NCBI GenBank assembly: GCA_024636775.1
Contig: JAGXGP010000018.1
Span: 1 to 48,754 of the forward strand
Length of the DNA stretch: 48,754 bases
Reading direction: 5' to 3'
Source of the DNA: Hydrogenophilales bacterium
GTDB taxonomy: Bacteria; Pseudomonadota; Gammaproteobacteria; Burkholderiales; Thiobacillaceae
Part shown: positions 1-48,754 of the stretch, piece after piece
Layout of the letters: every line of letters begins with the position of its first letter
Numbering within the stretch: position 1 is the first letter of the stretch
Translations under genes and position numbers: made by a program
The notes under the pieces: model-generated
Database searches by the model: none
What the model saw: only the letters and a program-made list of their open reading frames with translations
Told to the model about the DNA's origin: nothing

Positions 1-893
1 CCCAACCGGCCGACGAGGCGCTCGGCGAGGCCTTCATGCTGGGTGTAGTCGACGATGTCTTCGGCCTTGATGACGTCACGCGCGACCGAGTCGACGGTGC
101 CGAGGCCGTCGGACAAGCCGAGCTGGATGCTTTTTTCGCCGCTCCAGATCAGGCCGCTGAACATTTCGGGGGTTTCCTTGAGACGTTTGCCGCGGCCTTC
201 GCGCACCACGGCGATGAACTGGCCGTGGATTTCCTCGAGCATCTGTTTGGCGAACACTTGCTGTTTCGGATCGACCGGGGAGAACGGGTCGAGAAAGCCT
301 TTGTTTTCGCCTGCGGTTAGAAGACGCCGCTCGACGCCGAGCTTCTGCATGGTTTCGGTAAAGCCGAAGCCATCCATCAATACGCCGATGGATCCGACGA
401 GGCTGGCCTTGTCGACAAAAATCTTGTCGGCGCCAGCGGCGACATAATAGCCCCCCGAAGCGCAGATGTCGTCGACCACGGCATACAGCGGGATTGACGG
501 ATGCAAGGCACGCAGGCGTTTGATCTCGTCGTAAATCTGCCCGGCTTGCACCGGGCTGCCGCCGGGGCTATTGATACGCAGGATCACGCCCTTGGTTTTC
601 TTGTCTTGGAACGCGCTTTGCAGGCTGCCGATTACGTTGTCCGCGCTGGCTTCATCGGACGAAATCACCCCCTGCAAGTCGACCAGTGCAGTGTGTGCCT
701 TGATCGACACGCCGTCCGAACCAAACCAGCCGGACAGCATAAACAGCACCACAAACAAGTAAAGGAAACCGAGGCTCTTGAACAGGATGCTCCAGCGACG
801 GCTACGACGTTGTTCCTGTACTGCGGACAGCGCCAGTTTTTCCAGCACGCTGCGTTCCCAGTTTTCCTGGGTGGGCTTGTCTTGTTCGCTCAT
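1..893 (-). CDS. sppA: Signal peptide peptidase SppA (protease IV type), C-terminus beyond the window
   Basis: Serine protease of the S49 family that cleaves leftover signal peptides in the inner membrane. The start is the ATG read from 893 on the minus strand; 297 codons are visible and the gene runs off the left edge without a stop. A short charged N-terminus (MSEQDKPTQ) is followed by one hydrophobic anchor near residues 40-60. The domain then shows the ILRINSPGGSP segment and the nucleophile motif ASGGYYVA, followed by GSIGVLMDGFGF, all typical of short (about 310-330 residue) bacterial SppA. It is the last gene of a minus-strand set starting at rluC and begins 12 bases after the Rieske gene ends. 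The family call is firm; the missing end is short if it has the usual length. Confidence 0.93.
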   Translation of the reverse strand, partial: MSEQDKPTQENWERSVLEKLALSAVQEQRRSRRWSILFKSLGFLYLFVVLFMLSGWFGSDGVSIKAHTALVDLQGVISSDEASADNVIGSLQSAFQDKKTKGVILRINSPGGSPVQAGQIYDEIKRLRALHPSIPLYAVVDDICASGGYYVAAGADKIFVDKASLVGSIGVLMDGFGFTETMQKLGVERRLLTAGENKGFLDPFSPVDPKQQVFAKQMLEEIHGQFIAVVREGRGKRLKETPEMFSGLIWSGEKSIQLGLSDGLGTVDSVARDVIKAEDIVDYTQHEGLAERLVGRL

Positions 894-905
894 GGGTGTT
901 CCGTC

Positions 906-1259
906 TCAGGTAGCAGTTTCAATTAAATAAACGTGGCCGTCGCGCTCGACGACCGGTACGGGAATCAGGCCGCGACCGGCGCAGCGACCACCCAGGCAAT
1001 GGCCGCTGGCTGGATGATAAAGCGCGCCATGGGTGGAGCAGATCAAGTATAGCCGCGAGTCATCAAAGAATTCGCCCTCCTGCCAGTCGAGCTCTACCGG
1101 CACATGGCCGCACTGGTTGAGGAAGGCGTGCGGCGTGCCGTTGTAGCGCACGACAAATGCCGGCTGCGGCTTGCCGTAACGCTCCAACTCGAAACGCACG
1201 CCACGGCCTTGATCGACGAGATCGTTCGCAGCGCAGATCAGGCGTTCGCGTTCAGCCAT
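906..1259 (-). CDS. Small Rieske [2Fe-2S] ferredoxin-like protein
   Basis: A 117-residue soluble protein made only of a Rieske fold. The cluster ligands are visible as the pair NQCGHV (Cys-x-His) and LICSTHGALY (Cys-x-x-His), about 24 residues apart. The segment SGHCLGGRCAGRGL between the second ligand pair and the C-terminus is common in stand-alone Rieske proteins. There is no signal peptide or membrane segment, so it is cytoplasmic and probably an electron carrier of unknown partner. Its start lies inside the 3' end of the upstream HAD gene (22-base overlap), which points to translational coupling. The ferredoxin subunit of an aromatic dioxygenase is unlikely, since no oxygenase subunit is nearby. 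Confidence 0.88.
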   Translation of the reverse strand: MAERERLICAANDLVDQGRGVRFELERYGKPQPAFVVRYNGTPHAFLNQCGHVPVELDWQEGEFFDDSRLYLICSTHGALYHPASGHCLGGRCAGRGLIPVPVVERDGHVYLIETAT

Positions 1260-1894
1260 GCGTGCACCTCGACAAAACTGTTCATCAAAGCCAGTGGCGC
1301 GTGCGGATGCAGATCGTCCGGCTCGTGTGCGCCGTAGGTCACGCCCAGGCTGGCCACGCCGGCGTTGGAGGCCATCAGCAGATCATGGCTGGTGTCGCCG
1401 ATTACCAGCGTACGCGCCGGATTGGCATCGAGTTCGCCTATCAGCTCCAGCACCATGGCCGGGTGCGGCTTGGAATGCGTTTGGTCGGCGCAGCGGGTGG
1501 CGGTAAACCAGGGTCCCAGCTTGCTGGCCTCGAGCGCGCGGATGAGGCCATGCTGGCTCTTGCCAGTGGCAACGGCCAATGTGAAGCCGCTGCCATGCAA
1601 TTGTTCAATCCCGCTTGCCACCCCTTCGAAAAGGGGAAGATCGGCATCCCGCCCCAGATAATGGTGGCGGTAACGCTCGACCAGATGTGGATATTCGGCG
1701 TCAGGCAAATCCGGCAACAGGGTTTGCAACGCCTGCTGAAGTCCCAAGCCGATGATTTGCCTTGAGGCGCGGTCACTTGGCACGGGATGGCCGATATCTT
1801 CACAGGCACGCTGGATCGAGTCGACGATGACCCCGGCGGAATCCATCAGGGTACCGTCCCAGTCGAAGATCAGCAGGTCAAATTGCTTCGGCAT
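1238..1894 (-). CDS. HAD-superfamily hydrolase, phosphoglycolate phosphatase-like
   Basis: A 218-residue haloacid dehalogenase family phosphatase (subfamily IA with an alpha-helical cap). Motif I is FDWDGTLMDS, with the nucleophile Asp and the second Asp two residues later. Motif II is VATGKSQ, the motif III lysine is in SKPHPAM, and motif IV is VIGDTSHD. This is the Gph/YrfG-like type, which may act on 2-phosphoglycolate or other small phosphate esters; the substrate cannot be read from sequence. The gene overlaps the rluC 3' end by 17 bases and the Rieske gene by 22, so all three are probably translated from one message. A rluC-HAD-Rieske-sppA order is, to my knowledge, common in betaproteobacteria. 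Confidence 0.9.
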   Translation of the reverse strand: MPKQFDLLIFDWDGTLMDSAGVIVDSIQRACEDIGHPVPSDRASRQIIGLGLQQALQTLLPDLPDAEYPHLVERYRHHYLGRDADLPLFEGVASGIEQLHGSGFTLAVATGKSQHGLIRALEASKLGPWFTATRCADQTHSKPHPAMVLELIGELDANPARTLVIGDTSHDLLMASNAGVASLGVTYGAHEPDDLHPHAPLALMNSFVEVHAWLNANA

Positions 1895-2849
1895 GGTTAG
1901 TTAATTTATCCAGAAAAGTGGCAAGGTCAGCGGGAAGGGGTGCTTCGACCAGCATCTTCTCACCCGATATCGGGTGATCGAACACGAGTTTGACAGCATG
2001 CAGAAACATGCGCTTCAACCCCTGCTTGACCAGCCGTTTGTTGAGTTCGAAATCGCCGTACTTATCATCCCCGGCAATCGGAAAGCCTAGATGCGAGGTA
2101 TGGACGCGAATCTGATGGGTGCGCCCGGTTTTAAGTTCCGCTTCCAGCAAGGTGAAATCAGGGAAACTTTGCAGACGGCGGAAAATGGTGTGCGCGGTCT
2201 GGCCGTCGTCACGCACCGTGACGCGCTTTTCGCCATTGTCGTCCACCCGCTTGTGCAGCGGCAGCTTCACATGCTGAGTCGGATTGGGCCAGCGACCGGC
2301 CACCAGCGTCTGGTAGCGTTTTTCGATCTTGCCGGCGCGCATGGCCTCGTGCAGCCCGACCAGCGCGCGGCGTTTCAACGCAATCATCAACACGCCCGAG
2401 GTTTCACGGTCGAGCCGGTGCACCAGTTCCATATAGCGGCACTCCGGCAGTTCCATCCGCATTTGCTCGATCACCCCGCGCGAAATGCCGCTGCCGCCAT
2501 GCACCGCCATGCCAGAAGGCTTGTTCAGCACAATCAGGGCGTCATCGCGATAGAGAATGTGTGGCAGCAGACGGTTCGTACTGGGCGGCAACGAGGGAGC
2601 GTCCGTGTTTGCGGGTGCCGCCATGCGCACCGGCGGAATGCGCACTTCATCGCCCAGTTGCAGCCGATAGCTGACCGCAACCCGGCCGCCATTAACCCGC
2701 ACCTCGCCACCCCGAACCAGCTTATAAATTCGGCTTTTGGGTACGCCTTTGAGCCGTGCTATCAGAAAGTTGTCCAAACGCTGACCATCCGCGCTGTCGT
2801 CAATCTTCAACCGCCGGACCGAATCTTTCTCTAAGTCATTATTTTTCAT
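1878..2849 (-). CDS. rluC: 23S rRNA pseudouridine synthase RluC
   Basis: Converts uridines of 23S rRNA (955, 2504 and 2580 in E. coli numbering) to pseudouridine. An N-terminal S4 RNA-binding domain (QRLDNFLIARLKGVPKSRIYKLVRGG) is followed by the RluA-type catalytic domain. The active-site motif is VHRLDRETSG, with the catalytic Asp, and GRTHQIRVH lies downstream. Length (323 residues from the ATG at 2849) is normal. A GTG two codons upstream (2855) is possible. It is divergent from rne across a 395-base gap, the same arrangement as in E. coli, and heads the minus-strand operon to sppA. Confidence 0.95.
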   Translation of the reverse strand: MKNNDLEKDSVRRLKIDDSADGQRLDNFLIARLKGVPKSRIYKLVRGGEVRVNGGRVAVSYRLQLGDEVRIPPVRMAAPANTDAPSLPPSTNRLLPHILYRDDALIVLNKPSGMAVHGGSGISRGVIEQMRMELPECRYMELVHRLDRETSGVLMIALKRRALVGLHEAMRAGKIEKRYQTLVAGRWPNPTQHVKLPLHKRVDDNGEKRVTVRDDGQTAHTIFRRLQSFPDFTLLEAELKTGRTHQIRVHTSHLGFPIAGDDKYGDFELNKRLVKQGLKRMFLHAVKLVFDHPISGEKMLVEAPLPADLATFLDKLTNHAEAI

Positions 2850-3244
2850 ATACACTATCTTCGGTTCAGGCCGTTATTGCCTGACCAATTTGGACACCAA
2901 GCCGGTTACAACGCTCACCGGCCACCGCCTACTCGGCCCGTCTGGATTCCTGCAGCCCAGCACTCAATTATGCTGGCGCCGACAGTCGAAACCACCCGCC
3001 CCGCGTTAGTCGGTAAAGCAGCGATGTTATCAATAGACGCGACAACAAGCATACGAAATCAGTATTCACGCTCGGCTAAACCCAGCGGGAATCGGAAAGA
3101 CGGCCCCGGCTTAGCCGGTGACACTCTCCAGGAACAGGACACTTAATCCATGCCAATTCACCCAACTCAATCCGTGATCGCATGAACTGCTCGCTGTAAA
3201 GCAGCAGTTTGGCCTGTCCCGTATGCCTGCGCGCGGGAGTAAAA
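2850..3244 (+). promoter_or_regulatory. Divergent rluC/rne intergenic region with probable long rne leader
   Basis: A 395-base gap without a credible gene between two divergent genes. It should hold both promoters and the rne 5' leader. Short hairpins can be drawn in the leader, for example CCGGC (3106-3110) with GCCGG (3114-3118). In E. coli a long, structured rne leader lets RNase E control its own message. The same logic is inferred here from the matching layout, not from conserved leader sequence. No confident -35/-10 pair was identified. Confidence 0.5.
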
Positions 3245-5800
3245 ATGAAGCGCATGCTTTTCAACGCAACCCAGGCGGAAGAACTCCGGGTTGCCATCGT
3301 CGACGGCCAAAAGCTGGTCGACCTTGACATCGAGTCCGCCAGCAAAGAACAACGCAAGGGTAATGTCTACAAGGGTATCGTTACCCGTGTCGAGCCCAGT
3401 CTTGAAGCCGCATTTATCGACTATGGCTGTGAGCGTCACGGCTTTCTACCGTTCAAGGAAATTTCCCGCGCCTGCCTGCCCGGCAACGGTCGTCCGCAAG
3501 ATGCGCTGAAAGAAGGCCAGGAACTCCTGGTCCAGGTCGAAAAAGACGAACGCGGCAACAAGGGCGCAGCCCTCACCACCTACGTTTCGCTGGCCGGCCG
3601 CTATGTCGTGCTAATGCCGACCAATCCACGCGGCGGTGGCGTATCGCGCCGCATCGAAGGCGAAGACCGCAACGAACTGCGCGACACCCTGGCGCAGCTT
3701 GAAATCCCCGAAGGCATGAGCCTGATTGCCCGCACCGCCGGCATCGGCCGTACTGCCGAGGAATTCCAGTGGGACTTGAACTACCTGCTGAGCCTGTGGA
3801 AAGCCATTGACGGCGCCTCGACTTCACAAACCGGCACCTTCCTGATTTACCAGGAAGGCAGTCTGGTGATTCGTGCCATCCGCGATTACTTCTCGGCGGA
3901 TATCGGCGAAATCCTGATCGACACCGACGACATCTTCGAACAGGCGCAGCAGTTCATGGCGCACGTGATGCCGGACAACGTCAGCAAGGTCAAGCTCTAC
4001 CACGACGACGTACCGCTATTCTCGCGTTTCCAGATCGAACACCAGATCGAGTCGGCGTATTCACGCCAGGTCAACCTGCCTTCCGGCGGTGCGATCGTGA
4101 TCGACCACACCGAAGCGCTGGTGTCTGTGGACGTCAACTCGGCGCGCGCCACCAAAGGCAGCGACGTCGAGCAAACCGCCTACAACACCAACCTCGAAGC
4201 ATCCGACGAAATAGCGCGTCAGATGCGCCTGCGCGACTTGGGCGGCTTGATCGTGATCGATTACATCGACATGGAAAACCCCAAGAACCAGCGCGAAGTC
4301 GAAAACCGCCTGCGCGATGCGCTGCATCACGACCGCGCCCGCGTGCAGACCGGCAAGATCTCACGCTTTGGGCTGCTCGAAATGTCGCGTCAGCGCCTGC
4401 AGCCTTCGCTCGGCGAAACCAGCTACACGCCCTGCCCGCGTTGCCATGGCACCGGTCACATTCGCGGCAGCGAGTCGTCAGCGCTTCACATCCTGCGCAT
4501 CCTGGGCGAAGAAGCGATGAAGGAAAACACCGGCGCCGTGCACGTGCAGTTGCCGGTTGATGTTGCGACCTTCCTGCTCAACGAAAAGCGCGTGGATATC
4601 CACACCATCGAGACGCGCCTCAAGGTCAATGTGGTGTTGATCCCCAACATCCACATGGAAACCCCGCACTACACGATTACCCGACTGCGTCACGACGAAC
4701 TCAATCTGCGCGACGCAGCCGAGCCGAGCTACAAAATGGTGGCCCTGCCGGAAGCCGACTCTGGCTATCAGGCAGAACCTGCTCCCCTCCCGGTACGCCA
4801 GGAAGCTGCTGTCAAATCGATTGCACCGGCACAACCCGCACCGTCAGCGCGCCCACTTGTACCGATTGCACCCCAAGCCGAAGCCGGTCTGTTCGGTCGC
4901 ATTTTTGGCTGGTTCAAGAGCCGCACCGACGACGCCTCGGCAACCGCCGCAACGCCCGCGGCAACCCCCACCCCGGCTCGTCGCGAGCGCACCAGCGAAA
5001 ACCGCGATCGCAAACCGGGACAGCGTCGGGGTCGCGGCGAAGGTCGTAACGGTGAAGGTCGTGGAGAAGGTCGCGGCGAAGGTCGTAACGACGCGCGCCC
5101 GCAAGCCGCACGTCAGGCCGAACCGCGTCAAAAGGACAATCGTGCCGAGGGTGCCAACGCTGAATCAGCCCGGCCGCCCCGTCAGCCACGTCAACCCAAG
5201 CCGCGTCCGGAAGCCGAATCGGCTCCGCAAGCAGCAGTCTTGGTTGATGCACCACGCGAGGCAGGTAGCGAAGAAAAACGTGAGCCGCGGAGTCGTCGTG
5301 GACGCGGCAATCGCCGTCCGCGTGATGCCCGTCCTGAAACCGGAGAAGAGACGCAAAATGCGGCGCTTGAAACGGGCGCAAGTAACGCACCGGCCACCTT
5401 CCAGGGCACCGTTGAAATTGCGGGCGCACCCAAGGCAGCTCCAGCGGCTGTTCAACCCACTCAGCAGGCTTTCCAGCTGGACGCTGCACATTCGACAAGC
5501 GCGCAAGCGCCGGCAGCCTCACCCGCCAAAACGACCAATCTGCAACAGGTTGAAACGCAGGGTGCAGCAGCCAACACGACTGAATCCGGCGAGGCGAGCC
5601 GTCCGCGGCGCCGTCGTCGCCCTTCGGCCAAACCTGAGGCCGAGGCTGTCAGCCTGATGCAGGTGGAAACCAGTGCACCCGTTGCACGTACGAACGAGAC
5701 GCCCACTGCTGATGCACCGCATCCCACCCGCCGCCGTTCACGCCCACCGGCAAGCACGACACAGGAACCGCTGATCCAGGTGGAAACTCAGGACAAATAA
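3245..5800 (+). CDS. rne: Ribonuclease E
   Basis: Essential endoribonuclease of mRNA decay and rRNA/tRNA processing and scaffold of the RNA degradosome; 851 residues from the ATG at 3245. That start gives the canonical MKRMLFNATQ and has a GGAG ribosome site at 3236-3239; reading 12 codons further upstream would lose both. The N-terminal half has an S1 domain (KGNVYKGIVTRVEPSLEAAF), the RNase H/5'-sensor region and the DNase-I-like domain with the metal aspartates in VSVDVNSARA and IVIDYIDM. The zinc-link CPRCHGTGHIR follows. The C-terminal 330 residues are low-complexity and Arg/Ala/Pro/Glu-rich, with an RGRGEGR repeat and three copies of the short motif L-x-Q-V-E-T, the last nine residues from the end. 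A strong terminator follows at 5817. Confidence 0.97.
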   Translation: MKRMLFNATQAEELRVAIVDGQKLVDLDIESASKEQRKGNVYKGIVTRVEPSLEAAFIDYGCERHGFLPFKEISRACLPGNGRPQDALKEGQELLVQVEKDERGNKGAALTTYVSLAGRYVVLMPTNPRGGGVSRRIEGEDRNELRDTLAQLEIPEGMSLIARTAGIGRTAEEFQWDLNYLLSLWKAIDGASTSQTGTFLIYQEGSLVIRAIRDYFSADIGEILIDTDDIFEQAQQFMAHVMPDNVSKVKLYHDDVPLFSRFQIEHQIESAYSRQVNLPSGGAIVIDHTEALVSVDVNSARATKGSDVEQTAYNTNLEASDEIARQMRLRDLGGLIVIDYIDMENPKNQREVENRLRDALHHDRARVQTGKISRFGLLEMSRQRLQPSLGETSYTPCPRCHGTGHIRGSESSALHILRILGEEAMKENTGAVHVQLPVDVATFLLNEKRVDIHTIETRLKVNVVLIPNIHMETPHYTITRLRHDELNLRDAAEPSYKMVALPEADSGYQAEPAPLPVRQEAAVKSIAPAQPAPSARPLVPIAPQAEAGLFGRIFGWFKSRTDDASATAATPAATPTPARRERTSENRDRKPGQRRGRGEGRNGEGRGEGRGEGRNDARPQAARQAEPRQKDNRAEGANAESARPPRQPRQPKPRPEAESAPQAAVLVDAPREAGSEEKREPRSRRGRGNRRPRDARPETGEETQNAALETGASNAPATFQGTVEIAGAPKAAPAAVQPTQQAFQLDAAHSTSAQAPAASPAKTTNLQQVETQGAAANTTESGEASRPRRRRRPSAKPEAEAVSLMQVETSAPVARTNETPTADAPHPTRRRSRPPASTTQEPLIQVETQDK

Positions 5801-5816
5801 CGACCTGACCCACCCA

Positions 5817-5849
5817 AAAACAAGGGCCGCTTATTGCGGCCCTTGTTTT
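5817..5849. terminator. Bidirectional intrinsic terminator between rne and the phosphatase gene
   Basis: Perfect inverted repeat: AAAACAAGGGCCGC (5817-5830), loop TTATT, then GCGGCCCTTGTTTT (5836-5849). The A-run and T-run flank the GC-rich stem on both sides, so it can stop transcription from rne and from the convergent minus-strand gene. Confidence 0.92.
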
Positions 5850-5879
5850 GTCTGAAGCATTCGAAAGCGATTCACGCCA

Positions 5880-6374
5880 TCAGCGTGTGTTCGATTTGGC
5901 TTCAACTGCGTTAATTTCCTTGATCAATCCCTGTACGGCATCCTCGATCATGTCGAGATTCTCCTCAAATCCCTGTGGGCCGCCGTAATACGGATCCATC
6001 ACGTCGAGATTGGGATACTTGCGGCTGAATGATAACAAGCGGCGGATCTTGTCGTGATGATGCGCCGGTGCGCGTTCGATCAACTTGCTGTAATTGTCGC
6101 CATCCATCACCAGGATGTAATCGAACGCATCGAAGTCCGAATCCGCCACCTTTCGGCCACGTAGTTTGCTGATGTCAGCACCGCGCCGGCGCACGGCTTC
6201 CTGCGCACGCATGTCGGGTGTATCCCCCACATGATAGGCATGCGTGCCGGCCGAATCGATTTCGACCTGGTGTTCGAGCCCGGCCTCAAGGACCGCTCGA
6301 CGCAAGACGCCCTCGGCCATCGGAGAACGGCAGATATTGCCCATACAAACCATGAGAACTCGCATTTTTTGCAT
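5880..6374 (-). CDS. Low-molecular-weight protein-tyrosine phosphatase
   Basis: A 164-residue LMW phosphatase. The P-loop C-x5-R-S signature is VCMGNICRSPMAEG near the N-terminus, and the general-acid aspartate lies in VMDPYYGG near the C-terminus. The family removes phosphate from tyrosine, often on bacterial tyrosine kinases controlling polysaccharide export, or from small molecules. No kinase or export gene is next to it, so the substrate is open. The ATG at 6374 is chosen; a TTG at 6381-6383 and an ATG at 6365 are alternatives and none has a clear ribosome site. It converges on rne and diverges from the apr locus. Confidence 0.92.
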   Translation of the reverse strand: MQKMRVLMVCMGNICRSPMAEGVLRRAVLEAGLEHQVEIDSAGTHAYHVGDTPDMRAQEAVRRRGADISKLRGRKVADSDFDAFDYILVMDGDNYSKLIERAPAHHHDKIRRLLSFSRKYPNLDVMDPYYGGPQGFEENLDMIEDAVQGLIKEINAVEAKSNTR

Positions 6375-6730
6375 TGATATCAAATAGTTAAATTAATTAA
6401 TCGGCTAAATTCCGTATCGTGACGACACCGTGTTATGTCGCTACGATCAAGTATTTTGCGGGGTGTTTCGGCAAAAATTTACCGCCCGTGCAGCCGCCAT
6501 TTTACTTCAGACCATGCCACACGCTCTACTCTGCGCTTGGGCCCGGATCGACCCGAATTCCCTCCCACGATGACGTTCCCAGCGTTCAGGACGATCGTAA
6601 ACAGTGCGAACTTAAACGTTACGCTTAAATAAATTCTGTTTATGTTCTATATACATAGAGTTCCTCAGCGCGAGCAAGAACGAAAAATCAAGTGTTTTGC
6701 CTTTTTGTGAATCCGGAGGAGGCCGACTTT
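6375..6730 (+). promoter_or_regulatory. Upstream region of the aprMBA locus
   Basis: A 356-base stretch without a credible gene. It should hold the divergent phosphatase and apr promoters. A weak sigma70-like candidate is TTAAAT (6625-6630), 17 bases, TATATA (6648-6653). The segment from about 6600 to 6660 is clearly more AT-rich than its surroundings. The strong ribosome site GGAGGA at 6715-6720 sets the aprM start. Confidence 0.4.
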
Positions 6731-7525
6731 ATGATCACTCACAACCCCGTAGCAGAGCTTTCCGCTTTCTTGCCCGTCTTCGCCATGCAGGCGTATCTGA
6801 TTGCCATGGGCATTCTGGTTGTTGGGGGCACGCTATTGGATGTCCTGCACAAGAAGAGCGCCCAGTACTTTTTCGAGGCCGGCAAGACCTCGAAGGCCAA
6901 TGCCCAGCGGCAGGTCGGCGTGGGCGAGAAGATCTCGATCGCGGTGAAAACTGCGGTCGTGGATGTCCTGACCTCGGGCGAATTCTGCAACCCGCGGCGA
7001 CGCATTGCCCATTTGCTTACGATGTACGGGTTCATCCTCTTCCTGATCGCTACCGTGATCCTGGTATTCATCTATCCAACCCCGGACACGCTCGCGCCCG
7101 CTTATTGGCCTGTGCTGTGGCACCTGGGTGCACTGATGGTCTGCGTCGGAGGTTACTGGTTCTGGTTTGCCATCCGCGTCGACGTGGCTGCGGAAGGTTA
7201 TCCCTGGTACCGGCTGGTACGTGCCGATCTGTTCATCCTTTCGTTGCTGGCGACGACGACCTTCGCGCTGATCTGGTCTTTCCTGCAATGGTCAGGCAGC
7301 GGTGCCGCTACGACGCTGTTCTTCGTGTTGTTCATCGTCGCCAGCACGGTCCTGTTCGGCAGCGTGCTCTGGTCGAAATTCGCCCACATGTTCTTCAAGC
7401 CCGCCGCCGCCTTCCAGCGACGCGTGTCCGAGGCCGAAGGATCGCGCGACAACCTGCCGCCGCCGGCAGAAGCCCCCAAGCAATTCGGGCTGGGGATCAG
7501 TCGCGAACTGCCGCGGCACTATTAG
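6731..7525 (+). CDS. aprM: APS reductase membrane anchor AprM
   Basis: An integral membrane protein encoded directly ahead of aprBA in many sulfur oxidisers. It is thought to link the cytoplasmic APS reductase to the quinone pool in place of a Qmo complex. 264 residues from the ATG at 6731, which has GGAGGA ten bases upstream; an in-frame start 13 codons earlier lacks such a site. About five to six hydrophobic segments are visible, including PVFAMQAYLIAMGILVVGG, MYGFILFLIATVILVFIYP, LWHLGALMVCVGGYWFWFA, LFILSLLATTTFALIWSF and LFFVLFIVASTVLFGSVLW. The tail is soluble and proline-rich. aprB starts 76 bases later, so one transcript is likely. Confidence 0.9.
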   Translation: MITHNPVAELSAFLPVFAMQAYLIAMGILVVGGTLLDVLHKKSAQYFFEAGKTSKANAQRQVGVGEKISIAVKTAVVDVLTSGEFCNPRRRIAHLLTMYGFILFLIATVILVFIYPTPDTLAPAYWPVLWHLGALMVCVGGYWFWFAIRVDVAAEGYPWYRLVRADLFILSLLATTTFALIWSFLQWSGSGAATTLFFVLFIVASTVLFGSVLWSKFAHMFFKPAAAFQRRVSEAEGSRDNLPPPAEAPKQFGLGISRELPRHY

Positions 7526-7601
7526 CACACCGATTTCGATAGCCGATTAATCCGACTATGCACCTTAGCGATTGCCGGTTCTGAACCACGGGAGATAAAA
7601 C

Positions 7602-8072
7602 ATGCCGACCTTTGTGTATATGACGCGTTGTGACGGGTGCGGACATTGTGTGGACATTTGTCCATCCGACATCATGCACATCGATCCCACCTACCGGCGC
7701 GCGATCAATATCGAACCCAACATGTGCTGGGAGTGTTATTCGTGCGTCAAGGCGTGTCCGCAGGATGCCATCGACTGCCGCGGTTACGCCGACTTTGCGC
7801 CGCTCGGGCATAGCGTCCGCGTCAAACGCGAAGAGGAAAAAGGCACGATTTCGTGGCGTATCAAGTTTCGTGACGGACGCGAAAAAAACTTCGTTTCGCC
7901 GATCACGACCAAGCCCTGGGGGTCGGCCATCCCGAGGCTTGCCGACCTTCCGGTTCCTGACGACAAGGCACTGAACTCCCAGTTGCTGTGCCACGAACCC
8001 GACGCACTCAACGTCAACACGGGGCTGCCAGTGATGGCTAAAGACAAATTCAAACAAGGAGTCTATTACTGA
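7602..8072 (+). CDS. aprB: Adenylylsulfate (APS) reductase beta subunit
   Basis: Iron-sulfur subunit of dissimilatory APS reductase; 156 residues. Two ferredoxin-type [4Fe-4S] motifs are plain: CDGCGHCVDICP and CWECYSCVKACP. The C-terminal extension (LADLPVPDDKALNSQLLCHEP and beyond) wraps around the alpha subunit in known structures. It passes electrons between AprA's FAD and the membrane partner. A GGGAGA ribosome site precedes the ATG. The stop TGA shares its A with the aprA ATG (one-base overlap at 8072), so the subunits are translationally coupled and probably made in equal amounts. In a sulfur oxidiser the enzyme runs from sulfite plus AMP to APS. Confidence 0.97.
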   Translation: MPTFVYMTRCDGCGHCVDICPSDIMHIDPTYRRAINIEPNMCWECYSCVKACPQDAIDCRGYADFAPLGHSVRVKREEEKGTISWRIKFRDGREKNFVSPITTKPWGSAIPRLADLPVPDDKALNSQLLCHEPDALNVNTGLPVMAKDKFKQGVYY

Positions 8073-9904
8073 TGGCCTACAAAACCGTATACGAAGACTG
8101 CGACATCCTGGTTGTTGGCGGCGGCATGGGGGGATGCGGTGCGGCCTATGAGGCGCGCTATTGGGGACGCGAGATGAAAATCGTCATCGCGGAGAAAGCC
8201 AATATCGACCGCAGTGGCGCTGTCGCTCAGGGCCTGTACGCGATCAACTGCTACATGGGCATGCAATGGGGCGAGAATCAGCCCGAAGACCATGTGCGCT
8301 ATGCGCGCAACGATCTGATGGGCATGGTCCGCGAAGATCTCGCCTACGACATGGCGCGCCATGTCGACTCCGCAGTGCACAAATTCGAGGAATGGGGCCT
8401 GCCGATCATGCGTGACCCGCAGACCAACCGTTATCAGCGCGAAGGCAAGTGGCAGATCATGATTCACGGCGAAAGCTACAAGCCGATCGTCGCCGACGCC
8501 GCGCGCAAATCCGCGGACAAGATCGACAACCGCATCATGGTGACGCATCTGCTAAAGGACGAAAACCATCCCAACCGGATCGGCGGTGCAATCGGTTTCA
8601 ACGTCCGGACCGGCGACCTGCATGTGTACCGGGCCAAGGCCGTGATCGTCGGCGCCGGCGGCGCCTCGCACATCTTCAAGCCTCGCTCGGTCGGCGAAGG
8701 CATGGGACGGACCTGGTATGCGCCCTGGAGCAGCGCGTCGGCGTATGCGTTGCCGATCATGATGGGCGCGAAGATGACGCAGATGGAAAACCGCATCGTG
8801 CTCGCCCGGTTCAAGGACGGCTATGGCCCGGTCGGCGCCTACTTCCTGCACCTGAAGACCTACACCCAGAACGCGTATGGTGAAGAGTACGAATCGAAAT
8901 GGTATGAACACACCAAGGCGATGGTCGGCGACTACATCGACCACCACCCCACGCCGACCTGTTTGCGCAACCACGCGTTCCTGCAGGAAGTGGCGGCCGG
9001 TCGCGGCCCCATCCACATGGTCACCAAGGAGGCCTTCCAGGATCCGCACAAGGAAACCGTCGGCTGGGAGAATTTTCTCGGCATGACGATCAGCCAGGCG
9101 ATTGTCTGGGCATCGCAGGACATCGATCCGAAGTACGTCAATCCCGAACTGACCACGTCCGAGCCTTACGTCATGGGTTCCCACGCCACGTGCTCAGGTG
9201 CCTGGGCGAGCGGGCCGGAGGACCTTTCCCCGAGCGAATATTACTGGGGCTACAACCGCATGATGACAGTCGAAGGCCTGTTCGGTGCCGGCGACGCGCT
9301 CGGCGGCACCGCGCACGCGTTTTCGTCGGGCTCGTTCACCGAAGGGCGCCTCGCGGCCAAAGCCGCGGTCAAATATGTTCAGGATCATGCCAAGGACAAG
9401 CTCAATGTCTCCGACAAGCAGATCGAGGATCTGCGCAAGGTGATCTACAAACCCCTGGAAACGTACCAGGTTTATCGCAACGAGATCGTCGGCGGGACGG
9501 TGTCGCCGCATTACATCCTGCCTCTTCATGGCTTGCAGCGGCTGGAAAAAATCATGGACGAATACGTCGGCGGCATTGGTGTCAACTACATGACCAACGA
9601 GCCCTTGTTGAAATACGGGCTGCAAAAACTCAAGATTCTTCAGGAAGACCTCGAGCATAGCGGCGCCGAGGACCTGCACCAGTTGCAGCGTGCCTGGGAA
9701 CTCAAGCATCGTGTGATTGCTTCGGAATGCGTGACGCAACATACCCTGTTCCGCAAGGAAACGCGCTGGCCGGGTTATTACTATCGCGGCGACCATCTGA
9801 AGCTCGATGACGAGAACTGGCATGTTCTGACGCTGTCGCGACGCGACCCCGAATCGGGCGAATACGAAATGGAGAAAGCGCCTGTCTATCACATCGTGGA
9901 CTGA
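8072..9904 (+). CDS. aprA: Adenylylsulfate (APS) reductase alpha subunit
   Basis: Catalytic FAD subunit of dissimilatory APS reductase, which interconverts APS and sulfite plus AMP in the cytoplasm. 610 residues, close to the usual 610-660. The N-terminal dinucleotide fold is DILVVGGGMGGCGAAYEA. The fumarate-reductase-like FAD domain continues with VIVGAGGASHIFKPRS and GLFGAGDALGGTAHAFSSGS. The last section has the family-typical KETRWPGYYYRGDHLKLDD. No frameshift or missing block is seen. It follows aprB with a one-base overlap. With aprM rather than qmoABC beside it, this is the arrangement known from Thiobacillus-type betaproteobacteria. It is the best single clue to the organism's energy metabolism. 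Confidence 0.97.
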   Translation: MAYKTVYEDCDILVVGGGMGGCGAAYEARYWGREMKIVIAEKANIDRSGAVAQGLYAINCYMGMQWGENQPEDHVRYARNDLMGMVREDLAYDMARHVDSAVHKFEEWGLPIMRDPQTNRYQREGKWQIMIHGESYKPIVADAARKSADKIDNRIMVTHLLKDENHPNRIGGAIGFNVRTGDLHVYRAKAVIVGAGGASHIFKPRSVGEGMGRTWYAPWSSASAYALPIMMGAKMTQMENRIVLARFKDGYGPVGAYFLHLKTYTQNAYGEEYESKWYEHTKAMVGDYIDHHPTPTCLRNHAFLQEVAAGRGPIHMVTKEAFQDPHKETVGWENFLGMTISQAIVWASQDIDPKYVNPELTTSEPYVMGSHATCSGAWASGPEDLSPSEYYWGYNRMMTVEGLFGAGDALGGTAHAFSSGSFTEGRLAAKAAVKYVQDHAKDKLNVSDKQIEDLRKVIYKPLETYQVYRNEIVGGTVSPHYILPLHGLQRLEKIMDEYVGGIGVNYMTNEPLLKYGLQKLKILQEDLEHSGAEDLHQLQRAWELKHRVIASECVTQHTLFRKETRWPGYYYRGDHLKLDDENWHVLTLSRRDPESGEYEMEKAPVYHIVD

Positions 9905-9927
9905 ACCCGGATCACACCGTCAACGTT

Positions 9928-11529
9928 ATGCACAGTCCAGTTATAGCTACGGCTGACGGCGGGTTGAATCACATGCCGGAGTCAAATCTCGTCTACTCTG
10001 CCGCGCTGCAAGCCGCCTCTCTTAACCTGTCGGCGCAGACATCCGACCTCGAGCAGTTGCTCGATCCGATTCGGGCCATGGAGATTTCTCCGCAGCAGGT
10101 TTCGGGGCTTCTGAAACAGCTCTGGCTGCGACTGGAATTCCTGCGCGCAAGCCAGGCGGAAATCACCAACTCGGACGCTCTGCATCCTGTACTCGCCCGC
10201 ATGCTGGAACAGGCTTACAGTTGTTTGCACGCCGGTGACACCTTCTCGCTTGCCGATGCCTATGCAGAATTTGAGAAGGCCTACCATGCCGGTCTCGAGG
10301 TCGGCAGCCCCGCTGAACACCTCGCGTCGATTCGTGCGGCGCAGGCTCAAATCGCGGCGGTGCAGCTCGATTACCGTCGAGCCGGCAGCCTGTACGCAAG
10401 CGCCTCGACCACGCCGGGACTTATCGAGCCCTTGCAATGGCGGTATCAACTTCAACACGCGCTGACGCTTGAAGACCTTGGCCGTGAATTCATGGACAAC
10501 GCGGCGCTGGAGGCGGCCATTGCTCTCTATGAAGCCCCGGTGCTTGCTTTGGCATCCAAGGCGAAACGGCCTGACGACTGGGCGACGACCCAGCACAATC
10601 TGGGCAATGCACTCGGCGCGCTCGGCCAGCGCCAGCGTGGGACCTTGATGCTGGAAAAGTCGATCATGGCCTTTGAAAGCGCGCTGACCATGCGCAACCG
10701 AGAACGGTCAGCGCTGGACTGGGCGGCAACGCAGAACAGTCTGGGTGTGACACTTGGCATCCTGGCCCATCGTCGCGCCGATACGGACATGCTGGGAGAG
10801 TCGCTCAAGGCATTTCAATTGGCGCTCGAAGAACGAAGCCGGGAGCGGTCGCCGCACGACTGGGCCGTGACCCAGAACAATCTCGGCGCCGCGCTGCGGG
10901 CGCTGGGGCAGCGCAATCAGGATAGGACGCTGTTAAAGCAAGCCTCCGAAGCCTACAAGAATGTGCTGCAGGTCTGGACCCGCGCGCGCGCGCCGCTGGA
11001 ATGGGCGGCCACCATGGATAACCTCGGCTCGGCACTTCGCCTGCTCGGCGAACACCGCAACGGACCTCGGACCTTGGAGCAGGCCGTGGCCGCCTTCAGA
11101 AGCGCATTAGCCGAAAGAACCCGTGCAAGCCTCCCACAGGCATGGGCGATGACGCAGAACAATCTGGGCGCCGCACTGCACAGGCTGGGCGAACGCCAGC
11201 ACGATGCGCAGCCGCTGGAAGCGGCGATCCATGCTTATGAAAACGCGCTCGAGGAGTGGACGCGTGATCGCGCGCCGATGACCTGGGCAATGACCCTGGC
11301 CAACCTGTGTGCAACGCGGAAAGCCCTGGCTGAACTGGTCGGCGATGCTGAAATCGCGCGCCGGGCGCTGACCGATTTCCGCGCCGTCGCGGAGGTGTTC
11401 CGCGAAGCCAGCCACGCCCATTATTACGAGCTCGTCACTGAACAAGTGGCGTTGACGCAAAAGCTGGAACAGGCGCTCCTGAACGGAGAAACGGCAAGCG
11501 AGAGGTCTTACATTCCAGCATCCTGCTAA
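9928..11529 (+). CDS. Protein with six 47-residue TPR-like repeats, downstream of aprA
   Basis: A 533-residue soluble protein without signal peptide. Residues about 217-498 are six tandem 47-residue units beginning with variants of D-W-A-x-T-Q-N-N-L-G-x-A-L; examples are DWATTQHNLGNALGALGQ, DWAVTQNNLGAALRALGQ and AWAMTQNNLGAALHRLGE. The period is longer than the 34 residues of a classic TPR and matches helical-repeat proteins with an extended second helix. The N-terminal 200 residues are helical without recognised motif. The gene begins 24 bases after aprA, so co-transcription is likely. Its role is unknown; scaffold or assembly factor is a guess. The start is uncertain: ATG 9973 is an alternative and neither has a good ribosome site. 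Confidence 0.8.
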   Translation: MHSPVIATADGGLNHMPESNLVYSAALQAASLNLSAQTSDLEQLLDPIRAMEISPQQVSGLLKQLWLRLEFLRASQAEITNSDALHPVLARMLEQAYSCLHAGDTFSLADAYAEFEKAYHAGLEVGSPAEHLASIRAAQAQIAAVQLDYRRAGSLYASASTTPGLIEPLQWRYQLQHALTLEDLGREFMDNAALEAAIALYEAPVLALASKAKRPDDWATTQHNLGNALGALGQRQRGTLMLEKSIMAFESALTMRNRERSALDWAATQNSLGVTLGILAHRRADTDMLGESLKAFQLALEERSRERSPHDWAVTQNNLGAALRALGQRNQDRTLLKQASEAYKNVLQVWTRARAPLEWAATMDNLGSALRLLGEHRNGPRTLEQAVAAFRSALAERTRASLPQAWAMTQNNLGAALHRLGERQHDAQPLEAAIHAYENALEEWTRDRAPMTWAMTLANLCATRKALAELVGDAEIARRALTDFRAVAEVFREASHAHYYELVTEQVALTQKLEQALLNGETASERSYIPASC

Positions 11530-11568
11530 ATGACCGATGTGTATCAGCGGGACGAAGTAGATAAAACC

Positions 11569-13596
11569 TTAGTCGTGTTCTTCCACACCAAATAACACTT
11601 GCTTGAGTTGTCTTAACTGGTCGCGAAGTTCCGCGGCCTTTTCGAATTCCAGATTCTTTGCGGCTTCCAGCATGTCTTTTTCCAGCTTCTTGATTCTTTT
11701 GGTCAGCGTTTTTTCATCCAGCACCTTGTATTCGGCCACGATCTGCGCAGCTTTGAGTTCCTGGCGGCTGGCTTCGGCATCGTACACGCCGTCGATGATG
11801 TCCTTGATACGTTTGGTCACACCGCGCGGCGTAATGCCGTGCTCGAGGTTGAACGCGGTTTGCTTGATGCGACGGCGCTCGGTTTCGTCCATCGCCCGTT
11901 GCATCGAATTGGTGATTTTGTCGGCATACAAAATCGCCATGCCATTCAAATGGCGCGCTGCGCGACCAATGGTCTGGATCAGCGCACGTTCGGAGCGCAG
12001 GAAGCCTTCCTTGTCGGCATCCAGTATCGTCACCAACGACACTTCAGGGATATCCAGCCCCTCGCGCAGCAGGTTGATGCCAACCAGCACGTCGAACACG
12101 CCCAGCCGCAAGTCGCGAATGATCTCGACGCGCTCTACCGTATCGATGTCGGAATGCAGATAGCGCACCTTGATCCCATGTTCGGTGAGGTAATCGGTCA
12201 GGTCTTCCGACATGCGTTTGGTCAGCGTGGTCACCAACACACGTTCGCCGATGGCGATACGCTTTCGTGCTTCGCTCATCAGGTCATCGACCTGGGTCCC
12301 CACCGGCCGCACTTCAATCATCGGATCGACCAGTCCGGTCGGGCGCACCAGTTGCTCGACCACCTGCCCGGCGTGCTCGGCTTCGTATTTTGCGGGCGTC
12401 GCAGACACAAACACAGTTTGTGGCATCAGGCCTTCGAACTCCTCGAATTTGAGGGGCCGGTTATCAAGTGCCGATGGCATACGGAAACCGTAATCGACCA
12501 GGTTTTCCTTGCGCGAACGGTCACCCTTGTACATGCCGCCGACCTGCGTCACGGTGACGTGCGACTCGTCGATGAACATCAGCGCGTCTTTCGCCAGGTA
12601 GTCGATCAACGTGGGGGGCGGCTCGCCAGGCTTGCGCCCCGACAGATGCCGCGAGTAATTTTCAATCCCTTTGCAGAACCCCAACTCACCCATCATTTCC
12701 AGATCAAATCGGGTGCGCTGTTCCAGCCGTTGCGCTTCAACCAGCTTGCCGTTGGCGTAATACCATTCCAGCCGCTCGCGCAACTCGATCTTGATGGCCT
12801 CAATCGCCCGCAATATCGTGGCGCGCGGGGTAACGTAATGGCTGGACGGGAATACGGTAAAGCGCGACACCTTGGACAGGATCTGTCCAGTCAATGGGTC
12901 AAACAAATGCAGACTTTCCACCACGTCATCGAACAGTTCGACCCGGATTGCGGTTTCCGCATGTTCCGCCGGGAAGATATCGATGACGTCGCCGCGGACG
13001 CGGAACACCCCGCGCTTGAATTCGATGTCGTTGCGGTCGTACTGCATCTGCGTCAACCGCGTGATGACTTCGCGCTGCTCCATCTTCTCGTTCTCGCGCA
13101 GCAGCAGGATCATGCTGTGATAGTCGGAGGGATCACCAATACCGTAGATCGCCGACACCGTGCAGACAATGATCGTGTCACGCCGCTCCAGCAGCGATTT
13201 GGTCGCACTCAAGCGCATCTGCTCGATGTGCTCGTTGATGCTGGAATCCTTTTCGATGAACAGGTCGCGCGCCGGCACATAAGCTTCGGGCTGGTAGTAG
13301 TCGTAGTAAGAAACAAAGTACTCGACCGCGTTCTCCGGAAAAAACTCGCGCATCTCCGAATACAACTGCGCCGCCAGCGTTTTGTTGGGCGCCATCACCA
13401 GCGCAGGTCGCCCCGTCCGCGCAATCACGTTGGCCATGGTGTAGGTTTTGCCCGAGCCGGTCACTCCTAGCAGCGTCTGGTAGGCCAGCCCATCCTCGAT
13501 ACCCTCGATGAGTTGGGCGATGGCGGTCGGCTGATCGCCAGCCGGCTGAAAAGGCTGGAACAAACGGAACGGACTATTGGGGAAGGTGACGAACAC
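11569..13596 (-). CDS. uvrB: Excinuclease ABC subunit B
   Basis: Damage-verifying helicase-like subunit of UvrABC nucleotide excision repair; 675 residues, normal length. Walker A is [14 protein letters not shown]. The beta-hairpin that clamps DNA contains [12 protein letters not shown]. The DEXH-type box is [12 protein letters not shown]. Helicase motifs V-VI include [13 protein letters not shown] and QTIGRAARH. The C-terminal UVR domain that contacts UvrC ends the protein ([18 protein letters not shown]). The start is a GTG at 13596 without an obvious ribosome site. No LexA-type CTGT-N8-ACAG box was found in the 71-base gap to aspC. It is convergent with the TPR gene and divergent from aspC. 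Confidence 0.97.
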
Positions 13597-13667
13597 AGGT
13601 AAAATCGCGCAACTTTAACCCGTCGATAGTAGCACCCTCGCTTTGTGGGTGCATGCAAGGAAACACT

Positions 13668-14861
13668 GTGGAACTCTCCCGCCGCGTACAGGCCATCAAG
13701 CCTTCCCCCACTTTGGCTGTCACCGCCCGTGCCGCCACGCTCAAGGCGACCGGCCGCGACATCATCGGCCTCGGCGCCGGCGAGCCTGATTTCGACACGC
13801 CGCAGCACATCAAGGATGCGGCGATAGCCGCAATCAACGCGGGCTTTACCAAATACACCGCGGTAGACGGCACCCCCAGCCTGAAAGCGGCGGTCATCGC
13901 CAAATTCAAACGCGACAACGGCTTCGACTACACGCCCAAACAGATTCTGGTCTCGTGCGGCGGCAAGCAGAGTTTCTTCAACCTGGTTCAGGCGGTCATT
14001 AATCCGGACGACGAAGTCATCATTCCTGCGCCTTACTGGGTGTCGTATCCCGATATCGTGATTCTGGCCGACGGCAAGCCGGTGATTGTTGAGGCCGGCA
14101 TCGAGCAGGGCTTCAAGATCACCCCGGCGCAACTTGAAGCGGCGATCACCCCGAAGACCAAGCTATTCGTCATCAATAGCCCGTCCAACCCCACCGGCGC
14201 GGTCTATAGTGGCGAAGAACTGGCTGCGCTCGGCGCGGTGCTGCGCAAGCACCCGCAGGTGCTGATTGCATCTGACGACATGTACGAACACATCCGTATG
14301 AATGACGTACCCTTCGTCAACATCCTAAATGTGTGTCCCGACCTGTACGACCGCACCCTGGTGCTAAACGGCGTCTCCAAAGCCTATTCAATGACCGGTT
14401 GGCGTATCGGCTACGCGGCCGGGCCAGAAGCCATCCTGCGCGCCATGACCAACGTGCAGTCGCAGTCCACCTCCAACCCCACCTCGATCTCGCAGTATGC
14501 CGCCGAAGCGGCGCTCAACGGCGATCAGGGTTGCATCACACCGATGCTCGACGCCTTCAAGGTGCGCCACCGCTATATCGTTGACGCCCTCAATGGCATC
14601 CCCGGCTTCAAATGCGTGGACAGCGGTGGTGCCTTCTACGCCTTTCCCGACGTGCGTCCCGCAATCATGAATTTGCTGGCGCGCGACATCATCGAAGCGC
14701 CAACCGATATTGCATTCTCCGAATACCTGCTGGAAAGCGCCGACGTCGCCGTCGTGCCTGGCTCGGCCTTCGGTGCCGAAGGCTACATCCGGCTAACGTT
14801 CGCCACCTCGCAGGCCAATCTGGAAAAAGCGATTGCCCGCATCGCCGCCGCGCTGGCCTAG
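13668..14861 (+). CDS. aspC: Aspartate aminotransferase (class I, PLP)
   Basis: Transfers the amino group between aspartate and 2-oxoglutarate; fold-type I PLP enzyme. The start GTG at 13668 gives MELSRRVQAIKPSPTLAVTA, the usual N-terminus of the bacterial Ib-type enzyme, and has AAGGAAA at 13657-13663. The ATG at 13653 would overlap that ribosome site and is less likely. Signatures are GLGAGEPDFDTPQHI, NSPSNPTGAVYS, the PLP lysine in GVSKAYSMTGWRIGY (about Lys238) and the C-terminal PGSAFGAEGYIRLTFA, which holds the substrate arginine. 397 residues. Prephenate or tyrosine activity is possible in this subgroup. Confidence 0.93.
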   Translation: MELSRRVQAIKPSPTLAVTARAATLKATGRDIIGLGAGEPDFDTPQHIKDAAIAAINAGFTKYTAVDGTPSLKAAVIAKFKRDNGFDYTPKQILVSCGGKQSFFNLVQAVINPDDEVIIPAPYWVSYPDIVILADGKPVIVEAGIEQGFKITPAQLEAAITPKTKLFVINSPSNPTGAVYSGEELAALGAVLRKHPQVLIASDDMYEHIRMNDVPFVNILNVCPDLYDRTLVLNGVSKAYSMTGWRIGYAAGPEAILRAMTNVQSQSTSNPTSISQYAAEAALNGDQGCITPMLDAFKVRHRYIVDALNGIPGFKCVDSGGAFYAFPDVRPAIMNLLARDIIEAPTDIAFSEYLLESADVAVVPGSAFGAEGYIRLTFATSQANLEKAIARIAAALA

Positions 14862-14893
14862 CCTCCCGGCCATGGCGCAGGTAGGCTAGCGTC

Positions 14894-16174
14894 ATGTTCC
14901 CCAAACTCGCTGCCCTGCCCCCCACGCGGGGCACACTCAGCTGGCTGATCCAGCTGATCTACACCACTGTGCGTCTGTTCGGTCAAAACGGATTGAAAAA
15001 TCATGCCGCAGCCACGGCATTTTATTTCCTGCTTTCCGCGACCCCTTTATTACTGCTGCTGAGTTATGCCCTGCAACTGCTGGGCCACATCGCTGAGAAC
15101 TCGGTTCCTGCAACCATCCTGATGGCTGCGCTGTATAACCAGATGCAGCTGGAAAGCCTTACTGAACTGGGATTCATTCCGCGCCAGGCCCAACTGGCCG
15201 CAGGGGGGGTGGGCTTCGCCACGCTGGTGCTGTCATCACGCGGACTGGTTAATGCCGTGCAAGGGGCATTTCGCATCATTTTCCCAGACCAGAGTAAACG
15301 CAACATGGTGGTGTCATGGGTGTTGCCCCTCATCATTTTACCCGTCATGTTTTTGCTGATGGGGGTGGCGGCGTTGGCGCAGGTAGCACTTGGTTTTCTA
15401 GGTCAACACGACTTCATCGGCGCGGGTAACGCTCAGTTGTTGCAGGTGTTGAACACACTGTTTGGTTTTGCCATGGTATGGGCGCTAGTATTTGCCGCCT
15501 ATTGGCAATTGCCGCGACTGCATCCGCGCGCACGCGATGCAGCCGCTTTTTCTTTCGGCGCCGTCCTCAGCCTAGCATTGCTTATCACCCTATTTGGCGC
15601 ATTCTTCAAATTAGAGAATTACCTGAGCCTCTACGGTGCGCTTGGGGGCGTGGTGTTCGTGTTGATCGGAGCCTACTTCGCTTTCTGGCTGCTCTACATT
15701 TGGGCACAAGCCCTCTTTGCCTATGGCAAGGTCGACCTCGCCGCACTGGAAAAGCTCTTTCTCGGCGGCAATGGAGAAGGTGCCAACAAACTCGAAACTT
15801 ACGTTTTTGGCGACAACAACCGTCTATTGGAAAAATACGGTGAAGTTCACCCTCCCGGCTACACCCTCATTGAAGAAGGCGACAACTCCCGGGTCGCCTA
15901 TTTTCTCTATGCTGGCCGAGCACGGGTCTATAAAAATTCCGAATCGGGTCGCCGTCTTCTGGGCGAACTCATAGAAGGTCAGTTATTTGGCGAAATGGCT
16001 TATCTGCTGAACGAAAAACGGACCGCCTCAGTTGTGGCCGACACCGAACTCACCGTGCTGGTGTTGCCCCCCCACATCATGGAAGAATTGATGCGCCACT
16101 CCGCCCCCCTGTCGCGCCGCATCATTGATACGCTATGCCATCGACTGGAACGGATGAATCTAGAGCAACACTGA
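14894..16174 (+). CDS. YihY/BrkB-family membrane protein fused to a cyclic-nucleotide-binding domain
   Basis: A 426-residue two-part protein. Residues about 15-285 are a YihY/BrkB (formerly 'RNase BN') membrane domain with roughly six hydrophobic segments and the family-like NHAAATAFYFLLSATPLLLLL near the N-terminus. Residues about 305-420 are a Crp-type cyclic-nucleotide-binding fold: NRLLEKYGEVHPPGYTLIEE, then the phosphate-binding cassette LFGEMAYLLNEKRTASVVA, which keeps the Glu and Arg that contact the ligand in Crp-family proteins. There is no DNA-binding domain after it. The domain would sit in the cytoplasm and could gate or tune the membrane part. Transport substrate and nucleotide are unknown. 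The gene starts 32 bases after aspC. Confidence 0.88.
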   Translation: MFPKLAALPPTRGTLSWLIQLIYTTVRLFGQNGLKNHAAATAFYFLLSATPLLLLLSYALQLLGHIAENSVPATILMAALYNQMQLESLTELGFIPRQAQLAAGGVGFATLVLSSRGLVNAVQGAFRIIFPDQSKRNMVVSWVLPLIILPVMFLLMGVAALAQVALGFLGQHDFIGAGNAQLLQVLNTLFGFAMVWALVFAAYWQLPRLHPRARDAAAFSFGAVLSLALLITLFGAFFKLENYLSLYGALGGVVFVLIGAYFAFWLLYIWAQALFAYGKVDLAALEKLFLGGNGEGANKLETYVFGDNNRLLEKYGEVHPPGYTLIEEGDNSRVAYFLYAGRARVYKNSESGRRLLGELIEGQLFGEMAYLLNEKRTASVVADTELTVLVLPPHIMEELMRHSAPLSRRIIDTLCHRLERMNLEQH

Positions 16175-16291
16175 TCGCCTTGGCTGACACCCGCGCATCC
16201 ACACTTGTATTAAATCCAGGTTCTTTGAGTGAAATTGCTGGTGAATACTTGACCTAAACGCGCGCCGACACTAGAATGCGCGCTCTCCTAT

Positions 16292-16367
16292 TCCTCGATA
16301 GCTCAGTTGGTAGAGCGACGGACTGTTAATCCGCAGGTCCCTGGTTCGAGCCCAGGTCGAGGAGCCA
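16292..16367 (+). tRNA. tRNA-Asn (GTT anticodon), CCA encoded
   Basis: A full cloverleaf can be drawn. The acceptor stem is TCCTCGA (16292-16298) with TCGAGGA (16357-16363), discriminator G and an encoded CCA. The D arm contains AGCTCAGTTGGTAGAGC. The anticodon loop reads CTGTTAA, giving GTT for asparagine. The T arm is CCTGG-TTCGAGC-CCAGG. Total 76 bases. A terminator follows at 16386. Confidence 0.97.
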
Positions 16368-16385
16368 GACAAAGTAAGCACTCAG

Positions 16386-16409
16386 GCCATCCTACGGGGT
16401 GGCTTTTTT
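16386..16409 (+). terminator. Intrinsic terminator after tRNA-Asn
   Basis: Stem GCCATCC (16386-16392) with GGGTGGC (one G-T pair), short loop, then a run of six T. It lies 19 bases after the tRNA end. Confidence 0.85.
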
Positions 16410-16485
16410 GCTTTACGTGTTTGCATAGGCCGCTCCAGGGCTCGGTATAGGGCCCCACGCTCATTTACACGTCAAAGGAATCGAC

Positions 16486-16752
16486 ATGCATACGGACAAA
16501 GTTCTAAGCCACCTTAAAAAACATGGGCAACTTCTCGATTTGGAGATAGCGGCTGCAACCGGGATTGCACTGCCTCAAGTACGCAAGTCACTGGCTGACT
16601 TGGCAACGCGCAAAGAAATATCCCAATGTAGCGTGACCCACTTCAATGGTGACAAGCGCATTGATGGGTTTCAGTGCAGGATTTCCGGCTATATACCGCC
16701 CGTTGCGCCCGGTCGAAAGGCCGGAGGTAATAAAAGCGCCTCATCCGACTAG
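16486..16752 (+). CDS. Small winged-helix-like protein (88 residues), unknown role
   Basis: I do not recognise a named family. The first 50 residues (DKVLSHLKKHGQLLDLEIAA, then ATGIALPQVRKSLADLATRK) look like a winged helix-turn-helix: helix, short helix, recognition helix, then a wing around ISQCSVTHFNGDKRIDGFQC. The C-terminal tail is basic and disordered. An AAAGGAA ribosome site lies at 16474-16480. It sits just beyond tRNA-Asn and upstream of another orphan gene, with a 10-base direct repeat between them. A regulator of its own locus is plausible. It may be a remnant of an element integrated at the tRNA. Confidence 0.65.
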   Translation: MHTDKVLSHLKKHGQLLDLEIAAATGIALPQVRKSLADLATRKEISQCSVTHFNGDKRIDGFQCRISGYIPPVAPGRKAGGNKSASSD

Positions 16753-16772
16753 AACGGGGCCAAGAGTCCAGC

Positions 16773-16801
16773 GGGTGATCCCTTCAACGAGGGGTGATCC
16801 C
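16773..16801 (+). repeat. Direct repeat GGGTGATCCC x2, 19-base period
   Basis: GGGTGATCCC occurs at 16773-16782 and again at 16792-16801, separated by nine bases. The 19-base period is nearly two helical turns, so both copies face the same side of the DNA. It lies between the small winged-helix gene and the next start codon and could be an operator; this is inference. Confidence 0.5.
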
Positions 16802-16834
16802 AGTGGGTTTCAACCAATATTAGGAGTAATACCA

Positions 16835-17383
16835 GTGACCAACGCACAACGCCGGGCAGCATGGCTCGCCAGCCAAAAGGCTGATGGAAATTCATTACTG
16901 AGCGTCAGCAAGCCTGAGCCGACACCCAGCAGCGCATTCCGCCCTCATGAGGCTGGCGAGTATTACCTGGCTACCGTGGATACTGTTGGCAAGTTCAAGA
17001 TGTTCGCCAAGGACATCAAGCCGCCCGTTTACACCTACGGGATCACCACCGTTCGTTTTGAACTGGATGCAGATACCGGCAAATGGATATGGTTTGATGG
17101 TGCGCAAAATCAATCCCCGCGCAAGACCCAGGAGGGTTGGCGTCTTGGCAGCAAGCGGTTGCACGACTCACGCGAAGGTGCAGAGGCCGAGCTTCATCGC
17201 GAAATGGAAAAGAACGGCGACAGGGTAACCAAGGTTCATGACTTGCCCGACGATATGGCTGCGCTGAAAAAAATCCGCAGCGCCAACCACCCAGATCGCA
17301 GCGCCGATGCCGACCAGGATCTCTATCAGGCGGTCGTCGAGAAGCTGGACAGGATGCGTACGGAAAGCCTCGCCGCAGCCTGA
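16835..17383 (+). CDS. Hypothetical protein with a J-domain-like HPD segment near the C-terminus (182 residues)
   Basis: Starts at GTG 16835, eight bases after AGGAG (16822-16826 region). The reading frame is open further upstream but there it only shadows the winged-helix gene. The middle (YGITTVRFELDADTGKWIWF, then ESPRK/TQEGWRLG-like basic sequence) is unrecognised. Residues about 145-178 read MAALKKIRSANHPDRSADAD followed by a second helix, resembling helix II, the HPD loop and helix III of a DnaJ domain without helix I. No signal peptide is present. A terminator follows at 17402. A Hsp70-stimulating role is possible but the domain is partial. Confidence 0.65.
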   Translation: MTNAQRRAAWLASQKADGNSLLSVSKPEPTPSSAFRPHEAGEYYLATVDTVGKFKMFAKDIKPPVYTYGITTVRFELDADTGKWIWFDGAQNQSPRKTQEGWRLGSKRLHDSREGAEAELHREMEKNGDRVTKVHDLPDDMAALKKIRSANHPDRSADADQDLYQAVVEKLDRMRTESLAAA

Positions 17384-17401
17384 GCAAGCTCTGCCCTACA
17401 C

Positions 17402-17428
17402 AACCCACCCTTGCCCGGTGGGTTTTTT
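17402..17428 (+). terminator. Intrinsic terminator after the J-like gene
   Basis: AACCCACC (17402-17409), loop CTTGCCC, GGTGGGTT (17417-17424), followed by T-run to 17428. Ends the small two-gene unit next to tRNA-Asn. Confidence 0.88.
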
Positions 17429-17633
17429 ATACAGTGTCTCCTCGCACCGCCGCCCATCTTCAGCGTTTTCCCCCTTTACTATCGCCTCACGATGAAGCGA
17501 TTCAAGGTATTCCACTCTCTGACAGGCCGAAGGCGCCTTGTTGGAATCCAGGGTCTGAATGAATAACCACTTCAGCCTTAATTCCCTGATATATAACTCA
17601 CACCTTCAGCCCATTGCACTTGCGTTAAGTAAT

Positions 17634-17652
17634 AAGAACAATTATCATTAAT
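17634..17652 (+). promoter_or_regulatory. Fur-box-like operator upstream of the iron-uptake genes
   Basis: The 19-mer AAGAACAATTATCATTAAT matches the classic Fur box (GATAATGATAATCATTATC) at 12 of 19 positions, including the ATCATTA half. It lies 26 bases before the cupredoxin start, where a bound Fur repressor would block transcription. Its position before an FTR1 iron permease operon supports the reading. Confidence 0.65.
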
Positions 17653-17677
17653 ATTCACTTTGCGCGCAGGGCTTCCC

Positions 17678-17995
17678 GTGAAAAACTTGGCATTCGCGTT
17701 CCTTCTAATCCCCGCCATCAGTTTTGGTGCAGATCTGGAAATGGCAATCAGCATCAAGGACCATCAATTCAATCCCGCTGAACTTAAGGTGCCAGCCGGT
17801 AAAAAGATCAAATTGATTGTGAGCAATCTGGATAGCACACCTGAAGAATTCGAGAGCCATCAACTCAATCGCGAAAAGGTCATTGCCGGCAACGCCAAGG
17901 CCACAATCTATGTCGGACCACTTTCCCCCGGAAAATATACTTTTTGGGGCGAGTTCCATGAAAAAACTGCTCGTGGCGTGATTGTGGCGGAGTAA
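17678..17995 (+). CDS. Periplasmic cupredoxin-like protein of an FTR1 iron-uptake operon
   Basis: A 105-residue exported protein. The GTG start at 17678 gives MKNLAFAFLLIPAISFGADL, a clean signal peptide with cleavage near Gly-Ala, and has AGGG at 17668-17671. The mature part is a single beta-sandwich of the EfeO cupredoxin type (DHQFNPAELKVPAGKKIKLI, PEEFESHQLNREK, GPLSPGKYTFWGEFHEKTA). There is no Cys-His-Met copper set, but acidic residues and His are present as in EfeO N-domains. It is thought to deliver iron or act as an electron partner for the FTR1 permease, whose gene starts four bases later. Confidence 0.88.
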   Translation: MKNLAFAFLLIPAISFGADLEMAISIKDHQFNPAELKVPAGKKIKLIVSNLDSTPEEFESHQLNREKVIAGNAKATIYVGPLSPGKYTFWGEFHEKTARGVIVAE

Positions 17996-17998
17996 ATC

Positions 17999-18817
17999 AT
18001 GATTGGATCAGCCGTAATTGTATTCAGAGAAACACTCGAGGCCGCACTGCTAATCGGCATCATCGCAGCAGCCACACGCGGACTGATAGGTCGCAATTTT
18101 TGGCTGGGTATTGGAATAGGTGCGGGTCTGGTTGGCTCCCTGATCGTAGCGGGTCTAACCGAGAAGATTGGGGAGTTAGCCGAAGGCACCGGGCAGGAAA
18201 TATTCAATGCCACCATTCTGGGCATCGCGGTATTGATGCTCGGCTGGCATAACATCTGGATGTCCACGCATGGCCGCGAAATGGCGGCTCAGGCGAAGTC
18301 GGTCGGACACGCGGTTAAGACAGGACAGCGTGAGATGTCGGCACTGGCAATCCTCATCGCCTTGGCTGTTTTGCGTGAAGGATCGGAAACCGCGCTATTC
18401 CTCTACAGCCTTGCAGCAGGCGATGGCACCAGCCAAGTTTCCCTGATATCCGGTGGACTGTTAGGCCTTGCAGGCGGTATCGGTGTGGGATGGGCACTAT
18501 ATGCCGGCCTGGCTCGCATTCCGCTTCGTCATTTCTTCACCGTGACTAGTGCGCTGATCTTGTTTCTGGCCGCGGGACTTGCAGGACAAATGGCGCGTTT
18601 CCTAGTCCAGGGCGATGTCATCAGCCCGCTTGCCAGTCCACTCTGGGATTCTTCATCGTTCCTGCCCATGACCTCTGTACTGGGCAATCTATTGCACCTG
18701 CTTGCCGGCTATGAGGCTCGCCCCACTGGCATGCAAGCATTGTTTTATGGTCTGACCTTCATCGTCATTCTGCTCGGGATGCGCTGGAGTCGAACCCCCT
18801 CACCCCAAGCAATCTAA
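17999..18817 (+). CDS. FTR1-family high-affinity iron permease (EfeU-like)
   Basis: Inner-membrane iron permease, 272 residues with about seven hydrophobic segments. The two R-E-x-x-E motifs that bind iron are intact: RETLE at residues 10-14 in the first segment and REGSE at 126-130 in the fourth. Long hydrophobic stretches include AVLMLGWHNIWMS and ALILFLAAGLAGQMARFLV. It follows the cupredoxin gene by three bases and precedes an outer-membrane protein gene by nine. No EfeB peroxidase is in the window, so oxidation of Fe2+ would need another partner. Confidence 0.93.
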   Translation: MIGSAVIVFRETLEAALLIGIIAAATRGLIGRNFWLGIGIGAGLVGSLIVAGLTEKIGELAEGTGQEIFNATILGIAVLMLGWHNIWMSTHGREMAAQAKSVGHAVKTGQREMSALAILIALAVLREGSETALFLYSLAAGDGTSQVSLISGGLLGLAGGIGVGWALYAGLARIPLRHFFTVTSALILFLAAGLAGQMARFLVQGDVISPLASPLWDSSSFLPMTSVLGNLLHLLAGYEARPTGMQALFYGLTFIVILLGMRWSRTPSPQAI

Positions 18818-18826
18818 AGGAACATC

Positions 18827-19555
18827 ATGAAATCGAATGTAGCTTTACTCGCTGCGATGGGCATGCTTTGCCTGCAAGCTGCCCACGCCGGCCCCGCCGA
18901 CTATGTCTATACGCCTACCGTTGAACAAGGCGAAAAAGAAATCGACTTCAAATTCGGTACAGCTGACAGCGATCCGCGTAAAACCCAGGCTACTCTCGGA
19001 TTCGGCTACGGCGTCAATGCCTGGTGGTTCACGGAGGCATATATCAAATATGCCCAGACAGGCAGTGGCAGCCTTAAATACGATGCGTTCGAATTTGAGA
19101 ACAAATTCCAACTCACCGAAACGGGTAAATACCCGGTGGATGTGGGCTTCATCACCGAAATCGAAATTCCACGCGACAGCGACGAAGGTGTCGAACTCAA
19201 GGTCGGCCCACTCTTCCAGACAGAATTTGGCAAGCTGCAACTTAACGGAAACTTCCTGCTGGAAAAACGTTTTAATGCCGCGACATCAAGCCCCACTGAA
19301 GCCGGCTACCAGTGGCAGGCCAAGTACCGCTTGCAACCCCGTTTTGAATACGGCGTTCAAGGATTCGGCAGCATGGGCAAGTGGAATGACTGGGATGCAG
19401 CCAGCAAACAGTCCCATACAATGGGCCCGGCCGTGTTCGGGAAAGTTGCACTCGGGGATCACCAGGCCATCAAGTACAACGCTGCCTGGTTGTTTGGCGT
19501 GTCGGATGCTGCTGCAGACAATACATTCAGGCTTCAGGCTGAACTAGAGTTCTGA
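18827..19555 (+). CDS. Outer-membrane beta-barrel-like protein of the iron operon
   Basis: A 242-residue protein with a signal peptide (LLAAMGMLCLQAAHA, cleavage near Ala-Gly). The mature part alternates polar and hydrophobic residues with many aromatic girdle positions (TLGFGYGVNAWWFTEAYIKY, FEYGVQGFGSMGKWNDW) and ends in ...LQAELEF. A C-terminal Phe is the usual outer-membrane assembly signal. It has an AAAGGAA ribosome site nine bases after the permease stop. It is probably an outer-membrane channel or accessory for iron entry, but I do not recognise a characterised homologue and substrate is inferred from context only. Confidence 0.75.
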   Translation: MKSNVALLAAMGMLCLQAAHAGPADYVYTPTVEQGEKEIDFKFGTADSDPRKTQATLGFGYGVNAWWFTEAYIKYAQTGSGSLKYDAFEFENKFQLTETGKYPVDVGFITEIEIPRDSDEGVELKVGPLFQTEFGKLQLNGNFLLEKRFNAATSSPTEAGYQWQAKYRLQPRFEYGVQGFGSMGKWNDWDAASKQSHTMGPAVFGKVALGDHQAIKYNAAWLFGVSDAAADNTFRLQAELEF

Positions 19556-19650
19556 TTCCGTCCGGTTCGCGTCTTCAAATTGGATGCAATATATCCGATG
19601 CGACACGCACGCATGCTGATACCTGATCATTGAAGCAGGACGCTGCAGAC

Positions 19651-19683
19651 AAAAGGCCCGCAATCATATGCGGGCCTTTTTGG
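19651..19683 (+). terminator. Intrinsic terminator of the iron-uptake operon
   Basis: AAAAGGCCCGCA (19651-19662), loop ATCATA, TGCGGGCCTTTT (19669-19680) and further T. Strong GC stem with flanking A/T runs. Confidence 0.92.
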
Positions 19684-20198
19684 GTTTGGATTTTCACTTC
19701 CAATGTATGGGTTTGTCTCATACTTAAAAATTCGACTTAACAGTCGCGCATTTGCGCCGACCTGTACAAGCCCAGTGAAGTGCTCTTTTTTGCGTTCTGC
19801 CTACGCGGGGTGTGGCAGCTCCCCCTACACATAGAGGTATCGACAGAAAAATCCTGGCTATTTCCGTCATGCGCCACATGAAACCTGACCCGTTCATCTA
19901 ATAGCACCACTGTGCTGCTCAAACCGGACTCTGACCATTAACCGTCCTGCTCGCAACGATTTAACCAACCATCCCACAAAATTAAAAGAAGCTTCATGAG
20001 CCAATTCGTCAACCTGATGGAAGATAAGGGGTTTTCAATCTCACGCCTGTCTGACACCCTCATCCTCCTCCTCAAACCGTTCACCCTGCGAATGGTATTT
20101 TTTGCGGCCTGGGCCCTATGAATCAAGCTTAATTTCTCGTGCCACATGCCGATATCGTTAGTAAGTAAGCTATGTGTCACGCATAGCAATTTTTCACC
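19684..20198. other. 515-base gap, no convincing gene
   Basis: Lower GC than flanks with broken reading frames. The only candidate seen is a 41-codon plus-strand frame at 19996-20121 (MSQFVNLMEDKGFSISRLSD and a hydrophobic end), with only a weak AAGAAG upstream. The 3' end should contain the promoter of the GGDEF-EAL gene; no clear -35/-10 was identified. Confidence 0.5.
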
Positions 20199-22484
20199 AT
20201 GCCCTCCACAGAATCCAATTTTCCCTTAGTTCTCCGACTGACTTTTCTGGCTTCCATCATCCTGGGCACCATTGCCATGGGGGTGGCGGGATACTGGAGC
20301 TGGCAGCGGGAAACGCGCGAAATCAATAGCAATCTCCAAATCCAGGCTGGCTTCCTCGCCTCGGCCAGCCAGGCGGTCTTCGATAATCTGGGGAATGGAC
20401 TCACGCCCCTGGGCGATTTGCTCCAAACGATTAATATTCACGCACACCCCGAGTTGGCAAGAGCCCATCTTGAAAAGTTTCAGTCTCGCTTTCCCGAAGT
20501 GGGATCAATGGCAGTGATTAGCCCGGACGGACTGATGTTGATCAATACGGCATCAGCACCCGGTGTGGTTTTGCCGGATTTCAGAAAAGACGGCGTTTAT
20601 CTTGATCAACTCAAATCCTCCCTCAACAACAAAGGGCCCTACATGCTGGGCCCTCCAGAATACGGCAAAGTGCTCAAACAGTGGCGCTTCCCACTCCGCT
20701 ATACAGTGCGTGATGAAAGGGGCATCCCACTGTTCGTTCTTCAGGCCGCAATTCCGCTTGAGCAGCGCGGCATTTATTTATACGACCTGCCGCTGCCGCC
20801 TTCCAGCTTCATCGGTTTGTTACGTGAAGATGGCCTGCAACAGGCACGCTGGCCAGCCGCCAATCCGGATACCACATATGGACACCAATCGCCTGGGCCG
20901 CTTGCAAAAATGCTAAGAGCTCACCCTGAATTAAAGGAAGGCCTGTTCAGTGGCTATTCACCCTGGACCGCTGCCGACAAGCAACGTATCGGTGCCTTCA
21001 AGCGGCTTGCCCACCTACCGATCTATGCCTATGTAGGGATACCCGGTTCTTATATTTATGATCGCTGGTGGCGTAACAACGCGGTCACACTCGGAGCGTT
21101 CCTTTTATACCTGGCTGTCTTTTCCTACGTCGCACGTCGGGTGACGCAACGCGAACGAATACACAGCTCGGCGTTACATGGCTTGGCGCGTCTCGACAAT
21201 CTGACCGGCACACCAAACCGCACGGGTGCTGACGAGAAGCTGGAACAACAACTTCAGCGTGCGACCGAATCCAGCCGACCGCTTGCGCTGCTGTATCTCG
21301 ATCTGGACCGTTTCAAGGACATCAACGACACGCACGGCCACAGTGCCGGCGATGAACTGCTGGCCGAAGTCGTGCGCCGCTTGGAAACGCACCTACGGCA
21401 GGGCGATATGCTCGCCCGATTGGGCGGTGATGAATTCATTGTGGCCCTGCCCGGCGCAAGCCCGGAAACGGCCAAACTGACGGCTGAGCGTCTGATCAAT
21501 ACGTTCTCAGCGCCGTTCCAAGTGCACGGCAAGAAGCTTCAGGCATCGTGCAGCATCGGGGCGGCAGTATTCCCGGAGCATGGAAAAACCCGTGAAGAAC
21601 TGCTTAAATGCGCCGATACCGCCATGTATGAAGCCAAGCGTGCCGGGCGCAATTGCTTTGCCATGTACGAAACGCATTTCGGGGCGACCCGACAGCGCCG
21701 ACTCGCACTGAAGGAACAATTGCAACTGGCTCTGGAAAAAAACCAGTTCTTGCTGCATTACCAGCCCATTCTCGACTTGAAAAGTCGACGCATTGTCGCA
21801 GCCGAGGCACTGTTGCGCTGGGAAGATGAAACCGGTCGCCAACAAAGTGCAGCAGAATTCATCTCGGTTGCCGAGGAATCGGGCCTCATCCTCACCCTGG
21901 GCGAGTGGGTGCTTAACCAAGCTTGTGAGCAAGCGCAGGCTTGGACCAATGCGGGCTTTCCCATCAGAATCGCTGTCAACCTGTCTCCCCGCCAATTTCG
22001 CGCTACCGACCTGGTGGACCAGGTGCGAAGTGCCTTGCAACGCACAGGTTTGGCCCCTTCATTGCTGGAGCTTGAAATCACCGAAAGCACTGCCATGGAC
22101 GATCCCGAATCCAGCATCAGGGTTCTGACAGAATTCAAACGGCTTGGTGTCAGCATTGCCATTGACGATTTTGGAACAGGCTATTCATCACTGAGCTATC
22201 TGAAACGGATTCCTGCCGACAAACTCAAAATCGACAAAAGTTTCGTGGACGGCGTCGCGACCAAATTGGAAGATGCCGCCATCGTACGATCCGTGCTCGC
22301 CCTGGCTGCAAGTTTCGAGATGGAAACCGTCGCCGAGGGGATCGAGGAAGAAGCACAAATGCAGGCTTTGATTGAGCTTGGCTGCAACTATGGTCAGGGC
22401 TATCTGTTTTCCCGCCCCCTGACACCGCAGGTCTTGACTCAAACTTTTTTTGAGCCCGTGTCAGGAAACAAGGAAGTAAGCTAG
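20199..22484 (+). CDS. Membrane-bound GGDEF-EAL protein (cyclic-di-GMP turnover)
   Basis: A 761-residue sensor enzyme. An N-terminal membrane helix (LTFLASIILGTIAMGVAGYW) and a second near residues 295-315 (LGAFLLYLAVFSYV) enclose a periplasmic domain of about 240 residues that resembles double-Cache sensors (MAVISPDGLMLINTASAPGV). The cytoplasmic part has a GGDEF domain with an intact GGDEF at 409-413 and the inhibitory RxxD site (RQGD) five residues before it. An EAL domain follows, with intact EAL at 536-538, DDFGTGYSSLSYLKRI and KIDKSFV. Both activities could therefore work; which dominates cannot be read from sequence. It stands alone and converges on the radical-SAM gene. Confidence 0.93.
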   Translation: MPSTESNFPLVLRLTFLASIILGTIAMGVAGYWSWQRETREINSNLQIQAGFLASASQAVFDNLGNGLTPLGDLLQTINIHAHPELARAHLEKFQSRFPEVGSMAVISPDGLMLINTASAPGVVLPDFRKDGVYLDQLKSSLNNKGPYMLGPPEYGKVLKQWRFPLRYTVRDERGIPLFVLQAAIPLEQRGIYLYDLPLPPSSFIGLLREDGLQQARWPAANPDTTYGHQSPGPLAKMLRAHPELKEGLFSGYSPWTAADKQRIGAFKRLAHLPIYAYVGIPGSYIYDRWWRNNAVTLGAFLLYLAVFSYVARRVTQRERIHSSALHGLARLDNLTGTPNRTGADEKLEQQLQRATESSRPLALLYLDLDRFKDINDTHGHSAGDELLAEVVRRLETHLRQGDMLARLGGDEFIVALPGASPETAKLTAERLINTFSAPFQVHGKKLQASCSIGAAVFPEHGKTREELLKCADTAMYEAKRAGRNCFAMYETHFGATRQRRLALKEQLQLALEKNQFLLHYQPILDLKSRRIVAAEALLRWEDETGRQQSAAEFISVAEESGLILTLGEWVLNQACEQAQAWTNAGFPIRIAVNLSPRQFRATDLVDQVRSALQRTGLAPSLLELEITESTAMDDPESSIRVLTEFKRLGVSIAIDDFGTGYSSLSYLKRIPADKLKIDKSFVDGVATKLEDAAIVRSVLALAASFEMETVAEGIEEEAQMQALIELGCNYGQGYLFSRPLTPQVLTQTFFEPVSGNKEVS

Positions 22485-22570
22485 CAGCCATCCATCATCA
22501 TTAATCGGGCCTGAAAACGCCTGAACATTTTCGTGCAGGGGTGAATGAATCAGCCTGGGGGCCGCCATGG

Positions 22571-23659
22571 TCAATGCCCCCGATGCATCGCAATCGGGAT
22601 GCGACGGTTGCCGAAGGGATGACTGAATGCACCAAACGTCCCTGCGATGTTCGTGCCGCAATGTGGACATAGGCCACCCACCATCAGGTTGTAATGGTTG
22701 ATTTGATACCAGTCGCGAACGATCAGTGGCTCATGACAGCTCGGGCAGAAAGTCGTGCCGCCCTGAGTGTCGTGCACGTTGCCGGTGTAAACATGATGCA
22801 AGCCGGCCTTCAATGCGATATCGCGTGCGTGCGTCAGCGTAGCGGCCGGCGTCGGCGGCACGTCCTGCATCTTCCAGTCGGGATGAAAAGCGGAGAAATG
22901 CAGCGGTACGTCGGGGCCGAGCTCGCGCATGATCCACTGGCTCATCGCCTCGATCTCGGCATCGGAATCGTTATGCCCGGGAATCAGCAATGTGGTGACC
23001 TCGAACCAGACGTCAGTCTCACGCTTCAGGTAAATCAGCGTGTCGAGCACCGGTTGCAAATGGCTGCCGGTCAGCTTGACGTAAAACGCATCGGTGAAGC
23101 CTTTGAGGTCGATGTTGGCCGCATCCATCTTGGCGTAGAACTCACGGCGTGGCGCTTCGTGAATATAGCCGGCAGTGACCGCAACCGTCTTGAGACCACG
23201 CGCATGACAGGCATCTGCCACGTCCATCGCGTATTCGGCGAAGATCACCGGATCATTGTAAGTAAAGGCCACGCTCTTGCAGCCGCTCTGTTCGGCGGCA
23301 GCGGCTATTTCATCCGGCGCCGCCTGATCCATCAAGGTATCAGTCTCACGCGATTTGGAAATATCCCAGTTCTGGCAGAACTTGCAGGCCAGGTTACAAC
23401 CGGCGGTGCCAAAGGAAAACACCGAAGAGCCGGGGTAAAAGTGGTTCAGCGGTTTCTTCTCGATGGGATCGATGCAGAAACCAGACGAACGGCCATAGGT
23501 GGTGAGCACCATCTTGCCGCTTTCCATTTTGCGCACAAAACACAGGCCACGCTGGCCCTCGTGCAGCTTGCAGTCGCGCGGGCACAGGTCGCACTGGATG
23601 CGACCGTCGGACAGCGCATGCCACCAGCGCGCCGGGTAATGGGATTCAGGAATACTCAT
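22571..23659 (-). CDS. amrS: AmmeMemoRadiSam-system radical SAM enzyme
   Basis: A 362-residue radical SAM protein. The cluster motif C-x3-C-x2-C is GCNLACKFCQNW. The N-terminal motif IQCDLCPRDCKLHEGQRG and a C-terminal zinc-finger-like pair (FCPSCHEPL, GLCPHCGTNI) are typical of the AmrS (PflA-like) family. In this uncharacterised three-part system AmrS is encoded with MEMO (AmrB) and AMMECR1 (AmrA) proteins. The gene here overlaps the preceding amrB-amrA fusion by 14 bases and has a strong GGAGGAGG ribosome site inside that gene's end. Reaction and substrate are not established, to my knowledge. Confidence 0.93.
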   Translation of the reverse strand: MSIPESHYPARWWHALSDGRIQCDLCPRDCKLHEGQRGLCFVRKMESGKMVLTTYGRSSGFCIDPIEKKPLNHFYPGSSVFSFGTAGCNLACKFCQNWDISKSRETDTLMDQAAPDEIAAAAEQSGCKSVAFTYNDPVIFAEYAMDVADACHARGLKTVAVTAGYIHEAPRREFYAKMDAANIDLKGFTDAFYVKLTGSHLQPVLDTLIYLKRETDVWFEVTTLLIPGHNDSDAEIEAMSQWIMRELGPDVPLHFSAFHPDWKMQDVPPTPAATLTHARDIALKAGLHHVYTGNVHDTQGGTTFCPSCHEPLIVRDWYQINHYNLMVGGLCPHCGTNIAGTFGAFSHPFGNRRIPIAMHRGH

Positions 23660-25013
23660 GCACCTCCTCCTTCCACTTGCTTACTGTGTAACGCGACAGC
23701 CTTACCTGTTCTGCCCAGAAATCCGCGGGTAGGCCGGCCTTGCGCTTGAGGTGGGCCATGAATTCTGCCGGGTCGGGCAACTGCTCCCACACTTGAGGAA
23801 GAAACGTACTGCGGTGATGCCCGTACTCAAACACCACGCCATCGACATTCGGCCGCAAGGCGGCCAGTGCTTCCGCTTCGCTCGCCGCAACCAAAGGTTC
23901 GCTCGGCGAAAGCAGCGACACCTCGACCCGGATTTCCTCAAACTCAGCCAAGGTCAGCGGCATGAAACGGGGATCGCGAAACGCAGCTGCCACCGAATTT
24001 TCCTTTACATCCAGCCCCAAGGGCCGATGCGCCTCAAGCGTGCCGATGCAGCCCCGCAATGTGCCCTGCCGGGTCAGGGTGACAAAACTCGCGCCGGGTT
24101 CGGTCAGCCAGTTGGCCTGTTTGAACGGCATTACCTCATGCCCCAGTTTCGAGGCAATCTCGGAACGCGCCAGTTTCAGCAGAGTGGTGCCTTTATCCGT
24201 GTCCAGCTGTTCCACTTCGGCATCAGTCTGAAAAGCAAAAGCCGCATACCCCACGACCCGCTCGGGATCGCCGGCTGTTTGGCTGGAATTCCGCACATCC
24301 AGCACCACCGGGTGCAGACCATGCTTGCGTGCAGCCACCAGCAAGCCATTAACCGGTGTGGCGCCACAAGCCTGCTCATGGTTGAGGTGCGGATTCAACG
24401 TCAAAATAGCCTCGACCGTTCCACCATCCATCTGGCGCGCAAGCGAGTCGGGTAAAAAATGGGACAGGTCAGAACTGATCACAATCAGCGTTTCATTGCC
24501 GCCCCACACTTTTTCCAGCACCTCGGCGACGTCTTCAGCGCTGGCCTCGCCTACCACCAGCGGCAGCAACTGGAAATCGCCCAGTACATGTTGCAGAAAA
24601 GGCAGCTGCACCTCCAGTGAATGCTCCATCTGGTGCGCTGCGGCACTTTGGCTCACCTGCGGAAGCGCGGATAGAAGCTGCATGCCCTCGCGATCCAGTG
24701 GTACTTCGCCAAGCGGGGTGGCGAATCGCTCCGCTTCAGGCAGCGCCAGACCCCGCACATAAACACGGTGTGTGGGTCCGAGCAGCACCACCCGGCGTAT
24801 GCGACCACGCAATTCGCTCAGTCGTGCATACGCGCTGGCGGCGACCGCGCCGGAGTACACATAACCCGCGTGCGGCACGATCAGCGCCTTAGGCGGGGCA
24901 GAGCGCTCGGCCCCAGGAGCATTCGCAAGCAGCGCCTCAAGCGTACGCTTGAGGCGCTGGGGACTGTCAGGATAGAACAGCCCCGCCACTGCAGCGGGTC
25001 GGATGCCGGGCAT
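23646..25013 (-). CDS. MEMO-AMMECR1 fusion protein (AmmeMemoRadiSam components B and A)
   Basis: A 455-residue fusion. Residues 1-265 are a MEMO-type, LigB-dioxygenase-like domain (RPAAVAGLFYPDSPQRLKRT, ALIVPHAGYVYSG, HQMEHSLEVQLPFLQ, ISSDLSHFLP) with the conserved His and Cys metal-site region (HEQACGATPVNG). Residues about 275-455 are the AMMECR1 domain with its hallmark RGCIGTLEAHRPL and WLTEPGASFVTL. In many genomes these are separate genes; the fusion supports direct physical cooperation. A GAGGAG ribosome site precedes the ATG at 25013. It is coupled to amrS by a 14-base overlap. Cytoplasmic; function unknown. Confidence 0.93.
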   Translation of the reverse strand: MPGIRPAAVAGLFYPDSPQRLKRTLEALLANAPGAERSAPPKALIVPHAGYVYSGAVAASAYARLSELRGRIRRVVLLGPTHRVYVRGLALPEAERFATPLGEVPLDREGMQLLSALPQVSQSAAAHQMEHSLEVQLPFLQHVLGDFQLLPLVVGEASAEDVAEVLEKVWGGNETLIVISSDLSHFLPDSLARQMDGGTVEAILTLNPHLNHEQACGATPVNGLLVAARKHGLHPVVLDVRNSSQTAGDPERVVGYAAFAFQTDAEVEQLDTDKGTTLLKLARSEIASKLGHEVMPFKQANWLTEPGASFVTLTRQGTLRGCIGTLEAHRPLGLDVKENSVAAAFRDPRFMPLTLAEFEEIRVEVSLLSPSEPLVAASEAEALAALRPNVDGVVFEYGHHRSTFLPQVWEQLPDPAEFMAHLKRKAGLPADFWAEQVRLSRYTVSKWKEEVHEYS

Positions 25014-25186
25014 ACATTGCTCCTCTGGTATGAGCTTAGTATTTGTGGGGGAAACCGTTGGATTTCAAGTCAGATGCCCGTCCGGCCCTCTATTCCAGAC
25101 AACAAATACCCGACACCCGAAAAAACTCGCCATAATGTTGCGATCAAAACGACCAAGATCGTTATCAATTTTGCGAAGAGGGGAGC

Positions 25187-26659
25187 ATGGTTACATTCAA
25201 AGATGACGAAGACGGCACCTTGTTAAAGGCGATCCTTCAGGAGTCAGCCGCCGAGGTACTGGTTTTTGACGCAAAAACGCTGCAAATCATCCAGGCCAAC
25301 CCTTCTGCGGCAAGCAATCTGCAATACCCGCTCAAGACGCTTAAAAAGATGACTCCTCTGGATTGTCTGGCCCCGGAAGATGGCCGGCCATTTAACACAT
25401 TGCTGGCACTGCTTGGCAATGGCAAAAAACGGCGCACCGCACTCAATGCGCATTGTTGTCGCCGTGATGGCAGCCGCTATCCGGTTGAGGCCCGATTATT
25501 TTATTCGGTCAATCATGAAAAGCCTGTCTTTATCTACATCGCCAATGATGTCAGCCAACGTGAAGCCACCCGACTGGCACTTGCGCACTCGGAATCGGAC
25601 TTGCTTGCCATTGTGGCGAATATTCCGGGCATGGCCTATCAAGTACTCCGTAACAATGAAGGGGCAACCAGCCTTCGCTTTGTCAGCGAGCAATCGGCCC
25701 AACTGCTTGGAATCAAGGCGTCCATCCTGCGCGACCACCCGGATCGTTTCGTCAAACTGATCCTCAAGGAAGACAAGCCTGACTATCTGGCCCAACTGGA
25801 AAAAGCCGGTGGCGTACCCATGAGTTTCAACTGGGAAGGCCGCATCTGGATGGAGGCCTGGAAAGACGTCAAATGGATCAATATCCGCGTCACCCAGCGT
25901 GAAACACCAAATGGCCAGACTTGGGATGGAATCATGCTGAACGTCACGCACAGTAAACACTCTGAAGCGGAAATCCGGCGTTCCCGGTTCCAACTCAGTG
26001 CGCTGACGGCACACGTAGAAACCATCAAGGAACGGGAGCGCCTGCACCTGGCCCGCGAGGTACATGACGATCTGGGCGGCAATCTCGCCGCCATCAAAAT
26101 TGGCTTGTCATGGTTGAAGCAACGCTTGCCTGCAGGTGAAGTCGTTCTGGCTCAGCGCACCGACTATCTCGATAACGTCGTAGACCAAACGATTGAATCC
26201 GCGCACCGTATCGCGTCCAACTTGCGGCCTGCCATGCTCGAACTGGGCATTCTCTCGGCCATAGACTGGCAACTGCAACGGATGGCCCAGAATTCCGATA
26301 TCACTTACGAATTCAAAGCGCCGGATAAAAACATCCCCCTGACCCCGGATGCCACGATCGCAGTCTTTCGCATTGTGCAGGAAGCCCTCACCAATGTGGC
26401 CAAACATGCACGTGCCACGCGCGTCAAAGTAAAGGTCGTATTGAGTCAGAACGAGCTTTTAGTTAGCGTCGAAGACAATGGTCAGGGCATCGTATCGGAG
26501 GGCAACAAAAAAACCGGGTTTAGTTTTGGTATGCTAGGCATGACCGAACGCGCTACCACACTAGGGGGTGAACTCAGCGTACAAGCTGCCAAGCGTGGTG
26601 GCACCGAACTCAGTCTTCGCATCCCGCTTCACACTTTGTCGGTAGGCTCTGCAAAGTAA
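25187..26659 (+). CDS. Soluble PAS-PAS histidine kinase (HisKA_3, NarX/DegS type)
   Basis: A 490-residue sensor kinase without membrane segments, so it senses a cytoplasmic signal. Two PAS-like domains (residues about 15-125, with VLVFDAKTLQIIQANPSA, and about 135-265) precede the dimerisation helix. The phosphoacceptor is His293 in LAREVHDDLGGNLAAIKIGL. The ATPase domain has N-box FRIVQEALTNVAKHA and G-box VEDNGQGI and GFSFGMLGMTERA. No heme or flavin ligand motif is evident in the PAS domains. A GAGGGGA ribosome site precedes the ATG. The response regulator gene begins 34 bases later; they form a pair. Confidence 0.92.
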   Translation: MVTFKDDEDGTLLKAILQESAAEVLVFDAKTLQIIQANPSAASNLQYPLKTLKKMTPLDCLAPEDGRPFNTLLALLGNGKKRRTALNAHCCRRDGSRYPVEARLFYSVNHEKPVFIYIANDVSQREATRLALAHSESDLLAIVANIPGMAYQVLRNNEGATSLRFVSEQSAQLLGIKASILRDHPDRFVKLILKEDKPDYLAQLEKAGGVPMSFNWEGRIWMEAWKDVKWINIRVTQRETPNGQTWDGIMLNVTHSKHSEAEIRRSRFQLSALTAHVETIKERERLHLAREVHDDLGGNLAAIKIGLSWLKQRLPAGEVVLAQRTDYLDNVVDQTIESAHRIASNLRPAMLELGILSAIDWQLQRMAQNSDITYEFKAPDKNIPLTPDATIAVFRIVQEALTNVAKHARATRVKVKVVLSQNELLVSVEDNGQGIVSEGNKKTGFSFGMLGMTERATTLGGELSVQAAKRGGTELSLRIPLHTLSVGSAK

Positions 26660-26693
26660 TCTCAATCCACTCACCCTGTCTATAAATCACACT

Positions 26694-27341
26694 GTGGCTG
26701 CTGCTAAACCGTATCGCATACTTATCGTCGACGACCACGCCATTGTTCGCGAGGGTCTCAAGCAAATCCTGGCTGAGGTGGCCGACATCGAAGTCGGCGG
26801 CGAAGCTGACTGCTCCAACCGCGCCATGCAGATGGCACGCAAGGAGCCGTGGGACTTGGTGTTGATGGACATTTCCATGCCCGACCGCAGCGGAATCGAA
26901 ACGCTCGAATTACTCAGAAAAGAGCATCCCAAGATCAAAGTGCTGATGCTGTCCATGCACCGCGAAACTCAATATGCAGTGCGTGCACTTAAATCTGGCG
27001 CAGCGGGTTATCTCAACAAGCAAAGCGCTCCGGATCAATTAGTCGACGCAATCCGCCTGGTCGCTTCGGGTAAAAAATACATCAGTGCAGAAGTCGCCCA
27101 GGAACTTGCCAACGAAGTCAGTGGCGAGCGCGCAGGCTTGCCGCATGAAAGTCTTTCCAACCGTGAGTACCAGACACTGTGCATGATTGCTTCTGGCCTG
27201 CCCGTCTCAGCCATTGCCGACAAACTCGCCCTGTCCGTCAAGACCATCAGCATGTACCGCGCCCGCATGCTGAAGAAAATGTTACTTAAGAACAATTCCG
27301 AATTGACCCACTATGCGATCAAACACGGCCTGCTCGACTAA
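26694..27341 (+). CDS. NarL/FixJ-family response regulator
   Basis: A 215-residue two-domain regulator. The receiver domain has the acidic pair DD at 13-14, phosphoacceptor Asp59 in LVLMDISMPDRSG and the Lys in GAAGYLNKQS. The C-terminal LuxR-type helix-turn-helix (LSNREYQTLCMIASGLPVSA, LSVKTISMYRARMLKKM) binds DNA. The start is a GTG at 26694 with no clear ribosome site. It is the partner of the kinase just upstream. Its targets are unknown; the flagellar and glycan genes downstream are candidates by position only. The stop is followed within 50 bases by the truncated duplicate of the diguanylate cyclase leader. Confidence 0.92.
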   Translation: MAAAKPYRILIVDDHAIVREGLKQILAEVADIEVGGEADCSNRAMQMARKEPWDLVLMDISMPDRSGIETLELLRKEHPKIKVLMLSMHRETQYAVRALKSGAAGYLNKQSAPDQLVDAIRLVASGKKYISAEVAQELANEVSGERAGLPHESLSNREYQTLCMIASGLPVSAIADKLALSVKTISMYRARMLKKMLLKNNSELTHYAIKHGLLD

Positions 27342-27390
27342 GCCATTTCGGGCTCTTCCCCGACTGGACCCGGAATTAAAGGGTTTTTTC

Positions 27391-27539
27391 AGCCTTAATC
27401 CACTCTTTACCCCCTCCTTCCCCGCCCTACCATGCAAAGCATGTAAAAGCCCGATCCGGGCCGGGGTATCAACGTGGCAGAACCCAGCATCAAGATCAAT
27501 GTAAAAATCCGACCGAAGTCGCGCGTGAAGCCTTGCGCC
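27391..27539 (+). pseudogene. Truncated duplicate of the diguanylate cyclase gene start and leader
   Basis: This stretch aligns with 36671-36821 at roughly 80% identity by eye with two one-base gaps. Shared blocks are CCTTAATCC, CCCTACCATGCAA, the GGGG ribosome site seven bases before the start, and GACCGAAGTCGCGCG. The start codon is GTG (27474) instead of ATG, and the peptide begins with AEPSIKINV exactly like the intact protein. A one-base loss after codon 9 (GTAAAAATCC against GTAGACAATCC) shifts the frame. Similarity stops abruptly after CCTTGCGCC at 27539. So it is a dead 5' fragment lying at the left edge of the glycan gene block, whose right edge is the intact gene. Confidence 0.85.
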
Positions 27540-27600
27540 ACGCTGATCCACCAGCACTCGGTTCTCCTGCAGCGAACGATTGAACCATCAAGGTTATTCG

Positions 27601-28716
27601 ATGAGCACTGATCCGAAGCCAATATACGTCACGCAACCCTATCTACCGCCACTGGATGAATTCATCCCCTATCTGGAGAAGATATGGGAGAGCAAGTGGC
27701 TCACCAACAATGGTCCTTTTCATCAGCAACTGGAACAGGCGCTGAGTGAGTACCTTGGCGTCGAGCACATCGCCTTGTTTACCAACGGCACGATCGCCCT
27801 GATTACCGCATTGCAATCGTTGCGAATCACGGGCGAGGTCATCACCACGCCCTATTCCTTTGTGGCAACCTCGCACTCCCTGCTATGGAACGGCATTAAA
27901 CCCGTGTTCGTGGACATCGACCGCAACACGTTCAATCTGGACCCGGCGAAGATCGAAGCCGCCATCACGCCGCAGACGACCGCCATCCTGCCCGTGCATT
28001 GCTATGGCCGTCCCTGCAATGTCGAGGCCATCGAGAAAATCGCGGACAACTACAACCTCAAGGTTATCTATGATGCGGCGCATGCATTTGGCGTGCGCGA
28101 CGCCGGCGGGAGCATATTGAGACATGGTGATTTATCGGTGCTGAGCTTTCATGCCACCAAGGTGTTCAATACCTTCGAGGGTGGAGCAATCGTCTGCCCG
28201 GATGCCAAGACCAAAACGCGAATCGATCATTTGAAAAACTTCGGTTTTGTGGACGAAGTTTCAGTCGTTGCCCCCGGCATCAATGGCAAGATGAGCGAGA
28301 TCAATGCGGCATTTGGCTTGCTTCAGTTGAAGCATGTTGACAAGGCGCTCGCGCGTCGCAAGGAAATTGACGCCACCTACCGTCAACGCCTGGAAGGGGT
28401 GAAAGGCATTCAATGTATGCCGGTTGATTGTGAGAACGAAATAAATTTCGCCTATTTCCCGATTCTTGTAGAGGCCGATTATTCGATGAGCCGTGACGAT
28501 CTTTTTCATAAGCTCAAGGACAATGACATCCATCCGCGCCGCTATTTTTATCCTCTGATTACCGATTTCTCGATGTACCGGGGCCTGCCATCGGCGCATC
28601 AGGATAATTTGCCCATTGCAGTCGACACCGCGCAAAAAGTCCTTTGCCTGCCTATTTTTCCGGATCTGGAAGACGAGCAAATCGACACCATTTCCAGACT
28701 GATTGCAGAGCAATAA
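27601..28716 (+). CDS. DegT/DnrJ/EryC1-family sugar aminotransferase
   Basis: A 371-residue PLP enzyme that puts an amino group on a nucleotide-linked keto-sugar. The start ATG at 27601 has AAGG eight bases upstream. The PLP lysine is about Lys187 in SFHATKVFNTFEGGAIV, and IYDAAHAFGV holds the Asp that contacts the cofactor nitrogen. KPVFVDIDRNTFNLDP and the dimer-active-site segment GKMSEINAAFGLLQL are typical. Related enzymes make viosamine, QuiNAc4N and other 4-amino sugars in O-antigen and flagellin glycans. It opens the plus-strand block that runs to the FkbM gene. The exact sugar is not readable. Confidence 0.92.
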   Translation: MSTDPKPIYVTQPYLPPLDEFIPYLEKIWESKWLTNNGPFHQQLEQALSEYLGVEHIALFTNGTIALITALQSLRITGEVITTPYSFVATSHSLLWNGIKPVFVDIDRNTFNLDPAKIEAAITPQTTAILPVHCYGRPCNVEAIEKIADNYNLKVIYDAAHAFGVRDAGGSILRHGDLSVLSFHATKVFNTFEGGAIVCPDAKTKTRIDHLKNFGFVDEVSVVAPGINGKMSEINAAFGLLQLKHVDKALARRKEIDATYRQRLEGVKGIQCMPVDCENEINFAYFPILVEADYSMSRDDLFHKLKDNDIHPRRYFYPLITDFSMYRGLPSAHQDNLPIAVDTAQKVLCLPIFPDLEDEQIDTISRLIAEQ

Positions 28717-28788
28717 TGCATTCCGAATATAGCGTCATGCAGAGGACAGACTCAGGCAACTCGTTTATATAGGTGCCCAATAACTGCG

Positions 28789-29469
28789 ATGGAAAATAAA
28801 AAACTGATCATCTACGGCAATGGCCAGATGGCACGCATGTTTCTGCATTTCGCGCAGCTTGAGCATGAGGTCGTGGCGTTTACAGTTGATCGTAGCGTTC
28901 TGTCCGATGCCGTCATCGAAGGCATTCCCGTCATTCCATTCGAGGAAATCGAAACCCATTATTCCCCGGCTGATCACTGCCTGATTATTGCTGTCGGCTA
29001 TCGGGAAATGAACCATTTGCGAGCCCGTAAGTATCAAGAAGGACTCGCCAAAGGGTATACATTTGCCAGCTACATCCATTCCTCCGTTGTGCGTCACTCG
29101 AGTGTTTCTGTAGGCGAGAACGCCATCATCCTTGACCATGTTGCTATTCACCCCTATACACAGATCGGCAACAGCGTCTTTATTGCCAGCAACGCATCGA
29201 TCGGACACGGCTGTCGCATCGAGGACAATTGCTGGATCAATTCAGGTGTTGCCATCGGGGGCGAGACGGTGATTGGGAATGCAACTTTCTTGGGCATCAA
29301 CGCCACCATCGGTGACAACACTCAGCTCGGCGGACAGTGTTTTGTGGGGGCCAATACACTTATCACGCGCAGCACCTCCGCCGAAGAAGTTTACATCTCT
29401 GCGAGCGGCGAACGTTTTCCGCTGTCGAGCCAGGCTTTCCTTCAGTTTATCTCCCGCTCCAGCCGATAG
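28789..29469 (+). CDS. NeuD/PglD-like sugar N-acyltransferase (left-handed beta-helix)
   Basis: A 226-residue acyltransferase. The N-terminal 80 residues form a small Rossmann-like sugar-binding domain (KKLIIYGNGQMARMFLHFAQ, FEEIETHYSPADHCLIIAVG). The rest is a hexapeptide-repeat beta-helix (SSVVRHSSVSVGENAIILDH, ASIGHGCRIEDNCWINSG, VIGNATFLGINATIGDN). The catalytic His of PglD-type enzymes would be in IGHGC or ILDHVA. It probably acylates the amino group put on by the DegT enzyme. With an acyl carrier protein and ligase nearby, the donor may be an acyl-ACP instead of acetyl-CoA; this is inference. Confidence 0.88.
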   Translation: MENKKLIIYGNGQMARMFLHFAQLEHEVVAFTVDRSVLSDAVIEGIPVIPFEEIETHYSPADHCLIIAVGYREMNHLRARKYQEGLAKGYTFASYIHSSVVRHSSVSVGENAIILDHVAIHPYTQIGNSVFIASNASIGHGCRIEDNCWINSGVAIGGETVIGNATFLGINATIGDNTQLGGQCFVGANTLITRSTSAEEVYISASGERFPLSSQAFLQFISRSSR

Positions 29470-29476
29470 CATTCCC

Positions 29477-31039
29477 ATGCTGACTGCCCTTCAATCCGCA
29501 CCCCTCTACACACACTTCCGGCATGCCGCTGAATGCAATCCGGGCAAGCTGGCGCTGGTGGTGGGCAATGTCCACTACGCCTATCGCGATCTCTTGCAGG
29601 AAGTGGATGCGCTGGCGGATGGCCTGTCGAGTGCGGGAGTGGAGGCCGGAGACCCCGTCGGCGTGCTATTACCCAATTGCGCCGAGTTTGTTTTGCTCCT
29701 GCTCGCCGGCGCGCGGCTTGGCGTGGTCATCGTGCCCCAGAGCATGGGATTGGCCGAGGATGCGCTGATCTCCACTTTCAAGGCTGCCGATGTCCGGCAT
29801 CTGGTCGCATGGTCGGGGGCCACGGCCAAGCTTGCCGATCTGAGCCTTCCGCAAGGTGGAATTCGCGTCGTGGCAGGCGGCGCGCAGGCGGGCTGGACAC
29901 CGTTGCAGGCGCTGATTGAGGCGGGCAAAGACCAGCCCAAGCGCGCACCCATGCTGCAAGATGAGCTGCCTTACCTCATGGTTCTCACGTCGGGCTCCAC
30001 CGGCAAGCCCAAACCCATTCTCCTCAGCCAGCGCACCAAACTGATGCGGGCCACTGCGGCCGCTGAGTTGTATGGCGTCAGCGCTGACGATGTGACGCTT
30101 GCCGCCACCCCGCTTTATCATTCTCTGGCGCAACGGCTTGTGCTGATGCCGCTGATCTCAGGCGGGACCAGTATCGTCATGGCGCATTTCAGTCCGGCCA
30201 CCTGGATCGCCGAGGTCCGTCGGCACGGCGTAACATTTTCTATTGCGGTCTCATCCCAGCTCAGGCAAATACTGGATGTATTGATTGCCGGCAAAGAAAC
30301 GCTGCCCTCGCTGCGCTGCCTGGTGTCCTCTTCGGCACTGCTGGACGATGCCACGAAAGCCCGGCTGCTGACGCACCTGCCCTGTGAGTTTCATGAGTGC
30401 TACGGCGCGTCGGAAATCGCCATCGCCACCAACCTCTCTCCCGGCACCAACCTCTCTCCCGGTGATGCCTTACGTAAACTGGGTTCGGTGGGCACCGCCA
30501 TTCCCGGAACAGATGTCCTGATCATTGACGAAAATGGGCTGCTAGTACCACCGAACACCCCTGGCGAAATCGTTTGCCGCACGCCCATGCTTTTCAGCGG
30601 TTACTACGCCCAGCCCGCTGCCACGGAAGCCGCCATGTGGGGGCACTATTTCCGTACCGGCGATCTCGGCATGATGGACAGCGAAGGCTTTCTCTTCTTC
30701 CTCGGCCGGATCAAGGACATCATCATTTGCGGCGGGATCAACATATATCCAAAGGACATCGAGGATGTCATTGCGACCCATCCCTCAGTCAAGGAATGTG
30801 CGGCCATTCCATTGCCGGACGAACAACTGGGTGAAGTAGTTGGGGTGGTCGTTGCAGTGCATGCGCCAGACGCACCACCGGCACCGCGCGACCTGCAACG
30901 ACTTTGCATGCAGCGTTTGGGGGATTTCCAGCAGCCCCGCCGTTTCTTCATTGTGAGCGAGCTGCCAAGGAACACAATGGGCAAACTCGACAAACCCGCA
31001 CTTCGTCAGGCCTATTCAACTGGCCTGTATAAAGAATAA
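29477..31039 (+). CDS. Adenylate-forming acyl-CoA/acyl-ACP ligase
   Basis: A 520-residue ANL-superfamily enzyme that activates a carboxylic acid as acyl-AMP and passes it to a thiol. The start at ATG 29477 lies seven bases after the acyltransferase stop; the longer frame merely overlaps that gene. Motifs: LTSGSTGKPKPILLS (ATP loop), YGASEIAIATN, YFRTGDLGMMDSEGFLFFLG, IKDIIICGGINIYPKDIE, and the C-terminal catalytic lysine in LPRNTMGKLDKPALR. The locus contains a free acyl carrier protein, the likely thiol acceptor. Residues after ATN show a duplicated NLSPGT/NLSPGD from an 18-base tandem repeat at 30428-30463. Confidence 0.9.
   Translation: MLTALQSAPLYTHFRHAAECNPGKLALVVGNVHYAYRDLLQEVDALADGLSSAGVEAGDPVGVLLPNCAEFVLLLLAGARLGVVIVPQSMGLAEDALISTFKAADVRHLVAWSGATAKLADLSLPQGGIRVVAGGAQAGWTPLQALIEAGKDQPKRAPMLQDELPYLMVLTSGSTGKPKPILLSQRTKLMRATAAAELYGVSADDVTLAATPLYHSLAQRLVLMPLISGGTSIVMAHFSPATWIAEVRRHGVTFSIAVSSQLRQILDVLIAGKETLPSLRCLVSSSALLDDATKARLLTHLPCEFHECYGASEIAIATNLSPGTNLSPGDALRKLGSVGTAIPGTDVLIIDENGLLVPPNTPGEIVCRTPMLFSGYYAQPAATEAAMWGHYFRTGDLGMMDSEGFLFFLGRIKDIIICGGINIYPKDIEDVIATHPSVKECAAIPLPDEQLGEVVGVVVAVHAPDAPPAPRDLQRLCMQRLGDFQQPRRFFIVSELPRNTMGKLDKPALRQAYSTGLYKE
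30428..30463 (+). repeat. 18-base tandem duplication within the ligase gene
   Basis: ACCAACCTCTCTCCCGGC (30428-30445) is followed directly by the same 18 bases with a final T (30446-30463). It is in frame and adds six residues right after the YGASE adenylate motif. It looks recent because 17 of 18 bases agree. Confidence 0.9.
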
Positions 31040-31047
31040 GGACACAC

Positions 31048-32175
31048 ATGGCTCATACTCAACTGCCCCATCTGCGACTGGGTTTTATTGGCGGCGCTTT
31101 GAACTCGGCCGTGGGGTACACGCACTACAATTCCAGCCGGCTTGACGGCCAATTTCGCGTGGATTGCGGGTGCTTCAGCCGGCGCCCCGAGATCAATGAA
31201 GAAACGGCACGGACCTACGGCATTCCTGCCGAGCGCACGCATGGCACCTGGCACGCGTTGCTGGAGAACGAAAAGCAATCACTTGATGCCATCGTCGTAC
31301 TGACGCCGACACCGGACCACAAAGAGGTTGTGATCGCGGCACTCGATGCCGGTTATTCGGTTATTTGCGAGAAGGCCTTGACCGTGTCCAGCGAAGCGTG
31401 CCGCAGCATTGGAGCGGCCGTGACACGCAACACGGGATTTCTCGCCGTAACCTACAACTATTCCGGCTACCCGATGGTGCGTGAGTTGCGCCGCATGATG
31501 GCCGATGGAGACCTGGGGCGGATTCAGCAGATTCACATCGAGATCCCCCAGGAAGGTTATCTGCGGCAGGCGGCGGCGCCACAAGCCTGGCGTCTCAAGG
31601 ATTATGCCGTCCCCACGGTGTCACTCGATCTGGGCGTACATGCCCACCATCTGGTCCATTTCCTGACTGGCGGCAAGACGCCCCTCGAGGTCATGGGCGA
31701 TCAGTGCACCTATGGCCAGTTCAGCGATATCATCGACAACGTCTATTGCCTAGCACATTACGAAGACGACCTGCGTGTGCAGTCCTGGTTCGGTAAAACT
31801 GCGCTTGGCAACCGCAACGGTCTGCGCATACGCGTTTACGGCAGTCTGGCAAGCGCCGAATGGTTCCAGATGCAGCCCGAAGATTTGCTGTTCAGTCAGG
31901 CTGACGGACGCAGAGTGCTCATCGACCGCGGATCAGGCGATGCCGACCTGGCCAGGCAGTTGCGCTACAACCGCTTCAAGTCAGGTCATCCATCCGGATT
32001 CATCGAGGCCTTCGCCAATCTCTATACCGATATTGCCGAGCAGTTGCGTCAGCATCAATCTGGCGTCATGACACGTAGCGATTTCGTGTATGGCGTCGGC
32101 GAATCGGAAGAGGGCATGCGTTTCCTGGAAGCCATTTCCCGTTCGGCCCAAACAAGACAGTGGGAGGCGGTATGA
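31048..32175 (+). CDS. Gfo/Idh/MocA-family sugar oxidoreductase
   Basis: A 375-residue NAD(P)-dependent dehydrogenase. The N-terminal Rossmann fold is LRLGFIGGALNSAVGYTHYN, an unusual version in which GxGxxG is replaced by GGALNSAVG. DAIVVLTPTPDHKEVVIAAL and CEKALTVSSEACRSIG correspond to the family's cofactor loop and E-K-P motif, here E-K-A. The C-terminal half has the beta-sheet substrate domain with DLGVHAHHLVHFLTGG, containing the likely catalytic His. Family members oxidise or reduce sugar hydroxyls, often on UDP-sugars. The end overlaps the ACP start by four bases (ATGA), indicating coupled translation. Confidence 0.88.
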   Translation: MAHTQLPHLRLGFIGGALNSAVGYTHYNSSRLDGQFRVDCGCFSRRPEINEETARTYGIPAERTHGTWHALLENEKQSLDAIVVLTPTPDHKEVVIAALDAGYSVICEKALTVSSEACRSIGAAVTRNTGFLAVTYNYSGYPMVRELRRMMADGDLGRIQQIHIEIPQEGYLRQAAAPQAWRLKDYAVPTVSLDLGVHAHHLVHFLTGGKTPLEVMGDQCTYGQFSDIIDNVYCLAHYEDDLRVQSWFGKTALGNRNGLRIRVYGSLASAEWFQMQPEDLLFSQADGRRVLIDRGSGDADLARQLRYNRFKSGHPSGFIEAFANLYTDIAEQLRQHQSGVMTRSDFVYGVGESEEGMRFLEAISRSAQTRQWEAV

Positions 32176-32450
32176 CTCTCCCCAACTCGGTTGGCGCAAC
32201 CTCGCACACCGTTTACGACTTCGTCGTGCAGTTGCTCAAAGAAAAAGGTGCGATCCCTGAGCCTGAAGCGATGATGGCCTATCGATATCTCGCAAATGGC
32301 CATATCGATTCACTGGCCTTCATCAAATTCATCTTTCGTATTGAAGAGCACTTCGGTATTCAATTCACAGAATCGGAAATGATCGGCGACAGGGTTAAAA
32401 CTGTCGGCGAACTGATTGCGTTGATTGAAGAGAAGCTACGTCAACCTTAA
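32172..32450 (+). CDS. Acyl carrier protein
   Basis: A 92-residue carrier protein. The phosphopantetheine serine is Ser47 in NGHIDSLAFIKFIFRIEEHF, the D-S-L motif followed by the typical recognition helix. It is acidic overall with a C-terminal helix (TVGELIALIEEKL). The start ATG at 32172 is inside the stop of the oxidoreductase gene (ATGA overlap). An upstream GTG-type start four codons earlier is possible. It is not the housekeeping fatty-acid ACP, because no fab genes are near. It most likely carries the acid activated by the ligase of this block on its way to the amino sugar. Confidence 0.9.
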   Translation: MTLPNSVGATSHTVYDFVVQLLKEKGAIPEPEAMMAYRYLANGHIDSLAFIKFIFRIEEHFGIQFTESEMIGDRVKTVGELIALIEEKLRQP

Positions 32451-32530
32451 AGCAGACGATTCACATAGGATTCCTTGGCGCGAGTTATCAGACCGATGAT
32501 TGTGATTGCCAGTTATAAAGCGAGATAACA

Positions 32531-33625
32531 ATGAGTTTCAATCAATTTAGATTCGTGCCGAATGAAAAGCACCAAGCATTTGTCAGTGACTTTTTAAATC
32601 CTGAGTGCACGAAAAAGAAATACATCATGGGGATGTCCAGGGATGGCTACGCACTGGATGTGTGTCAGCTGGTTGAAATTGACGGATTTGTAGACGATTT
32701 TTCCAGTATCGGATCTTATGCGGGGAAACCCATTTTCACATCAGCGCACATATCAAAAGACAGCATGATTTTGGTCTGCTCAACAGTTAGAACGGTTACC
32801 GCAAATAATGCCTTGAAAGCGAGGGGTTTCGCAAACGTACTGGATTATCCAAGTTTCTTTCTTCATGCGAACAATGCCAAATTGCGTTTAAGAATATTTG
32901 ATGGTTTCGCAAAAGAATTTGAAATGAATCGGGATCAATTTGAATGGGTCTGTAATTTACTTTGCGATGCAAAATCGCAGGAGATATTCAATACGCTTGT
33001 CGAATACAGAATTACCGCTGATATAGGTCTCATGGCAGATTATTCTTACATTCCAAATGAGCAGTATTTTCCGGACTTTCTGGAATTGGATAAAGAAGTC
33101 TTTATGGATATTGGTGGATATGACGGACAAACGAGTTTGGAACTTATCAAACGGTGCGCTAACTACGCTGCCATTTATCTATTTGAGCCATCTGAATCCA
33201 ATTTAGTGAAGGCAAAAGATAATTTGTCCGGTTTTTCAAATATCCATTTCATCAATAGAGGCTTGTCTGATAAGCCGGCAGAATTAAAATTCAACAGCAA
33301 TGAGGGTTCTGCAAGCAGGATTTCAGAATCCGGCGACGTGACGATTTATGTTGACGCCTTGGACAATCTGGTTACAGAAAAGACGACTTTTCTTAAAATG
33401 GATATTGAGGGGGCGGAGTCTTTAGCGATTGAAGGCGCCAGACGGCATATCTTGAATGATCACCCAAAAATGGCAATTGCCGTCTATCACAAGCTGGATG
33501 ACTTTTGGAAGATCCCTAAACAAATCTTGTCCATTCGGGATGATTATGACTTGCACTTGAGGCATTACACCGAAGGTACTGATGAAACGGTTATGTACTT
33601 TATTCCGCACAAAAGTGAACGTTGA
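32531..33625 (+). CDS. FkbM-family methyltransferase with N-terminal Rossmann-like module
   Basis: A 364-residue protein. Residues about 190-355 are an FkbM SAM-dependent methyltransferase: VFMDIGGYDGQTSLELIKRC (SAM loop), IYLFEPSESNLVKAKDNL, FLKMDIEGAESLAIEGARRH. The N-terminal 110 residues (KKYIMGMSRDGYALDVCQLV, IDGFVDDFSSIGSYAGKPIF) resemble the sugar-binding module of PglD-like proteins and are often found on FkbM enzymes. It probably O-methylates a sugar of the glycan. The gene is much more AT-rich than its surroundings (sampled lines at 30-37% GC), a sign of separate acquisition. It sits 80 bases after the ACP gene and converges on the OGT-like gene. Confidence 0.88.
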   Translation: MSFNQFRFVPNEKHQAFVSDFLNPECTKKKYIMGMSRDGYALDVCQLVEIDGFVDDFSSIGSYAGKPIFTSAHISKDSMILVCSTVRTVTANNALKARGFANVLDYPSFFLHANNAKLRLRIFDGFAKEFEMNRDQFEWVCNLLCDAKSQEIFNTLVEYRITADIGLMADYSYIPNEQYFPDFLELDKEVFMDIGGYDGQTSLELIKRCANYAAIYLFEPSESNLVKAKDNLSGFSNIHFINRGLSDKPAELKFNSNEGSASRISESGDVTIYVDALDNLVTEKTTFLKMDIEGAESLAIEGARRHILNDHPKMAIAVYHKLDDFWKIPKQILSIRDDYDLHLRHYTEGTDETVMYFIPHKSER

Positions 33626-33639
33626 TTAAAAGCAATCCC

Positions 33640-33663
33640 CATTTCCTGCTGCAGTCGGAAATG
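33640..33663. terminator. Weak hairpin between convergent fkbM-like and OGT-like genes
   Basis: CATTTCC (33640-33646) pairs with GGAAATG (33657-33663) across a ten-base loop. There is no T-run. It sits between two convergent stops, so a bidirectional terminator is possible. Confidence 0.35.
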
Positions 33664-33682
33664 AACGGTTGGGCACACCACC

Positions 33683-36265
33683 TTACGTAGCGCACCATTT
33701 CCGCCATGCCTTCCGATATGCAGCTTCCAGATGACGTGTGACGGTGCCTGGTTCGCAGCTTGACGCGCTCATCCTGTCACGAATTGATTGTCTGATTCGA
33801 TTCAGACTTGGCAGATTCTGTGCCATCTGTGTGGCGCATTGAAGATATTCTTCCTCGTTGTGCGTGATGAATTCACTCAGACCGACACGCGACAGTAACG
33901 GAACAGCGCAGCGCGATGCCATATGCTCCCCCGCCATCGTGATGACCGGCACTCCCATCCAAAGCGAGTGCATCGTGGTTGTTCCGCCATTGTAGGGAAA
34001 GGGGTCAAGCGCCAAATCGATCTTATGGTGCAACGCCAGATAATCGCTGAGTGACATGCGCGGCTGCAGTATCAAGCGATCGGCAGCAACGCCCGCTTTG
34101 CTGAACTGTTCAATCACTTGTTGCAGAACGCCACGATCTGTTACGTTTCCAAGCATCAGTCTGGCATGCGGTATCGCATCAAGAATTCTTGCCCACAGCT
34201 TGATAACTGACTGGTTTATTTTGATCAGGTTGTTCATAGAGGCAAATATAAACTCGTCGCTGGTCAGAGCCGGCAATGGATTGACAGGCGGACAACCCGG
34301 TTCTGGTCGGTATGCCACGCTTGTGTCCGGCATGCGTATCAGTGACTCGCTGTGATAACGCTCGGTCAGTCCGGGGGGATCCACGCCTTCATTCGTAATC
34401 CGGTAATCCATCGCAGTCAGTCCGGTAGAGCCGGGGTAACCGATCCACGTCACTTGTACTGGCGCGGGCTTGCGGGCAAACACGAGTAGGCGATTGTGGC
34501 CAGTGTGTCCGGACAGATCAACCAGGATGTCTATGCCGTCGGCACGAATGCGTTCGGCGAGTTGCGCGTCGCTCATACTCGCGCAGGCCAGCCAGTGGTC
34601 CGCGTAGGCGGCAATCCGGTCAGTATGGCTATCGTGCCTGGTGTGGTTGTAATAGCAATAAATCTCCACCCGAGATTTATTGTGGTTAGCCAAAATCGGC
34701 TCGATGAAGAAGGCCACCGCATGATTTCTAAAATCTGCAGAAACATAACCGATTTTGAGCCGTCGTTCGGGGTCACGGCTATTTTGGTGCGGCAGCCAGT
34801 TCGCTTTGAGTGGGGTTTCATACCGTTCTGCAAAGCGCTGGTGCTCGCTGAATACCTCCACCGGCGTGATTGTGTTCATGTACTGCATGGTATAGAGCAG
34901 GTTGCTGTACGTCATGGCCAAATCCGGCTGGATCGAGAGTGCATGCCGGAAGCAGGAAATTGCTTCGTCCAGATTCCCTTGATCCCGGAGCGAGTTCCCC
35001 AGATTGCTGCATACCGCAGCAGCATCCGGCTGGATCAGAAGTGCCTGCTTGCTGCATGCGACTGCTTCGTCCAACTGACCGAGTGCCCTGAGCACACTCC
35101 CCAGACCGTCAAGCGCCTCGGCATAATCCGGCTTGAGTCTGATGGCCTCTCTGCAGGATGCAGCCGCTTCGTCCAGCCGGCCCTGCTCATAGAGCGTATT
35201 CCCCAGATTGCTGTGTAACTCGGCCAAATGCGGCCTGATCGATACGGCCCGTTGGTAGCAGGTAATTGCCTCTTCCTGCTCGCCCAGCTTATTGAGCACA
35301 TTCGCCAGATTGTTGTATGCCTCGACATAATCTGGCTTCAATCTGATTGCTTCCCGGTATTGGGTGGCCGCTTTCTCCACTTTATCTTGGTCCTTGAACA
35401 CCCCAGCTAGGTTGCTGTGTGCCTCGGCGAAATTCGGCCTGATCGAAATGGCCTGTTGATAGCATGCAATCGCCTCTTCCTGCTCACCCAGCTTATTGAA
35501 CACAATAGCCAGGTTGTTATATGCCTCGGCATCATCCGGCTTGAGTCTGATTGCCTCCCGGTATCGGATGACCGCCTCGGTCAGCTTGCCTTGCATTTGG
35601 AGCACATCACCCAGGTTGTAGTGTACTTGTGCCAGATTCGGATTAATTTTGAGGGCCTTGCAATAGCTGGCAGCCGCTTCTGTCAACTTGCCTTGCGTTT
35701 GAAACACATCGCCCAGATTGTTGTGTAGCGGAGCGTTACCAGGCGTGAGCAGAATGGCTTTTTGGAAGCTGGCGACCGCCCCTGCCAGCTTGCCTTGATC
35801 CTTGAATGCATTCCCCAGGTTGTAGTGGGCATTGGGGTGTTTGGGCTGTAATGAAATGGCCTTCTGAAAACTGTCGGTGGCTTCCGACAACTGGCCCTGT
35901 GCCATGAGCACAACCCCAAGATTATTGTGTACATCGGCGTCATGCGGCTTGATTTCGATGACCTGGCCGAAAAATACGGCTGCCACATCATGCATGCCTA
36001 TTTGATAAGCGATCATTCCAAGCAGATACAAGGCATCTGGATGATTGGGTGATTTCTGCAATATTTGCTGGCAAACCGTCTCAGCCTCGACCAGTCGCCC
36101 GGCCTGATGGTGCCCGGTTGCAAGCTGCAAGGCATTGGATAGCTCCATAGCCGCTGAAGGCGGGCTTGCTGGTCGCCCCGCCTCCGAGAGCAAGCAACAC
36201 TGTTTGTATTTTTTTCCACTTCCACATGGACACGGATCATTACGAGTGACTTTATTAATTTTCAT
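33683..36265 (-). CDS. SEC-C motif, TPR array and O-GlcNAc-transferase-like (GT41) glycosyltransferase
   Basis: An 860-residue protein likely to glycosylate Ser/Thr of flagellin. Residues 10-25 are a SEC-C zinc motif (NDPCPCGSGKKYKQCC) like the SecA tail. About 12-13 TPRs follow to about residue 480 (repeat cores such as ADVHNNLGVVLMAQGQLSEA). The C-terminal 380 residues are the SPINDLY/OGT catalytic region: LKIGYVSADFRNHAVAFF with the conserved His, WIGYPGSTGLTAMDYRITN, LILQPRMSLSDYLALH and DPFPYNGGTTTMHSLWMGVP, which holds the UDP-sugar site. Two adjacent TPR pairs are near copies, 204 bases apart (35232-35436). The gene points toward the plus-strand glycan genes and lies 2.2 kb from fliC. 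Confidence 0.92.
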   Translation of the reverse strand: MKINKVTRNDPCPCGSGKKYKQCCLLSEAGRPASPPSAAMELSNALQLATGHHQAGRLVEAETVCQQILQKSPNHPDALYLLGMIAYQIGMHDVAAVFFGQVIEIKPHDADVHNNLGVVLMAQGQLSEATDSFQKAISLQPKHPNAHYNLGNAFKDQGKLAGAVASFQKAILLTPGNAPLHNNLGDVFQTQGKLTEAAASYCKALKINPNLAQVHYNLGDVLQMQGKLTEAVIRYREAIRLKPDDAEAYNNLAIVFNKLGEQEEAIACYQQAISIRPNFAEAHSNLAGVFKDQDKVEKAATQYREAIRLKPDYVEAYNNLANVLNKLGEQEEAITCYQRAVSIRPHLAELHSNLGNTLYEQGRLDEAAASCREAIRLKPDYAEALDGLGSVLRALGQLDEAVACSKQALLIQPDAAAVCSNLGNSLRDQGNLDEAISCFRHALSIQPDLAMTYSNLLYTMQYMNTITPVEVFSEHQRFAERYETPLKANWLPHQNSRDPERRLKIGYVSADFRNHAVAFFIEPILANHNKSRVEIYCYYNHTRHDSHTDRIAAYADHWLACASMSDAQLAERIRADGIDILVDLSGHTGHNRLLVFARKPAPVQVTWIGYPGSTGLTAMDYRITNEGVDPPGLTERYHSESLIRMPDTSVAYRPEPGCPPVNPLPALTSDEFIFASMNNLIKINQSVIKLWARILDAIPHARLMLGNVTDRGVLQQVIEQFSKAGVAADRLILQPRMSLSDYLALHHKIDLALDPFPYNGGTTTMHSLWMGVPVITMAGEHMASRCAVPLLSRVGLSEFITHNEEEYLQCATQMAQNLPSLNRIRQSIRDRMSASSCEPGTVTRHLEAAYRKAWRKWCAT

Positions 36266-36754
36266 GGCGCAGTGATGGGAATAACGATAGAAACCGTTCA
36301 GCGTTCATTGAAGCCATCCTTTTATATACTTCACACAATCATCCCGCACTCACGATCACGGCACGACGTTACCCCGGAAGAGGCAACGCCTCCCCCTTCT
36401 GGATGCGCCTTGCAAGCGGGGAGTATGGATGCAGTCCTGCTTGCACATTCAAACTCAAAATGGATTCAAGCCAATCCGTCTGCTTTAATGCACCAAACGC
36501 TCAATGGCGAGCCTTTCGGTTGCGGCGCCCAGGATCGAGAATAGATTTGGTCAGACGTGTTTCCATCGTCACATTCTCTTCAAGCCCAGGCAGAGGAAAG
36601 GCCCGTGCCCAAGTACTAGTATTTTCTATACTTGGCGCCTAACCCAGGCGCAGAAATAACGGGGTTTTGCTGCCTTAATCCGCCCTTTACCTCACCCCTT
36701 TCCCCCCTACCATGCAATGCATAGAGAAAGCCCAATCTGGGCTGGGGTGTGAAT
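36266..36754. promoter_or_regulatory. Divergent region between the OGT-like gene and the diguanylate cyclase gene
   Basis: 489 bases without a convincing gene. Two inverted repeats stand out: CCAAGTA (36609-36615) with TACTTGG (36629-36635), the second arm overlapping a TATACT box (36627-36632), and GCGCCT (36635-36640) with AGGCGC (36646-36651). Downstream is the leader duplicated at 27391. The first repeat could be an operator and the second a leader hairpin; neither is proven. Confidence 0.45.
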
Positions 36755-36821
36755 ATGGCCGAGCCAAGCATCAAAATCAATGTAGACAATCCGACCGAAG
36801 TCGCGCGCGAAACCTTGCGCC
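36671..36821 (+). repeat. Right-hand copy of the duplicated diguanylate cyclase leader/start
   Basis: Intact counterpart of the fragment at 27391-27539, about 80% identical by eye. Both copies are in the same orientation and flank the 9-kb glycan gene block as direct repeats. Confidence 0.85.
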
Positions 36822-38341
36822 GCCTGGCCATGCGACGGATTGCCCCTACCCCGGATAACTATCAGACCCTGTTTGATGAAATTGTAGGTGGGCCCAGCCC
36901 AACCAATTCCAACACACCCACCGCAGCTACCGCACTGTCCGGGCTGGTGATGGACCTCAATCTGCACCACCCAGAACTTGGCGAAACAGTAGAAGTCCTG
37001 GATCAGGCGGTGCGCAAAGGTGACTGGGGCCAAAGCCGCAAGCAGTTGGGACAAATCAGCCGAAAGCTCAAACAACTGGCCGAGGCGAATAGCGGCGACA
37101 CACGACCGCAGTCTGAAGATCTGGTCCTGTTGCGCGATTTGCTCGCCAAAACCCTGGAGTTTGGCGTGGCCACCCAGCTGCCGCACAATCCAAAACTGGC
37201 TGAGAAAGCCCAGCAGCTTGCAGTCTCCGTGCGTGAAGCCCATAGCGCCGATACATTGAGCAAGGCCGCTGCGTCTCTGAAATCCCTTTGGCTCAGTATC
37301 GAAATTCAATCCTCCGACACCCACGATCAGCAAGAAACGCTCAAGCGCATCCTGCTGCTGCTAGTGGAAAACATCGGCGAACTGCTGGACGACGATACTT
37401 GGCTGCGCGGCCAGCTCAACATGGTACAAGACGTCATTGCCGGCCCGCTCAAGATCAAGTCACTGCAAGAGGCGGAACAGCGACTCAAGGAAGTGATCTA
37501 CAAGCAAGGTCTGGTCAAACACGGCCTGCGCGAAGCCACCGCCACCCTTAAAGCCACCATGACCCATTTCGTCAGTCGCATGAGTGATGTTGTCGCGGCC
37601 AATGATGAATACCAGGAAAAGATCGCCTCCCACATCGAGCAAATCAGCAACACCGAAGACGTGCTCGAATTGAACCGGATCCTCGAAACTCTGCTGGATG
37701 AAACGCGCACGGCGCAAGCAGATACCCGACGCGCCCACGACAAACTGGTCCATGAGCGTGATATCGCACAACAGGCCGAAGGCCGCATCAAGCAGCTGGA
37801 AACCCAGCTTGCCGAGATGAGCACGCTGGTACGTGAAGATCCCCTGACCCACAGCCTGAACCGGCGTGGGCTGGATGACGAATTTGCGCGTGAGGCGTCA
37901 CGCGCCGATCGCTATAAATCTGCGCTCTGCGTCGCGGTATTGGACATCGACAATTTCAAGGCACTCAACGACAAACGCGGTCACCAAAGAGGTGATGAAG
38001 CCCTGATCCACCTGGTCAATGTAGCCAAGGAAGAATTACGCCTCACCGACCAGATCGCGCGCCTGGGTGGCGAAGAATTCCTGATCATGCTGCCGAGCAC
38101 GCCGCTTGATGCCGCAGCCACCATCATCACGCGGCTGCAGCGCAACCTCACCAAAAAATACTTTCTCGACAACAACGAGAAGGTATTGATCACCTTTAGT
38201 GCCGGCGTGGCCGAGCGCGCGCTGGGCGAATCCCAGGAATCCTTGATCGGGCGTGCAGACAGCGCCATGTATGAAGCCAAACAGACTGGAAAGAACCGGG
38301 TTTGCCTGGCGCCCGACGCGCCGCAGGAGCCCGCCAAATGA
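36755..38341 (+). CDS. Diguanylate cyclase (GGDEF domain) with long helical N-terminus
   Basis: A 528-residue soluble protein that should make cyclic-di-GMP. The ATG at 36755 has GGGG seven bases upstream; a GTG two codons earlier is possible. Residues 1-340 are helical without a recognised sensor. Residues about 310-360 (DKLVHERDIAQQAEGRIKQL) look like a coiled coil. The C-terminal GGDEF domain has DPLTHSLNRRGLDDEF, the active GGEEF at 438-442 and the feedback-inhibition site RLTD at 429-432. The gene ends 168 bases before fliC, so it may set cyclic-di-GMP near flagellar assembly. A truncated copy of its start lies at 27391-27539. Confidence 0.92.
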   Translation: MAEPSIKINVDNPTEVARETLRRLAMRRIAPTPDNYQTLFDEIVGGPSPTNSNTPTAATALSGLVMDLNLHHPELGETVEVLDQAVRKGDWGQSRKQLGQISRKLKQLAEANSGDTRPQSEDLVLLRDLLAKTLEFGVATQLPHNPKLAEKAQQLAVSVREAHSADTLSKAAASLKSLWLSIEIQSSDTHDQQETLKRILLLLVENIGELLDDDTWLRGQLNMVQDVIAGPLKIKSLQEAEQRLKEVIYKQGLVKHGLREATATLKATMTHFVSRMSDVVAANDEYQEKIASHIEQISNTEDVLELNRILETLLDETRTAQADTRRAHDKLVHERDIAQQAEGRIKQLETQLAEMSTLVREDPLTHSLNRRGLDDEFAREASRADRYKSALCVAVLDIDNFKALNDKRGHQRGDEALIHLVNVAKEELRLTDQIARLGGEEFLIMLPSTPLDAAATIITRLQRNLTKKYFLDNNEKVLITFSAGVAERALGESQESLIGRADSAMYEAKQTGKNRVCLAPDAPQEPAK

Positions 38342-38509
38342 AGAAAATGCAGTTTTTTTGCGATCAGCCTTAACTTTCTCCAACACCCGACGATTCTTCA
38401 CACAACGGCGGTTCATGCAGCCCAAGCGGGCAAACCAAAGTTGACGGCACCACCCCCCTCTTTGGGGAAAAAAGCCGGAACCATCGACCCACATTAAAGG
38501 AGAAGTACC

Positions 38510-39172
38510 ATGGCACAAGTAATCAACACCAACGTAGGCGCACTGTTTGCTGGCGCAGCACTGAACAAATCTGCAATCAGCCTGCAAACCGCCCAGGAAC
38601 GCCTGTCATCCGGCCTGCGCATCAACAGCGCCAAGGACGATGCAACCGGCCTGGCCATTGCCACGGGTTATGACACCCAGATCCGCACCACAAACGTGAA
38701 CATTCGTAACGCCAACGACGCCATTTCGACGGCACAAACCAACGATGGCTATCTGGGGCAAATCACCGAAAACTTGCAACGCATTTCGGAAGTTTTGACT
38801 GGCGGCGGTGGCTCGGCAGAAACAACGGCGCTTGTCTCTGAAAATACGCGCATTAACGCACTTATTACTACTGGTGCACCAACCCTTACTGCCTCGGGTG
38901 CTGGCACCGCTGGGCAAGTCGCCTCCGACCTCGCTGCGGTAGGAACTGCACGCGCTGCTTTTGGCGCCACCATGGCGACCAAAGCATCCGAAGTGGCCAC
39001 CCTGCAGATTAGCGCAGTGAACCTGTCGGCTGCATTCAGCCGCGTCATGGATACTGACTATGCTGCAGAAACTACCGCCCTCGCCCGCAGCAATATTCTG
39101 CAACAGGCAGGAACGGCCATGCTGGCACAAGCAAACCAGACACCGCAAAACGTGCTGAGCTTGCTGCGTTAA
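38510..39172 (+). CDS. fliC: Flagellin, very short form
   Basis: Filament protein of only 220 residues, against about 270-500 in most bacteria. The N-terminal D0/D1 part is well conserved (MAQVINTNVGALFAGAALNK, QERLSSGLRINSAKDDATGL, NIRNANDAISTAQTNDG). The C-terminal D0 ends in the classic ILQQAGTAMLAQANQTPQNV plus LSLLR. Between them only about 80 residues remain, rich in Gly, Ala, Ser and Thr, and the usual S-R-I-E-D is changed to SRVMDTDYA. No frameshift is seen. A strong AAAGGAGAA ribosome site precedes the ATG. A weak sigma28-like promoter can be drawn around 38369-38395 but is not convincing. The nearby OGT-like protein suggests the surface is glycosylated. Confidence 0.93.
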   Translation: MAQVINTNVGALFAGAALNKSAISLQTAQERLSSGLRINSAKDDATGLAIATGYDTQIRTTNVNIRNANDAISTAQTNDGYLGQITENLQRISEVLTGGGGSAETTALVSENTRINALITTGAPTLTASGAGTAGQVASDLAAVGTARAAFGATMATKASEVATLQISAVNLSAAFSRVMDTDYAAETTALARSNILQQAGTAMLAQANQTPQNVLSLLR

Positions 39173-39193
39173 GCAGTTGATTAATGTGACTCA

Positions 39194-39218
39194 CCCTGGC
39201 CGGCCTGGCCGGCCAGGG
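39194..39218 (+). terminator. Strong GC hairpin between fliC and flaG
   Basis: CCCTGGCCGGCC (39194-39205), a single T, GGCCGGCCAGGG (39207-39218): a perfect 12-base inverted repeat. No T-run follows, so it may act as a partial terminator or protect the abundant fliC message from decay instead of ending transcription fully. Confidence 0.6.
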
Positions 39219-39240
39219 ACTTAACGTGAAGGATGTCATC

Positions 39241-39588
39241 ATGATAATCCAGAATACCCCCCACCTAATTCAGGCCAGCTTGCCTGGGAGTCACGCTAGC
39301 GGGGCCGCGCCAGTTCAATTTGTCGCCGATGTCCCTGCCCAGAATAATGCTCCAAAACCGTCTATTGCAGAATTGGAAAGCGCAGTGTTTGCGATTAATC
39401 AAGGCATGCAGCAAGCGAACCTTAACCTGCAGTTCAGCGTTGACTCCGATTCCAAACGAACCGTGGTCAAAATGGTGGACACCAGCACGGGCGAACTGAT
39501 TCGCCAGTATCCAACAGAAGCGACCCTGGCCATTTCACACGGGATCGAACAGCTCCAGCAGGGCCTGCTCCTTAAACGAGAGGCTTGA
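39241..39588 (+). CDS. flaG: FlaG family protein
   Basis: A 115-residue cytoplasmic protein that in other bacteria affects filament length. The conserved C-terminal part is KRTVVKMVDTSTGELIRQYP followed by an amphipathic helix; the N-terminal half is variable. The ATG at 39241 has AAGGA at 39229-39233; a GTG at 39226 is an alternative. It lies between fliC and fliD, the common place for flaG, and 15 bases ahead of fliD. Confidence 0.88.
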   Translation: MIIQNTPHLIQASLPGSHASGAAPVQFVADVPAQNNAPKPSIAELESAVFAINQGMQQANLNLQFSVDSDSKRTVVKMVDTSTGELIRQYPTEATLAISHGIEQLQQGLLLKREA

Positions 39589-39603
39589 TCCGGGAGAATA
39601 AGC

Positions 39604-41031
39604 ATGGCAACCATTTCATCTTCAACGACCTCCGCAATTGATGTCCGTGCCCTTGTCACGCAGTTGATGGCGGTTGAACGCCAACCCATCAACACACTCA
39701 ATGCGAAGATCGCCAATTACGAAGTCAAGATTTCGTCCTTCGGCACAATTAGCGGTCTGGTGTCGGGCTTTCAAGCCGCATCGGCAAACCTGAACACCAG
39801 CTTGCAGAAACTCTCCGCTGCGCCTTCCGATCCCAGTGTTTTTTCCGCCACGGCCGCCAACACTGCGGTACCCGGTACTTACTCTGTAAACGTGAGCCAA
39901 TTGGCGCAGTCGCAAAATCTGGTTGCCGCTGGAAAAACCAGCAGCAGCACCGCCATTGGGGACGGGACGGCCACCACAGTCACGTTCGACCTCGGTACCA
40001 TCAGCGGTGGCACGCTGACCAACGGAACATACAGTGGCGCCACCTTCACGTCTAACGGCGGCGGCACCGCAAGCATTACCATTGATGGCACCAACAACAC
40101 CCTGGAAGGGATCCGGGACGCCGTCAATGCAGCCGGCCTCGGCGTAACTGCAACCATCGTCAACGACGGTAGTGGCACGCCCTATCGTCTGGCGCTGAGT
40201 TCAAGCAGCTCGGGGGCAAGCAGCAGCTTCAAAATCACCACCAGCGGTGGAGACGGTTCAATAGACAGCTTGCTGGGCTATGACCCCGCCGGCACGCAAA
40301 ACTTGAATCAGACCCTGGCCGCACAGAATGCCAACCTCACAGTGAACGGCATCGCGATTACCAGCGCGTCCAACAGCGTGAGCGAGGCCATTCAGGGCGT
40401 GACACTGACACTCAAAAACACAACAGCCACAGCAGCCACGCTGACGGTAGCGCGCGATACCGCAGCAATCAACACCGCGGCAGCCAGTTTTGTCGACGCC
40501 CATAACGCCCTTGCCAGCCAGATCAAGTCCCGCTCTGCCTATGGCACCGTTGGCAAGGAGACCGGCGCGCTAGCAGGCGATAGCGCCCTGCGCCTCATGC
40601 AGGATCAGATGCGTGGAATTTTACTGACGCCCGCCACTGGTGGCACGTTGACCTCACTTACACAGGCCGGTATTTCGATCCAGCAAGATGGCTCGATGAA
40701 ACTGGACAGCAGCAAACTGAATAGTGCAATTGCGACTGACTTCGGCGATGTCAGTAATTTGTTTTCGGGATCGACAGGATATGTTGCCCGGCTGGAAGCA
40801 TGGGCCAAGTCATCGCTTGCGTCCGGCGGCTTGATCGAGACGCGTTCTAAAAGTCTGAATACAAATATCAAAAACTACAACGCTGAAATTGAAAAATTGG
40901 AAAACCGGATGTCAGCTCTCGAGAAAAAATATACTCGCGAATATACGAATCTGAACACCCTGCTTTACAACATGAACAACACCAGTGCCTATCTGACGCA
41001 GCAGCTGTCCACCAACAACAGCAGCAACTAA
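39604..41031 (+). CDS. fliD: Flagellar filament cap protein FliD
   Basis: A 475-residue secreted protein forming the cap under which flagellin monomers fold. The N-terminal region (IDVRALVTQLMAVERQPINT, LNAKIANYEVKISSFGTISG) and the C-terminal coiled part (ENRMSALEKKYTREYTNLNT) are the two helical D0/D1 parts. The middle is Gly/Thr/Ser-rich beta structure. A GGGAG ribosome site precedes the ATG. Length is normal. Its surface-exposed Ser/Thr-rich middle could also be glycosylated by the nearby transferase, but that is speculative. Confidence 0.95.
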   Translation: MATISSSTTSAIDVRALVTQLMAVERQPINTLNAKIANYEVKISSFGTISGLVSGFQAASANLNTSLQKLSAAPSDPSVFSATAANTAVPGTYSVNVSQLAQSQNLVAAGKTSSSTAIGDGTATTVTFDLGTISGGTLTNGTYSGATFTSNGGGTASITIDGTNNTLEGIRDAVNAAGLGVTATIVNDGSGTPYRLALSSSSSGASSSFKITTSGGDGSIDSLLGYDPAGTQNLNQTLAAQNANLTVNGIAITSASNSVSEAIQGVTLTLKNTTATAATLTVARDTAAINTAAASFVDAHNALASQIKSRSAYGTVGKETGALAGDSALRLMQDQMRGILLTPATGGTLTSLTQAGISIQQDGSMKLDSSKLNSAIATDFGDVSNLFSGSTGYVARLEAWAKSSLASGGLIETRSKSLNTNIKNYNAEIEKLENRMSALEKKYTREYTNLNTLLYNMNNTSAYLTQQLSTNNSSN

Positions 41032-41045
41032 ACCAGGAGGAAGAC

Positions 41046-41477
41046 GTGTACACACAATCTAAAATTGCCGCCAATGCCTATGCTAACGTCGGCCTGGAGA
41101 CCGGCGTGGTGGCAGCCAGCCCACACCAACTCATTGTCATGCTGTATGAAGGCGCCGAACTTGCGGTACGGATGTCGATCAAGCACATGAATGAAGGCGA
41201 CATTGCCAAAAAATCGGCCGCAATTTCGAAAGCCAGCACCATTATCATGGAAGGCCTGCAAGCAGCACTCGACACCGGAAATGGCGGCGGCCTCGCTGAG
41301 CAACTCAATACGTTGTACGACTACATGAACAAACGTCTGATGCTTGCCCACATCAGGAATGAAACTGCGCCGCTTGAAGAAGTGCTGGGCCTGCTGCGCG
41401 AGTTACACGGCGCCTGGGAACAGATCACGCCGTCGGGCCAGCCAGCGCCTCGTTCCTCACACTCAATCGCAGCCTGA
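41046..41477 (+). CDS. fliS: Flagellin export chaperone FliS
   Basis: A 143-residue helical chaperone that binds the flagellin C-terminus before export. The N-terminal family pattern is AANAYANVGLETGVVAASPH followed by QLIVMLYEGAEL, then helices to LTLYDYMNKRL-like NTLYDYMNKRLMLAHIRN. The start is a GTG at 41046 after AGGAGGAAG. The gene sits 14 bases after fliD. The binding groove residues for the flagellin tail seem intact, in line with the well-conserved tail of the short flagellin. Confidence 0.95.
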   Translation: MYTQSKIAANAYANVGLETGVVAASPHQLIVMLYEGAELAVRMSIKHMNEGDIAKKSAAISKASTIIMEGLQAALDTGNGGGLAEQLNTLYDYMNKRLMLAHIRNETAPLEEVLGLLRELHGAWEQITPSGQPAPRSSHSIAA

Positions 41478-41490
41478 ATCGGAGCCCGAA

Positions 41491-41820
41491 ATGACCAGCA
41501 ACGAAATGATTTCTACCTATGAATCGCTATCCGAATTGACAGGATCCATGCTGAATGCTGCCAGCGAGGGGGACTGGGACAACCTGGCCGAGCTGGAACA
41601 GCGTTGCCAGGTTCATGTAGGCAGTCTGATGAGAACCAAATCGGTATTGCTCAATGAAAACGAGCAACGTACCAAGATCGCGATCATCCGAACCATCCTT
41701 CAAAACGATGCCAAAATTCGCGCACTGACCGAGCCGCGGCTGCATGAGCTGCAAGCCAGTCTGAGTATGGTTCAGGCCGGCAAGCGCGGCGTTCAAGCTT
41801 ACGGAGAACAGCGGGCATAA
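41491..41820 (+). CDS. fliT: FliT-like flagellar chaperone
   Basis: A 109-residue helical protein (YESLSELTGSMLNAASEGDW, DNLAELEQRCQVHVGSLM) matching FliT, which escorts the cap protein FliD and, in enterics, restrains the master regulator FlhDC. The start ATG at 41491 has GGAG at 41481-41484; the longer frame to 41344 lies inside fliS. It follows fliS by 13 bases. FliT sequences are weakly conserved, so the call rests on length, pattern and position. Confidence 0.82.
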   Translation: MTSNEMISTYESLSELTGSMLNAASEGDWDNLAELEQRCQVHVGSLMRTKSVLLNENEQRTKIAIIRTILQNDAKIRALTEPRLHELQASLSMVQAGKRGVQAYGEQRA

Positions 41821-41832
41821 CGCTCGCTTGCC

Positions 41833-42843
41833 ATGTTTCCTACGCGTGCCCTGTCTCAGGTACTCGCTGTCCCGCCCGCGCTGGATAGCCTTGAACGCGA
41901 CCAGGCAGGGCCTCGCGCAGCATTTGATCATCTTAAAATTGGCCAGACGCTGACTGGGCTGGTCAAAGGCCAATCCAATGGGATTTCGCTGGTCGAGGTC
42001 GGGGGACAAACCGTCACCATGCGCCTGCCTAGCTCGGTTGGAAATGGCGACACGCTCAAGCTGCGTTTTTCTGGCCACATGCCACAACCGGTATTCATGC
42101 TGGAAGCGCCTGAAACCACCGCAAAAGACGGGCCAGAATTAAGCAAAACCGCACGGATGTTGAGCGACATCATGCAACGCGTGCCTGAACGTGCTTTGCC
42201 CACCCTGATGCCCACTGGTCCCCTCCTCAATCAGGCAACGGTGGTGCCGGCCGAACTGGCTTTGGCGCTTCGAACTGCGCTGGTACGCAGCGGTCTGTTT
42301 TACGAATCGCATCTGGCGAACTGGGTGGCCGGCCAGGACACACTGGATGGCCTGATGCAGGAACCCCAGAACCGCCAGGCGGCAGAATCTTTACGCTCAA
42401 CCGCAACAGCCCTCGCCCTGGCTGATGCAAAAGTTACAGCCGACCCCAAGCTGCTCAATCCCATGCACATGCTGCTCACGCAGCAATTGCAGGTACTGGA
42501 ATCGCCCCAATTGGCCTGGCGCGGTGAACTGTGGCCCGGACACACACTGGAATGGCAGATCAAACAGGGTATCGAGAGCCAACCGGATGACGCGAATGGC
42601 ACACCGGTTGAGGAAGACGAGGCGGGCTGGGAGTCTCATCTCAAGCTGACTCTGCCCCGACTCGGCACGCTGAATGTCAGTATCAAGCTCGATGCCAACC
42701 AGGCTTTCAGCATCCGCATGATGCCTGAAAAATCCGACACCGCGCCCCTGCTTCAACGCAATCAACCCCAGCTCGTTGAGCAACTGGCTGCTGCCGGATG
42801 CGCGCTACAAAGCGTGAAGGTGGAACACGATGCCAGCGCCTGA
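41833..42843 (+). CDS. FliK-like flagellar hook-length control protein
   Basis: A 336-residue protein. The C-terminal part (HLKLTLPRLGTLNVSIKLDA, then RNQPQLVEQLAAAGCALQSV) resembles the FliK C-terminal domain that tells FlhB to switch export substrate. The N-terminal part (LKIGQTLTGLVKGQSNGISL, VEVGGQTVTMRLPSSV) is a small beta domain also seen in this FliK subgroup. It is not the Pro/Gln-rich ruler of enteric FliK. It overlaps by 14 bases with the free-standing FlhB C-terminal-like gene, which supports a linked function. It could be a second FliK; the canonical one may lie beyond the window. Confidence 0.78.
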   Translation: MFPTRALSQVLAVPPALDSLERDQAGPRAAFDHLKIGQTLTGLVKGQSNGISLVEVGGQTVTMRLPSSVGNGDTLKLRFSGHMPQPVFMLEAPETTAKDGPELSKTARMLSDIMQRVPERALPTLMPTGPLLNQATVVPAELALALRTALVRSGLFYESHLANWVAGQDTLDGLMQEPQNRQAAESLRSTATALALADAKVTADPKLLNPMHMLLTQQLQVLESPQLAWRGELWPGHTLEWQIKQGIESQPDDANGTPVEEDEAGWESHLKLTLPRLGTLNVSIKLDANQAFSIRMMPEKSDTAPLLQRNQPQLVEQLAAAGCALQSVKVEHDASA

Positions 42844-43126
42844 CAAGCTACGCGCTGCTGCAGCCATCGCCTATCGCGGAGGAGACTCCGCGCCGCGCGT
42901 TGTGGCCAAGGGGCGCGGCATCGTAGCCGAATCCATTATTGAAAAAGCCCAGGCATCGGGCGTCTACGTGCATGAATCGCGTGAACTTCTGGCGTTGCTT
43001 ATGCAGATCGACCTCGACAGTCACATCCCGCCACAACTCTACATCGCTGTGGCTGAACTGCTGGCCTGGCTCTACCACCTGGAAGAAGCCAACAACCAAC
43101 AAGTCATGCCGAACCTAAGCGCCTAA
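42830..43126 (+). CDS. Free-standing FlhB C-terminal-domain-like protein
   Basis: A 98-residue soluble protein matching the cytoplasmic domain of FlhB/YscU without the membrane part. AAIAYRGGDSAPRVVAKGRG, IIEKAQASGVYVHESRELLA and QLYIAVAELLAWLYHLEE align with the FlhB sequence that follows the autocleavage site. The N-P-T-H cleavage motif itself is absent; the protein starts just after where it would be. Thus it mimics the cleaved C-terminal half. The start overlaps the FliK-like gene by 14 bases. Similar 'FlhX/EscU-like' proteins can partly replace FlhB's domain in some bacteria. Confidence 0.87.
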   Translation: MPAPDKLRAAAAIAYRGGDSAPRVVAKGRGIVAESIIEKAQASGVYVHESRELLALLMQIDLDSHIPPQLYIAVAELLAWLYHLEEANNQQVMPNLSA

Positions 43127-43129
43127 AAA

Positions 43130-43897
43130 ATGCCCAATTCATCTATACCTGCCAAAAGCAACCCCATGGATCGCGACGACGTGACGGCACGTTTTGCGCT
43201 GAACTCGAATACTGAAATTCTGTTCCTGCTGAACGCCATTCAGAAACGCAACCTGTTGGTCAATCTGGATATACCAGGCAGTCGACAAATCGTTGTCACA
43301 TCGATTATTGCTGTAAATAAAACAGATAACACCCTGATTCTGGACAGTGCTCGGGGTGACGCACTCAATCGCGAATTGATGACAGGCAAGGGCGCTGAAT
43401 TCATTACCCAGCTCGATGGCGTGTCCATCACTTTTTCGACGGGTCCGGTGACCTTGTGCGAACACGAGAACATGCCGGCGCTACGTATTGCCATACCCAA
43501 GTCAGTCGTCCGCCTGCAGCGTCGCGAACACTTCAGGGTTCCACTGCCGATTGCCCGGCCCATCAAATGCATCGTGCCGTCGACATCGACAGACGATCTC
43601 GATCCAATCAACGCCCATATCGTTGATATCGGTTGTGGCGGTATCGCGATTGCTGAATCCGGGGGGCGCCTTGGGACAGAATCTGGAAAAATCCTGCCGG
43701 CTTGCCGCCTGCTTTTGCCCGACACCGACGTGATCATCACGTCGCTTGAAGTTCGCAATTCGGCACAAATTCGTTTGCTCAATGGCGCTTTTCAGACTCG
43801 CCTGGGCTGCAAGTTTATTGATTTACCAAACGACATGGCGGCCATGCTCCAACGCTTTGTCATGAATATTGAACGTGTACGGCGCGACAGCCTGTGA
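43130..43897 (+). CDS. YcgR-type flagellar brake protein with PilZ domain
   Basis: A 255-residue cyclic-di-GMP receptor that slows the flagellar motor in relatives. Residues 15-125 are the YcgR N-terminal domain (TEILFLLNAIQKRNLLVNLD). The PilZ domain follows, with the R-x-x-x-R motif at Arg132-Arg136 (RREHFR). The second motif, normally D/N-x-S-x-x-G, reads D166-I-G-C-G-G171, with Gly in place of Ser. It starts three bases after the FlhB-like stop; an in-frame ATG at 43166 is an alternative. It sits between export-control and chemotaxis genes. Confidence 0.9.
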   Translation: MPNSSIPAKSNPMDRDDVTARFALNSNTEILFLLNAIQKRNLLVNLDIPGSRQIVVTSIIAVNKTDNTLILDSARGDALNRELMTGKGAEFITQLDGVSITFSTGPVTLCEHENMPALRIAIPKSVVRLQRREHFRVPLPIARPIKCIVPSTSTDDLDPINAHIVDIGCGGIAIAESGGRLGTESGKILPACRLLLPDTDVIITSLEVRNSAQIRLLNGAFQTRLGCKFIDLPNDMAAMLQRFVMNIERVRRDSL

Positions 43898-43942
43898 AAC
43901 ACGCCTGCATCCCCTTATAAAAGAATCACGGAGACACCCACC

Positions 43943-44899
43943 ATGCAAACGATCCAGCAAGAAATTGACGAACGCACCAACCTGACCAGTTCCAACAAGC
44001 TGGAGCTGTTGCTGTTTCGCCTGGGTAACGACCCACAACTCAACCGTTCCGAACTATTCGGTATCAATGTATTCAAGGTCAGAGAGATCATTCCGATGCC
44101 CGTGATCACCGCGGTAGCAGGATCGCCGCCTCACATGATGGGGGTGGTCGATTTGCGCGGCCAGATCCTTCCGGTCATCGATTTGCCGGCGGTTGCCGGG
44201 TGCACGCCTAGCACCGGGCTGAATATCCTGTTGATTACCGAGTACGCCCGCAGCACCCAGGCCTTTGCCGTCGAGTCCGTAGAGGACATCGTGCGTCTCG
44301 ACTGGCGCCAGGTGCTGTCGGCTGAAAACAATGGTGCTAGCGGCATGGTCACCAGCCTCGCCCGGCTGGATGGCGAGAATAGTGATCGACTGGTACAGAT
44401 TCTCGACGTGGAAACCATCCTGCGTCAGGTCATGCCGTCGAACGACCCGGACATCGACCCCGAGCGCATCGGCCCCAAGGTAGCGATCAAGCCTGGCACC
44501 GTCATCCTGGCAGCGGACGATTCGCTCATCGCACGCACCATGATCGAAGATGGACTCACCACCATGGGACTGCCTTACATCATGTGCAAGACGGGCAAGG
44601 AAGCCTGGGATAAACTGCAGGCCATCTCCGACAAGGCAGAAGCTGAAGGCAAGACCGTGGGCGACAAGATCGCTCTGGTGCTGACCGACCTGGAAATGCC
44701 CGAAATGGACGGCTTTACCCTGACCCGCAACATCAAGCAGGACCCACGCTTCAGCGCCATTCCTGTGGTGATTCACTCCTCCCTGACCGGTACGGCCAAC
44801 GAGGCGCATGTCAAGAAGGTGGGGGCAGATGCTTACGTGGCGAAATTTGTGGCAGAAGACTTGGCGGCTGCGCTGTGCCAGGCGCTCAAGATCCAATAA
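43943..44899 (+). CDS. cheV: Chemotaxis protein CheV (CheW domain plus receiver)
   Basis: A 318-residue coupling protein linking chemoreceptors to CheA. Residues about 15-170 are a CheW-like domain (NVFKVREIIPMP, HMMGVVDLRGQILPVIDLPA). The C-terminal receiver has the acidic pair in VILAADDSLIARTMIEDG, phosphoacceptor Asp249 in LVLTDLEMPEMDGF and the Lys in VAKF. A GGAG ribosome site precedes the ATG. It closes the fliC-to-cheV run and converges on fliE. No CheA or CheY lies in the window. Confidence 0.95.
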   Translation: MQTIQQEIDERTNLTSSNKLELLLFRLGNDPQLNRSELFGINVFKVREIIPMPVITAVAGSPPHMMGVVDLRGQILPVIDLPAVAGCTPSTGLNILLITEYARSTQAFAVESVEDIVRLDWRQVLSAENNGASGMVTSLARLDGENSDRLVQILDVETILRQVMPSNDPDIDPERIGPKVAIKPGTVILAADDSLIARTMIEDGLTTMGLPYIMCKTGKEAWDKLQAISDKAEAEGKTVGDKIALVLTDLEMPEMDGFTLTRNIKQDPRFSAIPVVIHSSLTGTANEAHVKKVGADAYVAKFVAEDLAAALCQALKIQ

Positions 44900-44916
44900 A
44901 CAAGGGAATGAAAGGT

Positions 44917-44947
44917 GAATGCAACTGGCATCCAGCCTATTGCATTC
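44917..44947. terminator. Hairpin between convergent cheV and fliE
   Basis: GAATGCAA (44917-44924) pairs with TTGCATTC (44940-44947), with an inner CTGG/CCAG stem. It lies between two convergent genes. T-runs are poor, so efficiency is uncertain. Confidence 0.5.
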
Positions 44948-44958
44948 ATCGCAGGATT

Positions 44959-45303
44959 TTAGACACCCATGCTCATGATTTCCTGATACGCGGACACGAG
45001 CTTGTTCCGTACTTGCACGGTCTGTTGAAGCGCGATACTGGATTTTTGCAATGAAATCATCGCGTCAGAGAGACTGACCGTGGTGTCGCCCATTTCGAAG
45101 CGCTGGGCGAGCTGCTGCGACTGCAATTGCACGTTATTGACTTCATTAAGCGAAGACTTCAGCACTGACTGAAAGTCCACCGCACCCGTAGCCTGCTTGA
45201 CCTGCAGGGGGCTTTCATTGGCAGGGTTCGCGCGTGCAGCCGACGCCTTCAATTGCGCCACCATCGCTTCGATCCTGCCGGTATCGATCGCTCCTATGCT
45301 CAT
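44959..45303 (-). CDS. fliE: Flagellar hook-basal body protein FliE
   Basis: A 114-residue export substrate that joins the MS ring to the proximal rod. The family pattern is clear in the C-terminal half: VDFQSVLKSSLNEVNNVQLQ, FEMGDTTVSLSDAMISLQKS, and VQVRNKLVSAYQEIMSMGV at the end. Length is normal. AAAGGAG precedes the ATG. It diverges from fliF across 240 bases, where promoters of both should lie; a degenerate sigma54-type GG/GC pair was seen there but is too weak to call. Confidence 0.95.
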   Translation of the reverse strand: MSIGAIDTGRIEAMVAQLKASAARANPANESPLQVKQATGAVDFQSVLKSSLNEVNNVQLQSQQLAQRFEMGDTTVSLSDAMISLQKSSIALQQTVQVRNKLVSAYQEIMSMGV

Positions 45304-45543
45304 CGTGAACTCCTTTGCTTGTCTGTCCGCTCAATCAGGCGGTTTTCCACGTGCTCACCTTATCAGCCTCCGTGCAAGCCAAAAGGTCGATAAAAGGCGG
45401 AAACAGGGCGCTATTCCCCCGATTGGAAGCTGGCGCCATGACGATAATTCGATCTCATAGCGACATTCTCATGGGGGCAATAACGTGAAACCAGTAAAAA
45501 GAAACAAGGCAGCCCATGACGCCACATCGATGGGAGCAAAATT

Positions 45544-47184
45544 ATGGCGGTAGCAGGTCAAATGGTCGTTCCAGCCAGCTTTACGGGTTTTGCCCAGTCG
45601 GCAGGCGGACGAAAAATCATGCTGATGCTGGGCGTGGCGGCAATTGTCGCCCTTATGGGTGCGGTCTGGATGTGGGGACAACAACCTGAGTATCGAGTCT
45701 TGTTCTCGAATTTTAGCGACCGGGACGGCGGTGCAATTGTCGCCGAGCTCGAGAAAATGAACATCCCCTACAAATATGCCGAAGGCGGCGGCGCGGTACT
45801 AGTTCCGGCCGACCGGGTTCACGATGCTCGCCTGAAGCTGGCTTCGCAGGGCTTGCCCAAGGGCGGCAATGTCGGATTCGAGCTGATGGAAAACCAAAAA
45901 CTGGGATCGTCCCAGTTCATCGAGCGGGTCAACTTCCAGCGCGCCATGGAAGGCGAACTGGCGCGTTCGATTGAATCCGTTTCGTCAGTGCAGGCTGCGC
46001 GCGTGCATCTGGCCATGCCCAAGGATTCGATCTTCGTGTCCGAGCAGAAGGCCCCCACCGCCTCGGTGCTGCTTAACCTGCACCCCGGCCGCACGCTGGA
46101 TACCCAGCAAGTCAGCGCCATCGTGCATCTGGTTGCCAGCAGCGTGCCCGACCTGCCCACCAAAAATGTCACCATCGTCGACCAGAACGGCAACCTGTTG
46201 TCCGACTCGGGAAAACCGGCCAGTCTCAACGGCATGGACCCCAGCCAGATCAAATATGTACAGGATCTGCAGCAAAACGTCATCAGGCGGATCGAGTCCA
46301 TCATCTCGCCCATGGTGGGTCCCACCAACGTTCGAGCAGAAGCCACCGCCGATGTCGACTTCTCACGCACGGAGCAGGCGGTTGAATCCTACAAGCCGAA
46401 CCAAACACCCGAAGCAATGGTTATTCGTAGCCAGCAAACCAGTGAATCACTGAATGGTGGCGCCACTGCCGGTGGGGTGCCTGGTGCCCTATCCAACCAG
46501 CCGCCCGCACCTGCGACCGCACCTATCGATGCACCAGGCAAAGGCGCTGCGCCCGCCACCAATGCTAACGCTAGCGCAAACACCCGCAAGGATGCGACGG
46601 TTAACTACGAAGTCGACAAAACCATCCAATACGTCCAGCAGGCCGGTGGCGGACTGAAGCGTCTGTCGGTTGCAGTAGTCGTCAACTTCAAGAAAACAAC
46701 CGACAAGGCCGGCAAGGTGACAATGAAGCCATTGACCGAAGCTGAAATCACCCAGATCACCAATCTGGTTAAAGAGGCTATGGGATATAACCAGGAGCGC
46801 GGAGACTCGGTCAAAGTGGTGAACACACCCTTCATTAGCACTGAGCAGGAAGTGATTCCTGAGGTGCCGTTGTGGAAACAGCCCAACAACATCCAGCTGG
46901 TTAAAGACATCGGCAAGTATCTGTTGGTGGCACTGGGTCTGCTCATCCTGTATTTGCGCCTACTTAAACCCATGGTCAAGAAACTCACCGAGGCGCCTGC
47001 GCTGCCCCCCCCTTCCGCAGCCGCTCCCATGGAACCGCAGTTCTCTGCCAATGGCGAGCTGATGGCACTTCCCAATTCCTCGAACAGCTACCAGGAAAAC
47101 CTGTCGCGCGCACAAAAACTGGCTACCGAAGACCCGCGCGTAGTCGCCAACATAGTTAAAACCTGGGTAAGCAGCAATGAGTGA
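45544..47184 (+). CDS. fliF: Flagellar MS-ring protein FliF
   Basis: A 546-residue inner-membrane ring protein. The first membrane helix (IMLMLGVAAIVALMGAVWMW) and the last (KYLLVALGLLILYLRLL) bracket periplasmic ring-building domains (YRVLFSNFSDRDGGAIVAEL, RVNFQRAMEGELARSIESV, TASVLLNLHPGR). The C-terminal tail, which binds FliG, ends in DPRVVANIVKTWVSSNE. A run of eight C at 47005-47012 lies in the Pro-rich link before the tail (ALPPPSAAAP). The gene overlaps fliG by eight bases. Confidence 0.96.
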   Translation: MAVAGQMVVPASFTGFAQSAGGRKIMLMLGVAAIVALMGAVWMWGQQPEYRVLFSNFSDRDGGAIVAELEKMNIPYKYAEGGGAVLVPADRVHDARLKLASQGLPKGGNVGFELMENQKLGSSQFIERVNFQRAMEGELARSIESVSSVQAARVHLAMPKDSIFVSEQKAPTASVLLNLHPGRTLDTQQVSAIVHLVASSVPDLPTKNVTIVDQNGNLLSDSGKPASLNGMDPSQIKYVQDLQQNVIRRIESIISPMVGPTNVRAEATADVDFSRTEQAVESYKPNQTPEAMVIRSQQTSESLNGGATAGGVPGALSNQPPAPATAPIDAPGKGAAPATNANASANTRKDATVNYEVDKTIQYVQQAGGGLKRLSVAVVVNFKKTTDKAGKVTMKPLTEAEITQITNLVKEAMGYNQERGDSVKVVNTPFISTEQEVIPEVPLWKQPNNIQLVKDIGKYLLVALGLLILYLRLLKPMVKKLTEAPALPPPSAAAPMEPQFSANGELMALPNSSNSYQENLSRAQKLATEDPRVVANIVKTWVSSNE

Positions 47185-48178
47185 CCATGGCGGCGTGACC
47201 AAGGGCGCAATCCTGATGCTGGCGCTGGGGGAGGAAGGTGCCTCCGAAGTGATGAAGCATCTCGGCCCGCGTGAAGTGCAAAAGCTGGGTGAAGCCATGA
47301 CCAGCATGAAATCCATTCAGCATGAAGAGGTAGCGAGTGTATTGCAAGACTTCACTCAGATTGCTGGTTTGAGTTCCAATCTCGGCCTGGATTCAGACGA
47401 ATATATCCGCAGCGTGCTCACCAAGGCGCTGGGTGACGACAAGGCTTCTTCCCTGTTGAGCCGGATTCTGGGGGGGGGTGGCGACGCCAGTGGTATCGAA
47501 AGCCTTAAATGGATGGACGCCGAATCGGTGGCGGACCTGATCCATAACGAACATCCCCAAACCATCTCCACCATTCTGGTTCACCTTGAACGCGACCAGG
47601 CCTGTGAAGTGTTGACCTGCTTTACCGAACGACTGCGCAATGACGTCTTATTGCGTATCGCCACGCTTAGTGGGGTGCAACCGACCGCGCTGCGTGAGTT
47701 GAACGATGTGCTGACCAAACTGCTGTCAGGTAACGACGTCATGAAGAAACAGCCTATGGGGGGTATCCGTGCCGCGGCCGACATTCTCAACTTCATGAGT
47801 GGTGAAAACGAGTCCTCGGCGATGGAACACTTCAAAGGCTATGACCCCGACATGGCTCAAAAAATCATGGACCAGATGTTCGTTTTCGACAACATCATGG
47901 AAATCGAAGATCGCGGTATCCAGTTGCTGCTGCGCGAAGTGCAATCCGATTCACTCATCATTGCACTCAAGGGCGCATCGGAAGAAATGCGCGAGAAAAT
48001 CTTCAAGAACATGTCGCAACGCGCCGCTGAAATGATGCGTGAGGATCTCGAATCCAAAGGACCGGTGAAGCTTTCCGAGGTGGAATCGCAACAGCGTGAA
48101 ATCCTGAACGTTATCCGTCGCCTGGCAGAAGAAGGCCAAATCTCATTAGGCGCCAAAGGGGAAGAAGCTTATGTCTAG
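47177..48178 (+). CDS. fliG: Flagellar motor switch protein FliG
   Basis: A 333-residue rotor protein that converts stator contact into torque and sets direction with FliM and FliN. Visible blocks: KGAILMLALGEEGASEVMKH (FliF-binding N-domain), NEHPQTISTILVHLERDQAC (armadillo-like middle with the E-H-P-Q motif), and EDRGIQLLLREVQSDSLIIA with charged helix residues for torque. A run of nine G (47470-47478) encodes the Gly-rich linker LGGGGDASG between N and middle domains; slippage there would break the gene. It overlaps fliF and fliH by eight bases each. Confidence 0.96.
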   Translation: MSDHGGVTKGAILMLALGEEGASEVMKHLGPREVQKLGEAMTSMKSIQHEEVASVLQDFTQIAGLSSNLGLDSDEYIRSVLTKALGDDKASSLLSRILGGGGDASGIESLKWMDAESVADLIHNEHPQTISTILVHLERDQACEVLTCFTERLRNDVLLRIATLSGVQPTALRELNDVLTKLLSGNDVMKKQPMGGIRAAADILNFMSGENESSAMEHFKGYDPDMAQKIMDQMFVFDNIMEIEDRGIQLLLREVQSDSLIIALKGASEEMREKIFKNMSQRAAEMMREDLESKGPVKLSEVESQQREILNVIRRLAEEGQISLGAKGEEAYV

Positions 48179-48754
48179 CTGTGTCATCCTCAAGGAAGAT
48201 CAGTCTGGCTGCCAGCCATGGGAGTTGACGAATTTCGATACGAACTCAAGTTCCGTAACCAATTCAAGTTCGGCCGGGATCACCCTGCCCACCATCGAAA
48301 AAATCACCGCAATCGAGGAGCAAGCCCGGCAGGAAGGTTACGAAGCAGGCCATGCAGAAGGCTTGGAGAAAGGGCTTGCCGAAGGCCGCGAAGAAGCTGC
48401 CCGCGAAACCGCCAGGCTGCGCGATCTTGCTGACATTTTTTCCAACGAGGTCAAAAAAGCAGATGAATCCATCTCTGAGCAAGTCCTGGATTTATCCCTC
48501 GACTTTGCCCGTGCACTGCTTAAAACCTCGCTGACGATCAATCCCGAACTTGTCATTCCCATCGTCAGGGAAGCCGTTCGCTATCTGCCATCGCTGCATC
48601 AACCCGCCATGCTGTACTTGAACCCCAGCGACATGGTGCTGGTCCAGGACAAAATTGGCGATGAGCTAACGAAAACAGGCTGGCAAATCGCAAGCGATAC
48701 ACAGCTCGAACCCGGAAGCTGCCGGGTGGACACCGCCCACAATCAGATAGATGC
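48171..48754 (+). CDS. fliH: Flagellar export ATPase regulator FliH, C-terminus beyond the window
   Basis: The start ATG at 48171 lies inside the fliG stop region (ATGTCTAG, eight-base overlap). 194 codons are visible and the frame is still open at the right edge. The N-terminus is Ser/Thr-rich; then comes the FliH G-x-x-x-G repeat (GYEAGHAEGLEKGLAEGREE), a long helix, and the C-terminal domain that binds the FliI ATPase (LDLSLDFARALLKTSLTINP, QPAMLYLNPSDMVLV). FliH controls FliI during flagellar protein export. Confidence 0.93.
   Translation, partial: MSSCVILKEDQSGCQPWELTNFDTNSSSVTNSSSAGITLPTIEKITAIEEQARQEGYEAGHAEGLEKGLAEGREEAARETARLRDLADIFSNEVKKADESISEQVLDLSLDFARALLKTSLTINPELVIPIVREAVRYLPSLHQPAMLYLNPSDMVLVQDKIGDELTKTGWQIASDTQLEPGSCRVDTAHNQID

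Follow-up and report, generated by a model that had tools for sequence, protein, structure and literature searches.

That flagellin glycosylation islands exist and are exchanged horizontally is already known. The Geobacillus report describes variable sets of sugar-modification genes beside the flagellin gene in 18 of 36 strains, with signs of horizontal acquisition, and draws the island loci with a transposase and truncated genes (PMC5109656). FlmG of Caulobacter is described as having an N-terminal TPR region and a C-terminal domain of the GT-B superfamily, and as sufficient for flagellin glycosylation (PMC7591256). Two further systems concern resident sequence that is kept or duplicated. Homology-facilitated illegitimate recombination was put forward for T6SS effector-immunity arrays in which resident genes are retained (PMC5361080, PMC3240628), and pneumococcal merodiploids were reported to arise by transformation, through alternative pairing of the incoming DNA, with duplication of resident sequence (PMC3784515).

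The DNA analysed here, hereafter the window, is a stretch of 48,754 nucleotides from a Hydrogenophilales bacterium (GCA_024636775.1, contig JAGXGP010000018.1, positions 1 to 48,754). Like the islands described for Geobacillus, it carries a variable, apparently acquired sugar set beside the flagellin gene; unlike them, the set occupies a place upstream of fliC with a response regulator on one side and a cyclase on the other, one of its products is a TPR-GT41 enzyme, and it is bordered by a seam made of a cyclase stub and its leader (PMC5109656). The GT41 protein is similar to FlmG in its TPR region and C-terminal glycosyltransferase domain (PMC7591256), a likeness by description; it has 860 aa, with a SEC-C motif at its N terminus and a GT41 match in Pfam, and FlmG has 596 aa (PMC7591256). 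As in the T6SS arrays, one end would be homologous and the other non-homologous, with a displaced resident piece kept (PMC5361080, PMC3240628); those arrays keep an entire immunity gene (PMC5361080), and the window would have kept a promoter region with 22 codons by a comparable process. The pneumococcal duplications span about 100-900 kb versus some 170 bp in the window (PMC3784515). In the literature search, Thiobacillus was mentioned together with flagellin glycosylation and a glycosyltransferase only in a Campylobacter study. The unusual part of this locus is a retained or duplicated leader that recurs at one site.

Organization of the locus

The features of the window that are relevant here are the following.

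25187..26659, plus strand: sensor histidine kinase, resident left flank (Pfam HisKA_3, HATPase_c; 89% DNA identity to G065)
26694..27341, plus strand: LuxR-type response regulator (domain search; directly precedes the cyclase in most relatives)
27373..27473, plus strand: cyclase leader (promoter region), left or resident copy (alignment with the right copy and relatives)
27474..27541, plus strand: truncated cyclase start of GTG and 22 codons, codon 11 lacking one base (alignment)
27541..27545, no strand: left joint of cyclase stub to cassette, where cassette homology starts; the cassette flanks of some relatives share a short GCGCC(A) with it
27601..28716, plus strand: DegT/DnrJ-type sugar aminotransferase (domain searches)
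28789..29469, plus strand: NeuD/PglD-like hexapeptide acyltransferase (domain searches; below the NCBIfam NeuD cut-off)
29477..31039, plus strand: AMP-forming acyl ligase (domain searches; start set where homologues begin)
31048..32175, plus strand: Gfo/Idh/MocA oxidoreductase (domain search)
32160..32450, plus strand: acyl carrier protein (Pfam PP-binding, 4.9e-7; weak NCBIfam carrier-protein matches)
32531..33625, plus strand: FkbM-family methyltransferase (domain searches)
33683..36265, minus strand: SEC-C, TPR and GT41 (O-GlcNAc-transferase-like) glycosyltransferase (Pfam)
36266..36652, no strand: spacer from the GT41 gene to the right leader (comparison with G006)
36653..36754, plus strand: right leader copy, before the intact cyclase (alignment)
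36755..38341, plus strand: intact diguanylate cyclase (GGDEF), 528 aa (domain search; relatives' homologues)
38510..41031, plus strand: fliC (220 aa), flaG and fliD, unlike the closest relatives' versions

The gene order downstream of the block is cyclase, fliC, flaG, fliD, fliS, fliK, fliF and fliG. A preliminary description of this DNA had reported that the cyclase start occurs twice in the same orientation, at about 80% identity, broken on the left, intact on the right and bracketing all glycan genes, and this anatomy proved real. Leader, start and 22 codons are present twice as direct repeats spaced by 9.28 kb, over spans slightly longer than first given, and pairwise alignment of 27373-27541 with 36653-36823 gave 81.8% identity over 170 aligned columns. 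The left copy breaks off at about 27541, its shifted frame ending at 27611 and thereby overlapping the DegT start at 27601, and the right copy heads the complete cyclase; every glycan-type gene found sits between the two. Conserved alignment columns were matched at 60 of 64 by the left copy and at 63 of 64 by the intact one.

The sequences upstream of the two leaders are of different affinity. The left leader shares its context with G007 and partly with G065, the 27342-27372 segment also matching the regulator-cyclase spacer of G007, and that of G065 from 27357 onwards. The right leader shares its context with G006, in which 36595-36652 is also present before the intact leader. Another part of the spacer, 36322-36594 (~270 bp), is absent from G006 at the corresponding place and occurs as a single copy in the window's genome; an ORF in it had no Pfam match.

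The empty site in Thiobacillus

A cyclase match over the full or nearly the full length was obtained in 44 of the 56 genomes of the genus (in two pieces in G018 and with one stop in G071). In 36 of these 44 mapped loci, the window's included, regulator and cyclase lay on one stretch, and only three of the 36 (G000, which is the window's genome, G066 and G073) had glycan genes between them. Among the 33 without glycan genes, the regulator-cyclase gap measured 89-334 bp in 31, 453 bp in G001 and 1430 bp in G002, where it was filled by dispersed repeats and other sequence. None of these 33 genomes, each searched with its own leader, had a second leader copy beside the regulator; a weak extra match of 39 bp in G012, located 5 kb away from the cyclase and with E 4e-4, was judged to be chance. 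The closest relatives, G007 and G065, have gaps of 133 and 136 bp and one leader copy each. The outcome that the preliminary description had named as refuting, both copies in relatives lacking the block, was thus not observed in these 33. In the other eight genomes (G004, G006, G010, G013, G025, G064, G071 and G074) the regulator was not on the cyclase stretch, being located on another contig in seven and not found in G025. In the latter, the cyclase is preceded by a GT41 gene that runs off the end of the contig, and the available 3.8 kb contained no second leader.

Homologues of the ligase (E ≤ 1e-60) were detected in 8 of the 56 genomes, and the block was at the cyclase only in G000 and G006. 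In the other six the regulator-cyclase adjacency was kept, and the block lay on a different contig (G005 and G008) or about 19-44 kb off on the same one (G027, G060, G079 and G015). The block thus has the variable presence within the genus, with an empty site, that is expected of a flagellin glycosylation island. Homology of the block begins at 27545 with G079, at 27554 with G027 and at 27562 with G006, shortly past the end of the stub at 27541, and the joint is therefore sharp. The GCGCC(A) found near it in some flanks may represent microhomology or chance.

Ancestry of the two copies

The genes to the left of the block and the intact cyclase presented different patterns of divergence. The dS values for histidine kinase, response regulator and cyclase were 0.34, 0.29 and 0.59 between the window and G065; 0.92, 0.71 and 0.58 between the window and G007; and 0.97, 0.51 and 0.53 between G065 and G007, the three cyclases being roughly equally far apart. 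In the joint tree of the kinase and the regulator the window was sister to G065, with alternatives 104-106 lnL units worse. The best cyclase tree paired the window with G007, 12 lnL units better than the pairing with G065, which was not rejected (p-AU 0.0875). Because the intact cyclase protein is still closest to those of G065 (92%) and G007 (91%), the donor, if it was imported, must be a near relative.

The short leader did not separate the alternatives for the window. The best leader tree paired the stub with G007, and grouping the stub with the intact copy (p-AU 0.45) or with G065 (p-AU 0.48) was acceptable; identity to G065 was 83.2% for the stub and 83.6% for the intact copy. The stub, G065 and G007 start with GTG GCA GAA and the intact copy with ATG GCC GAG; the GTG start is also present in G069 and G076. 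The two copies of G006 were recovered as sisters with supports of 98/81 in a first leader tree, made without G061, G071 and the G073 remnant, and of 91/28 in a second, made additionally without the G066 remnant, G008, G033 and G077 (disturbed or long-branched rows), which fits an in-place duplication in that genome.

Extent of the putative imported stretch

Nearest neighbours change along the window. From 25.0 to 27.4 kb the nearest genome is G065 (89-91%); in the block the nearest are the cassette carriers, and in the cyclase G065 and G007 (80-90%). From about 38.2 to 41.2 kb the nearest are G016 and then mostly G027 with other short-flagellin genomes, and beyond 43 kb it is G007 (83-94%). 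The flagellin itself has 220 aa in the window, 602 in G065 and 527 in G007. Identity to G007 recovers after ~43 kb with no exact breakpoint, and these changes in identity place the probable right boundary near 42-43 kb; the G065 contig ends near 42.1 kb and that of G006 within fliC, so both are uninformative further right. G+C along the window had no clear step, save for the low FkbM part. One import from a related carrier would account for the block, the cyclase and the filament genes together, and two separate events are possible instead. No cassette donor was found among the genomes sampled.

Parallel seams in related genomes

A comparable arrangement occurs in G006, in the order cyclase truncated after ~115 codons, IS5-type remnant, block and intact cyclase. 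The remnant resembles the end of an IS5-family transposase, its peptide matching plasmid records, some of them labelled IS5 family or ISRme1, at 84% over 43 of 51 residues, and had no Pfam match. The truncated and intact copies of G006 are 88% identical over some 450 bp and have a dS of 0.26, other pairs in the set ranging from 0.22 to 0.34. Moreover, the private codon changes of the truncated copy are eight synonymous to one non-synonymous, with no stop in 115 codons, compared with 5 to 5 in the intact copy of G006, 4 to 3 in G002 and 6 to 2 in G021. Given these changes and the open frame, the truncated copy diverged mostly while it was working.

This case bears on the age of the insertion, which had been called old on the divergence of the repeats. 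That argument is not supported, since the copies of G006 differ about as much as orthologues of different species and the changes of the truncated one are mostly synonymous; dating by repeat divergence was consequently discarded. The unlike dS patterns of the left flank and the intact cyclase in the window also speak against it. The window's own stub is too short to show such divergence directly, and by analogy with G006 the difference between its repeats would not measure the age of the insertion.

In G066 a different gene set (GT41, DegT, FkbM and GFO, all forward) lies between regulator and cyclase, and a second leader copy is located right after the regulator and immediately upstream of the GT41 start. 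At L172, the locus of G066, the leader copy abuts the GT41 start (reverse complement, ~5998-6120) as if the promoter region had been taken over. G073 carries a gene set of the G066 kind and a more decayed leader remnant, visible when aligned with G066. Its own leader retrieved no second copy at E 1e-3, and a 27-bp match to another genome's leader was obtained at E 6e-4. The left joints are thus of three kinds (G000, G006, and G066 with G073), each within the cyclase or at its start.

Origin of the seam

The preliminary description had proposed either insertion with target duplication or recombination between two cyclase loci. Compared with its closest relatives, the window does carry the block as an insertion, and the anatomy is explained by recombination between two alleles of the cyclase; target duplication was not borne out. 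The repeated gene start is most likely what remains, at a seam, of the former neighbouring gene. On balance, we favour a cassette that came with its own cyclase from a related Thiobacillus, its left end joined non-homologously inside the resident cyclase. The incoming stretch would have contained the glycan genes, the intact cyclase with its leader and probably fliC-flaG-fliD, from a related Thiobacillus outside the sample, and would have replaced the resident cyclase-to-filament segment. Its right end may have entered by homologous recombination near 42-43 kb. The left end would have had no pairing partner and would have been joined behind codon 22 of the resident gene, possibly where a few bases were alike. 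The product would be the resident leader with 22 codons, the cassette, and the incoming leader with a whole cyclase; the resident leader would now stand before the DegT operon, which it may drive, while the incoming leader would serve the cyclase. This combination would resemble homology-facilitated illegitimate recombination; at 27541-27545, between stub and cassette flank, comparison with relatives' cassette flanks gave at most a few bases of similarity. Later loss of the block through the direct repeats, raised in the preliminary description, is possible.

A different history, which we regard as unlikely although it explains part of the data, begins with a duplication of the cyclase locus in the resident lineage. 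The cassette would then have inserted between the two copies, and most of the first copy, which has since changed, would have been deleted. This history agrees with the acceptable grouping of stub and intact copy in the leader tree, with the 83-84% identity of both to G065, with the sister copies of G006 and with the cyclase tree in which the pairing of window and G065 was not rejected. Nevertheless, a second leader beside the regulator is missing from all 33 block-less genomes, the left flank and the cyclase have different dS patterns, and the changes in the truncated copy of G006 do not point to long decay.

Integration, by one Campbell-type crossover in the leader, of a circular molecule that bore the cassette and the beginning of a cyclase locus would predict the exact order and orientation observed, truncated on the left and complete on the right, and the IS5-type remnant beside the truncated copy of G006 is compatible with cassette movement. 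This route is nonetheless doubtful: the ligase at 1e-60 matched none of 72,556 plasmids, no integrase or phage protein, nor any transposase, was found among the ORFs scanned (ten larger ORFs, the carrier protein and the spacer ORF), and the replaced fliC-flaG-fliD would be left unexplained.

The genome is a draft (87% complete, 159 contigs), as would suit a chimera of contigs from two strains in a metagenome bin, but this is very improbable, considering that the longest identical run common to both copies is 20 bp, which would offer little to mislead an assembler, and that the same type of structure appears in G006, in G066 and weakly in G073. Transposition target duplications are typically short and identical. 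Direct repeats do flank the block, but repeats of 170 bp that differ by 18%, unlike upstream contexts on the left and right, and a scan of ORFs free of transposase make transposition with target-site duplication barely credible; it was rejected on repeat length and identity. Finally, promoter regions can be common to several operons, but a widespread leader element or chance similarity can, at the sensitivity of the searches, practically be dismissed, because a 248-bp repeat query retrieved only the left and right copies in the window's own genome (E 6.1e-38), a 102-bp leader query two places only (next match E 0.25), and the similarity extends into coding sequence.

In addition to these own-genome searches, which decided the matter, a weaker check was made with another species' leader against 12 genomes. 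It gave matches in eight and two leader places only in G000 and G066, with an additional 25-bp chance-level match in G000; its sensitivity was limited, as it missed the truncated copy of G006 and the leaders of G065, G073, G011 and G023.

The leader as a candidate promoter

From its position, the left leader is a candidate promoter for the DegT operon. A σ70 consensus scan detected a promoter in neither leader, and such terminator-like sites as the scans gave were on the minus strand. Private changes of the stub affected 1 of 33 conserved versus 10 of 52 variable leader sites (p 0.027), and 2 of 45 conserved coding sites versus the same 10 of 52 (p 0.026), in one-sided tests chosen after the data had been seen and with one of the coding changes located at the joint. 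The leader of the intact copy had a similar pattern, with 2 changes at conserved and 14 at variable sites.

More tentatively, the regulator-cyclase junction may be a recurrent landing site, in which cassettes bring a cyclase allele and the resident leader is left behind as the cassette promoter. The left joints of G000, of G006, and of G066 with G073 would be its instances, with the leader copy of G066 directly before the glycosyltransferase gene. If so, each arrival would place a new glycan operon under the control that acts on the flagellar neighbourhood, and the cyclase would retain its own promoter. On the favoured reading of the seam, what looks like an old duplication is a readable trace of recombination, and the divergence of flanking repeats need not date an insertion. 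Should the keeping of the promoter hold, Thiobacillus would offer a natural series of swaps of surface-sugar sets beside the flagellin gene, wired locally.

Function and relation to the flagellin

The gene content points to an amino sugar, acylated and possibly methylated, that would be attached to protein by the GT41 enzyme. This enzyme has an FlmG-like architecture, combining Pfam TPR families with a C-terminal Glyco_transf_41 domain (3.5e-61). Sugar biosynthesis and glycosyltransferase genes adjoin the filament genes, as in flagellin glycosylation islands; judging from gene content and position, the set probably decorates the flagellum with sugar, and because the block sits beside fliC, flagellin is the likeliest target.

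Across the genus, the first flagellin was complete and short (198-242 aa) in 25 genomes and long (457-613 aa) in 12. The ligase-type block was present in seven of the former and none of the latter (Fisher 0.047), and any such glycan set in 11 and none, respectively (Fisher 0.005); these classes cover the 44 genomes except the seven whose flagellin was missing, cut or broken (G004, G006, G013, G016, G018, G063 and G074). When relatedness was considered on a cyclase tree of 43 of the 44 genomes, built by a quick method, the link was not significant, with 3 and 4 independent pairs on supported branches and none opposite. The genus-wide link with short flagellin is suggestive only.

Additional sequence features

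In the TPR region of the GT41 gene, a 204-bp tandem duplication (35205-35612) is 77% identical between its units. The eight closest homologues of this gene have open frames of 691 to 910 codons, and the number of repeats therefore seems variable.

A dispersed palindromic intergenic repeat of ~55 bp occurs many times in Thiobacillus genomes, for example at 2530-2640 and 12235-12295 of locus L139 and at about 1330-1530 of locus L133, and an array of it lies directly left of the truncated cyclase of G006. The leader of G061 includes this repeat, and a query containing it gave 33 matches in G002, 18 in G065 and 3 weak ones in the window's genome; the many matches of this query are consequently uninformative on the leader.

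On the minus strand of the window, at 22571-25013, a Memo/AMMECR1 fusion gene adjoins a radical SAM gene, and this pair lies beside the histidine kinase in many of the mapped Thiobacillus loci.
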